From assembly GCA_030530315.1 (NCBI GenBank), contig JAUMVG010000011.1, positions 2,814 through 61,973 on the forward strand: 59,160 nt of DNA, in the 5' to 3' direction. Shown here one piece after another: positions 1 to 59,160 of the stretch; the first letter of the stretch is position 1; each line of letters begins with the position of its first letter. The translations under genes and the position numbers were made by a program. A model generated the notes under the pieces. That model ran no database searches, was not told the origin of the DNA, and saw only the letters and a list, made by a program, of their open reading frames with translations. This DNA comes from Clostridia bacterium (GTDB taxonomy: Bacteria > Bacillota > Clostridia > Christensenellales > Aristaeellaceae).

Positions 1-1
1 C

Positions 2-27
2 AACTCTAAACTCTGAACTCTAAAAAA
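2..27. repeat. Short AACTCTA heptad repeat
   Basis: Three consecutive copies of a 7-bp unit close to AACTCTA/AACTCTG lie at the very start of the window, just upstream of the yceD promoter. A similar run of AACTCT-type heptads occurs at about 53126-53148 upstream of pepT. The function is unknown. It could be the end of a small intergenic repeat element that lies mostly outside the window. Confidence 0.5.
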
Positions 28-32
28 TTAAC

Positions 33-61
33 TTGCTATTCGCCGCGCAAGCGTATATAAT
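33..61 (+). promoter_or_regulatory. Sigma-A promoter of yceD-rpmF
   Basis: A -35 box TTGCTA (33-38) and a perfect -10 box TATAAT (56-61) are separated by 17 bp, 24 bp upstream of the yceD start codon. Confidence 0.7.
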
Positions 62-84
62 AGCAAAGGTTAGGGGGTATTGGG

Positions 85-597
85 TTGGCATTGGATGTCA
101 GCAAGGCGCTGAAAAATCCCGGGCAGGTCTATCCCTTCACGGCAACCGTCGCGCTGCCGGAGATGGAAGTGCTCAGCGATCCCGTCCGCTTCGAGGACGT
201 TCGGGTCGAGGGCGAGTTCTTCTGCACCGGAGATCACCGGATCAGCCTGCAGGCCGACGCCGAGGCGACGGCGCATTCCCGCTGTTCCCGCTGCCTGGAG
301 CCCGTGGAGGTTCCCGTGCGCGCGCAGATCGACGCCCTGTACGCCAAAGAGCCTGACCCCGAAGACCCCGATCTCTACAGCTTCGAAGCCAACGCGCTGG
401 AGCTGGAGGACGCCGTCAGGGACGCCCTGCTGCTGGCGCTTCCCCTGCAGTTCTTCTGTAAGCCGGACTGCAAGGGCCTGTGCCCGGTATGCGGCGTCAA
501 CCTGAACCGGGAAACCTGCACATGCCAGGAGGGCAACGTTACTACCGGCCCCTTTTCGGCATTGAAGTCAATTGTGCTAAATGATGAGGAGGTGTAA
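85..597 (+). CDS. yceD: YceD/DUF177 family protein
   Basis: This 170-aa protein belongs to the DUF177 (YceD) family, which is almost always encoded directly upstream of ribosomal protein L32 and has been linked to 23S rRNA accumulation in other organisms. The start is TTG at 85, placed 7 nt after an AGGGGG ribosome-binding site; no ATG fits. Cysteines form CxxC pairs at about residues 67-70 (CSRC) and in a C-terminal cluster at residues 125-147 (CKPDC, CPVC, CTC), suggesting a zinc site. An acidic segment lies near residues 88-96. The stop codon is followed after 2 nt by rpmF, so the two are co-transcribed. Confidence 0.9.
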   Translation: MALDVSKALKNPGQVYPFTATVALPEMEVLSDPVRFEDVRVEGEFFCTGDHRISLQADAEATAHSRCSRCLEPVEVPVRAQIDALYAKEPDPEDPDLYSFEANALELEDAVRDALLLALPLQFFCKPDCKGLCPVCGVNLNRETCTCQEGNVTTGPFSALKSIVLNDEEV

Positions 598-599
598 CA

Positions 600-788
600 A
601 TGGCCACTCCCAAGGGAAAAGTCTCCAAAGCCAGAAGAAATTCTCGCCGCAGCGCTCATTGGAAGCTGTCCGCGCCGGGCATCGTGAAGTGCCCCCGCTG
701 CGCCAAGATGAAGCTGAGCCACCGCGTGTGCAAGTTCTGCGGTTATTATGACGGCCAGGAGATCATCAAGGTTGAAGCCGCGAAGTAA
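600..788 (+). CDS. rpmF: 50S ribosomal protein L32
   Basis: A 62-aa protein with the typical L32 start MATPKGKVSKARRNSRRS and a zinc-ribbon pair CPRC...CKFC at residues 32-35 and 45-48. L32 is a structural protein of the large ribosomal subunit. The ribosome-binding site (AGGAGGTG) lies at the end of yceD. The zinc-binding form is intact. In many Firmicutes plsX and fatty-acid genes follow rpmF; here a strong terminator follows and the next genes are unrelated. Confidence 0.98.
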   Translation: MATPKGKVSKARRNSRRSAHWKLSAPGIVKCPRCAKMKLSHRVCKFCGYYDGQEIIKVEAAK

Positions 789-806
789 TTCGCGCCGAGC
801 CCAAAG

Positions 807-836
807 CCCGTCCGGCACTGCCGGGCGGGTTTTTTG
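807..836 (+). terminator. Rho-independent terminator of yceD-rpmF
   Basis: An 11-bp stem CCCGTCCGGCA/TGCCGGGCGGG (one G-T pair) with a minimal loop is followed by six T residues. Confidence 0.9.
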
Positions 837-921
837 CGGCTTATGAACGCATTTTCACTTGCCTGAACCCGCCCGGTATGGTATGATGAATCCAGAATTC
901 CCTTTGAAAGAGGTGGCCATG

Positions 922-1278
922 ATGAAGCTGAACACCATCACCATCGCCGTGACCGACATGGAGCGCACCATCGCCTTCTACCGGGCGATAGCCCAGCTGA
1001 AGGTCATCCGGCGCTTCAACCCCGGCCAGGGAGAGATCGCCTTCATGGCCGACCGGGAGGGCGACACCGCCCTGGAGTTTATCCAGCGGCCCGAGCTGGA
1101 GCCGGTGCGGGCCACGGGCCTGACGCTGCGCTTCCAGACCCGGGGCGCGCTCGAGGCCCTGCGGGAGCAGGCCTTCGCCATGGGCTACGCCCCCTCCCCC
1201 ATCCAATCCCAGCCGCCCAAGCCCGTCCACTTCACGGTGACGGACCCCAACGGGCTGCGCGTGGAATTCTCCAAGTAA
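922..1278 (+). CDS. VOC/glyoxalase-family protein
   Basis: A small (118-aa) single-domain vicinal-oxygen-chelate protein. It begins KLNTITIAVTDMERTIAFYRAI, the typical first beta-alpha unit of glyoxalase/bleomycin-resistance folds, and ends with FTVTDPNGLRVEFSK, the typical last strand pair with the metal-ligand glutamate in VEF. The ribosome-binding site AAGAGGTGG lies about 6-8 nt before this ATG; the adjacent ATG at 919 is an equally possible start. Substrate cannot be inferred. The next gene starts 21 nt downstream, so the two probably form an operon. Confidence 0.85.
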   Translation: MKLNTITIAVTDMERTIAFYRAIAQLKVIRRFNPGQGEIAFMADREGDTALEFIQRPELEPVRATGLTLRFQTRGALEALREQAFAMGYAPSPIQSQPPKPVHFTVTDPNGLRVEFSK

Positions 1279-1299
1279 CCGCAGCGAGGTAACCCTTCC

Positions 1300-1992
1300 A
1301 TGTTTCAAGGCTTTTCACAGCAGACCGGCGACTTCCTCTGGAGCCTCGCCCTCAACAACGACCGGACCTGGTTCAAGGCAAACAAGCAGACCTTTGAGGA
1401 CGTGCTGAACCAGCCCTTTCGGGCCCTGGCCGCGGACACGCTGGAGCGGATGCAGGCCCTCTATCCGTCCCAGGACTTCCAGTCCCACGTCTCCCGCATC
1501 TACCGCGACGCCCGCCGCCTCTTCGGCAGGGGACCCTTCAAGGACCATCTCTGGTTCACCGTCCACAGCGGCGACCGCCACGCGGTGGGCCCCATGTTCT
1601 GGTTTGAGGTGGACCGCGTGTCCTGGTCCTACGGCATGGGCATCTGGGACGACTCCACGGACGTGCCTGCTGCCTTCCGCGCCGCGGTGGACGCCGATCC
1701 CGCCCGCTTCGAGGCGCTGGTGCGGGATATCGCCAGCTACGGCCCCTACAAGCTGTGGGGACCGGAGTACAAGCGGCCCAAGGGCGACCGGGGCGAGCTG
1801 CTGAACCCCTGGTACAACCGCAAGCACTTCAGCGTCGGCTACGAGCACGGCTACGGCGGCCCGCTGTTCGACGAGACCCTGCCGGATGTCCTCGTCCGGG
1901 ACTTCCAGCGGCTGATGCCCATGTACCACTTCCTGAAGGAGGTCTACAACGCCGTGCTGATCGAGCGCGCAGGCCGCCAGGGCAAGGGGTGA
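1300..1992 (+). CDS. DUF2461 family protein
   Basis: A 230-aa protein matching the DUF2461 (TIGR02453) family: N-terminal FSQQTGDFLWSLALNNDRTWFKANK, a central IYRDARRLFGRGPFKDHLWF segment, and the conserved GMGIWD region. Family members have no established biochemical role. It follows the VOC gene closely and is probably co-transcribed with it. Length is normal for the family. Confidence 0.85.
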   Translation: MFQGFSQQTGDFLWSLALNNDRTWFKANKQTFEDVLNQPFRALAADTLERMQALYPSQDFQSHVSRIYRDARRLFGRGPFKDHLWFTVHSGDRHAVGPMFWFEVDRVSWSYGMGIWDDSTDVPAAFRAAVDADPARFEALVRDIASYGPYKLWGPEYKRPKGDRGELLNPWYNRKHFSVGYEHGYGGPLFDETLPDVLVRDFQRLMPMYHFLKEVYNAVLIERAGRQGKG

Positions 1993-2030
1993 ACAAGAGA
2001 ACAGACTGGAGGCCGCTGAAAGAGCCCCGG

Positions 2031-2290
2031 CGAAAGAACAAATATGTTATATTTGTTCTTTCGGTTTTCAGTGAAACTGAAAACTGGAAATCCTTTAGGA
2101 TTTCCACCTCGCAAGGCAAGGCGGCAAGCCTGCAAAAAAGGGAGCTTACCCGGTCGTAAGTGACCGCATTTTGCAGGCGCAGCCAACACAGCAAGCAAGA
2201 ATCTCTGCCTGTCCCTTTTCGTCGGCAGAGATTCTTGCGTTTGCGGGCTTTGTCAGCGGTCTGAGGCGCGGAACGCCATCGGTATTCCGC
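2031..2290. repeat. Hairpin-dense intergenic element
   Basis: No gene is visible between 1993 and 2318. Instead there are consecutive inverted repeats: 2031-2045/2049-2063 (15 bp perfect), 2064-2072/2076-2084 (9 bp), 2085-2094/2097-2106 (10 bp, TGGAAATCCT arms), 2128-2137/2169-2178 (10 bp, with an inner GGTC/GACC stem) and 2195-2209/2224-2238 (15 bp perfect), plus GCGGAA/TTCCGC at 2268-2290. The first may end DUF2461 transcription, but the array is longer than a terminator needs. A GGAAATCC/GGATTTCC-type arm also occurs in the element at 21835-21998. Confidence 0.75.
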
Positions 2291-2318
2291 ACCTGCGCTG
2301 TTTCCGTGAAGAGCCCCT

Positions 2319-3110
2319 CTATTGCCCCTTCAAGCCCGCTTGAAACTCCCACTGGCCGAGAAAGCCGGTGATCTGGGCGCAGCGGGCCATGCCGGAGAGG
2401 GCCGCGCCGGATTCCGAGCCGCTGTCCGCGAGGGTCTGCTGCATGGCCGCCAGCGACCGAAGCTGCTCCGCCAGCGCGGCGCAGAGCCGGTTCTCGCCGG
2501 GGAGGTTCTCCAGCGCCCCGGCGGCCTGCCCGGCTTCGGTGGCCGCCACGGCGCAGAGCGTGCGCGCCGCGTCCCCGCCGAGCTCGCCCCGGTCCAGCTG
2601 CAGGGCTATCTGCCCCAGCTGCCGCGCCTGCTCCCGCAGGGTGGCGTCCGCTCCGGCGATGGCCTCGATCTGGGTCTCGGAAGCGGTGACCCGAAGCCGC
2701 AGGCCGTCCGCCTCCAGATGAATCACCCCAGCCTCGAGCCCCGCCTCCCCGGAGAGCCTCCCGGCGATGCGCTCGGCCTCGCCTTCGGAGTCATACACCG
2801 CGCCCAGCACCTGCCAGGCGTCCTCCAGCTGGGCCACGCAGCCCGCAGCGCCCCGGGCGCTATAGGCGGCGGCCTGGAGCCGGGCCTCCTCTGGGGTATC
2901 GCATCGGGCCATGGTCACGCACCAGCCCTCCAGCGGCGGCAGCTCGATCTCGCTGGTCACCCTCGGCGCGGCGGAAACGCTCTCCACCACGTCCGGCCTG
3001 GCCGCGCTCAGAGTCAGCACGTACACCACCAGCATGGTCACGCACAGGGCCACGGCCCAGGCCAGCGCCGTGGGCCGCTCCCGCCGCACCCGTACCCGCG
3101 TCACACTCAA
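2319..3110 (-). CDS. Single-pass membrane protein with SPOR-like domain
   Basis: A 263-aa protein with a short basic N-terminus (SVTRVRVRRERPTALAW), one transmembrane segment at about residues 14-36, and an extracytoplasmic region. Residues about 60-125 (WCVTMARCDTPEEARLQAAAYSARG...) resemble a SPOR domain, a peptidoglycan-binding fold common in sporulation and division proteins. The rest is alanine-rich helix. I chose TTG at 3110 because GGGGAGGTG lies 6 nt upstream; the in-frame ATG at 3128 has no good ribosome-binding site and lies before that SD. It follows the ABC exporter genes on the same strand and may be co-transcribed. SPOR assignment is from pattern only. Confidence 0.7.
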   Translation of the reverse strand: MSVTRVRVRRERPTALAWAVALCVTMLVVYVLTLSAARPDVVESVSAAPRVTSEIELPPLEGWCVTMARCDTPEEARLQAAAYSARGAAGCVAQLEDAWQVLGAVYDSEGEAERIAGRLSGEAGLEAGVIHLEADGLRLRVTASETQIEAIAGADATLREQARQLGQIALQLDRGELGGDAARTLCAVAATEAGQAAGALENLPGENRLCAALAEQLRSLAAMQQTLADSGSESGAALSGMARCAQITGFLGQWEFQAGLKGQ

Positions 3111-3165
3111 GGCGGCACCTCCCCGCATTGCTCTCGAAAAAGCGTATGCGCAGAGGTGCCGCCTT
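3109..3165 (-). promoter_or_regulatory. Hairpin able to mask the ribosome-binding site
   Basis: In the minus-strand transcript, AAGGCGGCACCTC (3153-3165) is a perfect 13-nt complement of GAGGTGCCGCCTT (3109-3121). The latter contains the Shine-Dalgarno core and reaches the TTG start codon at 3110. The loop is 31 nt. No U-run follows, so it does not look like a terminator; pairing would block translation start. Confidence 0.6.
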
Positions 3166-3223
3166 TATGTGGAAATCCCCGGCTATTCTCAAGATGCCGG
3201 CAAGGACCGACGCGCGCGCCTTC

Positions 3224-5044
3224 TCACCCTTCCGCCGCGGCGAACTGGCTGTTGTACAGCTCCGCGTAGAACCCGTTCTTCGCCAGCAGCGTCCGGTGGT
3301 CGCCCTGCTCCACGATGCGGCCGTCCCGCATCACCAGGATCACGTCGGCCTCCCGGATGGTGGACAGCCGGTGGGCCACCACGAAGCTGGTGCGGCCCTT
3401 CATCATCCGGGCGAAGGCGGACTGGATCCGCAGCTCCGTGCGGGTGTCGATGGAGGAGGTCGCCTCATCCAGGATCAGCATCGGCGGCAGCCAGAGCGCC
3501 TCCTCCCCCTCCCCGGACGCCTGGTCGCCGGAGAGCATCACCCGGCTGATGCACAGCAGCTGCTTCTGCCCCTGGGACAGCTGGCCGCCATCCTCGCCGA
3601 TCACGGTGTCGTAGCCCTCCGGCAGCCGCAGTATGAAGGCATGGGCGTGGGCCGCCTTCGCCGCGGCCACGACCTCCGCCTCCGTCGCGCCAGGCCGCCC
3701 CATGGCGATGTTCTCCCGCACGGTGCCCCGCTTGAGCCAGGTCTCCTGCAGCACCATGCCGTAGGCCGCCCGCAGGCTCCTCCGGGGAATCCGGCGGATG
3801 TCCCGCCCCTCCACCGATATGCTGCCCGCGTCCACGTCGTAGAAGCGCATCAGCAGGTTGATCAGTGTGGTCTTTCCACAGCCCGTGGGGCCCACGATGG
3901 CCACCCGCTGGCCGGGGCGCACCGACAGGTTGAAATGCTCGATCAGCTTCCTGTCCGGGCTGTAGGAGAAGCACACGTCCCGCCATGCCACCTGCCCGCG
4001 CACCGCCTCCAGCGGCGCGGCATCCGGGGCGTCCGGCGCCTGGGCGGGGGCCTCGATCAGCTCGAACAGCCGCGCCGCGCAGGCGATGGCGTTCTGCAGC
4101 TCCGTCACCACGCCGGAGATCTCGTTGAAGGGCTTGGTGTACTGGTTGGCGTAGCTCAGGAAGGCCGTCAGCATGCCCACGGTCATGGCGCTGCCGGGGG
4201 CCAGGGCCACCAGCGCGCCGCTCAGCGCCACCAGGGCGTACACCACCGAGTTGACGAACCGGGTGGCCGGGTTCGTGATCGAGGAGAAGAACGTGGCCTT
4301 CAGCGAGCAGTCCCGCAGGCGCTCGTTGATCTCGTCGAAGCGCTCCGTCTCCGCCGACTCCCGGCCATAGGCCTGCACCACCTTCAGATTGCCGATGCGC
4401 TCGTCGATGAAGCCGGTCTGTTCGCCCCGGGTCTGGGACTGCTGCCGGAACAGCGCGTAGGTGCGCTTGGCGATGAACCGCGCCACGAACAGCGACAGCG
4501 GCGTCACTGCCACCACCACCAGCGTGATCAGCGGATTCTGGGTGAACATGAAGCCCAGCGTGAACAGGATCGTCAGCACGCCGGAAAACAGCTGGGTGAA
4601 GCCCATCAGCAGGCCGTCGGCAAACTGGTCCGCGTCGGCGATCACCCGGCTGACGGTCTCCCCGTGGGGATGCGCGTCGATGTAGCTCAGGGGCAGCACC
4701 TGGATGTGGGCCAGCGCCTCCTCCCGCAGGTCCCGCACCACGTCGAAGGTGATGCGGTTGTTGGTCACGTTCATGATCCACTGGCCCAGGGCCGTCAGCG
4801 CCACGCACAGTCCGATGCGCCAAAGCAGCGGCCAGATGATCTCAAACCGCACCGCGCCCGCGCCGATGATGCCGTCGATGGCGCGGCCCACCAGCACCGG
4901 CACGGCCAGCGTCAGCAGCACCGTAGCCGCCGACAGCACGAGGGACAGCAGCACCAGCCACCGGTAGCGGCCGATGTGGTCGAGCACCTTCTTCAGCGTC
5001 GCCAGCTGGCCTCTGGGGGAAGCATTCCGCCCTTTGCGCGTCAT
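3224..5044 (-). CDS. ABC exporter half-transporter, canonical ATPase subunit
   Basis: A 606-aa type IV ABC exporter half (MdlB/multidrug-exporter-like): an N-terminal six-helix membrane domain (about residues 25-330) followed by an ATPase domain with Walker A GPTGCGKTT, signature LSQGQ and Walker B LILDEATSSID. The catalytic glutamate is present. Its ATG overlaps the stop of the upstream half-transporter by 4 nt (ATGA), so the two are translated together and should form a heterodimer. A 24-residue loop before Walker B (SGDQASGEGEEALWLPP) is unusual for the family. Substrate is unknown. Confidence 0.93.
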   Translation of the reverse strand: MTRKGRNASPRGQLATLKKVLDHIGRYRWLVLLSLVLSAATVLLTLAVPVLVGRAIDGIIGAGAVRFEIIWPLLWRIGLCVALTALGQWIMNVTNNRITFDVVRDLREEALAHIQVLPLSYIDAHPHGETVSRVIADADQFADGLLMGFTQLFSGVLTILFTLGFMFTQNPLITLVVVAVTPLSLFVARFIAKRTYALFRQQSQTRGEQTGFIDERIGNLKVVQAYGRESAETERFDEINERLRDCSLKATFFSSITNPATRFVNSVVYALVALSGALVALAPGSAMTVGMLTAFLSYANQYTKPFNEISGVVTELQNAIACAARLFELIEAPAQAPDAPDAAPLEAVRGQVAWRDVCFSYSPDRKLIEHFNLSVRPGQRVAIVGPTGCGKTTLINLLMRFYDVDAGSISVEGRDIRRIPRRSLRAAYGMVLQETWLKRGTVRENIAMGRPGATEAEVVAAAKAAHAHAFILRLPEGYDTVIGEDGGQLSQGQKQLLCISRVMLSGDQASGEGEEALWLPPMLILDEATSSIDTRTELRIQSAFARMMKGRTSFVVAHRLSTIREADVILVMRDGRIVEQGDHRTLLAKNGFYAELYNSQFAAAEG

Positions 5045-6759
5045 ACCGCCGCCCCCTTTCCGAACTGGGAGTCGTAGATCTCCCGGTAGACCGGGCAGTT
5101 CTCCAGCAGCTCGCCGTGGGTGCCCTTGCCCACCAGGCGGCCGTCGTCCAACACCAGGATCAGGTCCGCCCCCATGATGGAGGCCGTGCGCTGGGAGATG
5201 ATGAACACCGTGGGGCGGTAGTCCAGGCGGGCGATGGCCCGGCGCAGCCGCGCGTCCGTGGCCATGTCCAGCGCGGAGGCACTGTCGTCCAGGATCAGTA
5301 TCTCCGGCCTGCGCACCAGCGCCCGGGCGATGGTCAGGCGCTGCTTCTGGCCGCCGGACAGGTTGCCGCCGTTCTGGGACAGCTCGCCGTCCAGGCCGCC
5401 CTTGGCCTCCAGCACGTCCAGGGCCTGGGCTGCCTCGGCGGCGGCCAGCAGCTCCCCGTCGTCGGCATCCGGCTTGCCCCAGCGCAGGTTGTCCCGGATG
5501 CTGCCCTTGAACAGGGCCGCCTTCTGCATCACCACGCCGATCCTGTCCCTCAGTGCCGCCTGGGGCCAGTCCCGGACGTTCACGCCGTCCAGCAGCACCT
5601 CGCCCTCGGTGGCGTCGTAGAACCGGGGAATCAGCCGCGCCAGCGAGCTCTTTCCAGAGCCGGTGCCGCCGATGATGCCCACGGTCTGCCCCCGCAGGGC
5701 GGAAAAGTCGATGTCCACCAGCGCCGGACTGCCCGCGCCGGGGTAGGTCAGGGTCACGTGGCGGAACGCCACCGCCGGGGCAGAATCGTCCCGAATCCCG
5801 GCCATGGCCTCGGGGCTGGCCATCGAGCTCTCCAGCGCCAGCACGTCCGCCACGCGCTTCCAGCTGGCCCAGCCCTTGTTGATGGTGATGGTCAATGAGG
5901 CGAATTTCAACAGCTCCACCAGGATCTGGCTCATGTAGTTGTACAGCGCCACCACCTGGCCGGTGGACAGCGCGCCGATGTTCACCCGGATCGCCCCCTG
6001 CCGCACCAGCACGATCACCGCCGCGTTGATCAGCACATAGGTCACCGGGTTCAGCAGCGCCGACACCTTCCCCGCCCGCTTCTGCCGGGCGGTCAACTCC
6101 CGGTTCTTCGCCCGGAAGGCGGCAAACTCGGCGTCCTCCCGGCGGAAGGCGCGGATGACCCGCGCGCCGGCCAGGTTCTCCCGGGTCGCCCCCAGCACCG
6201 ACTCCAGCTGGCGCTGGACGCCCTGCATCATCGGGAGGCTCGCCGCCATGATGGCGTACACCACGCCGAACAGCACCGCGATCACCGCCGCGAAGATCAA
6301 TGCGCAGCGCGCGTCGATGGTGAAGGCCATCACCATCGCGCCCAGCACCACGAAGGGCGAGCGCAGCAACAGGCGCAGCGCCATGTTCACGCCCGTCTGG
6401 GCCTGGTTCACGTCGCTGGTCATCCGGGTGATCATGGCGGAGGTGCCCAGGCGGTCCACGTCCGGGAAGGACAGGGAGGCCAGCTTCGCAAACAGCGCGT
6501 GCCGCACGTCCGCGGCGAAGCCGGTGGCCGCCTTGGCCGCGAAGTACTGGGCCGTGATGGCCGCCGCCAGGCCCACCAGCGCCAGGGCGATCAGCAGGCC
6601 GCTCATCCGCCAGACGTGGGCCGGACTGCCGCCGCCAATGCCCGCATCGATGATGGAGGCCACCACCAGCGGCACCAGCAGGTCCAGCAGCGCCTCGAAC
6701 ATCTTGAACAGCGGTGCGCACACGCACTCCAGGCGGTATTTCTTCAGGTATTTCAGCAT
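5041..6759 (-). CDS. ABC exporter half-transporter, degenerate-site subunit
   Basis: A 572-aa ABC exporter half (MdlA-like) with six membrane helices and an ATPase domain: Walker A GGTGSGKSS, signature LSGGQKQR and Walker B ILILDDSASALD. The residue after the Walker B aspartate is Asp instead of Glu, so one ATP site of the heterodimer is expected to be weak, as in known heterodimeric exporters of the TM287/288 type. ATG at 6759 is preceded by AAAGGAGAG. It overlaps its partner by ATGA. A SPOR-like protein follows the pair downstream. Confidence 0.93.
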   Translation of the reverse strand: MLKYLKKYRLECVCAPLFKMFEALLDLLVPLVVASIIDAGIGGGSPAHVWRMSGLLIALALVGLAAAITAQYFAAKAATGFAADVRHALFAKLASLSFPDVDRLGTSAMITRMTSDVNQAQTGVNMALRLLLRSPFVVLGAMVMAFTIDARCALIFAAVIAVLFGVVYAIMAASLPMMQGVQRQLESVLGATRENLAGARVIRAFRREDAEFAAFRAKNRELTARQKRAGKVSALLNPVTYVLINAAVIVLVRQGAIRVNIGALSTGQVVALYNYMSQILVELLKFASLTITINKGWASWKRVADVLALESSMASPEAMAGIRDDSAPAVAFRHVTLTYPGAGSPALVDIDFSALRGQTVGIIGGTGSGKSSLARLIPRFYDATEGEVLLDGVNVRDWPQAALRDRIGVVMQKAALFKGSIRDNLRWGKPDADDGELLAAAEAAQALDVLEAKGGLDGELSQNGGNLSGGQKQRLTIARALVRRPEILILDDSASALDMATDARLRRAIARLDYRPTVFIISQRTASIMGADLILVLDDGRLVGKGTHGELLENCPVYREIYDSQFGKGAAV

Positions 6760-6844
6760 ACGCTCTCTCCTTTGGAAGGGATGCACAGCTCTATTATAGC
6801 TCAAACCGCGCCCCGCCCGCAACCTCGCCTTCCAGATATTCCCT

Positions 6845-6874
6845 TTGATTTTAGCCCGCCATGTATGGGATAAT
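6845..6874 (+). promoter_or_regulatory. Promoter of the DUF3810-like gene
   Basis: A -35 box TTGATT (6845-6850) and a -10 box GATAAT (6869-6874) are spaced by 18 bp, divergent from the ABC exporter operon and 36 bp before the start codon. Confidence 0.5.
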
Positions 6875-6910
6875 ATACGCATCACAAGGCAGGCACGGCG
6901 GAGGCGAGGC

Positions 6911-7864
6911 ATGATGAAGAACGGCAGGCGATACGGCGCGGGGCTCCTCGCGGGATTGCTCCTCCCCTATGCCCTCGCCTGCCGCTTCAGCGCGCCCTTT
7001 GCGGTCCTCGCCCTGCGCCGCCTCTCCCGGCCCGCCATGCTGGCCCTGCATCGCCTCACCGCCCGGGTCCCCTTTCCGGCGGCGGAGCTCGCCGGGCTCC
7101 TGCTGGCCACCGCGGCGCTGCTCCCGCTGGCAATGGCCGCCTGCCGCGCCGTCCTTCGAAGGAGCGCCGCCCCGCTGGCCCGATGGCTTCGAAGCGCGGC
7201 CTGTGTCGCGCTACCGCTGGCCGCGCTCCTGATCCTGCTGTGGCTGCCGCCCTGCGCCGCGACGCCGGAGGACCTGCCCGCCCCGTCCGAGGCCGAGCCC
7301 CTCGCCTGGCTGTGCGGCGAACTGATCGACGCGCTGAACGAGGCCCCGCTGCGCTTTTCCGCGCCGGACGCCATACTGCGCCGGGCCCCGGAGGCCGCCG
7401 GGATGCCGGAATGCGTCGTGAAATCCGCCCGATACCCGGAGTGGATGCGCGCCGTCCGCGTCTCCGGTCTGTTCGTGCCCCTCACCGGCGAGGCCCTGGT
7501 GGACGCCGGCGCGCCGACGTCCCTGCTGCCCTTTACCGCCGTCCACGAGCTGATGCACCTGGCAGGCGTCGCCGACGAAGGCGCGGCCAATATCGCCGCC
7601 TGGGAGCGCTGCCTGGCCGCCGGGGGCGAGTTCGCGGAGTCCGCCCGGCTGTGGGCCCTCCGCTGCGCCATGGGACAGCTGCGGCGGACAAACGCGGCCG
7701 CCTGGCAGCGCGCCCGGGACAAAATGAAAGACGGCCTTTCGACCGTCTTTCAACAGATCAACGGGGATGCCGCGCCGGCGTCCCCCGGTCAGGCGGCGCT
7801 GCGCCTGAGCCCCGGCGACTACGGGGCGCTGGTGGGCTACCTGGCCTCCCGGCCCTCGGCATAG
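6911..7864 (+). CDS. DUF3810-type membrane zinc-peptidase-like protein
   Basis: A 317-aa membrane protein. Three hydrophobic segments fall near residues 8-30, 55-80 and 95-115, followed by an extracytoplasmic part with TAVHELMHLAGVADEGAAN. The HExxH plus a downstream Glu (DEGAAN) is a metallopeptidase-type zinc site, and the arrangement matches the DUF3810 family. ATG at 6911 follows GAGGCGAGGC; the next codon is also ATG. Its 3' end overlaps the convergent HMA-domain gene by 28 bp. Substrate and role are unknown. Confidence 0.75.
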   Translation: MMKNGRRYGAGLLAGLLLPYALACRFSAPFAVLALRRLSRPAMLALHRLTARVPFPAAELAGLLLATAALLPLAMAACRAVLRRSAAPLARWLRSAACVALPLAALLILLWLPPCAATPEDLPAPSEAEPLAWLCGELIDALNEAPLRFSAPDAILRRAPEAAGMPECVVKSARYPEWMRAVRVSGLFVPLTGEALVDAGAPTSLLPFTAVHELMHLAGVADEGAANIAAWERCLAAGGEFAESARLWALRCAMGQLRRTNAAAWQRARDKMKDGLSTVFQQINGDAAPASPGQAALRLSPGDYGALVGYLASRPSA

Positions 7865-8214
7865 CCCGTCACGACGTAGCCCGTCTCCCGCACCGCGCGG
7901 CGCAGCGCCGCCTCGTCCGGGGGCTGCTTGCAGCGCACCCTGGCCCGGCAGCCGTCGATGCGCACCGTCGCCCAGGTGCCCTCCAGCCCGTTCAGGGCGT
8001 TCTCCACCCGGCGGGCGCAGTTCTCACAGGTCATGCCGCCGATGGTCATTTCCGCGCCGTAGGGATAGTGGGCGGGATTGCGGTCCGAAACGCCCCGGCG
8101 CTTCACCGTCTCGTGTTCGCCGCAGCAGGCGCCGCCCTTCCGCGCCCGGCGGACGGCATAGACCGCCGCCACCGCCGCCGCGACCGCCACCAATATAATG
8201 ATCAGCGCGTTCAC
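7837..8214 (-). CDS. Membrane-anchored heavy-metal-associated (HMA) domain protein
   Basis: A 125-aa protein with an N-terminal transmembrane helix (ALIIILVAVAAAVAAVYAV), a CCGEHE cysteine pair, and a C-terminal HMA domain beginning with the metal site GGMTCENCARRV. HMA domains bind soft or transition metals through the CxxC. The GTG start at 8214 overlaps the stop of the upstream FeoB-associated gene (GTGA), so it belongs to the feo operon. The metal may be iron or copper; family knowledge favours copper for MTCxxC, but the neighbourhood is ferrous-iron uptake. Confidence 0.85.
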   Translation of the reverse strand: MNALIIILVAVAAAVAAVYAVRRARKGGACCGEHETVKRRGVSDRNPAHYPYGAEMTIGGMTCENCARRVENALNGLEGTWATVRIDGCRARVRCKQPPDEAALRRAVRETGYVVTGYAEGREAR

Positions 8215-8363
8215 TGCCGCTTCACCCCGCATCCCTGCATGCAATGGGCGCAGTCTCCCCCGCAGGAGAGCTTGCCCCGCCGGCGGTCCCGGACGACCTT
8301 GCGCGCCGCGAAAAACAGCGCGGCAGCCACCGTCCCGAGGACGATCCAGTCCCACAGCCTCAT
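8211..8363 (-). CDS. FeoB-associated Cys-rich membrane protein
   Basis: A 50-aa protein: one N-terminal membrane helix (WIVLGTVAAALFFAARKVV), a basic stretch RDRRRGK, then CGGDCAHCMQGC. The CxxxCxxCxxxC tail is the hallmark of the small FeoB-associated Cys-rich family found next to feoB in Firmicutes, thought to assist or modulate ferrous-iron transport. GAGGTGA lies 7 nt before the ATG. It lies between feoAB and the HMA gene, overlapping the latter by 4 nt. Confidence 0.9.
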   Translation of the reverse strand: MRLWDWIVLGTVAAALFFAARKVVRDRRRGKLSCGGDCAHCMQGCGVKRQ

Positions 8364-8417
8364 AGCGCTCACCTCACCGCGCCGCCGGCATCACCGGCGG
8401 CCCAATTATTGTTCCCG

Positions 8418-8447
8418 GCCGCCCGGGAGGAAATCCTCCCGGGCGGC
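8418..8447 (-). other. Strong hairpin after feoAB
   Basis: A perfect 14-bp inverted repeat (GCCGCCCGGGAGGA arm, 2-nt loop) lies 7 bp past the feoAB stop codon. No U-run follows on the minus strand, so it may reduce expression of, or stabilise mRNA before, the two small downstream genes rather than end transcription. Confidence 0.6.
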
Positions 8448-8453
8448 GATTCA

Positions 8454-10802
8454 TCACATGAAGCCCAGTGCCAGGCCGATCAGCCGCACCACCAGCGCGG
8501 CCACCCAGGCCACGGCGCACTGCCAGAGCACCACGCCCAGGGCCCACTTGCCGCCCAGCTCCCGGCGGATGGAGGCCACCGCCGCCACGCAGGGGGTGTA
8601 CAGCAGGCTGAACACCAGCAGGGAGGCCGCGGTCAGCGAGGTCATCACGGTGGTGACGCCTTCGGCGTAGAGCACGTTCAGCACGGTGACGACGCTCTCC
8701 TTGGCCATGAAGCCGCTGATCAGCGAGGTGCAGATGCGCCAGTCGCCCAGGCCGACGGGTCGGAACAGCGGCACCAGCACGCCGGAGATCATCGCCAGGA
8801 TGCTGTCTCCGGAATCCTCCACCAGGTTGAAGTGGAGGTCGAAGCTCTGCAGCACCCACACCACGATGGTGGCGATCAGTATGACCGAGAAGGCCCGCTG
8901 CAAGAAGTCCTTCGCCTTCTCCCACAGCAGCATGGCCACGCTGCGGGGGCTGGGCAGCCGGTAGTTGGGCAGCTCCATGACAAAGGGCACGGCCTCGCCC
9001 TTGAACAGCGTGTTCTTGAACAGCAGCGCCACCAGTATGCCGACGATGATGCCCAGCACGTACAGCTCCGTCATGATCAGGCCGCCCCGGCCCGGGAAGA
9101 ACGCCTGCACGAAGAAGGCGTAGATGGGCACCTTGGCGGTGCAGCTCATGAACGGCGTCAGCAGTATGGTCATCTTGCGGTCCCGCTCGCTGGGCAGGGT
9201 GCGGGTGGACATCACCGCCGGCACCGTGCAGCCGAAGCCGATCAGCATCGGCACGATGCTGCGCCCGGACAGGCCGATGCGCCGCAGCAGCCGGTCCATG
9301 ACGAAGGCCACGCGGGCGATGTACCCGCTGTCCTCCAACAGCGACAGGAAGAAGAACAGCGTGACGATGATGGGCAGGAAGCTGAGCACGCTGCCCACGC
9401 CCTCGAAGATGCCGCCGATCACCAGGCCGTGCAGCACCTCGTTGACACCGGCGGAGGTCATCGCGCCGTCCACCAGGTCCGTCAGCGCCTCGATACCCAT
9501 GGCCAGCAGGTCCTGCAGCCACGGCCCGATCACGTTGAAGGTCAGCCAGAACACCACGCCCATGATGGCGATGAACATCGGTATGGCGGTGAACCGGCCC
9601 GTCAGCACCCGGTCGATGCGCTGGCTGCGCAGGTGCTCCCGGCTCTCCCGGGGGCGGGTGACGCAGCTGTCGCACACCTTCTGGATGAAGGCGAAGCGCA
9701 TGTCGGCGATGGCGGCGCTGCGGTCCAGGCCGCGCTCCTTCTCCATCTGAAGCACGATGTGCTCCAGGGTCTCCCGCTCGTTCTGGTCCAGCTCCAGCTG
9801 GCTGAGGATCAGCTGGTCGCCCTCGATGATCTTGCTGGCCGCGAACCTCGGCGGCAGCCCGGCCCGCACGGCGTGGTCCTCGATCAGATGGACCACCGCG
9901 TGCAGGCAGCGGTGCACCGCGCCGCCGTGGTCGGTGCTGTCGCAGAAGTCCTGCCGCAGCGGCCTTTCCTGGTAGTGGGCGATGTGCAGCGCGTGCTTCA
10001 CCAGCTCGTCCACGCCCTGGTTCTTCGCCGCGGAAATGGGCACCACGGGCACGCCCAGCATGGCCTCCATGCCGTTGATGTCGATGGAGCCGCCGTTGCC
10101 GTTCACCTCGTCCATCATGTTCAGGGCCACCACCGTGGGCACGTTCATCTCCAGCAGCTGCATGGTCAGGTACAGGTTGCGCTCGATGTTGGTGGCGTCC
10201 ACGATGTTGATGATGGCCTTGGGCTTCTCGTTCAGCACGAAGTTGCGGGACACCAGCTCCTCGCTGGAGTAGGGCGACATGGAGTAGATGCCCGGCAGAT
10301 CGGTGATGGAGGTGTCCTGGCGGCCGCGGATCGCGCCGTCCTTGCGGTCCACCGTCACGCCGGGGAAATTGCCCACGTGCTGGTTTGCGCCGGTCAGCTG
10401 GTTGAACAGCGTGGTCTTGCCGCTGTTCTGGTTGCCCACCAGCGCGAAGGTCAGCTTCGTGCCCTCGGGCAGAGGATCGCCGCTGCCCTTGGCATGGTAC
10501 TTGCCGTCCTCGCCCAGGCCCAGGTGGGGCTTTTCACGGTTGCGGGCGCGGTCGCCCTCTCCGCCCGCCGCCCGCTTCTGGGTCGGCGTCACGTCGATCT
10601 TCGCGGCGTCCGCCAGCCTCAGCGTCAGCTCGTAGCCGTGGATGCGCAGCTCCATGGGGTCGCCCATGGGCGCCAGCTTGACCAGCGTTACCTCCGCGCC
10701 GGGAATGACGCCCATATCCAGGAAGTGCTGACGCAGCGCGCCCTCGCCCCCCACCGCGTCGATCCGGGCGCTCTGGCCGATTTTCAGGTCTCTCAGGGTC
10801 AT
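8454..10802 (-). CDS. feoAB: Fused FeoA-FeoB ferrous iron transporter
   Basis: A 782-aa fusion. Residues 1-75 are a FeoA SH3-like domain (MTLRDLKIGQSARIDAVGG...). A roughly 45-residue linker leads to the FeoB GTPase domain with G1 GNQNSGKTT (123-131), G3 DLPG (168-171), G4 NMMD and G5 SAAKNQG, followed by the polytopic membrane domain with Gate-type repeats. FeoB imports Fe2+ under anaerobic conditions. The start at 10802 follows GGGGAGAGG. It lies 116 bp downstream of a MarR-type regulator and upstream of the Cys-rich and HMA proteins, forming an iron operon. Confidence 0.96.
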   Translation of the reverse strand: MTLRDLKIGQSARIDAVGGEGALRQHFLDMGVIPGAEVTLVKLAPMGDPMELRIHGYELTLRLADAAKIDVTPTQKRAAGGEGDRARNREKPHLGLGEDGKYHAKGSGDPLPEGTKLTFALVGNQNSGKTTLFNQLTGANQHVGNFPGVTVDRKDGAIRGRQDTSITDLPGIYSMSPYSSEELVSRNFVLNEKPKAIINIVDATNIERNLYLTMQLLEMNVPTVVALNMMDEVNGNGGSIDINGMEAMLGVPVVPISAAKNQGVDELVKHALHIAHYQERPLRQDFCDSTDHGGAVHRCLHAVVHLIEDHAVRAGLPPRFAASKIIEGDQLILSQLELDQNERETLEHIVLQMEKERGLDRSAAIADMRFAFIQKVCDSCVTRPRESREHLRSQRIDRVLTGRFTAIPMFIAIMGVVFWLTFNVIGPWLQDLLAMGIEALTDLVDGAMTSAGVNEVLHGLVIGGIFEGVGSVLSFLPIIVTLFFFLSLLEDSGYIARVAFVMDRLLRRIGLSGRSIVPMLIGFGCTVPAVMSTRTLPSERDRKMTILLTPFMSCTAKVPIYAFFVQAFFPGRGGLIMTELYVLGIIVGILVALLFKNTLFKGEAVPFVMELPNYRLPSPRSVAMLLWEKAKDFLQRAFSVILIATIVVWVLQSFDLHFNLVEDSGDSILAMISGVLVPLFRPVGLGDWRICTSLISGFMAKESVVTVLNVLYAEGVTTVMTSLTAASLLVFSLLYTPCVAAVASIRRELGGKWALGVVLWQCAVAWVAALVVRLIGLALGFM

Positions 10803-10874
10803 GTTCCTCTCCCCTTTTCTTTCGATTGGAACTTTTTATCCAAAGGTTTTATTGGAAGCATTAGGGTCAAACAG

Positions 10875-10924
10875 AAAGCATCCGCAGATGCTTTTCTTTT
10901 CATTGAAAAACGCAGTTTTCAATG
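10875..10924 (-). promoter_or_regulatory. Two hairpins between marR and feoAB
   Basis: AAAGCATC/GATGCTTT with a CGCA loop (about 10876-10895) and CATTGAAAA/TTTTCAATG (10901-10909/10916-10924) lie in the 116-bp gap; the second covers the marR stop codon. The first is followed by U-rich sequence on the minus strand only weakly. They may attenuate read-through from marR into feoAB. Confidence 0.5.
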
Positions 10925-11341
10925 CGTTTGATAGTAATTCAGGCACCGCCCCAGCAACCGCAGCGCTTCCCGGGCGTCCTCGTCGCCCAGGTAGCCCAGC
11001 AGCGCGGCTTGCCGCCGGGTGAAATCCCGGTGGAGCGCCTTCGCCGCCTCGACGCCCGCGTCCGTCAGCGAGACGTGGACCCGCCGCCGGTCGTCCGCGT
11101 CCTGGAGCCGGAGCACCAGGCCCTTTTCCTCCAGCCTGCGCAGGATGTTGGCCACCCGGCCGGTGGTCAGCCCCATCCGGGCCATGATCTCGCCGGGCAG
11201 CATCGAGCGGTTCACGCGATACAGGCACAGGAGCACCCCGTCCTCGCCCTGGGCGATGACGGCATCGCTCAGCCGGTACAGCTCCTTCAGATGGTCGAAA
11301 TGCATCTGAATCAGCTGCTCTGTCAGGCGGTTGTCCTCCAC
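10919..11341 (-). CDS. MarR-family regulator of the feo operon
   Basis: A 140-aa winged-helix regulator: dimerisation helices at both ends and a central wHTH (GEIMARMGLTTGRVANILRRLEEKGLVLRLQDADDRRRVHVSLTDAG) with the DxRR wing typical of MarR. I prefer the GTG start at 11341, which has GGGAGGGAG upstream. An in-frame ATG at 11368 would sit on the predicted transcription start of the promoter at 11374-11402. Position just upstream of feoAB and a palindrome covering its own promoter suggest autoregulation and control of iron uptake. Inducer unknown. Confidence 0.85.
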   Translation of the reverse strand: MEDNRLTEQLIQMHFDHLKELYRLSDAVIAQGEDGVLLCLYRVNRSMLPGEIMARMGLTTGRVANILRRLEEKGLVLRLQDADDRRRVHVSLTDAGVEAAKALHRDFTRRQAALLGYLGDEDAREALRLLGRCLNYYQTH

Positions 11342-11365
11342 GGCGCGCTCGCTCCCTCCCATACT

Positions 11366-11416
11366 CATAAGTTAGTATAATCACACTAACTTATGCTGTC
11401 AAGTTAAATTTAACTT
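11366..11416 (-). promoter_or_regulatory. marR-feo promoter with two operator-like palindromes
   Basis: On the minus strand, a consensus -35 TTGACA (11397-11402), a 17-bp spacer and -10 TATACT (11374-11379) form a strong promoter. A perfect palindrome with 11-bp arms CATAAGTTAGT/ACTAACTTATG (11366-11376 and 11385-11395) covers the -10 and spacer. A second perfect 16-bp palindrome AAGTTAAATTTAACTT (11401-11416) abuts the -35. Both share an AAGTTA half-site, as expected for a MarR dimer operator. Confidence 0.85.
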
Positions 11417-11448
11417 ACCAGTGCGAAAGCGTCTCGCGGACCCGCAAA

Positions 11449-11486
11449 TCGGCGGCTCCCGGCGCTGTTCGCCGGAAGCCGCCGAT
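11449..11486 (-). terminator. Terminator-like hairpin after the L,D-transpeptidase gene
   Basis: Arms ATCGGCGGCT...AGCCGCCGAT with an inner CCGGCG pairing form a long GC-rich stem shortly after the stop codon at 11493. Only a short U tract follows. Confidence 0.55.
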
Positions 11487-11492
11487 GATTTC

Positions 11493-12602
11493 CTATCGAA
11501 TGACGATCTTCACCCCGGGCCTGGCCCACTGGATGATCTTCTTCATCGTGCTCTGAGGCACGGCCACGCACCCGCCGGTGGACTTCTTCGAGCCGGTGCA
11601 GTGCAGGAAGATGCAGCTGCCCTTGCCGGGGGTGCCCTCGGCGTTGTAGTCGATGAACATGCAGTAGTTGTACACGCCCTTGTAGTTGATCAGGTACTCG
11701 TCCTTGCCGTTGTGCTTGCGGTCGGCGGTGCGCTCGTCCACCAGCTGATTGTAATACTTGCTGGAGGAGTCCCCGCACCAATAGTGGTACTTGGTCACCT
11801 TGGTATAGGGCATGTTGGCCCCGGGATCGTCCTTGATGCCGAAGGGGGTGGTCAGGTTGTAGGTCCCCACCGGAGTGCGCTCGTCGCCCGCGACGGTCTT
11901 GCCGAGGCCCTTGCGGCCCACGTAGGCCGTGCTCTCGAACAGCTTCTTCCAGGTGCCGTTCTGCTTCTCGTGCACGGACAGCGTGGCGGTGCTGCCGGAG
12001 ATGTAATCCACCAGTACGATCTGGTCCGTCTGGGACGCGCACTCCAGCTTCGCGGCCTCGCTGCCCTCCGCGGCGCTCTCCTCGGGCGCGGCGGCGGGGG
12101 CGGTCACGGTCACCTTGATGGTCAGCTTCTGCCTGCCGTACTTCACCTTCAGCTTGGTGGCGCCCGCCTTCTTGCCGGCGATCACGCCCTTCTTGCTGAC
12201 GGTGGCGATCTTCTTGTTGCCCATCGTGTACTTTTCCACGCCGCCCCGGGGCAGGCTGAACTTCTCGCCCACCTTCACCGAGACCTCCTTGGGCAGCACC
12301 ACGACGCCCAGCTTGGCCGACGCGCCGCCCCCGGAGGCGGTGATCACGGACTTGCCCACGGCCACGGCCTTGATCCTGCCCCCCGCGGCCAGGGCGACGC
12401 CCTCGTCGGAGCTCTCCCAGATCAGTTCCGAAGCCTTGATCCGCTTCACCTTGGGCTTCACGGTCACCGTGCCGCCCTCCTGCATCAGGCCGACCTTCAC
12501 CGGCATCTTTATGGTGGGCTTCTTCGCCGCCAGGGCGTCCGCCGGCAGCGCCAGCAGCAGCGCCGCCAGCAGCAGCGCGCTCAGCCATCTTCGCATGCTC
12601 AT
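11493..12602 (-). CDS. Secreted Ig-like / L,D-transpeptidase (YkuD) protein
   Basis: A 369-aa protein with a signal peptide (residues 1-26, ending ADALAA), two bacterial Ig-like (BIG2-type) repeats at about 30-110 and 112-180, a linker, and a C-terminal YkuD domain. The catalytic motif is HCTGSKKSTGGC (334-345), with Cys345 as the likely nucleophile. YkuD enzymes form 3-3 peptidoglycan cross-links or attach proteins to the wall. ATG 12602 follows GGGAGGAATACGAT. Ig repeats probably anchor or present the enzyme in the wall. Confidence 0.92.
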   Translation of the reverse strand: MSMRRWLSALLLAALLLALPADALAAKKPTIKMPVKVGLMQEGGTVTVKPKVKRIKASELIWESSDEGVALAAGGRIKAVAVGKSVITASGGGASAKLGVVVLPKEVSVKVGEKFSLPRGGVEKYTMGNKKIATVSKKGVIAGKKAGATKLKVKYGRQKLTIKVTVTAPAAAPEESAAEGSEAAKLECASQTDQIVLVDYISGSTATLSVHEKQNGTWKKLFESTAYVGRKGLGKTVAGDERTPVGTYNLTTPFGIKDDPGANMPYTKVTKYHYWCGDSSSKYYNQLVDERTADRKHNGKDEYLINYKGVYNYCMFIDYNAEGTPGKGSCIFLHCTGSKKSTGGCVAVPQSTMKKIIQWARPGVKIVIR

Positions 12603-12734
12603 ATCGTATTCCTCCCGCGAAGGTCGCCGGGGCGGCCTTCGCACACTTTCTCCATTCTATCCGCATCAGTATAGCACACAATCATGACGCCGCTGTGCCC
12701 ATACCCGGGAGAAAATACTCTATTTGCGCGTACT

Positions 12735-12775
12735 AAAACAAAAGAGCCGGCTTCGGACGGAGTTCCGTCGAAGCC
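12735..12775 (-). terminator. Terminator of the P-type ATPase gene
   Basis: The stem GGCTTCG-CGG/CCG-CCGAAGCC is followed on the minus strand by TCTTTTGTTTT, just past the ATPase stop codon. Confidence 0.75.
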
Positions 12776-12808
12776 TAAATACTGCTTTATTGCAGTTTGT
12801 TTCGGGAA

Positions 12809-14662
12809 TCAGAATTTCCGATCGTACAGCAGCGCGGCCAGCAGCACGACGAAGCAGGAGCCCGCGTTGTGCACCAGCGCGCCGGTGGTGGGGTTCAGCA
12901 CGCCCAGTACCGACAGCGTGACCGCCGCGAAGTTGATGCACATGGACAGCGTGATGGCCACGCGAATGGTCCTGACGGTGGCGTTGGACAGCCGCTTGAG
13001 ATAGGGCAGCTTCGAGATGTCGTCGGTCATCAGCGCCACGTCCGCCGCGTCCACAGCGATGTCCGAGCCCATCGCGCCCATGGCCACGCCCACGTCTGCC
13101 GTCTTGAGCGCCGGGGCGTCGTTCACGCCGTCGCCGATCATGCAAACCTTTCCCTTTTGTTTGAGTTCGGAGACGATGCCCACCTTTTCCTCCGGCAGCA
13201 GGTCCGCGCGCACGTCCTGTATGCCGACCTTTGAGGCAAAGAACCTCGCGGCGGTGGCGTGGTCGCCGGTCAACAGCACGGCGCGGGTGTTCATTGCCGC
13301 GAGGCGGCTGACCATGTCGGCGGCCTCCGGGCGAAGCACGTCGGACAGGGCGATGATGCCGATGACGCGCCGCGCGTCCGCGATGATGACGGAGGCCTTG
13401 CCCTCGCCGCGCAGCCTGTCGAGGGCCGCCCGGGCGTTCTCATCCAGACGGACGTCTGCCTCCGCGACGTACTTCTCGTTGCCGAGGCGATAGCCCTTGC
13501 CGTCCACCGTCGCGGAGATGCCCTTGCCAGCGCTCATCCTGAAGTCGGAGACCGGCAGCAGGGGCATGTCCTTCGCGCGTTCGGCGATGGCCTTGCCCAG
13601 CGGGTGCTCGCTCAGCCTTTCCGCGGAGGCGGCCAGGACCAGCAGCGCGTCGGCCGTCATGTCCGTCATGGGGAGGATATCGCTGACCTCCAGCCGCCCG
13701 TAGGTCAGCGTGCCGGTCTTGTCGAAGGCGATGGTGTCCACGCCGCCCATGCGCTCCAGCGCCTCGCCGGACTTGATGATGACACCGTGCTTCGTGGCCT
13801 GGCCGATGGCCGCCATGATGGCCGTGGGCGTGGCCAGCACCAGGGCGCAGGGGCAGAACACCACCATGACCGTCACGCCGCGCACGATGTCGCCGGTGAC
13901 GAGCCACGCCAGTATAGCGATGGTCAGCGCGATGGGCACCAGCCAGCTGGCCCATCGGTCAGCGATGCGCTGGGTGGGGGCCTGGTGGTTCCCGGCGTCC
14001 TCGACCATGCGGATCAGCTTCTGAAGGGCGCTGTCCCCGCTGACCTTCGTCACCTCGATGTCGATGGCCCCGAAGCGGTTGATGGCGCCGCTGAACACGC
14101 TGTCGCCGACGGCCACGTCCACCGGCAGGCTCTCGCCGGTCATCACGGACTGATCCACCGAGGTCTCGCCGGTCCGTATGACGCCGTCCACGGGAATGGT
14201 CTCGCCGGGCAGCACGCGCACGGTATCGGCGACCTTTATCCGTTCCACGGGCAGTATGGTTTCCTTCCCGTTTTCAATCACCCTGCCGGTCTCGGGCGCC
14301 AGGGCGATCAGGTTCCTGAGCCCCTTCTTCGCCCGCTCGGTGGTCATGTCCTCCAGCAGCGCGCCGATCTCCATGATGAAGGCCACCTCGCCCGCGGCGA
14401 AAAGATCGCCGATCAGTATGGCGGCGATCATGGCGATGGAGATCAGAAGCGCCGAGGAGATCTTGGCGATGCCCCGGTTGTGGATGACGCGCCAGACGGA
14501 CAGGTACAGGAGCGGGATGCCGCAGATCACCACGCACACCCAGGCCAGCTTTTCCCCGGCTGGATACCCCACCCGCGGCAGTATGAATGAAGCCAGCAGG
14601 AACAACCCGCCCACGAGGGTCATCGGCCAACCCGCCAGGAAATCATTGATCTTCTTGAGCAT
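12809..14662 (-). CDS. P1B-type heavy-metal-transporting ATPase
   Basis: A 617-aa metal pump of the ZntA/CadA-like class. Motifs seen: TGES (175-178), the membrane metal site CPC (270-272), phosphorylation site DKTGT (314-318), SEHPLGKAI and GDGVNDAP. There is no N-terminal HMA domain, so the first recognisable parts are membrane helices. The C-terminus HNAGSCFVVLLAALLYDRKF resembles Zn/Cd/Co exporters. ATG 14662 has GGAGG upstream. It is divergent from a TetR-family regulator that could control it. Metal specificity cannot be settled from sequence alone. Confidence 0.93.
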   Translation of the reverse strand: MLKKINDFLAGWPMTLVGGLFLLASFILPRVGYPAGEKLAWVCVVICGIPLLYLSVWRVIHNRGIAKISSALLISIAMIAAILIGDLFAAGEVAFIMEIGALLEDMTTERAKKGLRNLIALAPETGRVIENGKETILPVERIKVADTVRVLPGETIPVDGVIRTGETSVDQSVMTGESLPVDVAVGDSVFSGAINRFGAIDIEVTKVSGDSALQKLIRMVEDAGNHQAPTQRIADRWASWLVPIALTIAILAWLVTGDIVRGVTVMVVFCPCALVLATPTAIMAAIGQATKHGVIIKSGEALERMGGVDTIAFDKTGTLTYGRLEVSDILPMTDMTADALLVLAASAERLSEHPLGKAIAERAKDMPLLPVSDFRMSAGKGISATVDGKGYRLGNEKYVAEADVRLDENARAALDRLRGEGKASVIIADARRVIGIIALSDVLRPEAADMVSRLAAMNTRAVLLTGDHATAARFFASKVGIQDVRADLLPEEKVGIVSELKQKGKVCMIGDGVNDAPALKTADVGVAMGAMGSDIAVDAADVALMTDDISKLPYLKRLSNATVRTIRVAITLSMCINFAAVTLSVLGVLNPTTGALVHNAGSCFVVLLAALLYDRKF

Positions 14663-14704
14663 AAGCGCCTCCGGTTAGACACGGTTAATGATCTATCATC
14701 TTAG

Positions 14705-14733
14705 ATTATAGCGTTCGGAACAGCCCAATACAA
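14705..14733 (-). promoter_or_regulatory. Promoter of the P-type ATPase gene
   Basis: On the minus strand, -35 TTGTAT (14728-14733), a 17-bp spacer and a perfect -10 TATAAT (14705-14710). Confidence 0.6.
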
Positions 14734-14943
14734 TAATCAAATCACCCATCCTGTGTTTTACTGGACAAAATGGCGAAAATGTGCTGAATCTGACGTTATT
14801 AAATTATCGTAAATTACAGAACATTTTGTTTGATAAAATACATAACGGTGGACGTGTGCTTGGTTAAGTCAGTATAATAAATATGTGGTATGGGAAAAGT
14901 CTACAGTTACAGGCGGACCAGGAAAGGCTATCGGTGCGATATC

Positions 14944-15507
14944 ATGCGGACGGACAGGCGGGTACAAAAGACGCACGCCGCGATCATGCAGGCGTTTGAA
15001 AAGCTGCTGATGAAGAAGAGCTATGATGATATCACCATACAGGACATCATCGAAGCAGCGAACATCGGCCGCAGCACCTTCTATGCCCATTTTGAGACCA
15101 AGGACAGCCTGCTGGACGCGATTTGCAGCGGCCTGTTTGACCACATCTTCGCGGAGCACCTGAACGCGGAGCCGGGACACGACTTTTCCGGCAGCGAAGA
15201 GGACGTGGAGGCCAAGATCATCCACACGCTGTACCACCTCCAGGAGGACCGCAAACGGCTGTCCCGGATCTTCTCCTGCGAAAGCGCGGGGCTGTTCTGG
15301 GAGTACTTCCAGTTCCGGTTTTCCGCCTTCGTCCAGCGGGAGATCGTACCGGCGCTGACGGTGGATATCGTCGATGTTCCCAGGGACTACGTGGTGGATT
15401 TCATCTGCAACGCCTTTACTTCGACGGTGAAGTGGTGGTTCTACCAGGGGTTGAAGGCGACGCCGGAGGAAGTAAGCGGGTATTTCCTGCGCATGGCGCT
15501 CCGTTAG
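14944..15507 (+). CDS. TetR-family transcriptional regulator
   Basis: A 187-aa regulator. The N-terminal HTH reads RRVQKTHAAIMQAFEKLLMKKSYDDITIQDIIEAANIGRSTFYAHFETKDSLL, typical of TetR; the C-terminal ligand domain resembles the TetR_C type often found in Firmicutes. I use ATG 14944 because the -10 box TATAAT at 14873-14878 places transcription start only a few bases before the alternative ATG at 14890. The AGGAAAGG site is about 15 nt upstream, which is loose. It is divergent from the metal ATPase and followed by the cobalamin riboswitch. Confidence 0.85.
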   Translation: MRTDRRVQKTHAAIMQAFEKLLMKKSYDDITIQDIIEAANIGRSTFYAHFETKDSLLDAICSGLFDHIFAEHLNAEPGHDFSGSEEDVEAKIIHTLYHLQEDRKRLSRIFSCESAGLFWEYFQFRFSAFVQREIVPALTVDIVDVPRDYVVDFICNAFTSTVKWWFYQGLKATPEEVSGYFLRMALR

Positions 15508-15538
15508 CCGAACAAAATGAAACTGACAATTGAACAGG

Positions 15539-15726
15539 GCTTGCAGTGCTTCGGACGGCGACGAACCGCCCGGAGATAATAGAGAATCATGTGAAAGTCA
15601 TGAACGGGCCCGCCGCTGTAAGCGCAGATGGGTGACGCGAGGCGAAAGCCGGTCATTGGGGAAACCTGAGAAGGCCGCGTCAACCGGACGAGAGTCCATG
15701 CGCGAGTCAGAAGACCTGCTGCAAGC
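15539..15726 (+). ncRNA. Cobalamin riboswitch
   Basis: The region carries the hallmarks of an adenosylcobalamin aptamer: GAATCATGTGAAAGTC, the GCCGCTGTAAGC core segment, and the B12-box-like GAGTCAGAAGACCTGCTG. Closing helix P1 is formed by GCTTGCAG (15539-15546) and CTGCAAGC (15719-15726). It precedes the tetrapyrrole/corrin operon and should lower its expression when B12 is abundant. An open frame through this region is not a gene. Confidence 0.93.
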
Positions 15727-15776
15727 TGTAGATGCCATTGGACGGACTTTCCGATGGCTTATGCTATGGAAAAAGA

Positions 15777-15822
15777 CGGCTGTAGCAATGCACATGCGTG
15801 CGTTGCTGCAGCCGATTTTGTT
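15777..15822 (+). terminator. Riboswitch-controlled terminator
   Basis: CGGCTGTAGCAATGCAC pairs with GTGCGTTGCTGCAGCCG across a short loop and is followed by ATTTTGTT. It lies between the B12 aptamer and hemA, so the expression platform is most likely transcriptional attenuation. Confidence 0.8.
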
Positions 15823-15914
15823 GGGATTCTGCATCATCAGGAAGACGGAGCGTTTTCCGGGGCGGCGGGTTGCAATGGAACGCGCCGAAAATCATTTATA
15901 AGGAAGGAAAAACG

Positions 15915-17153
15915 ATGCCAATATTGATGGCGGGAATTGACCACAACAGGGCCGAGCTGGACATCAGGAGCCGTTTCTCATTCACAAAGCGGATGATGGA
16001 GGACGCCTTCACCTGGCTGAAGCGCCACTACCCGGTGGATGGCTGCGTCATCCTCTCGACCTGCAACCGCATGGAGATCTGGCTGAGCACGGGAGACGAA
16101 AGCCTCTCCCCCACGGAGGCGCTGTGCGCGTTCATGCAGGCCGATCCGGGAGAATGCGCGCGATACTTCGTCGAACGCCGGGAGCGGGAGGCCGTCGACC
16201 ACCTGTTCCGGCTGGCGGCGGGACTGGAATCCAAGGTCGTGGGCGAAGACCAGATCGTCACGCAGGTCAATGAAGCGCTGGCCTTCGCGCGCAGCTGCGA
16301 CGCCACGGGCCACGCTCTCGAGGCACTGTTCCGCATGGCCGTCACCGCCGCAAAGCGGGTGAAGACCCAGACGAGCCTGTCCCTCTCCGACAGCTCCGTG
16401 ATCCACGCCGCCCTCAAGGCGCTGCGCGGGCAGGGCCTGTCCTTCTCGGGAAAGAACTGCATGGTCATCGGCAGCGGCATGATGGGCAAGATCTCCGCCC
16501 AGGCCCTGCTGGACGACGGCGCAAGGGTCTGCGTGACGGTGCGCAAATACCGCAAGGGGATCGTCGACATCCCCGCGGGCTGCAGCCGCGTCGACTACGA
16601 CGACCGCCTTGCGCTGCTGCCGGAATGCGACCTGGTGGTCAGCGCCACCAGCAGCCCAAATTATACCCTGTGCCGCGAGGACCTCGAGGCCCTCCATCCG
16701 GGCCACCCCGTCACGCTGATCGACCTGGCCGTGCCCAGGGACATCGAAAAATCAGCGGAAAAATTGGACTGGGCGACCCTCTACGACATCGATTCCTTCG
16801 GCATCGACCTTGAATCGGAGAAGGTCCGGGAGAACCTGCGCCGGGCGGAGGCCATCCTGGAGGAGGAAAAGGAGGCATTTTTCGCCTGGTACGAGGGGCG
16901 CGACGTCGTCCCCCGGATCCAGGAACTGAAGGACATCGCGGCGGGAAACGTGGCGGCGCGCATGGTGCCTGCGTTCAAGCGCGCGCGTCTGGCGGTCGAC
17001 GCCAAGGAAAACCTGGAGCAGGAGATCGAAGGCGCGTCGTCGCGCATGATGAACAACCTGCTGTTCGGCATGCGCTCAAGGCTCTCGGAGGACGTGTTCC
17101 GGGAGTGCCTGGGCGCGATGGAAGCATCGCTGAAATCGTGGAAGCACAATTGA
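15915..17153 (+). CDS. hemA: Glutamyl-tRNA reductase
   Basis: A 412-aa enzyme that reduces glutamyl-tRNA to glutamate-1-semialdehyde, the first step of C5 tetrapyrrole synthesis. The catalytic cysteine is Cys50 in ILSTCNRMEIW. The NADPH domain (GKNCMVIGSGMMGKISAQAL) and the C-terminal dimerisation helices follow. The start at 15915 follows AAGGAAGG. It is the first gene after the cobalamin riboswitch and its terminator, so it is expected to be B12-repressed. hemB follows after 20 nt. Confidence 0.97.
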   Translation: MPILMAGIDHNRAELDIRSRFSFTKRMMEDAFTWLKRHYPVDGCVILSTCNRMEIWLSTGDESLSPTEALCAFMQADPGECARYFVERREREAVDHLFRLAAGLESKVVGEDQIVTQVNEALAFARSCDATGHALEALFRMAVTAAKRVKTQTSLSLSDSSVIHAALKALRGQGLSFSGKNCMVIGSGMMGKISAQALLDDGARVCVTVRKYRKGIVDIPAGCSRVDYDDRLALLPECDLVVSATSSPNYTLCREDLEALHPGHPVTLIDLAVPRDIEKSAEKLDWATLYDIDSFGIDLESEKVRENLRRAEAILEEEKEAFFAWYEGRDVVPRIQELKDIAAGNVAARMVPAFKRARLAVDAKENLEQEIEGASSRMMNNLLFGMRSRLSEDVFRECLGAMEASLKSWKHN

Positions 17154-17173
17154 AACAGGGAGGAATGAAGATA

Positions 17174-18157
17174 ATGGATATGATCGTAAGGCCCCGGCGG
17201 CTGCGGAGCAGCGAGGCTCTGCGCAAGATGGTCCGGGAGACGCGGGTGGACAAGGCGTCCCTGATCTACCCGATGTTCGTCATGGACGGCAAGGACAAGG
17301 TGGAGGAAATCGCCGCCATGCCCGGCCAGTACCGCTACACCGTGGATCGCATGGGCGAGGAACTGGACCGTCTGGCGGCGACGGGGGTTTCAAGCGTCAT
17401 GCTGTTCGGCATCCCGGCGCACAAGGACCCGGTGGGCAGCCAGGCCTATGCCCCGGACGGCATCGTCCAGCGGGCGGTGCTGCGGGCGAAGATGCTGCAC
17501 CCGGAGATGTACATCATCACGGACGTGTGCATGTGCGAGTACACCTCCCACGGGCATTGCGGCGTGCTCTGCGACCACGATGTCGATAACGACAAAACAC
17601 TGGAACTGCTGGCAAAGACGGCGCTCTCCCACGTGGAGGCCGGCGCGGACATGGTCGCCCCCTCGGATATGATGGACGGCCGGGTGCGGGCCATCCGCGA
17701 GGCGCTGGACAAAAACGGCTTCACCAATAAGCCCATCATGTCCTACGCGGTGAAGTTCGCCTCCTCCTTCTACGGCCCCTTCCGCGAGGCGGCGGGCTCC
17801 GCGCCCTCCTTCGGCGACCGCAAGAGCTACCAGATGGACTTCCACAACCGCCGCGAGGCCATCAAGGAGGCGCTGCTGGACGTGGACGAGGGCGCGGACA
17901 TCATCATGGTCAAGCCCGCCATGAGCTACCTCGACCTGGTGCGGGAGGTCCGCGACCGGGTGAACCTGCCCGTGGCCGCCTACAGCGTGTCCGGCGAATA
18001 CGCCATGGTGAAGGCCGCCGCGGCCAACGGCTGGATCGACGAGGAGAAGATCGTGTGCGAAATGGCGGTGGCCGCCTATCGCGCCGGCGCGGACATCTAC
18101 CTGACCTACTATGCCAAGGAACTGGCGCGATTCATCCAGGAAGGAAGGATTGGTTGA
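17174..18157 (+). CDS. hemB: Porphobilinogen synthase
   Basis: A 327-aa delta-aminolevulinate dehydratase that condenses two 5-aminolevulinates to porphobilinogen. Schiff-base lysines are Lys194 ([15 protein letters not shown]) and Lys247 ([10 protein letters not shown]). The catalytic zinc triad is present as C119, C121 and C129 in [14 protein letters not shown], so it is the zinc-dependent type. ATG 17174 is 9 nt after GGGAGGA; ATG 17165 is too close. hemL begins 1 nt after the stop. Confidence 0.97.
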
Positions 18158-18158
18158 C

Positions 18159-19430
18159 ATGAGATCGCAGGCACTGTTTGATCGCGCGAAATCGGTCATT
18201 CCCGGCGGCGTGAACAGCCCCGTGCGGGCCTTCGGCTCCGTGGGCATGGCGCCCCGGTTCATCGCCCGCGCGAAGGGCGACCGCATCTGGGACGTCGAGG
18301 GCAACGAATACATCGACTACATCGGCTCCTGGGGGCCGATGATCCTGGGCCACGCCCATCCCGCCGTGCTGGAGGCCGTGGAGCAGGCCGCGAGGGACGG
18401 GCTGAGCTTCGGCGCCGCCACCGAACGCGAGGTGGAGATGGCGGAGCTGATCTGCGACATCGTGCCCTCCGTCGAGATGGTGCGCATGGTCAATTCCGGC
18501 ACTGAGGCCGTCATGAGCGCCATCCGCGCGGCGCGGGGCTTCACAGGCAGGGACAAGATCGTCAAGTTCGCCGGCTGCTATCACGGCCACAGCGACGCCA
18601 TGCTGGTCAAGGCGGGCTCGGGCGTGATGACCCAGGGCATCCCCGGCAGCTCCGGCGTGCCCCGGGGCTGCACCCGGGACACGCTGACCGCCACCTACAA
18701 CGACCTGGACAGCGTAAAGGCGCTGTTCGAAGCCAATCCCAATGAGATCGCCGCCGTCATCGTAGAGCCCGTCGGCGCGAACATGGGCGTGGTGCTGCCC
18801 GAGCCGGGCTTCCTGGAGGGCCTGCGCGCCATCTGTGACGCAAGCGGCGCGCTGCTGATCTTCGACGAGGTCATCACCGGCTTCCGCCTGGCGCTGGACG
18901 GCGCCCAGGGCTTCTACGGCATTCGCCCGGACCTGACCACCTTCGGCAAGATCATCGGCGGCGGCATGCCCGTGGGCGCCTATGGCGGACGGCGGGACAT
19001 CATGTCCATGGTCGCCCCCACCGGCCCGGTGTACCAGGCGGGCACCCTCAGCGGCAATCCCGTGGCCATGGCGGCGGGGCTGGCGCAATTGAAGCTGCTC
19101 CGGGACACCCCCGGCCTCTACGGAAACCTGAACCGCGCCGGAGACGCGTTCTTCGCTGAACTGGATGGGATCCTCACCGGGGCAGGCGTACCCCACTGCA
19201 CGAACCACGTGGGCTCCCTGGGCTGCGTGTTCTTCACCGCGGAGCTGGTGAAGGACTACGCCGGCGCGCAGACCAGCGACACCGCGCGGTACACGGCCTA
19301 TTTCAGGCACATGCTGGACAGCGGCGTCTACCTCGCCCCCTCCCAGTTCGAGGCCATGTTCCTGTCCACGGCGCACACGCCCGAAGACTTGCAGAGGACG
19401 TTGAACGCCGTCCGGGAGTTCGTCAAATGA
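18159..19430 (+). CDS. hemL: Glutamate-1-semialdehyde 2,1-aminomutase
   Basis: A 423-aa PLP enzyme converting glutamate-1-semialdehyde to 5-aminolevulinate, acting directly after HemA. The PLP lysine is Lys264 in [32 protein letters not shown] and DEVITGFR are typical. AAGGAAGG precedes the ATG. Its stop overlaps the hemC start by 4 nt (ATGA), which couples translation. Confidence 0.97.
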
Positions 19431-20314
19431 GCGCGAAAATTGTCGTGGGCAGCCGCGAGAGCCGGCTCGCGGTGGTGCAGAGCATGACGGTGGTGGATTT
19501 TCTCAGGTCGACGCAGCCCGGGATCGACGTGGAGCTGTTGACAATGAAGACCACCGGCGATAAGATACTGGATAAGACCCTGGACAAGGTCGGCGGCAAG
19601 GGACTGTTCGTGAAGGAGCTGGACGTGGCCCTGCGGGAGCGCCGTGCGGACGTGACCGTCCACAGCCTGAAGGACATGCCCATGGAGGTGCCGGAGGACC
19701 TGCCGATCCTGTGCTGCTCCCGCCGGGAGGACCCGAGGGACGCGCTGGTGCTGCGGGAAGGCATGGCGGAACTGCCGGAGCATCCGAGCATCGGCACCTC
19801 CAGCCTGCGCCGCGCCATCCAGCTGAAGGCGCTTTTCCCGGACTGCGAGATCAGGCCGGTGCGGGGCAACCTGCAAACCCGGCTCCGCAAGCTGGACGAG
19901 GGCCAGTTTGACGCGCTGGTGCTGGCGGCGGCAGGCATGAAACGCATGGGCCTTGAAGCCCGCGTCAGCCGGATTTTCAGCGTGGACGAGATCCTTCCCG
20001 CGGCGGGCCAGGGCATCATGGCCGTGCAAGGCCGGGCGGATTTCGACCGGGCGCTGCTGGCGGGCTATGCCGACGCGGACGCCTGGCGCGCCGCGATGGC
20101 GGAGCGCGCCTTCGTGCACGAGCTGAACGGCGGCTGCACGTCGCCGGTGTGCGCCCACGCGGTGCTGGACAGCGAAGGCATCCGTCTGATCGGCCTGTAC
20201 TGGGAGGAATCGGACGGCAGCTGGCGCAAGGGATCCGTCGAAGGACCCTATGAAGAGGCCAAGCAGCTGGGTATAGCGCTCGCGCAGACGCTGCGCGACG
20301 GAAGGGAGGCGTGA
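19427..20314 (+). CDS. hemC: Hydroxymethylbilane synthase (porphobilinogen deaminase)
   Basis: A 295-aa enzyme that polymerises four porphobilinogens into hydroxymethylbilane. The dipyrromethane cofactor attachment site is Cys237 in [10 protein letters not shown], and the catalytic Asp is in HSLKDMP (residues 80-85). [10 protein letters not shown] and RGNLQTRL bind substrate carboxylates. It overlaps hemL and is followed 2 nt later by the fused cobA-hemD. Confidence 0.97.
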
Positions 20315-20316
20315 CC

Positions 20317-21855
20317 ATGGCGGGCAAGGTTTGGCTGGTCGGAGCCGGCCCCGGCGACGCGGGCCTGTTGACGATCAAGGGCCGGGAGGTGCTCTCCCAG
20401 GCGGAGGTCGTGGTCTACGACGCCCTGGTGTCAGGCAGCGTGCTGACACTGATCCCGGAGGGCGCAAAGCGGATCTTCGCGGGCAAGCGCTCGGGCAACC
20501 ACTTCCTTCGGCAGGAGGAGACCAACCGGGTGCTGCTGGAGGAGGCCCTTGACGGCAAGCGCGTGGTGCGCCTGAAGGGCGGCGACCCCTTCGTGTTCGG
20601 GCGCGGCGGCGAGGAGCTGGAGCTGCTGGTGGAACACGGCGTGCCCTTTGAGATCGTGCCGGGCGTCACCAGCGCCTTCGCGGTGCCGGCCTACAACGGC
20701 ATCCCCGTGACCCACAGGGATTTCTGCTCCTCGGTACACGTCATCACCGGCCACCGCCGGGCCGACCACACCTACGACATCGACTTCGAGGCGCTGGTAC
20801 GCACAAAGGGAACCCTGATCTTCCTGATGGGCATCGCCGCGCTGCCGGACCTCATGAACGGGCTGCTGGCGGCGGGCATGGACCCGGATATGCCCGCGGC
20901 GGTGCTGGAGCGCGGCACCACCGCGAAGCAGCGCCGGGTGAGCGCCACGGTGGGCACGCTGGAAAGGGTGTGCTCCGAGGCCGTCATCCAGACGCCCGCG
21001 ATCATCGTCGTGGGCCGCGCGTGCGCCCTCGCGGACACCTTCGCCTGGGCAGAGAAGCGCCCCCTGGCGGGCGTCCGGGCGCTGGTCACCCGGCCCAGGG
21101 AGCTGGTATCCACATTGGCGAACCTGCTGCGGGAAAGGGGCGCGGAGGTGCTGGAGCTGCCCGCCATCCGCACCGTGCCGGTGAAGGACATGGCGGCGGT
21201 GGACGCGGCCATTGAAGCGCTCGCCGAAGGCGGCTACGACTGGCTGGTGTTCACCAGCCCCAGCGGCGTGGGCATCTTCTTCGACCGGCTGATCGCGCAG
21301 CGCGACCTGCGGGCATTGGCGGGCGTGAAGCTGGCCGCCATCGGCCAGGGCACGCAGAAGGCGCTGCTCAGATACGGCCTCAAGGCGGACTTCCTGCCGT
21401 CTGTGTACGACGGCGAGACGCTGGGCCGGGAGCTGCGGGCGGTCTGCGCGCCGGGTTCCCGCATCCTCATCCCCCGGGCGGCCATCGGCAACCACGAACT
21501 GATCGATAAACTGGAGCAGGGCGACCGCCTGACCGTCACCGACGTCGCCACCTACGACACGGAATACGCATCCCCCGAGGTGTTCGACGTGCGCGGGATG
21601 TTTGAGCGGAGCCCGGAGGATCCGGCTCCGGGCCTGGACTTTGCCGTGTTCACCAGCGCCTCCACGGTGCGGGGTTTTGCCGCCGCCGTGCCGGACGCGG
21701 ATTTCAACCGGGTGAACGCCGTCTGCATCGGCCGGCAAACCGCCGCCGAGGCGCAGAAGCGCGGCATGCGCGTGTGGATCTCAGAGAGGGCCACGCTGGA
21801 AGCCCTGGTAAAGCGGGTGGAGGAAGCCGCGGACGAATTGAGAATTGAGAATTGA
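20317..21855 (+). CDS. cobA-hemD: Fused uroporphyrinogen-III methyltransferase / synthase
   Basis: A 512-aa bifunctional protein. Residues 1 to about 245 are the SUMT (CobA) domain (VWLVGAGPGDAGLLTIKG, GDPFVFGRGGEE, and VTSAFAVPAYNGIPVTHR), which makes precorrin-2 from uroporphyrinogen III. Residues about 255-505 are the HemD domain (PLAGVRALVTRP, WLVFTSPSGVGIFF), which cyclises hydroxymethylbilane. ATG 20317 is 7 nt from GAAGGGAGG. The last residues (ELRIEN) and the stop are read from the start of an intergenic repeat element, so the natural C-terminus may have been replaced. Confidence 0.95.
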   Translation: MAGKVWLVGAGPGDAGLLTIKGREVLSQAEVVVYDALVSGSVLTLIPEGAKRIFAGKRSGNHFLRQEETNRVLLEEALDGKRVVRLKGGDPFVFGRGGEELELLVEHGVPFEIVPGVTSAFAVPAYNGIPVTHRDFCSSVHVITGHRRADHTYDIDFEALVRTKGTLIFLMGIAALPDLMNGLLAAGMDPDMPAAVLERGTTAKQRRVSATVGTLERVCSEAVIQTPAIIVVGRACALADTFAWAEKRPLAGVRALVTRPRELVSTLANLLRERGAEVLELPAIRTVPVKDMAAVDAAIEALAEGGYDWLVFTSPSGVGIFFDRLIAQRDLRALAGVKLAAIGQGTQKALLRYGLKADFLPSVYDGETLGRELRAVCAPGSRILIPRAAIGNHELIDKLEQGDRLTVTDVATYDTEYASPEVFDVRGMFERSPEDPAPGLDFAVFTSASTVRGFAAAVPDADFNRVNAVCIGRQTAAEAQKRGMRVWISERATLEALVKRVEEAADELRIEN

Positions 21856-21998
21856 CAATTGAGAATGGAGTATGGAGTATGGAGGTACAAATCCTTCCGG
21901 ATTTGTTTGATATATTCAGATTCTCTGCCGCTATTCAATCAAAGAAATCCATAGGATTTCCACAGGAATTCTCAATTCTCCATTCTCAATTCTCAATT
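21835..21998. repeat. MITE-like element with AATTGAGAATTGAG terminal inverted repeats
   Basis: About 35-bp imperfect terminal inverted repeats made of AGAATTG heptads flank the element; left 21835-21870, right about 21964-21998, with roughly 32 of 35 positions matching. Inside are ACAAATCC/GGATTTGT (21887-21906) and GAAATCC/GGATTTC hairpins (about 21944-21960). No transposase is encoded. It lies within the operon between cobA-hemD and cbiL, and its left end provides the cobA-hemD stop codon. Confidence 0.85.
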
Positions 21999-22032
21999 AA
22001 ACCAAACAGACGTTGATATGGAGGTAGAACAT

Positions 22033-22725
22033 ATGAAGCGTGGTATTGCCTACGGCGTGGGCGTCGGCCCCGGCGACCCTGAACTGATGACCTACAGGGC
22101 GGCGAAGCTGATCCGGGAGAACGACGTGATCGCCGTGCCCGGCAGGGACCCGAAGGAGGCCGTGGCCTACAAAATCGCGGCGGGCGTGGTGCCCGAGATC
22201 GCGGACAAGGAGCTGGTGCCCATCTACATGCCCATGGTCAAGGACCGGGAACTGATCGACAAAGAGCATCAGAAGGCCGCGAAGCTGGTGGAGAGCATAC
22301 TGGATACGGGCAAAAATCTGGTGTACATCACCCTGGGAGACCCCACCATCTACTGCACCTTCAGCTACATCCAGCACTACCTGGAGGCGGACGGCTACCA
22401 GGTGGAGCTGGTCCCCGGCATCAGCTCCTTCTGCGCCGCGGCGGCGCGGCTGGGCCTCCCGCTGGTGGAGTGGGACGAGCAGCTGCACGTGATACCCGCG
22501 GTCCACAAGCTGGACCACGCTCTGGAGCAGCCGGGTACCTATGTGCTGATGAAGTCCGCCAGCCAGATGGCCGCCGTCAAGGAGATGCTCAGAAAGAGCG
22601 GCCGGGCGGTCCAGATGGTGGAGAATTGCAGCATGGACAACGAAAAGCTGTATCGAAGCCTGGACGAGATTCCCGACGACGCCGGGTATTTCTCCCTCAT
22701 CATAGCGAAGGAAAACCATGATTGA
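22033..22725 (+). CDS. cbiL: Precorrin-2 / cobalt-factor II C20-methyltransferase
   Basis: A 230-aa SAM-dependent methyltransferase of the tetrapyrrole family. YGVGVGPGDPELMTYRAAKLI at the N-terminus is typical of CbiL/CobI, followed by ITLGDPTIYCTFSYI and VPGISSFCAAAARLG. It methylates C20 of cobalt-factor II to give cobalt-factor III. The ribosome-binding site GGAGGTAG lies 6 nt before ATG 22033. Its end overlaps the next ABC gene by 8 nt. With cbiK in the operon, the anaerobic, early-cobalt route is likely. Confidence 0.93.
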   Translation: MKRGIAYGVGVGPGDPELMTYRAAKLIRENDVIAVPGRDPKEAVAYKIAAGVVPEIADKELVPIYMPMVKDRELIDKEHQKAAKLVESILDTGKNLVYITLGDPTIYCTFSYIQHYLEADGYQVELVPGISSFCAAAARLGLPLVEWDEQLHVIPAVHKLDHALEQPGTYVLMKSASQMAAVKEMLRKSGRAVQMVENCSMDNEKLYRSLDEIPDDAGYFSLIIAKENHD

Positions 22726-23551
22726 GCTAAAGAACCTGACCAAGAAATTCGACGACTTCACCGCGGTGGACCATCTGAGCCTGCGCATTGAGACCGGGGA
22801 GTTCTTCGGGCTCCTGGGCCCCAACGGCGCGGGCAAGACCACCACCCTGTCCATGATGTCCACGGTGCTGCTGCCCACGGAGGGCGAGATACTGATCGAC
22901 GGGCAGAAGCTGGACCGCAAGGCCAGCGCGCAGAAGCGCAAGCTGTCCGTCATCACCCAGGAGTATTCCATGCGCCAGGACATGAACATGGACGAGGTCA
23001 TGGAGTATCAGGGGCGGCTGTACTATCTGCCGAGGAAGGTCATCAAGCAAAAGACCGACGAGCTTCTGGCGTTCGCCGGTCTGATCGAGTATCGCCACCG
23101 CACGGTGCGGCACCTGTCCGGCGGCATGAAGCGCAAGCTGATGATCTGCCGGGCGCTGATGATCGAGCCGGAGATCCTGCTGCTGGACGAGCCCACGGCG
23201 GGCATGGACGCGCTGTCCCGCAGGCAGATGTGGAACCTCCTGCGGCGGGTCAACGGAGACAGGATGACCATCGTGCTGACCACCCACTACATCGAGGAGG
23301 CCCAGGCGCTGTGCGGCCGCGTGGCGCTGATCAACCAGGGGAAGCTGCAAAAGCTGGACAGCCCCGACAACCTGATTCACGAGCTGGGCGCCTTCGCCGT
23401 GGACGAGACCTCGCAGGACAACCTGGTCAGCCGGTATTTCCACAACCGCGACGACGCGATCGCCTACCTTTCCAAGGCGGGAAGCGACGCCGCGCTGCGG
23501 GCCACGACGCTGGAGGACGTGTTCGTGGATGTGGCGGGGAGGAAGCTGTAG
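22718..23551 (+). CDS. ABC transporter ATP-binding protein in the corrin operon
   Basis: A 277-aa ATPase of the ABC-2/DrrA type: Walker A GPNGAGKTT, signature LSGGMKRK, Walker B LLLLDEPTAGMD, and a C-terminal tail ending TTLEDVFVDVAGRKL, typical of DrrA/NodI-like proteins. It starts inside the end of cbiL (8-nt overlap), and its stop is immediately followed by the permease start, so all three are co-translated. The substrate is unknown; placement among corrin genes suggests a tetrapyrrole, a cobalt compound or a related metabolite. Confidence 0.93.
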   Translation: MIELKNLTKKFDDFTAVDHLSLRIETGEFFGLLGPNGAGKTTTLSMMSTVLLPTEGEILIDGQKLDRKASAQKRKLSVITQEYSMRQDMNMDEVMEYQGRLYYLPRKVIKQKTDELLAFAGLIEYRHRTVRHLSGGMKRKLMICRALMIEPEILLLDEPTAGMDALSRRQMWNLLRRVNGDRMTIVLTTHYIEEAQALCGRVALINQGKLQKLDSPDNLIHELGAFAVDETSQDNLVSRYFHNRDDAIAYLSKAGSDAALRATTLEDVFVDVAGRKL

Positions 23552-24283
23552 ATGGGCATCATAACCGTTCTTTGGGAAAAATGGGTGGAGTTCAAGCGGG
23601 ACTTCTACAAGATCACCGTCGCGGCGATGATCTCCCCTCTGATGTACCTGATCATATTCGGCATGGGCATCCAGACCACGTCCCACGGGGAACCCTACCT
23701 GCACTTCCTGATCCCGGGCATCGTGGCCATGGCGACCATGACGGGTTCTTTCAGCGCCATCGCCCAGAACATGAGCGTCCAGCGCCTGTATGAGAAGGCG
23801 CTGGACCAGATCATGGTCTCCCCCACCCCGCTGTGGCAGTTTATACTGGGCCAGGTGATCGGCGGCAGCCTGCGGGGCATGTACGCGGGCGGCATCATAC
23901 TGCTGCTGACCGCGCCGATCCGCACAGACCTGATCTTCAACGGGGTGTCCATACTGATCATGTTCCTGAACGGCACGGTGTTTTCCACCATCGCGCTGGT
24001 GATGTCGTTCCTGGCCAAGAGCTATACCGACGCGCCGCGCTTTACCTCCTACATCATCATGCCGATGTCGTTCCTGTGCAACACCTTCTTCTCCACCGAC
24101 CAGATGCCCTCGGGCTTCCGGCAGGTCATTTCCATACTGCCCCTTTCCCAGGCCAGCGCCATGATCCGCGCCATATCCAACGGCGAAGCGCCGGGCTGGT
24201 TCGGGTTCGCGGTGCTGCTGGCCTACCTGACTGTATTTGGCGCGATTTCGGTGGCGTTTATCTACCGCAAAAAGAACCTGTGA
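23552..24283 (+). CDS. ABC-2 type permease in the corrin operon
   Basis: A 243-aa membrane protein with about six helices and the ABC-2/NodJ-like signature (SFSAIAQNMSVQRLYEKALDQIMVSPTPLWQFILGQVIGGSLRGMYAG). It begins directly after the ATPase stop codon without a separate ribosome-binding site spacer, so it partners that ATPase. ABC-2 systems of this type are usually exporters. cbiK follows 9 nt downstream. Confidence 0.9.
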   Translation: MGIITVLWEKWVEFKRDFYKITVAAMISPLMYLIIFGMGIQTTSHGEPYLHFLIPGIVAMATMTGSFSAIAQNMSVQRLYEKALDQIMVSPTPLWQFILGQVIGGSLRGMYAGGIILLLTAPIRTDLIFNGVSILIMFLNGTVFSTIALVMSFLAKSYTDAPRFTSYIIMPMSFLCNTFFSTDQMPSGFRQVISILPLSQASAMIRAISNGEAPGWFGFAVLLAYLTVFGAISVAFIYRKKNL

Positions 24284-24292
24284 AGAGGTGCC

Positions 24293-25105
24293 ATGATGAA
24301 TCGAACCGCACTTTTGGCGGTCAGCTTTGGAACCGCCTACGAGGAGACGCGCAAGAAGACCCTTGACGCGATTGAAGCGGATCTGAGGGCGGCCTTCCCG
24401 GAACGCGCCTTCTACCGGGCGTGGACCAGCGGCACGATCCGCAGGAAGCTGGCCCTGGAGAAGGGCATTCAGATCGACTCCGCTTCCGAAGCCGTGGATC
24501 GGATGCTGGGCGACGGCGTGACGGACCTGCTGGTTCAACCCACCCATATGATGGCGGGCGGCGAATACGAGGCCCTTCGCCAGGCGATAGGCGCCCATGC
24601 CCGCCGATTCGACACCCTCCGCATGGGCGAACCGCTGCTGGCGGATGTCGAAAGCCTGTCCGATCTCGCGGACGCGATCCTGTCCACCTATGCCGAATTG
24701 CGGGACGATGAGCTGCTGGCGCTGATGGGGCACGGAAGCGCCGACAGCCGCTTTGCCGCCTATGAGCTGCTGGACGAGCGCTTCCGGGCCAGCGGGCACG
24801 CCAACATCTGCGTGGGCACCGTGGAGCACGAGCCCGGCATCGCCCCGGTGCTGGCGCGCGTAAACGCCAGAAGACCGCGGAAGGTCACCATCGCGCCGCT
24901 GCTGGTGGTCGCGGGCGGGCACGCAATCAGGGACATGGCGGGCGACGGACCGGAGTCGTGGAAATCCCAAATTGGCGCAACAGGGGTCCAGACGGAGTGC
25001 GTTCTCAAGGGCATGGGCGAATACGCGGCGGTGCGCGCTCTGTACGTCAAGCATGCCCGGCGCGCAAAGCAAATCCAGGCGGAGGCTGTGAACGATGCGA
25101 CATAG
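24293..25105 (+). CDS. cbiK: Sirohydrochlorin cobaltochelatase CbiK
   Basis: A 270-aa anaerobic cobaltochelatase that inserts Co2+ into sirohydrochlorin. Metal-binding histidines are in LMGHGSADSR and VVAGGHAIRDMAGD; the N-terminus TALLAVSFGTAYEETR is typical. There is no signal peptide, so it is cytoplasmic. Two consecutive ATGs (24293, 24296) follow GAAGAGGTG; the second has better spacing. Its 3' end overlaps the next gene by 11 nt. With SirC and CbiL it gives cobalt-factor III. Confidence 0.95.
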   Translation: MMNRTALLAVSFGTAYEETRKKTLDAIEADLRAAFPERAFYRAWTSGTIRRKLALEKGIQIDSASEAVDRMLGDGVTDLLVQPTHMMAGGEYEALRQAIGAHARRFDTLRMGEPLLADVESLSDLADAILSTYAELRDDELLALMGHGSADSRFAAYELLDERFRASGHANICVGTVEHEPGIAPVLARVNARRPRKVTIAPLLVVAGGHAIRDMAGDGPESWKSQIGATGVQTECVLKGMGEYAAVRALYVKHARRAKQIQAEAVNDAT

Positions 25106-26186
25106 TGTACAGAAGCTGGCGGCCTGGCTCCTGCTGGCAACGCTGCTGGTTGCGCTCCGGTCCGCGCTCGCCGTGACGATCCTGACGCCGAACAGAACGG
25201 ACTATGCGGACCGGTTGGCGAGGGCCGTGCAAGCCATTCGGGATCGCGAGGTCGGCAGCTATGGCATGGTCCCCATTTACGGTCGGGACATCGAGGACGG
25301 CACCTATGAGATAAAGGTGGAATCCACCTCGGTGTTTTTCAAGATCATCGCAGCGGAGCTGACCGTGAGCGGCGATGAGATGACGGCCCGCATCACCATC
25401 GGCAGCCACAGCTACCTGTACGTCTACATGGGCACGGCGGAGCAGGCGGGCCACGCCCCCGAGGAAGAATGGATCCCGGGGGACGCAGGGCAGCGGTACA
25501 CGATGTTCACCATTCCCGTTCCCGCGCTCAACGCGCCCTTTGAATGCGCGGCCTACAGCAAAAACCGCCAGTTGTGGTACGACCGGCAGCTGCTCATCGA
25601 CGCCTCGGCGCTTCCAGAGGGGGCGCTGGCCTTCGAGCTGCCCGACTACGCGCTGGCGGAAAAGGCCGTCCTCGATTTTGAGCCGGACGGCGAAGCGGCT
25701 TTGGGCGACGAGGCGCCGGAGACGGTCACGCCTGCGCTCCTGGAGCCGGTCTCCCTGCCCCGCTCCGACGGCGAATACTCCATAGAGGTCAACCTGGCGG
25801 GCGGCAGCGGCAGGGCGAACGTCAGCTCTCCCACGCTGCTGATCATTCGGGAGGGCAAGGCCTGGGCCCGCCTGCTCTGGAGCAGTCCCTACTACGATTA
25901 CATGGTCGTCGGCGAGACCATCTATGAAAACCTGACCACGGACGGCGGCAATTCCACCTTCGAGATTCCCATTACCGCAATGGACGCGCCGATGCAGGTC
26001 ATCGCGGACACCACCGCCATGGGCGATCCCCTGGAGATCGAATACACGCTGACCTTCTACTCCGAGTCGCTGGGCGACAAGAGCCAGATTCCCCAGGAGG
26101 CGGCAAAGAAGGTGCTGTATATTTCGCTGGCGATCATCGTCGTAGGCGGGATCCTGAACCATTTTGTGAAGAAGAAGAGGAAGTAG
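25095..26186 (+). CDS. Surface protein with two NEAT-like domains
   Basis: A 363-aa exported protein: signal peptide at residues 1-26, two related beta-rich domains at about 69-195 (DGTYEIKVESTSVFF...) and 225-322 (DGEYSIEVNLAGGSGRANVSSPTLLII... LLWSSPYYDYMVVGE), a C-terminal membrane helix at 340-356 and a KKKRK tail. The second domain resembles the NEAT-like domains of putative heme/iron-binding surface proteins in Clostridia, including the WSSPxYDYM stretch. It overlaps cbiK by 11 nt and is 2 nt before sirC, so it belongs to the B12-regulated operon. I infer tetrapyrrole or metal binding; this is not proven. Confidence 0.75.
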   Translation: MRHSVQKLAAWLLLATLLVALRSALAVTILTPNRTDYADRLARAVQAIRDREVGSYGMVPIYGRDIEDGTYEIKVESTSVFFKIIAAELTVSGDEMTARITIGSHSYLYVYMGTAEQAGHAPEEEWIPGDAGQRYTMFTIPVPALNAPFECAAYSKNRQLWYDRQLLIDASALPEGALAFELPDYALAEKAVLDFEPDGEAALGDEAPETVTPALLEPVSLPRSDGEYSIEVNLAGGSGRANVSSPTLLIIREGKAWARLLWSSPYYDYMVVGETIYENLTTDGGNSTFEIPITAMDAPMQVIADTTAMGDPLEIEYTLTFYSESLGDKSQIPQEAAKKVLYISLAIIVVGGILNHFVKKKRK

Positions 26187-26188
26187 CC

Positions 26189-26683
26189 ATGGCGGACTAT
26201 CCCCGTTTCCCGATGTTCATCGACCTTTCCACAAGGCATGTGGTCGTGGTCGGCGCAGGCAAAATCGCCGCCCGCCGCGCGGCTGCGCTGGTGCAGTTTA
26301 CGCCACACGTCACCGTCATCGCCCCGGAAGTCCATCCGGACCTCGAAGCGCTGGCCCTCGCAGGCAGGCTGCGCCTCGTTCGGAAAGAATATGATATGAC
26401 CGACATCAGCGGCGCCGACATGGTGCTCGCCGCGACCGACGACGCCGAACTGAACGCCACGATCTGCGACGATTGCAGGCTTCGCGGCATCCTCGCGAAT
26501 GCTTCAAGCGACAGGGCGCTGTGCGATTTCTACTTCCCCGGCATCGTTCGGGAGGGCAATATCGTGGTCGGCGTGACCGCCAGCGGCGAAGACCACGCGC
26601 GCGCCAGGCGCGTCACCGAGCAGATCAGGGGCGTCCTTCAAGGCGCCGAAGGCAATGGCTCCGCGCCGAAAACCGGAAAATGA
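26189..26683 (+). CDS. sirC: Precorrin-2 dehydrogenase
   Basis: A 164-aa NAD-dependent enzyme that oxidises precorrin-2 to sirohydrochlorin, the substrate of CbiK. It matches the N-terminal part of CysG/Met8: FPMFIDLSTRHVVVVGAGKIAARRAAAL with a GxGxxAxxR nucleotide site, and ATDDAELNATI and NASSDRALCDFYFPGIV. It lacks the methyltransferase part of CysG, which is supplied by cobA-hemD. It is the last gene of the operon. Confidence 0.93.
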   Translation: MADYPRFPMFIDLSTRHVVVVGAGKIAARRAAALVQFTPHVTVIAPEVHPDLEALALAGRLRLVRKEYDMTDISGADMVLAATDDAELNATICDDCRLRGILANASSDRALCDFYFPGIVREGNIVVGVTASGEDHARARRVTEQIRGVLQGAEGNGSAPKTGK

Positions 26684-26753
26684 AACGAAGCAATCCATGG
26701 GTGGTCTTTCCGTGAAGAGCCATGATAAACGACCGCCCTAATCTAATAATGCA

Positions 26754-26821
26754 AGATCCTTCGCTCCACTCAGTATGACAGGACTTCGATTCGCTGTCAT
26801 ACTGAGGGAAGCGAAGGATCT
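26754..26821. repeat. Small MITE-like hairpin element
   Basis: A 28-bp near-perfect inverted repeat (26 of 28 match), with outer arm AGATCCTTCGCT and inner arm CAGTATGACAG, and a 12-nt loop. The region 26684-26964 between sirC and lpd holds this element and no gene. A degenerate relative occurs at 34251-34416. The sequence TTTCCGTGAAGAGCC just upstream (26707-26721) also occurs at 2301-2315. Confidence 0.85.
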
Positions 26822-26964
26822 ATTGTTTCATTGGCCGACGGCATGGAAAGAGCCGTCTCGTGGAGCATTTGGGCCCATTCCCCGGCTCTCCGCGAAGGAT
26901 CTGGCCAAAGTATCGGCCAAATGCGCGGCGTTTGTCCCTCAGGTCCCGGTGAGGCGCTCTCCGG

Positions 26965-28344
26965 TCACTTCTTTCGGGGCATCGCGTTCACGCACAGTCC
27001 CTCGGCGTCGTGGGCGGCCTCGGCGATGATCTCCGAGACCGTGGGATGGGGGTGGATGACCTCGGACAGGCTCTGCACGGTGCCGCCGTGGCTCATCAGC
27101 GCGGTGACCTCCGCGATCATGTCCGTGGCCCGGGGCGCCATGATCTGGCAGCCCAGGATCTCGCCGGTGGCTTTGTCCGCCACCAGCTTGACCAGGCCCG
27201 TGGACTCGTTCATCACCATGCAGCGGCCGTTGGCGGCGATGTTGAAGCCGCCGGTCACCACCTCACGTCCCTGGGCCCGGGCGGCCTCCTCGGTGAGGCC
27301 CACGTAGCCGATCTCCGGGGAGGTGTAGATGCAGGCGGGCACCCGGTCGTAGCGCATGGCTTTGTCCTTGCCCGCGCAGTTTGCCGCCGCCACCATGCCC
27401 TGGGCGGAGGCCACGTGGGCCAGCTGGATCTTGCCGGTGATGTCGCCGATGGCGTACACGTCCTTCACGGCGGTGCGCAGGTGGTCGTCCACCTCGATGA
27501 AGCCCCGCCGGTCGGTGGCAAGGCCGATGGCTTCCAGCCCGCAGTCCCGGGTCATGGGTCTGCGGCCTGCGCAGACGAGCACCGTGGCGGCGGTTCGCTC
27601 ATCCGCCCTGCCGTCCTGCTCGAAGGTCACCTTGCGGCCCCTCTCCACGCCCGTCACCCTGGCGCCGAGGATGAACTCCACGCCCTTCTTCTTCAGCAGC
27701 GCCTTCAGCTTGGCGGTGATCTCCGAAGAGACGCCCGGCAGGATGTCCGGCATCATCTCCACGATGGTCACCTTCTTGCCCAGGGAAGCGAACAGCGTGG
27801 CGAACTCCAGGCCGATCACGCCGCCGCCGATGATGATCGCGCCGCTGGGCAGGTTGACGGCCGCCAGCACGTCGTCGCTGGTGTAGGCGGTCTCCATGCC
27901 CGGCACCGGCGGGCACGCGGGTTCGCTGCCCATGGCCAGGATCAGCTTGTCGTAGGTGAGCCTACGGCCGTTTACATCCATCTCGTTGGGTCCGGTCAGC
28001 CTGCCGAAGCCCCGGACGACCTCCACGCCGTGGGCCTTCTCCAACGCCTCGATGCCGCTGACCAGCTTCTTCACCTTGTCGTCCTTGAATGCCGCCAGCT
28101 TCGGGTAGTCCAGCGTCAGTCCGTCCAGTATCAGCCCGAAGGCGCTGCCGGCCTTGGCCTCGGCATACGCCTCCGCGCCGTGAAGCAGCGCCTTGGTGGG
28201 AATGCAGCCCCGGTTCAGGCAGGTGCCCCCCAGCTCGCGGGCCTCGACGAGCGCCGTCTTCAGTCCCAGCTGCGCGCAGCGAATCGCGCACTCGTAGCCG
28301 CCCGGCCCGCCGCCGAGCACCGCAACGTCGAATTCATGGGTCAT
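26965..28344 (-). CDS. lpdA: Dihydrolipoyl dehydrogenase
   Basis: A 459-aa FAD/NAD flavoprotein: N-terminal GGGPGGYECA, redox disulfide GGTCLNRGCIPTK (Cys42, Cys47), second dinucleotide site IIIGGGVIGLEFA, and C-terminal HPHPTVSE with the catalytic His-Glu pair. It has no lipoyl domain. It reoxidises lipoyl groups of 2-oxoacid dehydrogenase or glycine-cleavage complexes, none of which is encoded nearby. GGAGGT lies 6 nt before ATG 28344. It follows rubredoxin on the same strand behind a terminator-like hairpin. Confidence 0.95.
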   Translation of the reverse strand: MTHEFDVAVLGGGPGGYECAIRCAQLGLKTALVEARELGGTCLNRGCIPTKALLHGAEAYAEAKAGSAFGLILDGLTLDYPKLAAFKDDKVKKLVSGIEALEKAHGVEVVRGFGRLTGPNEMDVNGRRLTYDKLILAMGSEPACPPVPGMETAYTSDDVLAAVNLPSGAIIIGGGVIGLEFATLFASLGKKVTIVEMMPDILPGVSSEITAKLKALLKKKGVEFILGARVTGVERGRKVTFEQDGRADERTAATVLVCAGRRPMTRDCGLEAIGLATDRRGFIEVDDHLRTAVKDVYAIGDITGKIQLAHVASAQGMVAAANCAGKDKAMRYDRVPACIYTSPEIGYVGLTEEAARAQGREVVTGGFNIAANGRCMVMNESTGLVKLVADKATGEILGCQIMAPRATDMIAEVTALMSHGGTVQSLSEVIHPHPTVSEIIAEAAHDAEGLCVNAMPRKK

Positions 28345-28376
28345 GGTTTTACCTCCGTATTCAGCAGGATACAGAA

Positions 28377-28406
28377 AGCGCCCGGCACATCGCTATGCCG
28401 GGCGCT
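28377..28406 (-). terminator. Terminator after rubredoxin
   Basis: A perfect 11-bp stem AGCGCCCGGCA/TGCCGGGCGCT with an 8-nt loop is followed on the minus strand by TTCTGT, between the rubredoxin and lpd genes. Confidence 0.7.
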
Positions 28407-28418
28407 CCACGTCTTCAA

Positions 28419-28577
28419 TCAGGCCTCGGAGAACATGTCCTTGCCCACGCCGCAGAGCGGGCATTCGAAATCCTCGGGCAGATCCTCAAACTTGGTGCCA
28501 GGGGCGATGCCGTTCTCGGGGCTGCCCAGTTCCTCGTCGTACTCCCAACCGCAAGCGTCGCAAACATACTTGGCCAT
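28419..28577 (-). CDS. Rubredoxin
   Basis: A 52-aa iron-sulfur protein with two CxxC knuckles, [12 protein letters not shown] and [11 protein letters not shown], which bind one iron. It carries electrons in anaerobes, often for oxygen or peroxide detoxification. TGGAGG lies 9 nt before ATG 28577, and a good promoter lies upstream. It sits between the nucleoside ABC transporter and lpd. The partner enzymes are not in the window. Confidence 0.97.
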
Positions 28578-28616
28578 AGCGCTAACCTCCAGTTATCATT
28601 TAATGGCTGTAAAGAT

Positions 28617-28645
28617 ATTATACATGATTTTACACAGTTTGTAAA
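28617..28645 (-). promoter_or_regulatory. Promoter of rubredoxin
   Basis: On the minus strand, -35 TTTACA (28640-28645), a 17-bp spacer and a perfect -10 TATAAT (28617-28622). Confidence 0.8.
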
Positions 28646-28685
28646 TCCTCAAGTTTTGCCGGGTGACATTTTCCGGCAAAGCCGC

Positions 28686-29666
28686 TTACCGCTCCTCGCG
28701 GAAGTAGTGCAGGCCCAGGCTCTCTGGGGGCTGGTCCTCCTTCTTCTTGCGCAGGCTGGTGAGGATCAGCACGATGATGGTGACCACGTAGGGCAGCATC
28801 TTGAATATCTCCTGGGTGCTGCGGCCCAGGCCAGGGATGTACAGGTAGAGGATGTACAGCGCGCCGAACAGCATGGCGCCCCAGATGGCGTTCAGCGGAC
28901 GCCAGCGGGCGAAGATGACCAGCGCCACGGCCAGCCAGCCGCGGTCGCCGAAGCCGTTGTTGGTCCAGGTGCCGCCGGAATACTCCATGACGAAGTACAG
29001 GCCGCCCAGGCCGGCGATGGCCCCGCCGATGACGGTGGCCAGGTACTTGTACAGGCTCACGTTGATGCCGGCGGCGTCCGCGGTGGCGGGGCTTTCGCCC
29101 ACGGCCCGCAGGCACAGGCCCTGGCGGGTGCGGTTCAGGTACCAGGACAGCGCCACCGACAGCGCGATGGCGAAGTAGGTCAAAAAGCCGTAGCTGAACA
29201 GGATGTCGCCCACCACGGGGATGTCACTGAGCAGCGGCACCTTGATGCGGAAGGCGCTGGCGGTCACGGCGGTGGAGATCTGGCCCACGCCGCCGGCCAG
29301 CTTGGCCATCGAGCCGCCGAAGAAGTTGCCCAGGCCCACGCCGAAGGTGGTCAGCGCCAGACCGGAGACGTTCTGGTTGGCCCGCAGGGTGATGGTGAGC
29401 ACGCTGTAGATCAGGCCGCCCAGGCCGCCCGCCAGCAGCGCCGCCAGCAGCGCCAGCAGGAAGCCGATGGCCGCGTTGGGCGTCTCGACGGCCCGCTCAT
29501 ACATGAACGCCGCCGCGATGCCCGCGATGCCGCCCATGTACATCATGCCGGGCACGCCCAGGTTCAGGTTGCCGGATTTCTCCGTCAGAATCTCGCCGTC
29601 CGCGCCGAACAGTATGCAGATGCCCTGGCCGATGGCCTTCTGGATGAATACGATGATCGCGCCCAT
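28686..29666 (-). CDS. Nucleoside-type ABC transporter permease (second)
   Basis: A 326-aa polytopic permease of the BPD_transp_2 family, close to NupQ/YufQ of BmpA-type nucleoside importers: SGNLNLGVPGMMYMGG, GLALTTFGVGLGNF, GESPATADAAGINV and LGGLYFVMEYSGGTWTNN. It starts 3 nt after the stop of the first permease, in the order ATPase-permease-permease. The C-terminal tail is basic and short. It should import nucleosides or related purine compounds; the exact substrate is not visible. Confidence 0.92.
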   Translation of the reverse strand: MGAIIVFIQKAIGQGICILFGADGEILTEKSGNLNLGVPGMMYMGGIAGIAAAFMYERAVETPNAAIGFLLALLAALLAGGLGGLIYSVLTITLRANQNVSGLALTTFGVGLGNFFGGSMAKLAGGVGQISTAVTASAFRIKVPLLSDIPVVGDILFSYGFLTYFAIALSVALSWYLNRTRQGLCLRAVGESPATADAAGINVSLYKYLATVIGGAIAGLGGLYFVMEYSGGTWTNNGFGDRGWLAVALVIFARWRPLNAIWGAMLFGALYILYLYIPGLGRSTQEIFKMLPYVVTIIVLILTSLRKKKEDQPPESLGLHYFREER

Positions 29667-29669
29667 GGC

Positions 29670-30776
29670 TCAGTCCTCCTTCCGGCGGTGGCGGAAGCTC
29701 ACCCGATAGTTGATGAAGAATTCACAGCCCAGCACAAAGAACAGTATGATGCCGGTGATGATCTCGCTGGCGTTCTCGTTCAGGCTGAACTGGCTGGCGA
29801 TCTGGATGGCGCCCTTGGCCATGAACGTCAGCAGGAAGGAGACCACGATCATCGTGAAGGTGTTCAGCTTGGACAGCCAGGCCACCACGATGGCCGTGAA
29901 GCCGCGGCCGCCCGCCAGCGTGGTGGACACGGTGTGTCCCGCGCCGCTGACCAGTATGAAGCCCGCCAGGCCGCACAGCGCGCCGGAGATGGCCATGGTG
30001 CGCACGATCACCGTCTTGACGTTGATGCCCGCGTAGCGCGCGGTGTTCACGCTCTGGCCCACGTAGGCGATCTCATAGCCCTGCTTGGAGTAGCGCAGGT
30101 ACACGTACATGAATATGGTGATCACCAGCACCATCACCAGGTTCCAGCCGTAGGTCAGCCCGAACAGCGGCGGCAGCCAGCCCACCTTGTCGGCGGAGTT
30201 GATGATGCCCACGCTGTTGGAGCCCGCGGGGTTCTCCCAGTAGACGATGCAGAAGGCCACCAGCTGGGTGGCGACGTAGTTCATCATCAGGGTGAACAGC
30301 GTCTCGTTGGTGTTCCACCCGGCCTTGAACAGCGCGGGCAGCACGCCCCAGATCATGCCGGCGGCGACGGCCGCCAGGATCATCAGCAAAAACAGCAGCC
30401 AGGTGGGCACGGAGCTGCCCAGGTTGATCATCACCGCGGCGGTGGCCGCCGCGCCGACAAGCACCTGGCCCTCGCCGCCCACGTTCCAGAAGCGCATCCG
30501 GAAGGCCGGGGTGATGGCCACGGCCACCAGCAGCAGCGCCAGCGTGTCGCGGATGGTGACCCACAGGCGACGGTTGCTGCCCACGGCGCCGTCGATGATG
30601 CCGGCGTACACCTGGATCGGGTTCAGGCCCGTCAGAGAATAGATGACGCCCGCGCAGACCACCAGCGCCAGGGCGATGGCCGCCAGCCGCACCAGGCAGG
30701 CGCGCAGCAGCCCGCAGTCCTCCCGCTTGGAGATATGCAGCAGCGGCTCGCGCACGCTGTGATTGTTTCCTGCCAT
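29670..30776 (-). CDS. Nucleoside-type ABC transporter permease (first)
   Basis: A 368-aa permease of the same family (NupP/YufP-like), with a cytoplasmic N-terminus of about 35 residues and many helices: GLNPIQVYAGIIDGAVGS, FRMRFWNVGGEGQVLVGA, MMNYVATQLVAFCIVYWENPAG. The ATG overlaps the stop of the ATPase gene (TGATG), giving translational coupling. Together with the second permease it forms the membrane channel. Confidence 0.92.
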   Translation of the reverse strand: MAGNNHSVREPLLHISKREDCGLLRACLVRLAAIALALVVCAGVIYSLTGLNPIQVYAGIIDGAVGSNRRLWVTIRDTLALLLVAVAITPAFRMRFWNVGGEGQVLVGAAATAAVMINLGSSVPTWLLFLLMILAAVAAGMIWGVLPALFKAGWNTNETLFTLMMNYVATQLVAFCIVYWENPAGSNSVGIINSADKVGWLPPLFGLTYGWNLVMVLVITIFMYVYLRYSKQGYEIAYVGQSVNTARYAGINVKTVIVRTMAISGALCGLAGFILVSGAGHTVSTTLAGGRGFTAIVVAWLSKLNTFTMIVVSFLLTFMAKGAIQIASQFSLNENASEIITGIILFFVLGCEFFINYRVSFRHRRKED

Positions 30777-32308
30777 CAGCGGGCACCTCCCTTTCCGGTA
30801 TGGGTCATCAGCAGTCCGATCTGCTCCTTGGTGGCGGTTCGCGCGTCCACGATGCCGGTCACCTTGCCGTCGCACAGCACCAGGATCCGGTCGCACAGCG
30901 CCAGCAGCACGTCCAGGTCCTCGCCCACGCACAGCACGGCCACGCCGCGCTTCTTCTGCTCGTTCAGCAGGCGGTAGATGGTGTAGGAGGAGTTGATGTC
31001 CAACCCGCGCACGGGGTAGGCCACCATCAGCACGATGGGCGCGGAGGAGATCTCACGGCCCACCAGCACCTTCTGCACGTTGCCGCCGGAGAGCTTGCCC
31101 ACCGGCGTGCTCACGCCCGGGGTGGAGACCTCCAGCTCCTTGATGATGCGCTCGGCCAGGGTCTTCGGCGCGCGGCGGTCGGCCCAGAAGAAGCCGCCCT
31201 TCTTGTAGCTGCGGATCATCATGTTGTCGACCATGTCCATGGGCCCTACCAGGCCCATGCCCAGCCGGTCCTCCGGCACGAAGGACAGCTTGATGCCCAG
31301 CCGGCTGATCTCCACCGCGCTCATCTTCGAGATCTCCTGCATGGGCTGGTTCGGCGGATAGTAGTCGATCTCGCCGGATTCCTTGGCGGTCAGGCCCGCG
31401 ATGGACTCCAGCAGCTCCTTCTGGCCGCTGCCGGCCACGCCCGCGATGCCCAGGATCTCCCCGCCGTAGGCGGTGAAGCTGGCGTGGTTCAGGGTGATCA
31501 CGCCCTCCTTGTTCACGCAGGTGATGTCCTTCACGTTCAGCCGGAGCTCCGGGTCCACCGGGTCGGGCCGGTCGATGTTCAGCGTCACCTTCTTGCCCAC
31601 CATCATCTCCGTCAGGGATTCCACGGTGGCCTCGGAGGTCTCCACGGTGCCGATGTACTTGCCCTTGTGGAGCACGGCGACGCGGTCGGACAGGGCCAGC
31701 ACCTCGTTCAGCTTGTGGGTGATGATGATGATGGCGTTGCCCGCGTCCCGCATGTTGCGCAGCACGGCGAACAGGCTGTCCGTCTCCTGGGGCGTCAGCA
31801 CCGCGGTGGGCTCGTCCAGGATCAGTATGTTCGCGCCGCGGTAGAGCATCTTCACGATCTCCACCGTCTGCTTCTCGGACACGGACATCTCGTAGACCTT
31901 CTTGAAGGGGTCGATCTCGAAGCCGTACTTGTGAGCCAGCTTGCTGATGCGCGTCGCCACGGCGGTGATGTCCAGCTTCGTGGGACCGGAGAGCCCCAGC
32001 ACGATGTTCTCCGCGGCGGTGAGCACGTCCACCAGCTTAAAGTGCTGGTGAATCATGCCGATGCCCAGCGGGAAGGCGTCCTTGGGGGAGCGGATGCTCA
32101 CCTCTTCGCCCTGGACGAAGATCTGACCCTCGTCCGGGTAATAGATGCCGGAGATCATGTTCATCAGCGTGGTCTTGCCGCTGCCGTTCTCGCCCAGTAT
32201 GGCCAGGATCTCTCCGCTGCGCACGGACAGATTGATCCGGTCGTTGGCGACCACCTTGCCGAAGCGCTTGGATATGTTCCGAAGCTCGATGGCGTTTACG
32301 TCCTTCAC
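30776..32308 (-). CDS. Nucleoside-type ABC transporter ATP-binding protein
   Basis: A 510-aa protein with two fused ATPase domains, as in YufO/RbsA-type importers. The first has GENGSGKTT and LILDEPTAVLTPQE. The second has a modified Walker A (GVAGSGQKELLESIAG), LSGGNVQKVLVGRE and LMVAYPVRGLDINSS, normal for this class. The start is GTG at 32308, after GGAGGG. A -10 TATAAT lies on the minus strand at 32368-32373. The BMP-family binding lipoprotein that normally starts such operons is absent. Confidence 0.92.
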   Translation of the reverse strand: MKDVNAIELRNISKRFGKVVANDRINLSVRSGEILAILGENGSGKTTLMNMISGIYYPDEGQIFVQGEEVSIRSPKDAFPLGIGMIHQHFKLVDVLTAAENIVLGLSGPTKLDITAVATRISKLAHKYGFEIDPFKKVYEMSVSEKQTVEIVKMLYRGANILILDEPTAVLTPQETDSLFAVLRNMRDAGNAIIIITHKLNEVLALSDRVAVLHKGKYIGTVETSEATVESLTEMMVGKKVTLNIDRPDPVDPELRLNVKDITCVNKEGVITLNHASFTAYGGEILGIAGVAGSGQKELLESIAGLTAKESGEIDYYPPNQPMQEISKMSAVEISRLGIKLSFVPEDRLGMGLVGPMDMVDNMMIRSYKKGGFFWADRRAPKTLAERIIKELEVSTPGVSTPVGKLSGGNVQKVLVGREISSAPIVLMVAYPVRGLDINSSYTIYRLLNEQKKRGVAVLCVGEDLDVLLALCDRILVLCDGKVTGIVDARTATKEQIGLLMTHTGKGGAR

Positions 32309-32587
32309 CCGGTTATCCCTCCTCGCCCGGCAGGCCGGGCCGCATTGTTGCAAAAATACACATATTTATTATAACATGCGCGCGCCGCTTTCTTCGACAG
32401 CCCATTGCAAATTTACGGTTATATTTACAGTGTGTTTCCGGAATACGGGAGCCCTGTTTTCAGGCCCTTTGGCCCTCCGAAGCCACCCGGGCCGACCGGA
32501 CGGCCCCGCTCCGATTTGTCACATTCCCCCGGGATTGTGACCGAATTCGTCAATCTAGGCATTTGTTTCACATTTATTACAGATCAA

Positions 32588-32616
32588 TTGAAAGATATTA
32601 CAGGATGGTATATAAT
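32588..32616 (+). promoter_or_regulatory. Promoter of the SleB-like hydrolase gene
   Basis: TTGAAA (32588-32593) and a perfect TATAAT (32611-32616) with a 17-bp spacer. The rest of the 369-bp gap 32309-32677 holds the divergent ABC promoter and AT-rich sequence with no other recognisable feature. Confidence 0.8.
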
Positions 32617-32677
32617 TACATTCGCGAATGAAATATTAGCCGTGGCGTCCGCCCGGCGGAACAAGAGGCCCTGCCCT

Positions 32678-33082
32678 ATGAAGAAATGGATTGCCATCAT
32701 CGCCCTCGCGGCCCTGCTGGCCTGCGCGCTGGCGCCGTCGGTCAGCTTCACGGAGGATCGAAGCACCGTGCTGCTGGCCCGGGCCATCTATGCCCTCGGG
32801 CACGGCGAATCCTATGAGACCAAGCTGGCCCTCGGCACGGTGGCCATGAACCGGCTGGACGACCCCTGGTTTGCCGACACGCTGGAGGGCGTGCTGAACG
32901 AGCAGCACCAGTTCCCCATCGGCAATCGGTACGACGCCGAGAGCCTGGCCGCCGCCCACGCGGTGCTCTCCGGCAAGCGCGCCCTGAGCGCGGACGCGCT
33001 GCACTACCAGTCCCTGGCCGCCGCCCAGCCCCGGGAGGGCGCGCCGCTTGAGACGGTGGGCGGATACGCGTTCTACCGCTGA
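32678..33082 (+). CDS. Small secreted SleB-type cell-wall hydrolase
   Basis: A 134-aa protein with a signal peptide (MKKWIAIIALAALLACALAPSVSF) and a short Hydrolase_2 (SleB/CwlJ-like) domain: LLARAIYALGHGESYETKLALGTVAMNRLDDPWFADTLEGVLNE. The glutamate in GHGES is the likely catalytic residue of this lytic-transglycosylase-like family. It lacks the N-terminal peptidoglycan-binding repeats of full SleB. Role is probably cell-wall turnover or spore cortex lysis. AAGAGG lies about 10 nt upstream of the ATG. Confidence 0.85.
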   Translation: MKKWIAIIALAALLACALAPSVSFTEDRSTVLLARAIYALGHGESYETKLALGTVAMNRLDDPWFADTLEGVLNEQHQFPIGNRYDAESLAAAHAVLSGKRALSADALHYQSLAAAQPREGAPLETVGGYAFYR

Positions 33083-33100
33083 TACGGATTGCAGCCATTT

Positions 33101-33190
33101 GAAAATGCCCGTCGGCTCTGTCGGCGGGCATTTTCAGGCTATTGACAAGCCCCGAAGGGGCTTGGGGAGGTCCTCAAACCTCCCCATAGG
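33101..33190 (+). terminator. Terminator and tandem hairpins after the SleB-like gene
   Basis: GAAAATGCCCG/CGGGCATTTTC (33101-33111 and 33125-33135) acts as a terminator for the hydrolase. It is followed at once by CAAGCCCC/GGGGCTTG (33146-33153/33157-33164) and a GGGGAGG/CCTCCCC pair (about 33165-33186). The last two resemble remnants of a repeat rather than terminators. Confidence 0.65.
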
Positions 33191-33245
33191 GGTGGTTCCC
33201 TCATGCCATACCACGGCGCAAAAACACGTAAACCGGTTTTTGAGG

Positions 33246-33274
33246 TTGCGTCCGACCCGGTCGCATGCTATGAT
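33246..33274 (+). promoter_or_regulatory. Promoter of the leader ORF / CD3324-RNHCP unit
   Basis: TTGCGT (33246-33251), a 17-bp spacer and TATGAT (33269-33274), preceded by TGC as an extended -10. It lies about 45 bp before the ribosome-binding site of the 10-codon leader ORF. Confidence 0.65.
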
Positions 33275-33325
33275 GATGCTGTGGACCGACCGTTCACGAT
33301 CATCCAAAGAAGGAGGAACAATTGC

Positions 33326-33358
33326 ATGAAGACTAAGAATGAGGCCGTGGCCGTATAG
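33326..33358 (+). CDS. Ten-codon leader peptide
   Basis: An ORF encoding MKTKNEAVAV, with an excellent ribosome-binding site AAGGAGGAA 7 nt before its ATG. Its stop codon (TAG, 33356-33358) falls in the first bases of a 13-bp inverted repeat. The arrangement of promoter, strong SD, tiny ORF, hairpin and regulator-like gene resembles a translation-dependent leader. No amino acid is clearly over-represented, so what it would sense is unclear. Confidence 0.5.
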   Translation: MKTKNEAVAV

Positions 33359-33398
33359 CGATGGCTATATAGATCCACGATACGCTATAGCCATCGCT
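33357..33398 (+). promoter_or_regulatory. Leader hairpin
   Basis: Perfect 13-bp arms AGCGATGGCTATA (33357-33369) and TATAGCCATCGCT (33386-33398), with a 16-nt loop, followed by TTCCTC. A ribosome finishing the leader ORF would cover the left arm. It may be a conditional terminator or a block to the next gene. Confidence 0.65.
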
Positions 33399-33430
33399 TT
33401 CCTCGTGCGGCAAACATCAGGAGGGCAATT

Positions 33431-33739
33431 ATGGGCTATACCAAAGCGGAAGACCTGCTTCCGCCCGAGCTATTGCGCCGCGTTCAGGAATACGCCGAGG
33501 GTCAGCTGCTGTACATTCCCCGACGGGACGCGCGTCGCAATGCCTGGGGCTCGCTCAGCGGGGCGCAGACGCACCTGCGGGAGCGAAACGCCCGCATACG
33601 GGACGAGAGCAGGGCCGGGCGCACCGTCGGCGAGCTGGCGGAGCGCTACTACCTTTCCGAGAAGAGCATCCAGCGCATCCTTCGGGACGGCGCACCCTCC
33701 GAGGCATCCGAGAAATGGTCTGAGGAGGGCTCCCCATGA
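33431..33739 (+). CDS. CD3324-family HTH protein
   Basis: A 102-aa protein matching the CD3324 family seen in many Clostridia: GYTKAEDLLPPELLRRVQEYAEGQLLYIPRR, then SLSGAQTHLRERNARIRDESRAGRTVGELAERYYLSEKSIQRIL. The C-terminal part is a helix-turn-helix of the Mor/sigma-like type, so DNA binding is probable. The ribosome-binding site is AGGAGG. Its last codons overlap the RNHCP gene by 4 nt. The family is not characterised. Confidence 0.85.
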   Translation: MGYTKAEDLLPPELLRRVQEYAEGQLLYIPRRDARRNAWGSLSGAQTHLRERNARIRDESRAGRTVGELAERYYLSEKSIQRILRDGAPSEASEKWSEEGSP

Positions 33740-34161
33740 ACCGAGAAAACAAGCGACGGTCCTTTGAAAAGGGCTATTACAGGAATCACCCCTGCGACGA
33801 GACGTTCACCTGCTGCCATTGCGGGCGGCTGGTGACACCTGAGGGTGCGGGCAGCCAGCACCGAAACCACTGTCCCATCTGCCTGACCAGCCTGCACGTG
33901 GACGACGTGCCCGGCGACCGGGCCGCCGACTGCGGCGGGCACATGGCGGCCATAGCCGTTTGGGTCAAGCGCAATGGCGAATGGGCCATTATCCACCACT
34001 GCAGCCGGTGTGGCAAGCTAAGCGCGAACCGCGTCGCCGCTGACGACAACCCCATGAAGCTGATGTCCATCGCCATGGGCCCGCTGGGCCAACCCCCGTT
34101 CCCACTGGAGCGCATCGAGGAGCTGACCCGGCTGATGGGCGGCGAAGGGCGCATGAACTGA
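33736..34161 (+). CDS. RNHCP domain protein
   Basis: A 141-aa zinc-ribbon protein of the RNHCP family. The name motif is visible as HRNHCPICLTSLHVD (residues about 48-62), followed by PGDRAADCGGHM and a second ribbon, HHCSRCG, then NRVAADDNPMKLM. The N-terminal pair is CCHCG. Function is unknown; the metal sites suggest nucleic-acid or protein binding. It is translationally coupled to the CD3324-type gene. Confidence 0.92.
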   Translation: MNRENKRRSFEKGYYRNHPCDETFTCCHCGRLVTPEGAGSQHRNHCPICLTSLHVDDVPGDRAADCGGHMAAIAVWVKRNGEWAIIHHCSRCGKLSANRVAADDNPMKLMSIAMGPLGQPPFPLERIEELTRLMGGEGRMN

Positions 34162-34187
34162 CGAAGTCCCCGAACACCTATGACAGT

Positions 34188-34233
34188 GGGACGGCCCTCA
34201 GCGTCACCTTTTGGTGACATCGAGGGCCGTCCC
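34188..34233 (+). terminator. Long terminator-like hairpin after RNHCP
   Basis: GGGACGGCCCTC/GAGGGCCGTCCC (12 bp) encloses GTCACC/GGTGAC with a TTTT loop, followed by CCTTTGTC. An outer TGACA/TGTCA pair (34181-34185, 34237-34241) extends it. It probably ends the RNHCP transcript, although the U-run is weak. Confidence 0.6.
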
Positions 34234-34250
34234 CTTTGTCATTGAATATG

Positions 34251-34416
34251 GAAAATCCTTCAACTGCGCCGCTTACGCGGCTCCGCTCAGGATGACGCCT
34301 AATACTCTTCTCAAACTAAACCGCAACATCTTTGGGCGTCTTTTCCGCTCTGGCTTAGCGTTGCTTCGGTTAACAATGCTACTGCCCTGTCATCCCAAGT
34401 AAAGCAAAGGATCTTA
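34251..34416. repeat. Degenerate MITE-like element
   Basis: Left end AAAATCCTTC...CTCAGGATGACGC and right end CTGTCATCCC...AGCAAAGGATCTT are inverted relative to each other and resemble the arms of the element at 26754-26821. A GCCGCTTACGCGGC hairpin lies in the left arm. The 283-bp gap 34162-34444 otherwise contains only the RNHCP terminator. Confidence 0.55.
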
Positions 34417-34444
34417 TCCGGCGCCCATTCAGGAGCAGGAAATA

Positions 34445-35128
34445 TCACTCTCCCAGCGCGATGGCCACGCACTGGCGGATGTCAGAGATCACGTACTCCG
34501 CGCGCACGCCCTCGGGCAGTTCCTTCCCTCCGGGGTTCAGCCAGCAGGCGTCGATGCCGGCGTTGTTCGCGCCGCGGATGTCGCTGTTCACGCCGTCCCC
34601 CACCATCAGGGCCTCCCGGGGCTTCACCCCCAGGGGCTCCAGGGCCAGGCGGAAGATCTCCGGCCGGGGCTTCGACGCGCCTACCTCCTGGGAGATCACC
34701 ACGCCGGACACCAGGTCCTTCAGCGGCGAGGCGGCCAGGCGATTCCTCTGCACCGACGTGATGCCGTTGGTGACCAGCGTCACCGGCAGCCTCTTGGCGA
34801 TGGCCCGCACCGTCTCCAGGGCGTAGGGCAGCAAAATGCTCTGCTGACCCAGCAGCTCCACGAAGCGCTCCGCCGCCCGCTTCGGGTCCCCCGGCACCGG
34901 GTAGCGGTCGAAGAAGCGCACGAACCGCGCCACCTTCAGCTGTCCCTGGGTCAGCTGGCCCTTCTCCAGCGCCGCCCAGCACTCCAGGTTCACCGCCTCG
35001 TACTGCTCATAGCGGTCCGGGTCATGGTACCCCAGCTCGTCCATCAGCTGATCCACCGCGATCCGGTTCCCCGTCTGGAAGTCCAGCAGCGTATCGTCGA
35101 TGTCGAAAAGTATGGCCTTGTAGCGCAT
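34445..35128 (-). CDS. HAD-family nucleotidase, YjjG-like
   Basis: A 227-aa HAD phosphatase. Motif I is FDIDDTLLDF, motif II VTNG, motif III lysine in GASKPRPEIF, and motif IV GDGVNSDIRGANNAG. The cap and spacing match YjjG/TIGR02254, a 5'-nucleotidase acting on pyrimidine and non-canonical nucleotides. ATG 35128 follows GAAAGGC. It lies 89 bp downstream of the amino-acid ABC genes on the same strand and could be read from that operon. Confidence 0.88.
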   Translation of the reverse strand: MRYKAILFDIDDTLLDFQTGNRIAVDQLMDELGYHDPDRYEQYEAVNLECWAALEKGQLTQGQLKVARFVRFFDRYPVPGDPKRAAERFVELLGQQSILLPYALETVRAIAKRLPVTLVTNGITSVQRNRLAASPLKDLVSGVVISQEVGASKPRPEIFRLALEPLGVKPREALMVGDGVNSDIRGANNAGIDACWLNPGGKELPEGVRAEYVISDIRQCVAIALGE

Positions 35129-35217
35129 GAGAGAGCCTTTCCAATTCAGAATCATCGGGGAGCCGGGTGGTAAACGCAAAGGGCACTACAGAGGGTGAAG
35201 TCCTCGACAAACCAGAA

Positions 35218-35958
35218 TTACAGTATCTTTCCCAGGAACTCCTTGAGCCTGGGATTTTCGGGATGCTCGAACACCTGCTCGGGGGTGCCCTGCTCGATGA
35301 TGCGGCCGCCGTCCATGAAGATCACGCGGTCCCCCACCTCGCGGGCGAAGCCCATCTCGTGGGTGACGACCACCATGGTCATGCCCTCGCGGGCCAGCTG
35401 CTTCATGACGTCCAGCACCTCGCCGACCATCTCGGGGTCCAGGGCGGAGGTAGGCTCGTCGAACAGCATCACATCCGGCTCCATGCACAGGGCGCGGACG
35501 ATGGCGATGCGCTGCTTCTGCCCGCCGGAGAGCTGGTTGGGATAGGCCCCGGCGCGGTCGGCCAGACCCACGCGCTCCAGCAGCTGCTTGGCCAGCACCT
35601 CGGCGGCCTCGCGGCTCTTCTTGTGCAGCGTCACCGGCGCGACGGTCATGTTCTTCAGCACGGTCATGTTGGGAAACAGGTTGAAGTGCTGGAACACCAT
35701 GCCCATCTTCTGGCGGTGCTGGTTGATGTTCACCTTGGGGTCGGTGATGTCCACGCCCTCGAAGGTGATCCTGCCCGCCGAGGGCATCTCCAGCAGGTTC
35801 AGGCAGCGCAGGAAGGTGGACTTGCCGGAGCCGGAGGGCCCGATGATCACCACCACCTCGCCCTTGCGGATCTCGGCGCTCACGCCGTTCAGCGCGTGAA
35901 TCTTGCCGCCGAAGTGCTTTTCGAGCCCCTCCACGCGAATCAGAACGTCAGTGGTCAT
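35218..35958 (-). CDS. glnQ: Polar amino-acid ABC transporter ATP-binding protein
   Basis: A 246-aa ATPase of the GlnQ/HisP type: Walker [10 protein letters not shown], signature LSGGQKQR, Walker [21 protein letters not shown], and the H-loop [12 protein letters not shown]. It powers uptake of a polar amino acid through the permease next to it. It overlaps the permease gene by 11 nt. The substrate (glutamine, arginine, cystine or other) cannot be read from the ATPase. Confidence 0.94.
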
Positions 35959-36682
35959 TGCTCCTCAACCTCCTTTCGACCCGACCCACGACCCAGGTCA
36001 GGAACATCACCAGCGTCAGGTAGATCAGCGCCACAGCGATCAGCGGCATGAAATAGGAATAGGTCTGCCCGGCGATGGTGTTGCCGCCGTAGGTCAGATC
36101 CCGCACCGCGGCGTAGCCCGCCACCGAGGTCTCCTTCAGCAGCGCGATGAACTCGTTCATCAGGCTGGGCAGCACGTTCTTGATCACCTGGGGCAGCACC
36201 ACGTGGCGCATGGTCTGCAAGTAGTTGAAGCCCAGGCTGCGGCCCGCCTCGAACTGGCCGTTGTCGATGGCCATGATTCCGCCGCGGATGATCTCGGCCA
36301 CGTAGGCGCCGGAGTTCAGGCCGAAGGCCAGGGACGCCAGCGCGACGCCGTTGTCGGACCAGGCGAAGATCACCAGGCAGATGATCATCAGCTGCACCAC
36401 CACCGGCGTGCCGCGCAGCACGGTGATGTACACCTTGCACAGCGTGTTGAAGAAGCCCAGCACCTTCCTGCCGAAGGTGGGGCGCGCGCTGTCGGCGGTC
36501 TTGTCGTAGGTGGAGCGCACGCCGGCGATCACCACGCCGATCACCACGCCCAGCATCAGCGAGAAAAGCGTGATCAGCAGCGTGTTCCCCAGGCCCGTGG
36601 TAATGAAGCGCCAGCGGTTGCGCTGCACGAAGTTCAGATCAAACTGAAATTTGATATCCTCCCACCAGGACTGCAAAGCCAT
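35948..36682 (-). CDS. glnP: Polar amino-acid ABC transporter permease
   Basis: A 244-aa HisM/GlnP-type permease with an EAA-loop ([42 protein letters not shown]) that contacts the ATPase, and the [11 protein letters not shown] segment of the family. There is only one permease gene, so it works as a homodimer. It lies 105 bp after the binding-protein gene; that gap holds a GCCCTGTT/AACAGGGC hairpin that may set the ratio of binding protein to membrane parts. Confidence 0.93.
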
Positions 36683-36787
36683 CTCTCCTTCCTCTCATTC
36701 CGGCCCGGGCGCCGGAGCGCCCGCATTCACGCACAAACAGGGCACGCGGCAAGCGCGCCCTGTTCGCGGGTTCAATGGGCCTCGGCT

Positions 36788-37540
36788 TTATTCGGCGGGA
36801 ATGTACTCGTCGATGATGCCCTGCACGGTGCCGTCGGCGATCAGCTCGCCCAGCGCGGCGTTGAATTCCTCGAAGATCGGGCTGTCCTTGGCGAAGGCCA
36901 TGGCGTAGTCTTCCACGGTGTAGGCGGTATCCAGGATCTTCAGGCCCTCGTTCTGGGCGACGAAGTTCTTGGCGGGCTCGTTGTCGATGACCACGCAATC
37001 CACCTTGCCGGCCAGCAGAGCCTGCACGGCGGCGGCGCCGTTGGTGTAGCGGTCCACGGTGCCCTTGCCCTCGTCCTCATAGTCCCAGGTGGAGTACAGG
37101 TCGCCGGTGGTGGCCATCTGCACGCCGATCTTCACGGTGCCGTTGGCTTCCACGATGTCGTCGATGCTCTCAAAGGTGGAATCCTCGGGCACGATGATGG
37201 ACTGGATGCCGGTGGCGTAGGTGTCGGTGAACTGCACCATCTGCTTGCGCTCCTCGGTGACGGTCATGCCGGCCGCGGAGAAGTCGTACTTGCCGGACTG
37301 GACGCCGGGGATGCACTGGGCGAACTCGATGTCCACGACCTCGATCTCGTAGCCCAGCTTCGCCGCGATGGCCTTGGCGATCTCGATGTCGATGCCGGTG
37401 GCCTCACCGTCCTCGCCGTAGAACTCATAGGGCGGGAAGGCGACGTTGGTGCACAGGGTCAGGGTTCCGTTCTCGGCGAGAGCGGCGATGCCGGAGAGGA
37501 TAAACATGGCGGCGATTGCCAGGGCGATGATCTTCTTCAT
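36788..37540 (-). CDS. Amino-acid ABC transporter substrate-binding protein
   Basis: A 250-aa type-II periplasmic-binding fold (SBP_bac_3): TLTLCTNVAFPPYEFYGEDGEATGIDIEIAKAIAAKLG, FSAAGMTVTEERKQMVQFTDTY. The signal peptide ends SGIAALAEN. No lipobox cysteine is present at the cleavage site, which is unusual because such proteins are normally lipid-anchored in Firmicutes. GGAGGT lies 7 nt before ATG 37540, with a good promoter upstream. First gene of the binding protein-permease-ATPase operon. Confidence 0.93.
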   Translation of the reverse strand: MKKIIALAIAAMFILSGIAALAENGTLTLCTNVAFPPYEFYGEDGEATGIDIEIAKAIAAKLGYEIEVVDIEFAQCIPGVQSGKYDFSAAGMTVTEERKQMVQFTDTYATGIQSIIVPEDSTFESIDDIVEANGTVKIGVQMATTGDLYSTWDYEDEGKGTVDRYTNGAAAVQALLAGKVDCVVIDNEPAKNFVAQNEGLKILDTAYTVEDYAMAFAKDSPIFEEFNAALGELIADGTVQGIIDEYIPAE

Positions 37541-37591
37541 TGTATGTACCTCCATTGAGCTGGCGGATTGTTTTCCGCTTGAATTGACCTG

Positions 37592-37620
37592 ATTATACAT
37601 CCATATGCGCCGGAATGCAA
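37592..37620 (-). promoter_or_regulatory. Promoter of the amino-acid ABC operon
   Basis: On the minus strand, -35 TTGCAT (37615-37620), a 17-bp spacer and a perfect -10 TATAAT (37592-37597). AT-rich imperfect palindromes around 37661-37681 and 37707-37727 lie upstream. Confidence 0.75.
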
Positions 37621-37747
37621 TAGATATTCACGATAATTAACAAAATATGCACAAATCATGCATAATAATACTTCATCGGCGTGCTTTTATCCGTCATTCG
37701 GGGCAATAATGCATAACGAATGTATAAAACCGCAAAATCACGCATAT

Positions 37748-38749
37748 TCATTCCACCCGCATCCGCTTCTCGATGTCGTCGATCACGATGCCATAGAATT
37801 GGGCGTAGTCCTCGTAATCCCGCACCCGCACGACTTCCGCCCCGATGGACTTCAGCAGCGCGCACACCGGGTCGGACTTCTCCTGCCGGTCCTGGTAGGC
37901 GATCAGCCGCCCCACCGCCGCGTTCTCCCGGGCCTTGCGCTCGGCGGCCCACCACAGGTCAAACTCGGAGAAGTCGTAGCCGAAGCCCACGGAATACACA
38001 TCCCCCAGTATGAACCAGTCCGACCAGCTCAGCGGCACGATCGTCCGGCGGGCCTCCACCGCCTCCTGGAAGGCGTTTTTCAGCTTCCGGTTGTACTTTT
38101 GCAGCCGGGAAATGGCCTTGGCGTAGCTGTAGTAGCTCAGGATCATCGACTCCGGCCGCCCCAGGTCGCCGTGGATGTGCCACACCGGCAGCGGCGGCAG
38201 GCCCTCCCGCTCCATGATGTAGCAGAAGTGCAGGTTGTCCCGCCGGAGCACGGAGCCGTTCATGCAGGCCAGCATCCTGCTCCGGTCCTCCCGGCCGAAG
38301 CGGCCGCGGTTCAGCAGCACGCCCTCCGCCTCATAGGTATAATTGGTGGTGAGCACGCAGTCCCAGGGCAGGCTCAGCAGCCGCCGCAGCGTGTCGGTGA
38401 CGCAGGCGTCGATGGGCTCGAACTCTCCCGCCGCCCGCAGGCGGGCGCCCTCCACGTCCGCGCCGCAGAGCGCCTCCACCCGCATGGCCATCGGAATCTC
38501 CCGCAGCACCTCGTCCGGGATGTCGTCGTTCATCGCGATGCGCGAGAGCAGGGACTCCCAGCTGACGCCGCCCCGCAGCCGCAGTATGCCGTTGCCCAGC
38601 AGCAGCACCCGGGGATAGCGCCCCGAGGCCAGGTCAAACTCAAAGCGGGGCAGCGTCCGTACATGACCCATGCAGCCGGCGGAGCGCTCGCCGCGCTCCA
38701 GTTCTTCATTTTCCCGTCGCGTTTCATCCATAGATATCGGTATCTCCAT
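37748..38749 (-). CDS. Stand-alone SIR2-like domain protein
   Basis: A 333-aa protein with a SIR2-like NAD-binding fold (SIR2_2/DUF4917-like): LLLGNGILR (residues 50-58, the nucleotide loop), LTTNYTYEAE (TTNY 134-137), and HIHGD (191-195, the usual catalytic histidine), then SVGFGYDFSEFDLWWAAERKAR. There is no signal peptide and no second domain. Related SIR2-like proteins deplete NAD in anti-phage defence, but others have no known role. ATG 38749 is chosen because a TATAAT box overlaps the more upstream ATG (38770). It stands alone. Confidence 0.8.
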   Translation of the reverse strand: MEIPISMDETRRENEELERGERSAGCMGHVRTLPRFEFDLASGRYPRVLLLGNGILRLRGGVSWESLLSRIAMNDDIPDEVLREIPMAMRVEALCGADVEGARLRAAGEFEPIDACVTDTLRRLLSLPWDCVLTTNYTYEAEGVLLNRGRFGREDRSRMLACMNGSVLRRDNLHFCYIMEREGLPPLPVWHIHGDLGRPESMILSYYSYAKAISRLQKYNRKLKNAFQEAVEARRTIVPLSWSDWFILGDVYSVGFGYDFSEFDLWWAAERKARENAAVGRLIAYQDRQEKSDPVCALLKSIGAEVVRVRDYEDYAQFYGIVIDDIEKRMRVE

Positions 38750-38859
38750 TCGCTCTTCTGGTCCGACCATTATAGCACGGTGTCCGCGGGAAATCCCTCG
38801 CCTTTGCGTTATCTTCCAGAAATCTTGAAAAATGGAATATTATTCCACTCCAAAACGAC

Positions 38860-38884
38860 GCCGGAGCCGCTATGCGGCTCCGGC
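38860..38884 (-). terminator. Terminator of the SH3-like protein gene
   Basis: A perfect 11-bp stem GCCGGAGCCGC/GCGGCTCCGGC with a TAT loop, followed on the minus strand by GTCGTTTTGG. Confidence 0.75.
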
Positions 38885-38902
38885 GCATTCAACCCATTGA
38901 CG

Positions 38903-39367
38903 TCAATCCATCGTCACGATGTTGGTCAGCTTGTTGGTCTTCACGAAGGCGAAGGCCCCGAGGCCGCCGGTGGACCGCACCAGCGCCCAGTCGCCGGACA
39001 CGGCGCAGATGTTCACCACGCCGCTCTTCTTCAGCTTGACGCTCTTGGCGGAGGTGGTGGCGCGCTGGTACACCCGGGTGCCCTTCTTCAGCGTGGCGTT
39101 GTAGGGGCCCGCAATGTCGCGGTTCAGCAGCGCGGAGGCATCGATGTACACGAGCTTGCCGTTCACATAGACGTCCGCGTACTTTTCGTAGGAGCGCACC
39201 AGCAGGGAGGTGGCGGTGGGAATGGTGCCCACGTAGTTGGTCATGTCGGGATCGGAGTATGCCTTGACCTCGCGGATGGTGATGTCCCCGCCCGCGGCCA
39301 GCGCCTGCCCGCAGAGCAGCGTCAGGATCAGCGCGACGGACAGTGCGAAGAAGATCGCTCTTTTCAT
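38903..39367 (-). CDS. Secreted SH3-like protein
   Basis: A 154-aa exported protein with a signal peptide (MKRAIFFALSVALILTLLCGQALA) and two short beta-rich modules: about residues 28-80 (ITIREVKAYSDPDMTNYVGTIPTATSLLVRSYEKYADVYVNGKLVYIDA) and 90-150 (LKKGTRVYQRATTSAKSVKLKKSGVVNICAVSGDWALVRST). The second resembles a bacterial SH3b fold that binds cell-wall peptides. No catalytic motif. Single-gene unit with its own promoter and terminator. Confidence 0.8.
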   Translation of the reverse strand: MKRAIFFALSVALILTLLCGQALAAGGDITIREVKAYSDPDMTNYVGTIPTATSLLVRSYEKYADVYVNGKLVYIDASALLNRDIAGPYNATLKKGTRVYQRATTSAKSVKLKKSGVVNICAVSGDWALVRSTGGLGAFAFVKTNKLTNIVTMD

Positions 39368-39403
39368 TGGTAATGCCCCCTGTTATCATTATAGATTGAC
39401 AGA

Positions 39404-39432
39404 ATTATAGCATTAGGAAATCGCAAAAGACA
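39404..39432 (-). promoter_or_regulatory. Promoter of the SH3-like protein gene
   Basis: On the minus strand, -35 TTGTCT (39427-39432), 17 bp, -10 TATAAT (39404-39409). A second TATAAT at 39388-39393 has no good -35. The rest of the 322-bp gap 39368-39689 is AT-rich and holds the deoC terminator. Confidence 0.6.
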
Positions 39433-39607
39433 ACAAATCTTCCAATTCTACACAATCAATATACAATTCCGATACATTGAAACATTTTAAAAATACCAAA
39501 GTCTAATTTATGTCATTTTGTGCCCTATTTCGACCAAAACACGGCATATTGAGGCGTCTTTCCGTTAAACAGACCGAATTCTGTTTTACCTTTCGGGCAG
39601 AAAAATG

Positions 39608-39660
39608 CCCGGCGTGCCGCCGCCCCCGCGAAGGGGGACGGAGGGGCCTCGCCGGACACG
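39608..39660 (-). terminator. Terminator of deoC
   Basis: TGTCCGGCG pairs with CGCCGGGCA around an inner CCCCC/GGGGG hairpin with a UUCG-type loop. ATTTTTCT follows on the minus strand. Confidence 0.75.
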
Positions 39661-39689
39661 TTTCTTCAGGGTCCGCCGCGGTCAGCTGA

Positions 39690-40340
39690 TCATTCGCTGA
39701 CGATGGCGATGCCGCTGCTGGCGCCGATGCGGGTCGCGCCCGCCTCGATCATGGCCAGGGCCTCGGCCTTGTTGTGCACGCCGCCGGCGGCCTTGACGCC
39801 CATTTCCGGGCCCACGGTCTGCCGCATCAGGCGGACATCCTCCACGGTGGCGCCAGCCTTGGAGAAGCCGGTGGAGGTCTTGACGAAGTCCGCACCGGCG
39901 CTCTTGGCCGCCAGGCAGGCCTTCACCTTCTCTTCATCGGTGAGCAGGCAGGTCTCGATGATGACCTTCAGCTTCGCCGGGCCGCAGGCCGCCTTCACCG
40001 CGGCGATGTCGCTCTCCACCAGCGCCCAGTCGCCGTCCTTGGCCGCGCCCAGGTTGATCACCATGTCGATCTCTCCCGCACCGTTCTTCACGGCCACGGC
40101 GGTCTCCGCCGCCTTGCTCTCGCTGGGGATCGCGCCCAGGGGGAACCCCACCACGCAGCAGGGCGTCACGTCGGAGCCCTTCAGCTCCTCCGCCACCAGG
40201 GCGATCCGGCTGGGATTGACGCATACGGAGGCAAAGTGCCAGGTCTTGGCCTCGTCGCAGATCTTCCGGATCTGCTCCGCGCTGGCTTCAGGCTTCAGCA
40301 GGGTGTGGTCGATGTACTTCGCCAACTCTCTCGCGTTCAT
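39690..40340 (-). CDS. deoC: Deoxyribose-phosphate aldolase
   Basis: A 216-aa class I aldolase splitting 2-deoxyribose-5-phosphate into acetaldehyde and glyceraldehyde-3-phosphate. The Schiff-base lysine is in [11 protein letters not shown]; the second lysine is in [18 protein letters not shown] at the N-terminus and CVNP are typical. It is monocistronic here, with a GGGAGTG ribosome-binding site. It would use deoxyribonucleosides imported by a nucleoside transporter such as that at 28.7-32.3 kb. Confidence 0.97.
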
Positions 40341-40562
40341 ATTTCAACACTCCCGTCGTCTGTATTCACAAGACCCCTTCGGGCCATTCACCCTCCATTA
40401 TAGCGACTTCGGGCGGTTTGTCAACCGCGGCGGGCCCTGCGCGGCCACCCGCTCCATCCTTTGTTCCGCGCCACAAAATATTAATAAGTCAGCTCAATTT
40501 GGGAATTCGAACGGCCGGTTATGCAGTATCAAAACTGTATATACATTGAATTCCCTATGCAG

Positions 40563-40900
40563 AAATCCACACTTTCCACACGGTTATCCACAGAAATTGA
40601 GGCTAAAACCCCGGTTTTATCGGCTTTTTGGGCATTTCACCCCCGCATCGGCCATTATGCATAAAATCTTTCCACAGACTTTGGTTTGTTTTAGCCTCAT
40701 TTCATTCGAATTCCGAGCCGCTTTGTGACTTTTCCGCGCTCAGCCGTTCCAATTTCTGTCACAATCTGGCGTTCAGCGGCCTTTTGAGCCCGTTGAACCG
40801 CCCTTTCCACCGATTTCCTACCGGTTTAATAATGTCATTAATATTACTAATTATTACAAAAGTATTTCATGAATACGTCTTTTAGGTATACATTAAGGAA
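40563..40900. other. Gene-free region with DnaA-box-like cluster and AT-rich tract
   Basis: The 569-bp gap 40341-40909 has no gene. It contains one consensus DnaA box TTATCCACA (40584-40592) and three near matches on the same strand: AAATCCACA (about 40564-40572), TTTCCACAC (40574-40582) and TTTCCACAG (40669-40677). An AT-rich stretch without GC runs follows at about 40825-40900. Nothing nearby (deoC, a sugar isomerase) suggests a standard dnaA-type origin. Confidence 0.4.
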
Positions 40901-40909
40901 GTATTGGCA

Positions 40910-41818
40910 TTACATGTCGTGAGCTTCGGCCATTGCCTCCAGCACCTCCCGCGCCGCGCGCAGCTGGATGACCCGCGTCCGCGCGTCGGCCCGGGGCAGC
41001 TCGGCGGTGGGCTCCAGGTTCAGCGTGCCCGCATAGTCCGTCTCCCGCAGCGCCTCCATCACCCCGTCCCAATCGATCCGGCCGTAACCGGGGAACAGGT
41101 GCAGGTCCTCGTAGATCGGGCCGATCCGGCCGTAATTGTCATTCAGGTGCAGCGAGCCCAGGTGCCTGCCGAAGGCGCGGATCATCGCTGGAATATCCTG
41201 GCCGGCGATGTTGGCATGGCCGGTGTCCAGACACAGCTTGACCAGCGGGTGGTCCAGCTTCTGGGCCAGGTAGACCATCTCCGCCGCGGTGGTGCACTGG
41301 TAGCCCCCGTCCCCCGGCAATTGCACGTGGTTGAAGTCGAAGGTGTTCTCCAGGTGCAGCTCCACGTCGAAGCGCTCCGCCGTTGGCAGGAGCGCCGAGA
41401 ACCACTCCGCGTTGATGTCCAGCAGCCGCGTCCGCAGGGCCTCGCTGTCCACCCGCCCGCCGTAGAACTGAGGATGGAAGATCAGGCGGCGGCAGCCCAG
41501 CATCCGGGCGGCCTCGATGGTGCGGTGGAAGATCTCCGCAGAGGGATCCACGGACAGGTCCGGGCGGATCGGCCCGCCGTGGTTCCACAGGCCGTGGGCC
41601 TGCCCCACCGACAGCCCCGCCCCCGCCAGGCTGTCCCGCGTCCGGCGGACCCAGTCCCGCCAGCCGGGCTCCAGCATCGGGGCGTCCTTGCCCTCGCTGT
41701 AGCGGTACAGCCAGAAATCGATCGTGTCAAAGCCCGCCCCCGCCAGCGCGGCGACGCAGTCCTCCAGCGGCGACACCTTGGCCATGGCGGCCGCCGAGCA
41801 GCTGATGATGTGCTTCAT
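40910..41818 (-). CDS. Sugar phosphate isomerase/epimerase family protein
   Basis: A 302-aa TIM barrel of the xylose-isomerase-like (AP_endonuc_2) family. Metal ligands are suggested by ELHLENTFDF, LCLDTGHANIAGQD, SLHLNDNYG and the C-terminal LNLEPTAELP. Such enzymes isomerise or epimerise sugars or inositols. The ribosome-binding site is AAAGGGAAG. It is separated from the small membrane-protein gene upstream by only 65 bp and may be co-transcribed with it. Substrate unknown. Confidence 0.85.
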   Translation of the reverse strand: MKHIISCSAAAMAKVSPLEDCVAALAGAGFDTIDFWLYRYSEGKDAPMLEPGWRDWVRRTRDSLAGAGLSVGQAHGLWNHGGPIRPDLSVDPSAEIFHRTIEAARMLGCRRLIFHPQFYGGRVDSEALRTRLLDINAEWFSALLPTAERFDVELHLENTFDFNHVQLPGDGGYQCTTAAEMVYLAQKLDHPLVKLCLDTGHANIAGQDIPAMIRAFGRHLGSLHLNDNYGRIGPIYEDLHLFPGYGRIDWDGVMEALRETDYAGTLNLEPTAELPRADARTRVIQLRAAREVLEAMAEAHDM

Positions 41819-41883
41819 CTGTCGTACTTCCCTTTCATCGTTTCATGTTTCCCGGGCGTTTCACGGTCCCGCCGCAAAGCGCC

Positions 41884-42246
41884 CTATCGCCGGCTGCCCG
41901 TCACGGCGCACACCGCGTTGATCAGCACCGCCGTCAGCACCGCGTACAGCAGGCCTGGAGCCTCGAAGCCCTCCACGAGCTTATCGCAGCCATAGATCAG
42001 CCCCACGTCGATGACTATGCCGAACAGCCCCAGGGTCAGGCAGCCCAGGGGCGCGGAGAGCACCCGCAGCACGGGCCTCAGCAGCAGGTGGGCGATGCCC
42101 AGCAGCGCGCCGGTCACCAGCGCGGGCTTGAGCTGCTCCAGCGTGGGCGTTCCCTCGTACACGCCCATCATCATCGCCACCGTGGGCACCGCCAGCACGC
42201 AGCATAAAAATACGATGGTTCGGCTTCCGCTTCTCTTCTTCTTCAC
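41884..42246 (-). CDS. Small holin-4-type membrane protein
   Basis: A 120-aa integral membrane protein with four predicted helices. The segment LLRPVLRVLSAPLGCLTLGLFGIVIDVGLIY matches the phage_holin_4_2 / YvlD family (RPhLphLShPLtlLTLGLF pattern). Despite the name, these chromosomal proteins are not known holins. The start is GTG at 42246, 8 nt after GGAGA. The upstream edge lies 15 bp from a MITE-like element. Confidence 0.8.
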   Translation of the reverse strand: MKKKRSGSRTIVFLCCVLAVPTVAMMMGVYEGTPTLEQLKPALVTGALLGIAHLLLRPVLRVLSAPLGCLTLGLFGIVIDVGLIYGCDKLVEGFEAPGLLYAVLTAVLINAVCAVTGSRR

Positions 42247-42261
42247 GCGTCAATCTCCTTA

Positions 42262-42421
42262 GAGTGTATTTCAAAAATTAGGGATGTGCAGTTTCGAGCA
42301 GATAATCATTCATTTCAAGGCGGTTTTCCGCAGGCTTAGTGGGGCTAAGTCAAGGGAAACCAACGCTGAAATGGAGGATTAGATGCCGAATATGCATCTT
42401 TCCGAATTTAGAAACAGACTC
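42262..42421. repeat. MITE-like element with ~38-bp terminal inverted repeats
   Basis: Imperfect ends GAGTGTATTTC...GATGTGCA (42262-42300) and the complement of GAGTCTGTTTC...GATGCA (42384-42421) are inverted. The middle folds further: CATTTCA/TGAAATG, GGTTTTCC/GGAAACC and CTTAG/CTAAG are nested. No coding capacity. Its right end forms the last four codons and stop of the pseudouridine synthase gene. Confidence 0.75.
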
Positions 42422-43130
42422 CAAAATAGGCTCCTATGTCGTCACGGAACGCCGCCCAGGCGCCCTCGTCCGGCGGTGCGCTGACAAAGCGCATCGCCTC
42501 GTGCCGGGTGGGGTGATCGAAGGTCAGCGAGGCCGCCCACAGGGCGATCTGCTGGCCCGGCCTGCCGCCGCCGTAGCGGGCGTCCCCCCACAGGGGAAAG
42601 CCCGCGTGGGCGTGCTGCACGCGGATCTGGTGGGCGCGCCCGGTGAACAGCTCCACCTCCAGCAGCGTCAGCCCGTCGCGCCGGGCCAGCGGCCGCGTCA
42701 CAAGCCGCGCCCGCTTCGCCCCGGGCGTGCCCTCCGGCACCACCCGGACCATGCCCGTGCTCCCGTCCTTGAGCAGCGCGTCCTCAAGCTCAAGCGGCCG
42801 GATCACCTCTCCCCGGGCCACGGCCAGGTAGCGCTTGTCCTGGGCGTGGCCGGCGAAGTCCGCCGACAGCCGCGAGGCCGCCTTGGAGGTCCGGGCGAAC
42901 ACCATCACGCCGCCCACGGGCCGGTCCAACCGGTGCACCAACCCGAGGTACACGTTGCCCGGCTTTTGATATTTATTGCCAATATAGCGCTTCAGTATGC
43001 TCAGAAGGTCGTCGTCCCCGGAGCTGTCCGCCTGCACGGGCAGGTTCGGGGGCTTCACCACCACCAGCAGGTGGTTGTCCTCGTAGAGCACGTCGATGGC
43101 GAACCTTCCCGCCCGCACCCGTTCAACCAT
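42408..43130 (-). CDS. RluA-family pseudouridine synthase
   Basis: A 240-aa RNA-modifying enzyme. The catalytic aspartate is in LVHRLDRPVGGVMVFART; LYEDNHLLVVVKPPNLPVQ and FTGRAHQIRVQHAHAGFPLWGDARYG are hallmarks of the RluA/RluD/TruC group. No S4 domain is present. ATG 43130 follows GGGGAGG. The last residues GVCF and the stop come from the terminal repeat of a MITE-like element, so the original C-terminus may have been slightly longer. Target site on rRNA or tRNA is unknown. Confidence 0.93.
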   Translation of the reverse strand: MVERVRAGRFAIDVLYEDNHLLVVVKPPNLPVQADSSGDDDLLSILKRYIGNKYQKPGNVYLGLVHRLDRPVGGVMVFARTSKAASRLSADFAGHAQDKRYLAVARGEVIRPLELEDALLKDGSTGMVRVVPEGTPGAKRARLVTRPLARRDGLTLLEVELFTGRAHQIRVQHAHAGFPLWGDARYGGGRPGQQIALWAASLTFDHPTRHEAMRFVSAPPDEGAWAAFRDDIGAYFGVCF

Positions 43131-43237
43131 GGGCCTCCCCCTCTTCGCATGGGTTCTCATCCCGACCATTGTAGCATTTTTCCCGCCGGGATGCAACGCG
43201 AGGCGCGCCTTTCCCGCCCCAAACGGTCATTTTCCCA

Positions 43238-43266
43238 TTGAAATTGAGCCCCGCATATGCTATGAT
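43238..43266 (+). promoter_or_regulatory. Promoter of the PfkB sugar kinase gene
   Basis: TTGAAA (43238-43243), 17 bp, TATGAT (43261-43266), 23 bp before the start codon. Confidence 0.7.
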
Positions 43267-43289
43267 AGGCACAATGAGGAGGGATTATT

Positions 43290-44246
43290 ATGTATGATGT
43301 CACTGCGCTCGGCGAACTGCTGATTGACTTTGCCCCCAAGTCCGTGGACGAAGCGGGCTACCCCACCCTGGCCGCGAATCCCGGCGGCGCGCCCGGCAAC
43401 TTCCTGGCCGCGCTGAACAAGTACGGCTGCTCCACCGCCATGATCGGCAAGGTGGGCGACGACATGTTCGGCCGCCTGCTGCTGAACACGCTGCGCCTGG
43501 CGGGCATCGAGACCCGGGGCATCGTGGTCGACCCGAACCAGTTCACCACCCTGGCCTTCGTCTCCCTGGACGCCAACGGCAACCGGGACTTCAGCTTTGC
43601 CCGTAAGCCCGGCGCGGACACCTGCATCAACGCGGATGAAATGGATGCCAGCCTGATCATCGGCAGCCGGGTGTTCCACTTCGGCACCCTCTCCCTGACC
43701 GACGACCCCGCCCGCACCGCCACCCACTGCGCGGTGGAGCTGGCAAAGGCCCGGGGCGTGCTGGTCAGCGTGGACCCGAACCTGCGCAAGCCCCTCTGGC
43801 CGAGCATGGACGCCGCCAAGGAAGCCATCGAGTGGAGCCTGCACCAGGCGGACATCGTCAAGATCAGCGACGAGGAGATCGAGTTCCTGTGGGGGCTGTC
43901 CCCCGAAGCGGGCGCCCAGAAGCTGCTGAACGAGTACGGCGTGTCCCTGGTCTACGCCACCCTGGGCCCGAAGGGCTGCCACGTGGCCAACCGCAACGGC
44001 ACCGCCACCGTGGCCTCCCCCACCGGCATCAAGGTGATCGACACCACCGGCGCGGGCGACATCTTCGGCGGCAGCGCCATGAGCCGTTTCCTCAAGCTGA
44101 ACAAGGCCCCCGGCGACCTCACCGTCCAGGAGATGACTGACATCACCCGATTTGCCTGCACCGCCGCGAGCCTCTCCACCCAGAAGCACGGCGGCATCTC
44201 CAGCGTGCCGGAGCTGGAAGAGGTGGAAAGGAAGCTGGCGGAGTAA
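43290..44246 (+). CDS. PfkB-family carbohydrate kinase (fructokinase-like)
   Basis: A 318-aa ribokinase-fold kinase. Substrate loop NPGGAPGNFLAALNKYG (first PfkB signature) and the catalytic GAGD in IDTTGAGDIFGGSAM (second signature). The N-terminus VTALGELLIDFAPK and overall pattern fit fructokinases. GAGGAGGG precedes the ATG. It is a single-gene unit with promoter and terminator. Fructose is the likely substrate but other sugars are possible. Confidence 0.93.
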   Translation: MYDVTALGELLIDFAPKSVDEAGYPTLAANPGGAPGNFLAALNKYGCSTAMIGKVGDDMFGRLLLNTLRLAGIETRGIVVDPNQFTTLAFVSLDANGNRDFSFARKPGADTCINADEMDASLIIGSRVFHFGTLSLTDDPARTATHCAVELAKARGVLVSVDPNLRKPLWPSMDAAKEAIEWSLHQADIVKISDEEIEFLWGLSPEAGAQKLLNEYGVSLVYATLGPKGCHVANRNGTATVASPTGIKVIDTTGAGDIFGGSAMSRFLKLNKAPGDLTVQEMTDITRFACTAASLSTQKHGGISSVPELEEVERKLAE

Positions 44247-44292
44247 GCGCGAAAGCGTCTCTTCGGCAGTCTACACCCCATGCGTTTGGCGG

Positions 44293-44328
44293 GGCGGCGA
44301 TGAAAACCATCGCCGCCTCCGCTTTTTT
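44293..44328 (+). terminator. Terminator of the PfkB gene
   Basis: A 10-bp stem GGCGGCGATG/CATCGCCGCC with an AAAAC loop; a short TCCGC stretch and six T residues follow. Confidence 0.85.
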
Positions 44329-44466
44329 GCGCCATTTTTCAAGCCTCCGCCTTTCTGTCCCCTCGGGATTCTTTTTTCGTATATTCTTTATAAATTAACG
44401 CAGACTAATCATTGAGTTCAAGCCGACGTTCTATAATGGTTACACGAAAATGAAGGAGGTAATCCC

Positions 44467-45210
44467 ATGGGAAAACTTGATGGAAAAGTCGCAATCATCA
44501 CTGGTTCCACCTCCGGCATGGGCCGGGACACCGCCTACCTGTTCGCCAAAGAAGGCGCGAAGGTGGTCGTGACGGGCCGCAATGAGGCGCGCGCCCAGGC
44601 CGTCGTGGACAAGATCAAGGCCGACGGCGGCGAGGCGATCTGCGTCATCGCGGACACCAGCGACCTGAATGCCCCCCAGAAGATCTTCGACGCCACGATG
44701 GAAGCCTACGGCACCGTGGACATCCTGTTCAACAACGCGGGCATGCTGAGCCTGAAGCCGATCCTCGACTGTTCCCTGGAGGAGTTCCAGCGGGTGATGA
44801 CCGTGAACGTCACCTCGGCGTTCCTGCTGAGCAAGCTGTGCGCGCCGGTCATGAAGGCCAAGGGCGAGGGCCACATCATCAACACCTCCTCCGTGGCGGG
44901 CTGCGCGGCCCACTGGGGCCCGGTGGCCTACTGCACCAGCAAGCACGCCATGAACGGCCTGACCAAGTCCATGGCCCTGGAGCTGGGGCCGGAGATCCAC
45001 GTGAACGGCATCCAGCCCGGCACGATCCTCACCGCCATGCTGGACGAGGCCGGCGGCGAGGCCGCCATGGGCTTCATGAAGGACCGCTCTCCGCTGCACC
45101 GCGTGGCGCAGGGCAGCGAGATCGCCACCGTGGCGCTGTTCCTGGCGACGAAGGACTCCTCCTTCATCGACGGCCAGCTGATACGCGTGGACGGCGGCGT
45201 GGACATCTGA
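44467..45210 (+). CDS. SDR-family oxidoreductase
   Basis: A 247-aa short-chain dehydrogenase (FabG-like). Cofactor loop TGSTSGMGRDTA, NNAG (residues about 90-93), catalytic Ser in NTSSVAG and YxxxK as YCTSKHAM. The C-terminal DGQLIRVDGGVDI is typical. GRNEAR after beta-2 suggests NADP preference. The ribosome-binding site is AAGGAGGT, with a TATAAT at 44432-44437 upstream. Substrate cannot be deduced; no pathway genes are adjacent. Confidence 0.93.
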   Translation: MGKLDGKVAIITGSTSGMGRDTAYLFAKEGAKVVVTGRNEARAQAVVDKIKADGGEAICVIADTSDLNAPQKIFDATMEAYGTVDILFNNAGMLSLKPILDCSLEEFQRVMTVNVTSAFLLSKLCAPVMKAKGEGHIINTSSVAGCAAHWGPVAYCTSKHAMNGLTKSMALELGPEIHVNGIQPGTILTAMLDEAGGEAAMGFMKDRSPLHRVAQGSEIATVALFLATKDSSFIDGQLIRVDGGVDI

Positions 45211-45237
45211 TCGAAGGCGGCGCCCTTTCAGTGCAAA

Positions 45238-45282
45238 GAGGCTCTCCGCCCCGAATCCTCGGATTCGGGGCGGGGAGCCTCT
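45238..45282. terminator. Bidirectional terminator between SDR and iorB
   Basis: A roughly 22-bp stem, AGAGGCTC-CCGCCCCGAATCC against GGATTCGGGGCGG-GAGCCTCT, with a 2-nt loop. It lies between convergent genes and can serve both. Confidence 0.85.
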
Positions 45283-45300
45283 CGTCTTTCGCTCAAGCTG

Positions 45301-45870
45301 TCAGGCGTTTCTGCCCAGCTGGAACGCCTTCTTGTTCATCTCCAAGAACTTCGGCGGCACCGTCTCCTCGATGGCCTTGATCCAGGCCTCCTCGGGGAAG
45401 TCCATGTGCCGGGACAGCACGCCGATCAGCACCACGTTCACGGCCTTGGGGCTGCCCGCCTGCTCTGCCAGCGCCAGGGCGTCCACCGCCTGCACGTCGG
45501 CCATGGCGGAGAGCTTCTCCACAATGCCCTCGGGATAGGCCATCGCGCCGGTGATGACGGGCATGGGCCAGGTCTTCTGGGTGTTTGTAATGAGTTTCCC
45601 ACCTTTTTTGAGATAGGAAATCCACCGCGCGGATTCCAGGATCTCAAAGGACAGGATATAGTCCGCCTCGCCCTGGTCCACGATGGGCGAATACACCTTG
45701 TCGCCGTAGCGCACGTAGGTCACCACCGAGCCGCCCCGCTGGGACATGCCGTGCACCTCGGACAGCTTCACGTCGTAGCCCGCGCCGATCAGCACGTTGC
45801 CCAGCAGCTTTGAGGCCAGCAGGGTGCCCTGCCCGCCGACGCCGACGATCATGATGGAAGTGGTCTTCAT
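45301..45870 (-). CDS. iorB: Indolepyruvate:ferredoxin oxidoreductase, beta subunit
   Basis: A 189-aa gamma-type domain of the 2-oxoacid:ferredoxin oxidoreductases: SIMIVGVGGQGTLLASKLLG and VHGMSQRGGSVVTYVRYG. With IorA it oxidatively decarboxylates aryl pyruvates (from Trp, Phe, Tyr) to aryl-acetyl-CoA, reducing ferredoxin. It starts 1 nt after the IorA stop. A strong terminator follows. Confidence 0.95.
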   Translation of the reverse strand: MKTTSIMIVGVGGQGTLLASKLLGNVLIGAGYDVKLSEVHGMSQRGGSVVTYVRYGDKVYSPIVDQGEADYILSFEILESARWISYLKKGGKLITNTQKTWPMPVITGAMAYPEGIVEKLSAMADVQAVDALALAEQAGSPKAVNVVLIGVLSRHMDFPEEAWIKAIEETVPPKFLEMNKKAFQLGRNA

Positions 45871-45871
45871 A

Positions 45872-47611
45872 TCACTTGCCCTCCTTCCGCTCGAACGCGC
45901 CGAATTTGCACATCTGCTCGCACAGGCCGCAGCCCACGCAGATGGTGGCGTCGATCGACGCCTTCTTGTCAGAGAACCGGATGGCCGGGCAGCCGATCTT
46001 CATGCAGCTCTTGCAGCCCTTGCACTTCTCCGGATCGATGGACAGGGCGGGCTTGGCTTTCACGTACTTCAGCAGCGCGCAGGGCCGCCGCACGATGATG
46101 ACGCTGGGGGCGTCCGCGGCGATCTCCTCCTTGATGGCGGCTTCCGTGGCGGCCATGTCCTGGGGATCCACCACGCGCACGCGCTCGATGCCCGCGGCGC
46201 GGCAGATGTCCTCCACCTTGATGGGATAGGTGGGCTCGTTCTGCAGCGTCAGGCCCGTGGTGGGGTTCTGCTGGTGGCCCGTCATGCCGGTGATGGAGTT
46301 GTCCAGCACCAGCACCGTGGCGATGGACTTGTTGTAGGCCAGGTTCACCACGCCGGTGATGCCGGAGTGCATGAACGTGCTGTCGCCGATGACGGCGACG
46401 GAGCGCTGCGCGGCCTCCTGGCCCAGCACCTTGGTGTAGCCATGGGCCATGCCGATGGAGGCGCCCATGCACAGCACGGAGTCCACCGCGTTCAGCGGCG
46501 CGCCGCTGCCCAGGGTATAGCAGCCGATGTCGCCCAGCACGGTCAGCTTCAGCTTGCTCAGCACCGTGAACAGGCCGCGGTGGGGACAGCCGGGACACAT
46601 CACCGGCGGGCGGCCCGGAACGGCCTCGTCATAGGCGTCGAAGGCGGGCAGCGCCTCGCCCATGGCCCTGCGCAGCTTGTTCTGGGACAGCTCGCCCAGG
46701 CAGCCGAACAGGTCCTTGCCGCCGTCCACCCGGATGCCGTTGGCCCGCAGGTGGTTCTCGATCACGCCGTCCAGCTCCTCCACCACGATCAGGCGGTCCA
46801 CCTTCCCGGCGAAGTCCTTCAGCAGCTGCACCGGCAGCGGGTTCACCAGGCCCAGCTTCACCACGCTGGCCTCGGGGAAGGCCTCCTTCACGTACAGGTA
46901 ACAGGTGCCGGAGGTGACGAAGCCAAGGGCGGTGTCCCCCATCTCCACCCGGTTCAGGGGCGTGGTCTCAGCAAAGGCGCGCAGCGCGTCCATGCGCTTC
47001 TCCACCTCGATGTGGCGCTTGACGGCGTTGGCCGGGGCCGCCACGTACTTCTGCGGGTTGCGCTCGTAGGTCTTGAGCGCGCGCTCCTCCCGGTCGAACA
47101 GCTCCACCTGGCACTGGGAATGGGCCACGCGGGTGCACGTGCGCAGCACGGCGGGGGTGTCGAAGGTCTCGGAGATCTCATAGGCCGCCTTCACGAAGTC
47201 CCGGCACTCCCGGGAATCCGAGGGCTCCAGCATGGGCAGCTTCGCCGCGATGGCGTAGTGGCGGCTGTCCTGCTCGTTCTGGCTGCTGTGCATGCCCGGG
47301 TCGTCCGCCACGCACACCACCAGTCCGCCGTTCACGCCGGTATAGGAGGCGGTGAACAGCGGGTCCGCGGCCACGTTGAAGCCCACGTGCTTCATGGCGC
47401 AGAAGCTGCGGGCCCCCGCCAGGCTCGCGCCCACGGCGGATTCGGCGGCCACCTTCTCGTTGGGCGCCCATTCCGCGTAGATCTCATCGTAGAGGGCCGC
47501 CTGCTCCGTGATCTCGGTGGACGGCGTGCCCGGATAGGACGACACAAACCGACAGCCCGCTTCGTACAGTCCGCGCGCCACCGCCTGGTTGCCCAGCATC
47601 AGCTTTTTCAT
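45872..47611 (-). CDS. iorA: Indolepyruvate:ferredoxin oxidoreductase, alpha subunit
   Basis: A 579-aa subunit carrying the thiamine-diphosphate sites and two iron-sulfur clusters. N-terminal NQAVARGLYEAGCRFVSSYPGTPSTEI; TPP-domain MCPGCPHRGLF and GDIGCYTLG; C-terminal ferredoxin motifs CKGCKSCMKIGCP and CVGCGLCEQMC. ATG 47611 follows AAAGGGAG. It forms an operon with iorB. It supports amino-acid fermentation or, in reverse, aromatic amino-acid synthesis. Confidence 0.97.
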   Translation of the reverse strand: MKKLMLGNQAVARGLYEAGCRFVSSYPGTPSTEITEQAALYDEIYAEWAPNEKVAAESAVGASLAGARSFCAMKHVGFNVAADPLFTASYTGVNGGLVVCVADDPGMHSSQNEQDSRHYAIAAKLPMLEPSDSRECRDFVKAAYEISETFDTPAVLRTCTRVAHSQCQVELFDREERALKTYERNPQKYVAAPANAVKRHIEVEKRMDALRAFAETTPLNRVEMGDTALGFVTSGTCYLYVKEAFPEASVVKLGLVNPLPVQLLKDFAGKVDRLIVVEELDGVIENHLRANGIRVDGGKDLFGCLGELSQNKLRRAMGEALPAFDAYDEAVPGRPPVMCPGCPHRGLFTVLSKLKLTVLGDIGCYTLGSGAPLNAVDSVLCMGASIGMAHGYTKVLGQEAAQRSVAVIGDSTFMHSGITGVVNLAYNKSIATVLVLDNSITGMTGHQQNPTTGLTLQNEPTYPIKVEDICRAAGIERVRVVDPQDMAATEAAIKEEIAADAPSVIIVRRPCALLKYVKAKPALSIDPEKCKGCKSCMKIGCPAIRFSDKKASIDATICVGCGLCEQMCKFGAFERKEGK

Positions 47612-47751
47612 GGCAATTCTCCCTTTCAGATTCCGGCGCGCCGCGCTGCCGCGCCGCGCCACGACGCATAGTCATTGACTAATATGATAGCACAAACCCA
47701 CGGCCGGTGCAAGGGCGCTTCGCGCAATTTGGCGCATCGGTCGCCTTTTTC

Positions 47752-47786
47752 ACACAAAGCGCCGCCGGGATCGCTCTCGGCGGCGC
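47752..47786 (-). terminator. Terminator of the peptidoglycan-binding protein gene
   Basis: The stem GCGCCGCCGAGA/TCCCGGCGGCGC is followed on the minus strand by TTTGTGTG. Confidence 0.65.
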
Positions 47787-47810
47787 AATTTCCAACTATT
47801 CGACTGTCTC

Positions 47811-49346
47811 TCAGCCCACGGCGTTCTGGGCCATGGGATCCTCGGTGGGCTCGGGCTCGTCGGCCGCGGGCTCCTCCGCCGCCTCGTCTTCCTCTGCCTC
47901 CGGGGCAGGCGTGGGCTCCGCGCCCTCAAACAGGCGCTGCTGGAAGGCGTTGTCGGCGATGCCGGTGGGCTCCATGCCGAAGGCTTCCTGGGCCGCGCGA
48001 ATGGCCTCCTCGGTCATCGGGCCGAAGTTGCCGTCCGCCACGCCGGTCAGGTAGCCCAGTTCGATCAGGCGGGCCTGCATGGCGGCGACCTCGTCGCTCT
48101 TGATGCCGCGCTGCAGCGTGGGATACACGACCTCGGAGGTGGGCTCGGGCTCGTCGCTCTCCACCTCAAACAGGATCATCTGGGGCACGCCGTCATTGTA
48201 GGTGGTCACCACCAGGTAGGCCATCTCCTCGCCGGTGGCGGAGTACTGATAGCGCTTGTACAGCATCTTGGGGGTGTCGGAGACCACCGCGACGTCGTAA
48301 TTGCCAGCGATCTCGGCGTCCATCAGCTGATAGCCGCGCTCCGTGGACGCGCCGGACTCGCTGCGCAGGCTGATGTCCACCACGTTCTGGGGCACGATCG
48401 TCGCCGTGCCGGCGTAGCCGTTCAGCACCAGCTCGAAGCCCGCGCCGGCCTCGTTGCCCTGCAGGCGGTACTGGGTGGAATACTTGGCGGCGAAATCGGT
48501 GGGACGCATGAAGTCCTTCATCGTCTGGGTGAAGCTGATGGTCTCGTAAGGCGCGTCGGTGGCCGTCACGCGGGCCGTGCCGTCCGACAGGATCTGGGTG
48601 GAATAGGTGAAGCTCTCGCCATAGGGCACGATCGCGATCACCTGGGGGCCTTCCTCGACGGGGGCCTCCGTCTCCGCGGGCTGCTCGCTCACCTCGGGGG
48701 CGGCGGCCTCATCGGGCGCGGCGGTCTCGGCGGGGGCCTCGTTCTCCGCAGGCGTCACCTCTGCGGGCGCTTCGGCGGCGGGCGTCGCCGTCGCGGCGGA
48801 TTCTTCGGCAGGCTCCTCGGCGGGCTCCTCCGCAGGGGCTTCGGCGGGCTCGGCCTCGGGCTCCTCAGCGGGCACTTCGGCAGGTTCCTCAGTGGGCTCC
48901 TCGGCAGGCGCTTCAGCAGACTCCTCCTCGGGGAAGATCGCCGGCTCGCCTTCAATGGCGCCGTCGGGCTCGCCCTCAGGGAAGATCTCCGGCGCTTCGG
49001 TCGCCTCCGGCTGTTCAGCCTGGGGCTCTTCAGTCGGGGCCGGGGTGGGCGTGGGCGCTTCGGTCGGCGCTTCGGTGACCATCGGAACGGGCGTCGGGGT
49101 CTCGGTCGGCGCCTCGGTGATCTCCGGCGTGGGCGTCGGGGCCTCGGTCGGCACCTCGGTGATCTCCGGCGCGATGACCGTCTCAGGCGTTCCGGCGGCG
49201 AACCAGCGATAGGCCAGGATGCCCAGCGACAGGCCGAGGATGAAGAATATGATGCCGACAATCAGCATGCGCCTGCGATACTTTGCGCGAACGCGCTGTA
49301 TACGCGCCTTCATGGCCGCGCTCTGTCTCGGTGAAATCTTATTCAT
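47811..49346 (-). CDS. Membrane-anchored P/E/A/T-rich protein with peptidoglycan-binding domain
   Basis: A 511-aa protein: a basic cytoplasmic N-terminus (about 27 residues), one membrane helix (LIVGIIFFILGLSLGILAY), about 180 residues of low-complexity Pro/Thr/Glu/Ala repeats (EAPTPTP, then AEEPAEEP types), a folded domain at about 235-400, and a PG_binding_1 domain at about 405-465 (LQRGIKSDEVAAMQARLIELGYLTGVADGNFGPMTEEAIRAAQ). A short acidic tail follows. It probably spans the wall and binds peptidoglycan. The repeat codons are nearly uniform, which invites slippage. Confidence 0.85.
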   Translation of the reverse strand: MNKISPRQSAAMKARIQRVRAKYRRRMLIVGIIFFILGLSLGILAYRWFAAGTPETVIAPEITEVPTEAPTPTPEITEAPTETPTPVPMVTEAPTEAPTPTPAPTEEPQAEQPEATEAPEIFPEGEPDGAIEGEPAIFPEEESAEAPAEEPTEEPAEVPAEEPEAEPAEAPAEEPAEEPAEESAATATPAAEAPAEVTPAENEAPAETAAPDEAAAPEVSEQPAETEAPVEEGPQVIAIVPYGESFTYSTQILSDGTARVTATDAPYETISFTQTMKDFMRPTDFAAKYSTQYRLQGNEAGAGFELVLNGYAGTATIVPQNVVDISLRSESGASTERGYQLMDAEIAGNYDVAVVSDTPKMLYKRYQYSATGEEMAYLVVTTYNDGVPQMILFEVESDEPEPTSEVVYPTLQRGIKSDEVAAMQARLIELGYLTGVADGNFGPMTEEAIRAAQEAFGMEPTGIADNAFQQRLFEGAEPTPAPEAEEDEAAEEPAADEPEPTEDPMAQNAVG

Positions 49347-49389
49347 ACGCTTACAAAGCCTCCTGCAAACGACAGATATACTTATATTA

Positions 49390-49419
49390 ATTATAGCCAG
49401 CGCCTCAATCGAACGTCAA
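49390..49419 (-). promoter_or_regulatory. Promoter of the peptidoglycan-binding protein gene
   Basis: On the minus strand, -35 TTGACG (49414-49419), an 18-bp spacer and -10 TATAAT (49390-49395). A 9-bp inverted repeat GCCAGCGCC/GGCGCTGGC (49396-49404, 49430-49438) brackets the -35 region and could be an operator. Confidence 0.7.
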
Positions 49420-49513
49420 GTCGAATCTCGGCGCTGGCACTACATTCTCGTGACGAAATTGTGACCTTTCGCCCCGCCTCGAGACGCTCCCGTTCAGGAC
49501 ACCGCGCCGCGGG

Positions 49514-50044
49514 TCAGATGCCGATCTCTCCCTCCGGCTGCAGGGCCTCCACGTTGGGCAGGTCCGCCAGGGACTGCATGCCGAAGTGCTGCAGGAACTT
49601 GTCCGTGGTGCCGTAGAGGATGGGCCGTCCCAGGGTCTCCCGCCGGCCCTGCTCCTCGATGAAGCCCTTGTTCAGCAGGCTCTGCACCGAGTAGTCGCAC
49701 TTCACGCCGCGCACGGCCTCGATATCGCCCTTGGTGACCGGCTGGCGGTAGGCGATGATGGACAGCGTCTCCAGCACCGCCTGGGAGAGGGGCTGCTTCT
49801 GCAGCGGCTGCAAAAACGCCTCGACCTGCTCCGCGTACTTCGGGCAGATGGACAGGAACACGGTCTCCCCGCTGCGGTTCAGCTGGATGCCCCGGTTCTC
49901 CAGCGCCAGGTGGTCCCCCAGCGCGGCCAGGGATTCCTCCAGCTCGGAGACCGTCAGGTTCATCGCGTGGGCCATCGCGTCGACGCGCACCGGGTCGCCG
50001 GAGACGAACAGTATCGCCTCGATCACCGCGCTCAGATTTTCCAT
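49514..50044 (-). CDS. scpB: Segregation and condensation protein B
   Basis: A 176-aa ScpB: tandem winged-helix domains, with LSAVIEAILFVSGDPVRVDAMAHAM at the start and LETLSIIAYRQPVTKGDIEAVRGV and LGRPILYGTTDKFLQHFG later. ScpB works with ScpA and SMC in chromosome condensation. scpA, normally just upstream, is not in this window. ATG 50044 is preceded by GGGGTG at a spacing of about 8 nt. Length is normal. Confidence 0.95.
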   Translation of the reverse strand: MENLSAVIEAILFVSGDPVRVDAMAHAMNLTVSELEESLAALGDHLALENRGIQLNRSGETVFLSICPKYAEQVEAFLQPLQKQPLSQAVLETLSIIAYRQPVTKGDIEAVRGVKCDYSVQSLLNKGFIEEQGRRETLGRPILYGTTDKFLQHFGMQSLADLPNVEALQPEGEIGI

Positions 50045-50172
50045 GGGCCCGCACCCCTTTTCAAAAAGCATGCCAGTAGTGTATCACAATCCCGCCCGGC
50101 AATCAAGCGCGGAACGTCAAGCCCTGTTTAAATCCAGGGCACGTTCCCGCGGCCCATTCCCCGAAAACCGTA

Positions 50173-50201
50173 TTGCAAAGCCCTCCAAAATGTATTACAA
50201 T
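50173..50201 (+). promoter_or_regulatory. Promoter of the Cof-type phosphatase gene
   Basis: TTGCAA (50173-50178), a 17-bp spacer and TACAAT (50196-50201). Transcription should start near 50208, which argues for the GTG start codon at 50237 rather than 50216. Confidence 0.7.
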
Positions 50202-50236
50202 AAGACTGGATATTTGTGAAGGGACATGATTATACC

Positions 50237-51067
50237 GTGATACGCCTGATCGCAACAGACCTGGACGATACGCTCCTGAACGCGGACAACGACCTCTCCC
50301 CCCGCACCCAGGCGGCGCTGACCGCCGCCATGGAGGCCGGCTGCGGCATCACGCTGTCCAGCGGCAGGATGCTGGAGGCCATGCTGCCCTTTGCCGAGCG
50401 CATCGGCGTGAACGCGCCCATGCTGCTATACAACGGGGCGCTGGTGTACGACCACAACACCGACGAGACCATCTATGCTCCGCGCATCCCCTACGAGGTG
50501 GCGCTGGGCGTCGTTCGCATGGCGGAGGCCATGGGCTTCTACATCCAGCTGTATCCCGGCAAGGGCTACTTCTGCGACGAGATTTGCGACCACACCGCCG
50601 CCTACGCCCGGCAGATCCGGGTGGAGGCCACGCCGGTGCACATGCCCATGTCCCGCTGGCTGGAGCAGAACCCCCGGGACATGCAGAAGATGCTGATCAT
50701 CGACACCCCCGAGGGCGCCGACCGGGCCCAGGCCGCCCTGCGGGAGGCCTTCCCCCACGGGGCCTGCTTTTTGAAGTCCAAGCCCCACTTCGTGGAGATC
50801 GCCCCGGAGAACGTGGACAAGGGCCGCTCCCTGGCGCGGCTGGCGGAGCACCTCGGCCTGACGGCGGAGGAGGTCATGGCCTTCGGCGACGGCCAGAACG
50901 ACGTGCCCATGCTGGAGTATGCCGGCTATGGCTACGCCATGGCGAACGCCTGCCGGGAGGCGCTGGCCTGCACGCCCCTCGTCGCCCCCGCCAACACCGA
51001 GGACGGCGTGGCCCAGGTGATCGAGCGCTGCCTGCGCGAGGGCCGCATCGGCCCCATGAAGCGCTGA
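50237..51067 (+). CDS. Cof-type HAD phosphatase
   Basis: A 276-aa HAD-IIB phosphatase: motif I ATDLDDTLLN, motif II SSGR, and motif IV VMAFGDGQNDVPMLEYAG, with a large C2B cap. Such enzymes act on sugar phosphates, FMN or related small phosphates. GTG 50237 gives the usual MIRLIATDLDDTLL start; AAGGGA lies about 12 nt upstream. hprK follows after about 90 bp on the same strand. Confidence 0.92.
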   Translation: MIRLIATDLDDTLLNADNDLSPRTQAALTAAMEAGCGITLSSGRMLEAMLPFAERIGVNAPMLLYNGALVYDHNTDETIYAPRIPYEVALGVVRMAEAMGFYIQLYPGKGYFCDEICDHTAAYARQIRVEATPVHMPMSRWLEQNPRDMQKMLIIDTPEGADRAQAALREAFPHGACFLKSKPHFVEIAPENVDKGRSLARLAEHLGLTAEEVMAFGDGQNDVPMLEYAGYGYAMANACREALACTPLVAPANTEDGVAQVIERCLREGRIGPMKR

Positions 51068-51155
51068 CATACCCGCCCGGAAAGCCCTGGCATGCGCCAG
51101 GATGGCGCGCCCATCCCCGCTTCACAACGACACCACCCACCAGGAGGAATCGCTG

Positions 51156-52082
51156 ATGGTATCCGAATCCGATTTTGTCAAGACCCTGGGCCTGACGCGC
51201 ATGCTGTCCGTGGACAGCAAGACGCTGCCCATCGAGGTCAGCAACACCAACCGCCCCGGCATGCAGTTCGCCAACTACTGGGATTTCTTCCCCTATGAGC
51301 GGCCCCAGCTGCTGGGCAAGGTGGAGATGACCTACCTGTCCCAGCTGGACGAGCTGACCCGCCGGGAGCGGCTGGCCAAGTACTTCACCTATCCCTTGCC
51401 CTGCATCATCATCTGCCGCGGCTATCCCTGCTTCGACGAAATGGTGATCCTGGCCATGGCGCGCAAGATCCCCATCTACTCCACCAAGAAGGAGACCACC
51501 CAGTTCGAGCTGGAGCTGATCGCCTACCTGCGCGACCGCCTGGCGCCCCGGGAGACCCGGCACGGCGTGCTGGTGAACGTGTTCGGCGCGGGCCTGCTGA
51601 TCACCGGCAACAGCGGCGTGGGCAAGAGCGAGGCGGCCCTGGAGCTGGTCAAGCGCGGCCACCAGCTGGTGGCGGACGACGTGGTGGACATCCGCCGCGT
51701 GGAGGACAACCGGCTGATCGGCGAGTCGCCGGAGCTGGTGCGCCACTTCATGGAGATCCGCGGCGTGGGCATCATCGACGTGTCCACCATGTACGGCGCG
51801 GGCGCCATCATGCGCAGCAAGACCATCGACATGGTCATCCACCTGGAGATGTGGCAGGCCGACAAGGAGTACGACCGCCTGGGCCTGACGGACAACTTCA
51901 TCGAGATCCTGGGCGTGAAGGTGCCCAGCCTGCTGCTGCCCATCCACCCCGGCCGCAACCTGGCCGTGGTGCTGGAGGTGGCGGCGCGCAACCAGCGCCT
52001 GAAGCAGATGGGCTACAACGCCGCCAACGAGCTGACCCGCCGCCACATGGAGCGCTTCCAGCACAACCTGGACGAGGAATAA
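51156..52082 (+). CDS. hprK: HPr kinase/phosphorylase
   Basis: A 308-aa bifunctional enzyme that phosphorylates and dephosphorylates Ser46 of HPr, the key to carbon catabolite control in Firmicutes. His136 (ETRHGVLVNVFG), the P-loop GNSGVGKSE (151-158) and the signature MEIRGVGIIDV are intact. CAGGAGGAA lies 7 nt before the ATG. A ROK sugar kinase follows after 55 bp, consistent with a sugar-metabolism operon. Confidence 0.97.
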   Translation: MVSESDFVKTLGLTRMLSVDSKTLPIEVSNTNRPGMQFANYWDFFPYERPQLLGKVEMTYLSQLDELTRRERLAKYFTYPLPCIIICRGYPCFDEMVILAMARKIPIYSTKKETTQFELELIAYLRDRLAPRETRHGVLVNVFGAGLLITGNSGVGKSEAALELVKRGHQLVADDVVDIRRVEDNRLIGESPELVRHFMEIRGVGIIDVSTMYGAGAIMRSKTIDMVIHLEMWQADKEYDRLGLTDNFIEILGVKVPSLLLPIHPGRNLAVVLEVAARNQRLKQMGYNAANELTRRHMERFQHNLDEE

Positions 52083-52137
52083 CGCGGCGCGCAACCACAG
52101 GCGCAACAACGATACATAGATTCAGGAGGCTTCCGCA

Positions 52138-53082
52138 ATGTATTACATCGGCATCGATTTGGGCGGTACCGGCATCAAGGCCGGCATCGTGGACGAGCAG
52201 GGAAACATCATCCTCAAGGACAGCTGTCCCACCGGCGCGGAGCGCGGCTACGGCGCGGTGATCCAGGACATGGCCAACCTGGCCATCTCCGTGGTGGAAA
52301 AGAGCGGCCATAGGATGAGCGAGATCAAGGCCATCGGCATCGGCCTGCCCGGCGTGATGGACCCCCGCACCGGCAGGGTGCCCTTCTGCACCAACCTGGG
52401 CTGGCACGACGTGCCCATCATCCAGGAGATGGCGAAGTACACCGACCGCCCCGTGTTCGTGGACAACGACGCCACCGTGGCGGGCCTGGCCGAGTCCGTG
52501 GCGGGCGTCTCCGCCGGCTGCGCCAACAGCCTGTTCATCACGCTGGGCACCGGCGTGGGCGGCGGCGTGATCATCGGCGGCAAGGTGTTCTCCGGCAGCC
52601 ACGGCGTGGCCTCGGAGATCGGCCACATGGTCGTCGTCGCCGACGGCGAGATGTGCACCTGCGGCATGCGCGGCTGCTGGGAGCGCTACGCCAGCGCCAC
52701 CGCGCTGATCCGCGAGGGCCGCAAGCTCTGCGCCAACAATCCCGACACCGCCCTGGCCAAGGCCGTGGACGGCGACCTGAAGGCCATCACCGCCAAGCAC
52801 GTGATCGACCTGGCCAAGCAGGGCGACCCGGACTGCGCCGCGCTGTTCGACCGCTACGTCTACTACCTCTGCCTGGGCCTGCGCAACATGGTCAGCCTGT
52901 ACGACCCGGAGGTCATCGCCCTGGGCGGCGGCGTGTCCCACGCCGGCGAATTCCTGCTGAACGCCGTGCGGGCCAAGCTCCCCGGCATGGTGTTCTACAG
53001 GGACATGCCCTTCGCCCGGGTCGAGCTGGCGAAGCTGACCAACGACGCCGGCATCATCGGCGCGGCAATGCTGGGAAGGTAA
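52138..53082 (+). CDS. ROK-family glucokinase
   Basis: A 314-aa ROK kinase: IGIDLGGTGIKAGIVD phosphate loop, FVDNDATVAGLAE with catalytic Asp, LGTGVGGGVIIGGK, and the zinc motif CTCGMRGCWERY (CxCGxxGCxE). There is no N-terminal HTH, so it is a kinase and not a repressor. It probably phosphorylates glucose. AGGAGG precedes the ATG. It lies directly behind hprK. Confidence 0.94.
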   Translation: MYYIGIDLGGTGIKAGIVDEQGNIILKDSCPTGAERGYGAVIQDMANLAISVVEKSGHRMSEIKAIGIGLPGVMDPRTGRVPFCTNLGWHDVPIIQEMAKYTDRPVFVDNDATVAGLAESVAGVSAGCANSLFITLGTGVGGGVIIGGKVFSGSHGVASEIGHMVVVADGEMCTCGMRGCWERYASATALIREGRKLCANNPDTALAKAVDGDLKAITAKHVIDLAKQGDPDCAALFDRYVYYLCLGLRNMVSLYDPEVIALGGGVSHAGEFLLNAVRAKLPGMVFYRDMPFARVELAKLTNDAGIIGAAMLGR

Positions 53083-53125
53083 ACTGTATTGGGGAAGTAT
53101 TCTCCCCACTACAGGCATTCTTTCT

Positions 53126-53148
53126 CTCAACTCTTAACTCTAAATCTC
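53126..53148. repeat. AACTCT heptad repeat upstream of pepT
   Basis: TCAACTCTTAACTCTAAA contains two AACTCT(T/A) heptads just before the pepT ribosome-binding site. A similar run lies at 2-27. A GGGGA/TCCCC hairpin (about 53092-53108) precedes it. Confidence 0.45.
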
Positions 53149-53159
53149 GGAGGTTTACT

Positions 53160-54371
53160 ATGCGCGCCTACGAACGCTTTCTGAACTATGTGCAATACGA
53201 CACCGCCTCTAACGAAAACAGCCCCACCTGCCCCAGCACCGAAAAGCAGCTGGTGCTGGCCCGGGCGCTGGTGGAGGAGCTGAAGGCCCTGGGCGTGGAA
53301 GACGCCCGGATGGACGAACACGGCTACGTCTACGGCAGCGTGCCTGCCAACGCCGAGGGCCTGCCGTCCATCGGACTGATCTCCCACATGGACGTGGTAG
53401 ACTGCGTGCCCAGCGCGCCGGTCATCCCCGCCATCATCAGGGACTACGACGGCGGCCCGGTGACGCTGGCCAACGGCATGGTGCTGGACCCCGCCGTGTT
53501 CCCGGAGGTCGCCGGGGCGAAGAGCAAGTCCCTGATCGTCACCGACGGCAACACCTCCCTGGGCGCCGACGACAAGGCCGGCGTGGCCGAGATCATGACG
53601 CTGGTGGAGCGCCTGCAAAGCGACCCCGCGCTGAAGCACGGCAGGATCTGCGTCGGCTTCACCCCGGACGAGGAGATCGGCCGCGGCGCGGACCTGTTCG
53701 ATGTGAAGGGCTTCGGCGCCGAGTTCGCCTACACGGTGGACGGCGGTGCGGTGGGCGGCATCAGCTACGAGTGCTTCAACGCCGCCTCCGGCCTGGTGAC
53801 GGTGCACGGCCGCAACGTGCACCCCGGCAGCGCCAAGAACATCATGGTCAACGCCTCCCTGGTGGCCATGGAGTTCGCCGGCATGCTGCCGCCCCAGCAG
53901 CGCCCGGAGCACACCGAGGGCTACGAGGGCTTCTTCCACCTGTCCGAGATGAAGGGCCAGGAGGAGCTCGCAACGCTGCACTACATCATCCGAGACCATG
54001 ACCGCGTGCGCTTCGAGGCCCGGAAGGAGCAGTTCCAGAACATCGCCGCCTACCTGAACGGCAAGTACGGCCCCGGCGCGGTGGAGGTGGAGGTCAAGGA
54101 CTCCTACTACAACATGCGGGAGCTGATCGAGGAGCGCATGGACATCGTGGAGCGGGCCAACGCGGCCTATCGCGCCGTGGGCGTGGAGCCCTGGAGCGAG
54201 CCCATCCGCGGCGGCACCGACGGCGCACGGCTGACCTTCATGGGCCTGCCCTGCCCCAACATTGCCACCGGCGGCATGAACTGCCACGGCCGCTTCGAGT
54301 GCGTCGCCATCGAGGACATGGACCTGATGACCGACATGCTCGTCCACCTGGTGACCTCCCCACGGTACTGA
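53160..54371 (+). CDS. pepT: Peptidase T (tripeptide aminopeptidase)
   Basis: A 403-aa M20-family dinuclear zinc peptidase. Zinc ligands and catalytic residues: ISHMDVVD, SLGADDKAG, TPDEEIGRGAD (catalytic Glu-Glu), and TVDGGAVG; the C-terminal MNCHGRFECV gives the last ligand. NVHPGSAKNIMVNA is the dimerisation-domain signature. It removes N-terminal residues from tripeptides in the cytoplasm. GGAGGT lies before ATG 53160. Confidence 0.96.
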   Translation: MRAYERFLNYVQYDTASNENSPTCPSTEKQLVLARALVEELKALGVEDARMDEHGYVYGSVPANAEGLPSIGLISHMDVVDCVPSAPVIPAIIRDYDGGPVTLANGMVLDPAVFPEVAGAKSKSLIVTDGNTSLGADDKAGVAEIMTLVERLQSDPALKHGRICVGFTPDEEIGRGADLFDVKGFGAEFAYTVDGGAVGGISYECFNAASGLVTVHGRNVHPGSAKNIMVNASLVAMEFAGMLPPQQRPEHTEGYEGFFHLSEMKGQEELATLHYIIRDHDRVRFEARKEQFQNIAAYLNGKYGPGAVEVEVKDSYYNMRELIEERMDIVERANAAYRAVGVEPWSEPIRGGTDGARLTFMGLPCPNIATGGMNCHGRFECVAIEDMDLMTDMLVHLVTSPRY

Positions 54372-54409
54372 CCGTCCCAAACCGATAGCTTTCCCTGAAA
54401 GGAACCGAC

Positions 54410-55648
54410 ATGGAAAAGACCCAGACCCCCTCCAAAAAGCTGACCCGGATCACCGCCGCCCTCCTGACGGTCGTCTTCCTGGGCTTCGTATTCACCGTGT
54501 TCTTCGTCATGCTGATCCAGGAGCACCACGCCCTGCTGCACTCCGTGCAGATGACCCCCGAGCTGAAGGCCACCCTGCCCGAGCACCCGGACAAGCTGGA
54601 CCGCCTCTCCGCCCGCATCAGCTCCTTCACCGCCGCCATCGCGGACAAGATGTGGCTGAAGGAGGACATGGGCTACGTCAACTCTGCCTTCCAGTATGCC
54701 CTGGGCAAGAAGGTGATCAACACCGGCAGCCAGAACATGATCACGCTGACCACCGGCCACCTGTACGACCTGACGAGCTACAAGCCGCTGGAGGCCAACG
54801 CCCGGGAGATCGTCGCCACCCGGCAGAACACCCTGGCGGGCATCCCCTTCCTGTTCGTCTACGAGCATCCCACCCTGTACGACGACGCCATGATGCCCTC
54901 CGGCTACGAGGCGCTGGACCACTCCGCCCAAATGGCGGACGAGGTGCTCGCCATCCTGCGGGAGAACGACATCCCCGTGCTGGACAGCCGCCAGGTATTG
55001 ACCGAAAGCGGCCGCGACCTCGACGACCTGCTGATGGTCACCGACCAGCACTGGTCCACGCTGGCCGCCATCACCATGGCCCAGCGCATCGCCGTGGAAT
55101 TGAACGACCTCGCCGGGGCGGACCTGGACCCCTCCCTGCTGGACCTGGACAACCTGAACACGCTGACCCATGAGAAGCTGTTCATGGGCAAGTACGGCCA
55201 GCGCGTGGGCCCGTCCATCGTCGACCCGGACGACATCGTGGAGTACTGGCCCGTCTACGACACCGGGATCTCCCGCCAGACCCTGCGCGCCTCCGGGCCC
55301 GAACAGGCTTCCGGCAGCTTCCGCGAGGCGGTCACCCGCGCCGACCGGCTGGAGCCCGATCCCGGCAGGACGTGGAACAAGCTGGCCTACACCTACTACG
55401 GCCAGGTGGAGTACTACGACATGCTGACCAACGAGGCCGCGCCGGACTTCACCATCCTGCTGCTGAAGGACTCCTACAGCGCGCCCATCGCCACCTTCAC
55501 CTCCCTGATGGCCCGGCACGTGATCGCCATCGACATGCGCCGCGACATCGAGCCGCTGGAGTGGTGGGTGGAGCAGTATCACCCCGACGCCGTGGTCATG
55601 GCCTACAGCCTGCAAATGCTGCGGGATGACGAGTACGAGTTCGGCTGA
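54410..55648 (+). CDS. DHHW/AlgJ-like membrane-anchored protein
   Basis: A 412-aa protein with one N-terminal membrane helix (ITAALLTVVFLGFVFTVFFVMLI) and an extracytoplasmic domain resembling the DHHW / AlgX-AlgJ SGNH-like family. The catalytic-type motifs are VTDQHWSTLAA (D-x-H-W) and LLLKDSYSAPIATF (Ser nucleophile region). Such proteins take part in O-acetylation of cell-surface polysaccharide together with an MBOAT acyltransferase. No MBOAT gene is present nearby. The ribosome-binding site is AAAGGAA. Confidence 0.85.
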   Translation: MEKTQTPSKKLTRITAALLTVVFLGFVFTVFFVMLIQEHHALLHSVQMTPELKATLPEHPDKLDRLSARISSFTAAIADKMWLKEDMGYVNSAFQYALGKKVINTGSQNMITLTTGHLYDLTSYKPLEANAREIVATRQNTLAGIPFLFVYEHPTLYDDAMMPSGYEALDHSAQMADEVLAILRENDIPVLDSRQVLTESGRDLDDLLMVTDQHWSTLAAITMAQRIAVELNDLAGADLDPSLLDLDNLNTLTHEKLFMGKYGQRVGPSIVDPDDIVEYWPVYDTGISRQTLRASGPEQASGSFREAVTRADRLEPDPGRTWNKLAYTYYGQVEYYDMLTNEAAPDFTILLLKDSYSAPIATFTSLMARHVIAIDMRRDIEPLEWWVEQYHPDAVVMAYSLQMLRDDEYEFG

Positions 55649-55686
55649 GCGGCGGGGATCGACGCAAAGCGCGTACTATATGCCAA

Positions 55687-55735
55687 TAAACGCGGGCATC
55701 CGTGTCACAGATCGACACCGATGCCCGCGTTTATT
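55687..55735. terminator. Bidirectional terminator
   Basis: AATAAACGCGGGCATC-GTGTC pairs with GACAC-GATGCCCGCGTTTATT, with A-rich and T-rich flanks on both sides. It lies between the convergent DHHW and XRE genes. Confidence 0.92.
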
Positions 55736-55752
55736 TCGGTTTGATGGGAGTG

Positions 55753-56550
55753 TTATTTCCCGGCCGCGTCACCGCTCTGCCAGTGCTCCCGCAGCGTGCC
55801 CTCCCCAAAGGCGTAGGGCAGGTTGCCGATCACCGGCATGAGCCGCTCGAACATGGCCTCGTTCTCCGCGGCCCCTGCCGCGTCCCCCGCTTCCCTCTGG
55901 TGGATGGCAAGGCGGCGCAGCATTCGCGTCAGCATCTCCGCGGACAGGTTGCGCTGTCTTTGCGCGGCCTCGAGGGCCTCCGGGCCCCGCAGCACCTCCG
56001 CGGCCACCTCCAGCTTGGTGAAGTAGATCTCCGGGATGCCCTCCACGGCGGCCCGGGCCGTCTCCCACTCGCCCAGCGCCGCGCAGTTCTCCGCCATGAT
56101 GCGCAGGGCGTCGTATTTCACGTCGTCAAAGCGGGTGCTGTTTTCCACCAGCTGGCGGCAGAGCTCGATCACCTCCCGCCGCCGCTCCGGCGCGCGAATG
56201 GTGTACAGCAGGTTGTTCAGCAGCACCTCGTCCCCGGGATAGCGCTTCAGCGCCTCCCGCAGCAGCGCCTCCGCCCGCTCCGGCGCGTCCCGGCGCAGGT
56301 CGGCCGCCTCGGCGCAGATGGCTTCGATCTTCCGATCCCGCTCCATGCGGTTGACGCCGAACAGCTCGTCCGTCGCCACGTCGAAGACCTCGGCCAGCGC
56401 CGGAATCAGCGCGATGTCCGGCAGAGACAGGCCGTTTTCCCACTTGGACACCGCCTGGTAGCTCACGCCCAGCCGCTCGGCCAGCTTCTCCTGGGTCATG
56501 CCGCGCCGCGTCCTCAGCGCGCGGATCCGGCTTCCCATCTCCATGTTCAT
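55753..56550 (-). CDS. XRE-family regulator with helical C-terminal domain
   Basis: A 265-aa protein. Residues 6-62 form a Cro/CI-type HTH (IRALRTRRGMTQEKLAERLGVSYQAVSKWENGLSLPDIALIPALAEVF). The C-terminal 190 residues are all-helical with TPR-like pairs (ALLREALKRYPGDEVLLNNLLY, ALGEWETARAAVEGI). Such fusions are common in Clostridia, and some respond to peptides. Target genes unknown. GGAGGA lies 9 nt before ATG 56550. Confidence 0.88.
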   Translation of the reverse strand: MNMEMGSRIRALRTRRGMTQEKLAERLGVSYQAVSKWENGLSLPDIALIPALAEVFDVATDELFGVNRMERDRKIEAICAEAADLRRDAPERAEALLREALKRYPGDEVLLNNLLYTIRAPERRREVIELCRQLVENSTRFDDVKYDALRIMAENCAALGEWETARAAVEGIPEIYFTKLEVAAEVLRGPEALEAAQRQRNLSAEMLTRMLRRLAIHQREAGDAAGAAENEAMFERLMPVIGNLPYAFGEGTLREHWQSGDAAGK

Positions 56551-56713
56551 GGTTCATCGTCCTCCTGTTGTTTCGTCCCGCGGTCACCTGTATTGTACCA
56601 CGTCCGCACCTTTGAGGAAATAACGCGTTCGTCGACCCTGCCTCAACCGGTGGGCGAGGACTCCGGCAAGGCATCCGCGGCATCCACCCTTTCGCATTGA
56701 TCCAAACGACAGA

Positions 56714-56749
56714 AAACCCCTGCCGGCCAGGCACGGGCCGACAGGGGTT
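56714..56749 (-). terminator. Terminator of ribU
   Basis: AACCCCTG-CGGCC pairs with GGCCG-CAGGGGTT, followed on the minus strand by TTCTGT just past the ribU stop codon. Confidence 0.8.
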
Positions 56750-56773
56750 GATGCTTCGGGCGGCCCTGGGGCA

Positions 56774-57433
56774 TCAGCCCCGGGTCATCAGCACGAACAG
56801 GATCACGCAGGTCACCACCACGAAGGCGGAAATCAGCGTGGCCGTCAGGTTGAACCTGCGAGGCGCGCCGCCGCCCTGGGAGGCCAGCAGGCCCGCTCGC
56901 TTCAGCGCCGTGGACAGGGGCTTGTACAGCAGCATGGTGATGCCGGCGTTCAGGCCGCCCTTGACCAGATTGAAGGGCAGGAAGGTGGGCAGCAGCATGC
57001 CCGCCACCACGGACCGGGGCACGGCCATGTACATGGGCGTGATGATGTAGTTCCAGGCCAGCATCACCGCTGTCATGATCACAACGCCCAGCGCCAGTCC
57101 AACGGCCGCGCTGCGCAGGGTGCGGTTTTTGCGGTAGAGCAGGGCGGCGGGCAGCGCGAAGGCCAGCGTGGACAGCACGTTCATCAGCAGGCCGATGGGA
57201 CCGGTGCTGCTCACCGTCACCATCTCGATCAGCGAAACCACCAGCGTGATCAGCGCGGCGGCCACCGGGCCCAGCAGGAAGCCGCTCATGGCGACGATCA
57301 CGTCCTTCAGGTCGTAGCTCAGAAAGCCCGCCACCGCCGGCAGGGGCCGGGTGACCAGCATGGCCACATAGGCCATGGCGGCCAGCATGGCCATCAGGGT
57401 CAACCGCTTGCTGTTGATTCTCGATTCAGACAT
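56774..57433 (-). CDS. ribU: ECF transporter riboflavin-binding subunit
   Basis: A 219-aa S-component with six helices: RLTLMAMLAAMAYVAMLVTRPLPAVAGFLSYDLKDV (riboflavin-contact region of RibU) and FLPFNLVKGGLNAGITMLLY. It captures riboflavin and works with a shared ECF energising module encoded elsewhere. GAGGAGG precedes ATG 57433. An FMN riboswitch with a terminator lies directly upstream, which confirms flavin as substrate. Confidence 0.95.
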   Translation of the reverse strand: MSESRINSKRLTLMAMLAAMAYVAMLVTRPLPAVAGFLSYDLKDVIVAMSGFLLGPVAAALITLVVSLIEMVTVSSTGPIGLLMNVLSTLAFALPAALLYRKNRTLRSAAVGLALGVVIMTAVMLAWNYIITPMYMAVPRSVVAGMLLPTFLPFNLVKGGLNAGITMLLYKPLSTALKRAGLLASQGGGAPRRFNLTATLISAFVVVTCVILFVLMTRG

Positions 57434-57473
57434 ACCGGATACCTCCTCTTCCCCGGCGCGTTCGCCGGGCATA

Positions 57474-57510
57474 AAAAGCGCGCCCGCGGGATCAGTCCCG
57501 GGGCGCGGAC
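57474..57510 (-). terminator. FMN riboswitch terminator
   Basis: On the minus strand, GCGCCC-GGGA pairs with TCCCGCGGGCGC across a CTGA loop and is followed by GCTTTTT. It sits between the FMN aptamer and ribU, giving transcriptional attenuation when FMN is high. Confidence 0.85.
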
Positions 57511-57538
57511 ATTTCGGCACAGGCGCTTGCGCGCGTCA

Positions 57539-57647
57539 TCTTCTTCCATCCTGACTCTACAGTCGGTACCGGAATCACACCGGTTCATGCCGCCGAAGCG
57601 GCTCGCGGACTATACCGCCGGTCGGGAATTTCACCCTGCCCCGAAGA
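57539..57647 (-). ncRNA. FMN riboswitch (RFN element)
   Basis: On the minus strand the conserved blocks occur in order: TCTTCGGGGCAGGGTGAAA, TTCCCGACCGGCGGTATAG, CCGCGAGCC, GGTGTGATTCCGGTACCGAC, and GTCAGGATGGAAGAAGA. The closing helix is TCTTC with GAAGA. It controls ribU. Confidence 0.97.
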
Positions 57648-57740
57648 CGCAGATCATGCGATCTGATATAGTTATACGCCGGAGAAGGCCTTTTGTCAAT
57701 GATGGTTTTGTTAATTCCAGCGGATTCATGGGCTTTCGGT

Positions 57741-59069
57741 TCACGAGGGTTCCGGGGCCCGTTCTTCCTCGCCGGCCTGCGCCTCGGGCAGGCACACCTT
57801 TATCCGGGTGCCGATGCCGGCGCGGCTGGTCACCTCGAAATGGCCCCCGTGGCGCTCCACGATCCACTGGGCGATGGAGAGCCCCAGCCCGGTGCCGCCG
57901 CTGCTGCGGGCGCGGGCTGGATCGGCCCGGAAGAAGCGGTCGAAGATCCGGGGCACGTCCTGCGCTTCGATGCCGATGCCGCTGTCCTGCACCTCCAGCC
58001 AAGCCTCCCCGTCCCGGGCGGCGGCGCTGAGCCGGATGCTGCCGCCCTCGGGGGTATAGCGCACCGCGTTGTCCACCAGGACGCGCACCGCCTGCTTCAG
58101 CAGGGCCGGGTCGCCGGACACCGGCGCAGCCTCCAATTGGCCCTCCCGCCACTGGTGGGCGGCGTCGATCATGCGGTACTCCCCCAGCACCTCCCGGGCC
58201 AGCTCCGACAGGTCCAGGGGCTCGGGATTCAGCTTCTGGCGGCCGCTGTCGCCCCGGGCCAGGAACAGCAGCTGCTCCACCAGCACCTTCATGTGGTCGG
58301 TTTCGGTCTTGATGGCGGCGATGGATTCCTCCAGCACCTTCTCGTCATCCTTGCCCCAGCGGTCCAGCATCCGCACGTAGCCCTGGATGACCGCGATGGG
58401 CGTGCGCAGCTCGTGGGAGGCGTCGGAGACGAACTGGGCCTGCTGCTGGTAGGCGGCGTGCATCCGGGCCAGCAGGTCGTTGATGGCGTCCTCCAGGCCC
58501 TGCAGGTCCTTGTCGCCGGTGGACAGCCGGTCGCCGATGTCGATCTGCTCGATGGCGTGCTCCAGGCTGTGGAACTTCTCCTCGTCCATGCCCTGCCGGT
58601 CCGGCCTCTGCTCCGCGGCCCGGCGCGCGCTCGCCTCGTCGCTCAGCCGCTGCGCCGTGGCGGCCATGCGGTCCAGCGGCTTCAGCAGCCGCCGCGCGTC
58701 CCCGGCGCCGCCGAAAAAGCCCAGCACCCACAGCACGCCCTCCCCCAGCAGCAGGGGTCGCCCGAAGCGCCAGGCCAGCCCCAGGAAATCCGCCAGCGGC
58801 ACCAGGTGCCGCTCCCCCTGCCAGGTGAAGCCGTAGGTCAGGCTGAGGAGGGCCTCCGGGCCCCGGAGGGCGGGATCGAGGGTCAGGAACCGGGGCATGC
58901 CGTTGCCGACGAAGCTCCCCGTGACGGCGGTTTCCCGGGCGAAGAGGTAGGCCGCGAGGCACGTCAAAAACGCCAGCAGGTTCAAAAAGATCATCTGCCG
59001 GAGCCGCTTCCACTGCCAGGAGCGCTGGATGCGCCGGGCGATGGAATTGAACCTGCGATTCGCGTTCAT
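57741..59069 (-). CDS. Sensor histidine kinase
   Basis: A 442-aa membrane kinase: two membrane helices (about residues 25-43 and 105-122) flanking a roughly 60-residue sensor region, a HAMP-like linker, the H-box SDASHELRTPIAVIQG with phospho-acceptor His, N-box DNAVRYTPEG, G1 DSGIGI, F-box FDRFFRAD and G2 SGGTGLGLSIA. ATG 59069 follows GGGGG. Its response regulator would be expected just upstream on the minus strand, outside the window. Signal unknown. Confidence 0.95.
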   Translation of the reverse strand: MNANRRFNSIARRIQRSWQWKRLRQMIFLNLLAFLTCLAAYLFARETAVTGSFVGNGMPRFLTLDPALRGPEALLSLTYGFTWQGERHLVPLADFLGLAWRFGRPLLLGEGVLWVLGFFGGAGDARRLLKPLDRMAATAQRLSDEASARRAAEQRPDRQGMDEEKFHSLEHAIEQIDIGDRLSTGDKDLQGLEDAINDLLARMHAAYQQQAQFVSDASHELRTPIAVIQGYVRMLDRWGKDDEKVLEESIAAIKTETDHMKVLVEQLLFLARGDSGRQKLNPEPLDLSELAREVLGEYRMIDAAHQWREGQLEAAPVSGDPALLKQAVRVLVDNAVRYTPEGGSIRLSAAARDGEAWLEVQDSGIGIEAQDVPRIFDRFFRADPARARSSGGTGLGLSIAQWIVERHGGHFEVTSRAGIGTRIKVCLPEAQAGEEERAPEPS

Positions 59070-59160
59070 GGCCGTACCCCCTTCCCGCATCCCGCCCCGC
59101 GGCCTGCGCTACTCGCTTCGCTCGCTTGCCCGCGGGTTTCACCTGCGTCTTGCCCCTTCC
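59070..59160 (-). other. Window edge; possible 3' end of an upstream gene
   Basis: On the minus strand one frame is open across this stretch and ends in a TGA that overlaps the kinase ATG (CCATGA). It may be the end of the partner response regulator, but its residues (QDAGETRGQASEASSAG...) do not resemble a response-regulator C-terminus. Too short to decide. Confidence 0.25.

Follow-up and report, generated by a model that had tools for sequence, protein, structure and literature searches.

A conserved ABC-2 pump and surface protein in a B12-riboswitch tetrapyrrole operon of a Clostridia bacterium, with a probable role near cobalt insertion

In the window analysed here, that is, the whole stretch of 59,160 nt from Clostridia bacterium GCA_030530315.1 (contig JAUMVG010000011.1, positions 2,814–61,973; coordinates below follow window numbering), a riboswitch-controlled operon of early tetrapyrrole genes also encodes an ABC-2 pump and a surface protein. 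These two very probably act in B12 biosynthesis, close to the step of cobalt insertion, because their partnership is conserved, B12 riboswitches precede them, cbiD accompanies them in 48 of 50 genomes, a distant pump homologue lies by CobN, and a secreted CbiK is encoded in an operon with a paralogous surface protein. What they handle near the cobalt-insertion step is probably a tetrapyrrole or cobalt; that they form a dedicated anaerobic-B12 module working by export and capture is possible and is put forward tentatively.

The operon is headed by a cobalamin riboswitch aptamer (15527..15737; Rfam RF00174, 88.1 bits, gathering score 31.5), and between it and hemA sits a terminator-like hairpin (15777..15814; 17 pairs and then a T-rich tail), which is likely the expression platform. 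These elements and the operon genes are all on the forward strand, the genes in the order hemA-hemB-hemL-hemC-cobA/hemD-cbiL-ABC ATPase-ABC-2 permease-cbiK-surface protein-sirC; Pfam and NCBIfam matches confirmed the genes other than that of the surface protein, and the Rfam match the riboswitch, both of which the first-pass annotation had read from the letters. The enzymes are glutamyl-tRNA reductase HemA (15912..17153; TIGR01035, 256.5 bits, cut-off 209.55), porphobilinogen synthase HemB (17165..18157; NF006762, 494 bits, cut-off 297), glutamate-1-semialdehyde aminomutase HemL (18159..19430; TIGR00713, 617.9 bits, cut-off 527.3), porphobilinogen deaminase HemC (19427..20314; PF01379, 258.1 bits), a CobA/HemD fusion of uroporphyrinogen III methyltransferase and synthase (20311..21855; TIGR01469, 301.7 bits, cut-off 185; PF02602, 205.6 bits), the C20 methyltransferase CbiL, which converts cobalt-factor II to III (22033..22725; TIGR01467, 206 bits, cut-off 163.25), and, as last gene, the NAD-binding part of a SirC-like precorrin-2 dehydrogenase (26189..26683; TIGR01470, 107.4 bits, cut-off 62.3; PF13241). 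Together with CbiK they make the early anaerobic set from ALA to cobalt-factor III complete in the operon (HemA, HemL, HemB, HemC, HemD, CobA, SirC, CbiK, CbiL), the end point that had been claimed for these enzymes. According to the ORF coordinates, which bear out the joints noted earlier, cbiL and the ATPase gene overlap by 8 nt, the permease ATG directly abuts the ATPase stop, and cbiK overlaps the surface-protein gene by 11 nt; the gap from the latter to sirC is 2 nt. The gene after sirC (26965–28344), dehydrogenase-like by our reading, is on the opposite strand.

The operon arrangement is beyond chance, because the run cbiL-ATPase-permease-surface protein recurs in 15/15 loci that were taken from 13 further members of the genus and also in a wider set, the best 80 of 192 permease loci, by permease identity, in a species-level genome collection. 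In these 80 nearest loci the ATPase adjoins the permease without exception (80/80), and in 75 the surface protein is encoded no more than 4.5 kb from the permease, as counted with a profile iterated on those same loci; of the five loci without a nearby surface protein, four are on contigs that stop at most 1.3 kb from the permease, and in L128 the protein is absent from its usual slot. The conserved adjacency with the ABC-2 and NEAT-like genes, on which the first-pass annotation had staked its proposal, is therefore present in relatives. By a tblastn-based count, used instead of HMM-based counts that also pick up cobA, cbiL is directly upstream of the pump in 67/76 loci, and in three loci where the order is broken (L181, L182, L183) pump and surface protein still remain together as divergent neighbours. 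AbcP identity across the 80 kept loci is 77–97%, a range biased upward since the loci were picked by permease identity; among 32 loci with five core genes, likewise chosen by AbcP, AbcP and AbcA are the best-conserved operon proteins (compared with their window counterparts, they have median identities of 84% and 80%, against 77% for hemB and 74% for cbiL). One module locus, L123, comes from Lachnospiraceae bacterium FE2018, whose record bears no MAG label. The cbiD count (48/50, two of the positives, G460 and G477, matching in fragments only) and the CbiM count given below are based on 50 genomes that carry loci of the 80, taken from 66 candidates of which 16, many on short contigs, were left out by hand; the remaining loci of the 80 are mostly on contigs already covered in genus genomes, and G435, whose contig has the same length (52503), appears to be the same genome as G124. 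In the full-text literature no description of this pump–surface protein module was recognised, and nothing was found on CbiK with a NEAT domain, NEAT with a cobalamin riboswitch, or a "cobaltophore".

In 27/80 module loci a riboswitch precedes the pump genes on their own strand, a count that requires the same strand and a position before abcA, not an unbroken gene run, and that L071 enters through two weak fragments; the sequence-only model used (R1) had 8 of its 10 training sequences within the scanned sources, and 5 of the 27 counted loci are training loci. The ATPase gene is the first gene in two loci, cbiL or abcA in 12 of the 27 (hand count), and the riboswitch precedes the pump even in loci without an adjacent hem gene. 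An Rfam scan, with upstream DNA at least partly covered, gave no riboswitch at gathering score in 8 module loci (L068, L080, L095, L110, L129, L112, L181, L183). A distant pump homologue with 46–50% identity was found in L185 and L186; in L185 a B12 riboswitch is followed by Nik-type importer genes, the pump homologue, ChlD/ChlI-like genes and the cobaltochelatase CobN (1664.6 bits, cut-off 1468), and the gene order in L186 is the same. The first-pass annotation had placed pump and surface protein in the same pathway as the enzymes; their conserved place in the operon and the B12 control seen even without a hem neighbour uphold this, whereas substrate, direction and ligand are carried forward only in conditional form.

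The pump itself combines an ABC ATPase, AbcA (22718..23551; PF00005, 116.3 bits), with an ABC2_membrane permease of 243 aa, AbcP (23552..24283; PF01061, 74.0 bits, cut-off 26.9), and is thus of the ABC-2 type; a sequence search of the permease against the PDB gave no match at E<=0.01. Among NCBIfam models, those of DrrA/NodI/YadH type fit the pair best, as would suit an unrelated drug exporter with a surface protein merely riding along in the operon. The pair scores below the curated DrrAB drug-exporter cut-offs, however (the DrrA model TIGR01188, 242.8 vs 312.45; TIGR01247, 62 vs 223.05), so that the drug-exporter homology that would have spoken against the first-pass proposal does not appear on these thresholds; the conserved partnership and the homologue beside CobN under a B12 riboswitch also argue against a passenger, and this explanation is very improbable.

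The surface protein (25095..26186; 363 aa) has an N-terminal hydrophobic signal and a predicted C-terminal membrane anchor, and the C-terminus is hydrophobic in 67/68 of its relatives with a complete end. Its AlphaFold2 model (mean pLDDT 74.5, pTM 0.48) predicts two beta-rich domains and a C-terminal helix at 334–362. The ORF gave no Pfam or NCBIfam match at 1e-3, and Pfam, with its NEAT model PF05031 (gathering cut-off 32.8 bits), had no match even at E<=10; PF05031 matched 4/15 genus relatives weakly (best E 7.9e-4) and, in a set of 7 family members, three, the best at 24.4 bits and so under the cut-off. A profile search against the PDB had as best match 3sik_A, a NEAT domain, at E 0.28. Of the earlier description as a NEAT-like, membrane-anchored protein, the anchor agrees with these features, and membership in the NEAT family is weakly supported. 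In one chain (L054), a domain of this family precedes a Peripla_BP_2 binding protein, and FecC-type permeases follow the module in 15/80 loci, so importer genes in the same operon are a minority. Such links, like the B12 riboswitch control, would fit a surface receptor for corrinoids, cobalt-tetrapyrroles or heme, with the ABC-2 pair powering hand-over or release from it instead of exporting a precursor; ABC-2 pairs are known as exporters, however, and pure uptake would not need the cbiD found in nearly all module genomes, and such acquisition is rather unlikely.

The chelatase of the operon, a cytoplasmic sirohydrochlorin cobaltochelatase CbiK (24293..25105), matches PF06180 with 219.3 bits (cut-off 26.2) and the NCBIfam model SiroCoChCbiK with 229.2, below the cut-off of 400, and keeps His147, Glu178 and His210. 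The part of PMC7689651 on class II cobaltochelatases names two catalytic histidines of CbiK, His145 and His207 in Salmonella; the window's His147 and His210 probably correspond to these, as equated by motif position, the alignment being made of sequences other than that of Salmonella. Both align in 30/30 operon-slot CbiK, and among 28 other CbiK His147 is found in 28 and His210 in 23, with gaps in 5. The first-pass annotation named cbiK as a fixed neighbour, but its place as a core partner of the pump was rejected: besides the window it fills the slot in 2/15 genus loci and is missing from it in 13, and in the wider set no more than 30/80 loci have it immediately after the permease. In the genome of the window, a second B12 riboswitch precedes a signal-peptide-bearing (secreted) CbiK and a paralogous surface protein. 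Long-frame CbiK (at least 380 aa, a length used as a stand-in for secretion) has a riboswitch upstream in 19/19 genus loci examined; its specificity to module genomes was considered and discarded (40/53 vs 14/27 controls, p=0.04). The secreted CbiK and paralogous surface protein also occur in same-genus, cbiD-positive, pump-less genomes (L056, L189), where the empty pump search concerned a set without a positive genome and the same query matched in another set, and the pair is therefore not dependent on the pump. A third CbiK is present in 14/14 module genomes of the genus, nine of its loci having 63–88% identity to the L187 copy. The proposal that module genomes lack a cytoplasmic chelatase, which would force cobalt insertion outside, was accordingly dropped; with cytoplasmic CbiK in the operon and in the third copy, insertion need not occur outside. 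Nor does the third CbiK always travel with a Nik importer, since NikB was adjacent only in G000 and G023 among ten loci, most with about 1.5 kb of flank.

CbiM (PF01891) is not in the operon, and the genome's one CbiM match lies on another contig (C52). Besides CbiM the genome has a B12-riboswitch Nik-type importer and therefore does not lack cobalt import; Nik/Cnt-like importer genes stand in one of its CbiK operons. The genome is estimated to be 6% contaminated, and links between its contigs therefore need support from relatives. CbiM is rarer in module genomes (16/50) than in the other cbiD-positive Clostridia sampled (104/133, p=1.7e-8), and rarer against family-matched controls (16/53 vs 15/27, p=0.03; 27 of 28 cbiD-positive permease-less genomes of families f21, f26 and f40, with the CbiM-bearing G349 left out), with a difference within the genus that is not significant (4/14 vs 5/7, p=0.16). 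As these p values rise with closer matching and the statistics ignore phylogeny, a module that simply replaces CbiMNQO was rejected. Of the 16 module genomes with CbiM, two have frames shorter than 320 aa, one of these a 138 aa fragment, and frame lengths in the class sample are those of the matches listed.

On the export-and-capture reading, the one we tentatively favour, B12 scarcity would switch the module on through the riboswitch, AbcA/AbcP would carry a metal-free product of the upstream enzymes, the tetrapyrrole sirohydrochlorin or precorrin-2, to the outer side of the membrane, and the NEAT-like protein would hold it there for cobalt pick-up, aided in many genomes by secreted CbiK; a FecBCD- or Nik-type importer would bring the ring, now loaded with cobalt, back in for further processing by CbiL. 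We infer here the substrate, the direction of transport, the loading outside and the return of the ring. The same gene order and B12 control would suit overflow protection, in which a photoreactive or metal-scavenging tetrapyrrole left metal-free by cobalt shortage is pumped out and held or passed on by the surface protein, with no return; the pump indeed keeps company with biosynthesis (cbiL, 67/76) more often than with importer genes (FecC-type, 15/80). Overflow leaves unexplained, however, why secreted CbiK and paralogous surface proteins have B12 riboswitches of their own and why the operon of the distant pump includes a Nik-type importer, and it is a doubtful possibility. That finished corrinoid or late intermediates are released to the community, or that early precursors feed relatives keeping only late cbi genes, is improbable: B12 shuts off such riboswitch operons, the wrong logic for exporting surplus B12. 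In its favour, late cbi genes stand together without early genes alongside in 2/3 same-genus pump-less genomes (L192, L194). In the third, L193, cbiD was the only one seen (gene names in L192–L194 are by our reading). Salvagers of tetrapyrrole precursors are also documented in PMC6461909, the available excerpt of which names no exporter dedicated to an early precursor of B12.

A further form of the export-and-capture reading, unlikely in our estimate, makes sirohydrochlorin a cobalt-collecting metallophore, exported by the ABC-2 pair, docked on the NEAT-like protein, loaded by secreted CbiK and re-imported via FecBCD or Nik; an exporter-type pump is joined by importer genes in some loci. If it were true, taking up cobalt and inserting it during B12 synthesis would be one extracytoplasmic process. 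Members of gut communities share B12 precursors and cobalt and compete for them, and with a conserved pump and surface protein placed behind B12 riboswitches the export of an early precursor becomes directly testable: either part of B12 would be metallated outside the membrane, or precursors would be released for neighbours, and a surface-protein family that escapes Pfam models would gain a function. Their handling of a B12 precursor or cobalt at the cell surface may be a role for which no description was found.

Among known systems, anaerobic cobalamin operons under cobalamin riboswitches resemble the window in CobA, CbiL, CbiK, SirC and the riboswitch family, whereas the window adds the ABC-2 pair and the two-domain anchored surface protein and has CbiM outside the operon. 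Opine-metallophore Cnt systems pair an exporter with a Nik-type importer; the metallophore reading would share the exported chelator and imported loaded complex, with Nik/Cnt-like genes found both beside the distant pump homologue and in one CbiK operon of the window's genome, but its chelator would be a tetrapyrrole, its cargo is conjectural, and no opine synthase came to notice. The Dehalobacter restrictus corrinoid operon-2 (CobN, Mg-chelatase subunits and FepBCD/BtuCDE-like transporters) is like L185 in joining CobN, chelatase subunits and ABC transporters, and its description, in the available part of PMC4285132, mentions neither an ABC-2 pair nor a NEAT-like protein. CbtJKL of Sinorhizobium meliloti, a B12-riboswitch-controlled ABC cobalt importer with a BtuF-like binding protein according to an excerpt of PMC7689651, is likewise a B12-riboswitch ABC system, and FecC-type permeases do follow some module loci; CbtJKL is an importer, however, whereas the module pair is of ABC-2 type, lacks a binding protein and keeps the surface protein as its partner. 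In the Iht system of Porphyromonas gingivalis, the CbiK-like lipoprotein IhtB and a binding-protein-dependent ABC importer are thought to handle heme (excerpt of PMC10913741); here, too, there are secreted or lipoprotein-like forms of CbiK as well as genes of FecBC type, and the module differs from Iht in its B12-riboswitch control, anchored surface protein, ABC-2 pump and de novo tetrapyrrole synthesis.

The operon is headed by a cobalamin riboswitch (15527–15737, + strand, 88.1 bits), which is separated from the first of its eleven + strand genes by a strong terminator-like hairpin (15777–15814, +), and it lies in an assembly (G000, window at C60:2814–61973) of 3.58 Mb in 144 contigs that is 94% complete and 6% contaminated. 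Judged by their families, HemA, HemL, HemB, HemC and HemD would convert glutamyl-tRNA to uroporphyrinogen III, CobA and SirC would methylate and oxidize this product, CbiK could insert cobalt, and CbiL would methylate the cobalt product. Between cbiL and sirC lie the genes of an ABC ATPase (abcA) and an ABC-2 permease (abcP), together referred to as the pump, followed by cbiK and a 363-aa surface protein (25095–26186); the gene overlaps described in the first-pass annotation recur in the ORF coordinates. The late cbi genes are found on a separate contig (L052), where CbiD-, CbiC-, CbiJ/E-, CbiH-, CbiG- and CbiF-like products were read from the frames, and Pfam TP-methylase and CbiD matches support them. 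Just upstream of the riboswitch (12809–15507), an E1-E2 (P-type) ATPase is divergent from a TetR-type regulator, a relative of which also adjoins the operon in loci L037, L039 and L044. The window further contains, on the − strand, a FeoB with a fused N-terminal FeoA domain (8454–10802), a protein that joins a long N-terminal part to a YkuD L,D-transpeptidase domain (11493–12644) and an FMN riboswitch (57534–57652, 112.6 bits).

All 15 loci taken from 13 further genomes in the genus keep the order cbiL, ATPase, permease and surface protein; sirC directly follows the surface protein in 12 of them, and cbiK occupies its slot in 2. When the permease alignment was used as a query against a species-level genome collection, 192 relatives were found; the nearest are MAGs of uncultured Clostridiales, and some come from goat, sheep or buffalo rumen or gut samples. 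The best 80 of the 192 (77–97% identity) carry labels such as Clostridiales, Lachnospiraceae, Oscillospiraceae and Mogibacterium. Among them, the ATPase adjoins the permease in all 80, the surface protein lies within 4.5 kb of it in 75, and cbiL immediately precedes the ATPase in 67 of the 76 where this position is visible. In four of the remaining five loci, the contig ends within 1.3 kb of the permease; in the fifth, L128, sirC comes straight after cbiK, ahead of the contig end. Even where the order is broken, the partners stay together: in L181 and L182, from near-complete genomes, pump and surface protein form a divergent pair, and in L183 they are neighbours, none of the remaining operon genes being found within 17 kb. 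Hence, of the neighbourhood proposed in the first-pass annotation, the adjacency of pump and surface protein is conserved in relatives and cbiK is the variable part. Downstream of sirC, L113 (9875–12810) and similar loci carry genes for a VWA/metallopeptidase-like protein (DUF2201), seen in 8 loci, and for a MoxR-like AAA ATPase, seen in 7; two of these loci are labelled Mogibacterium.

The surface protein is predicted to begin with a hydrophobic stretch, to fold into two beta-rich domains and to end in a helix that could anchor it in the membrane. Of 68 relatives whose end is complete, 67 have a hydrophobic C-terminus, the exception being a cut frame, and 65 have the hydrophobic stretch at the N-terminus. 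The window protein has no Pfam match at E ≤ 10; the Pfam NEAT model PF05031 matches 4 of the 15 genus proteins weakly and 3 of 7 tested family members, at best with 24.4 bits, below its cut-off of 32.8. The best PDB match of a wider family profile is 3sik_A (E 0.28), which we take to be a NEAT domain. The earlier name "NEAT-like" describes the protein fairly but does not amount to NEAT membership by the curated test. In L054, a related domain is followed, within a single chain, by a Peripla_BP_2 binding protein.

The strongest sign of what the pump may do comes from genomes G418 (L185) and G350 (L186), which encode a pump homologue at 46–50% identity. The G418 operon (L185, 1597–16764) begins with a B12 riboswitch (1597–1795, 116.2 bits) and continues with Nik-type permeases, a NikA-like binding protein and two ATPases; abcA and abcP come next, then ChlD-like and ChlI-like proteins, a CobN that scores above its curated threshold, and a FecB-like binding protein. 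Over the stretch covered in G350, the genes follow one another in the same way; the riboswitch was seen in L185. Since the same ABC-2 pump lineage accompanies a different cobaltochelatase class and a different importer, the pump probably serves cobalt-tetrapyrrole handling.

Cobalamin riboswitches shut down the operons they control once B12 is abundant. In a survey with a model that uses sequence alone and was derived from ten Rfam-detected riboswitches, a + strand riboswitch precedes abcA in 27 of the 80 loci, possibly a lower bound because many loci end inside hem genes; by hand count, cbiL or abcA is the first gene after it in 12 of the 27 (L070, L074, L079, L085, L086, L090, L093, L101, L102, L104, L107 and L108). 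In L102 and L104 this is the ATPase itself, with no cbiL or hem gene upstream within the stretch covered. In eight module loci (L068, L080, L095, L110, L112, L129, L181 and L183) no riboswitch reaches the gathering score before the module, so that a B12 riboswitch of its own stands before the pump often but not in every case. Such a pump is called for under B12 shortage, which is the wrong logic for exporting surplus B12 and points either to fetching something or to relieving a build-up. The latter, overflow protection, is the main rival to the reading favoured here, in which the pump would export a metal-free ring to the surface protein, cobalt would be loaded onto it there, and the ring would be returned into the cell; we infer its substrate, direction and return. 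Export, capture and return are favoured because the operon supplies everything up to the cobalt-receiving ring, CbiL acts on the cobalt ring, and a FecC-type permease lies downstream of the module in 15 of the best 80 loci; in the loci examined, FecC-type permeases adjoin binding-protein and ATPase genes of the same type.

A second CbiK operon of the own genome (L053, 8590–10862, contig C68) combines a B12 riboswitch (8590–8781) with genes for a signal-peptide CbiK and for a surface-protein paralogue of two domains, a layout shared by L056 and L189 (G019 and G018). In the genus, this long-frame CbiK (325–438 aa) has a same-strand riboswitch upstream in 19 of 19 loci examined, and a signal region or its tail was seen in all nine of those on the + strand. 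L087 (7443–8864) and L092 (14504–16105) encode two CbiK copies in one frame with a lipoprotein-like N-terminus (LAAC); two copies also occur in a 1500-aa frame of G429. The metal-site histidines are kept in all 30 operon-slot CbiK, and in 28/28 and 23/28 of other CbiK, the missing five being gaps. A third operon (L187, 7807–14316, contig C87) has a B12 riboswitch (7807–8001) and encodes a cytoplasmic CbiK, then an importer of the Nik/Opp type made up of permeases, a binding protein and two ATPases; the NikB-like permease scores 375.8 bits (cut-off 350). The cobalt importer component CbiM occurs in 16 of 50 module genomes versus 104 of the 133 remaining cbiD-positive genomes in the class-wide sample, uncorrected for phylogeny and with the completeness of the 50 not established. 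The contrast weakens to 16/53 versus 15/27 against controls from the three families, other than the own one, with a close permease in that sample, and is 4/14 with the pump versus 5/7 without it inside the genus, kinship being ignored in both. Given this weakened contrast, the long-frame CbiK (380 aa or more, a proxy for secretion) in 14 of the 27 control genomes, and the presence of CbiM, a B12-controlled Nik-type importer and a cytoplasmic CbiK together in the own genome, cobalt loading outside the cell is possible but not required.

The pump is uncommon in the class: of 392 sampled genomes, 5 encode a close permease, the own one included, and 2 encode a more distant form. All 7 contain cbiD, as do 48 of the 50 module genomes reached through loci; in the genus, a search at E ≤ 1e-40 did not find the permease in the 4 genomes without cbiD or in 7 with it, some of them incomplete. 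Two genus genomes without the pump (G019, L192; G020, L194) have late cbi genes together with no early genes alongside, as read from frames, and are possible late-only consumers.

Among the matches listed, and judged by titles and abstract beginnings, no description of the module was recognised in the open-licence literature, and no ABC-2 pair is among the systems mentioned in the part consulted of a Ni/Co transporter survey (PMC2667541). As far as the consulted parts of these sources go, cobalt importers, CbiK and B12 riboswitches on cobalt uptake are covered in PMC7689651, the Iht system in PMC10913741, tetrapyrrole-precursor salvagers in PMC6461909, and a CobN operon in Dehalobacter in PMC4285132.
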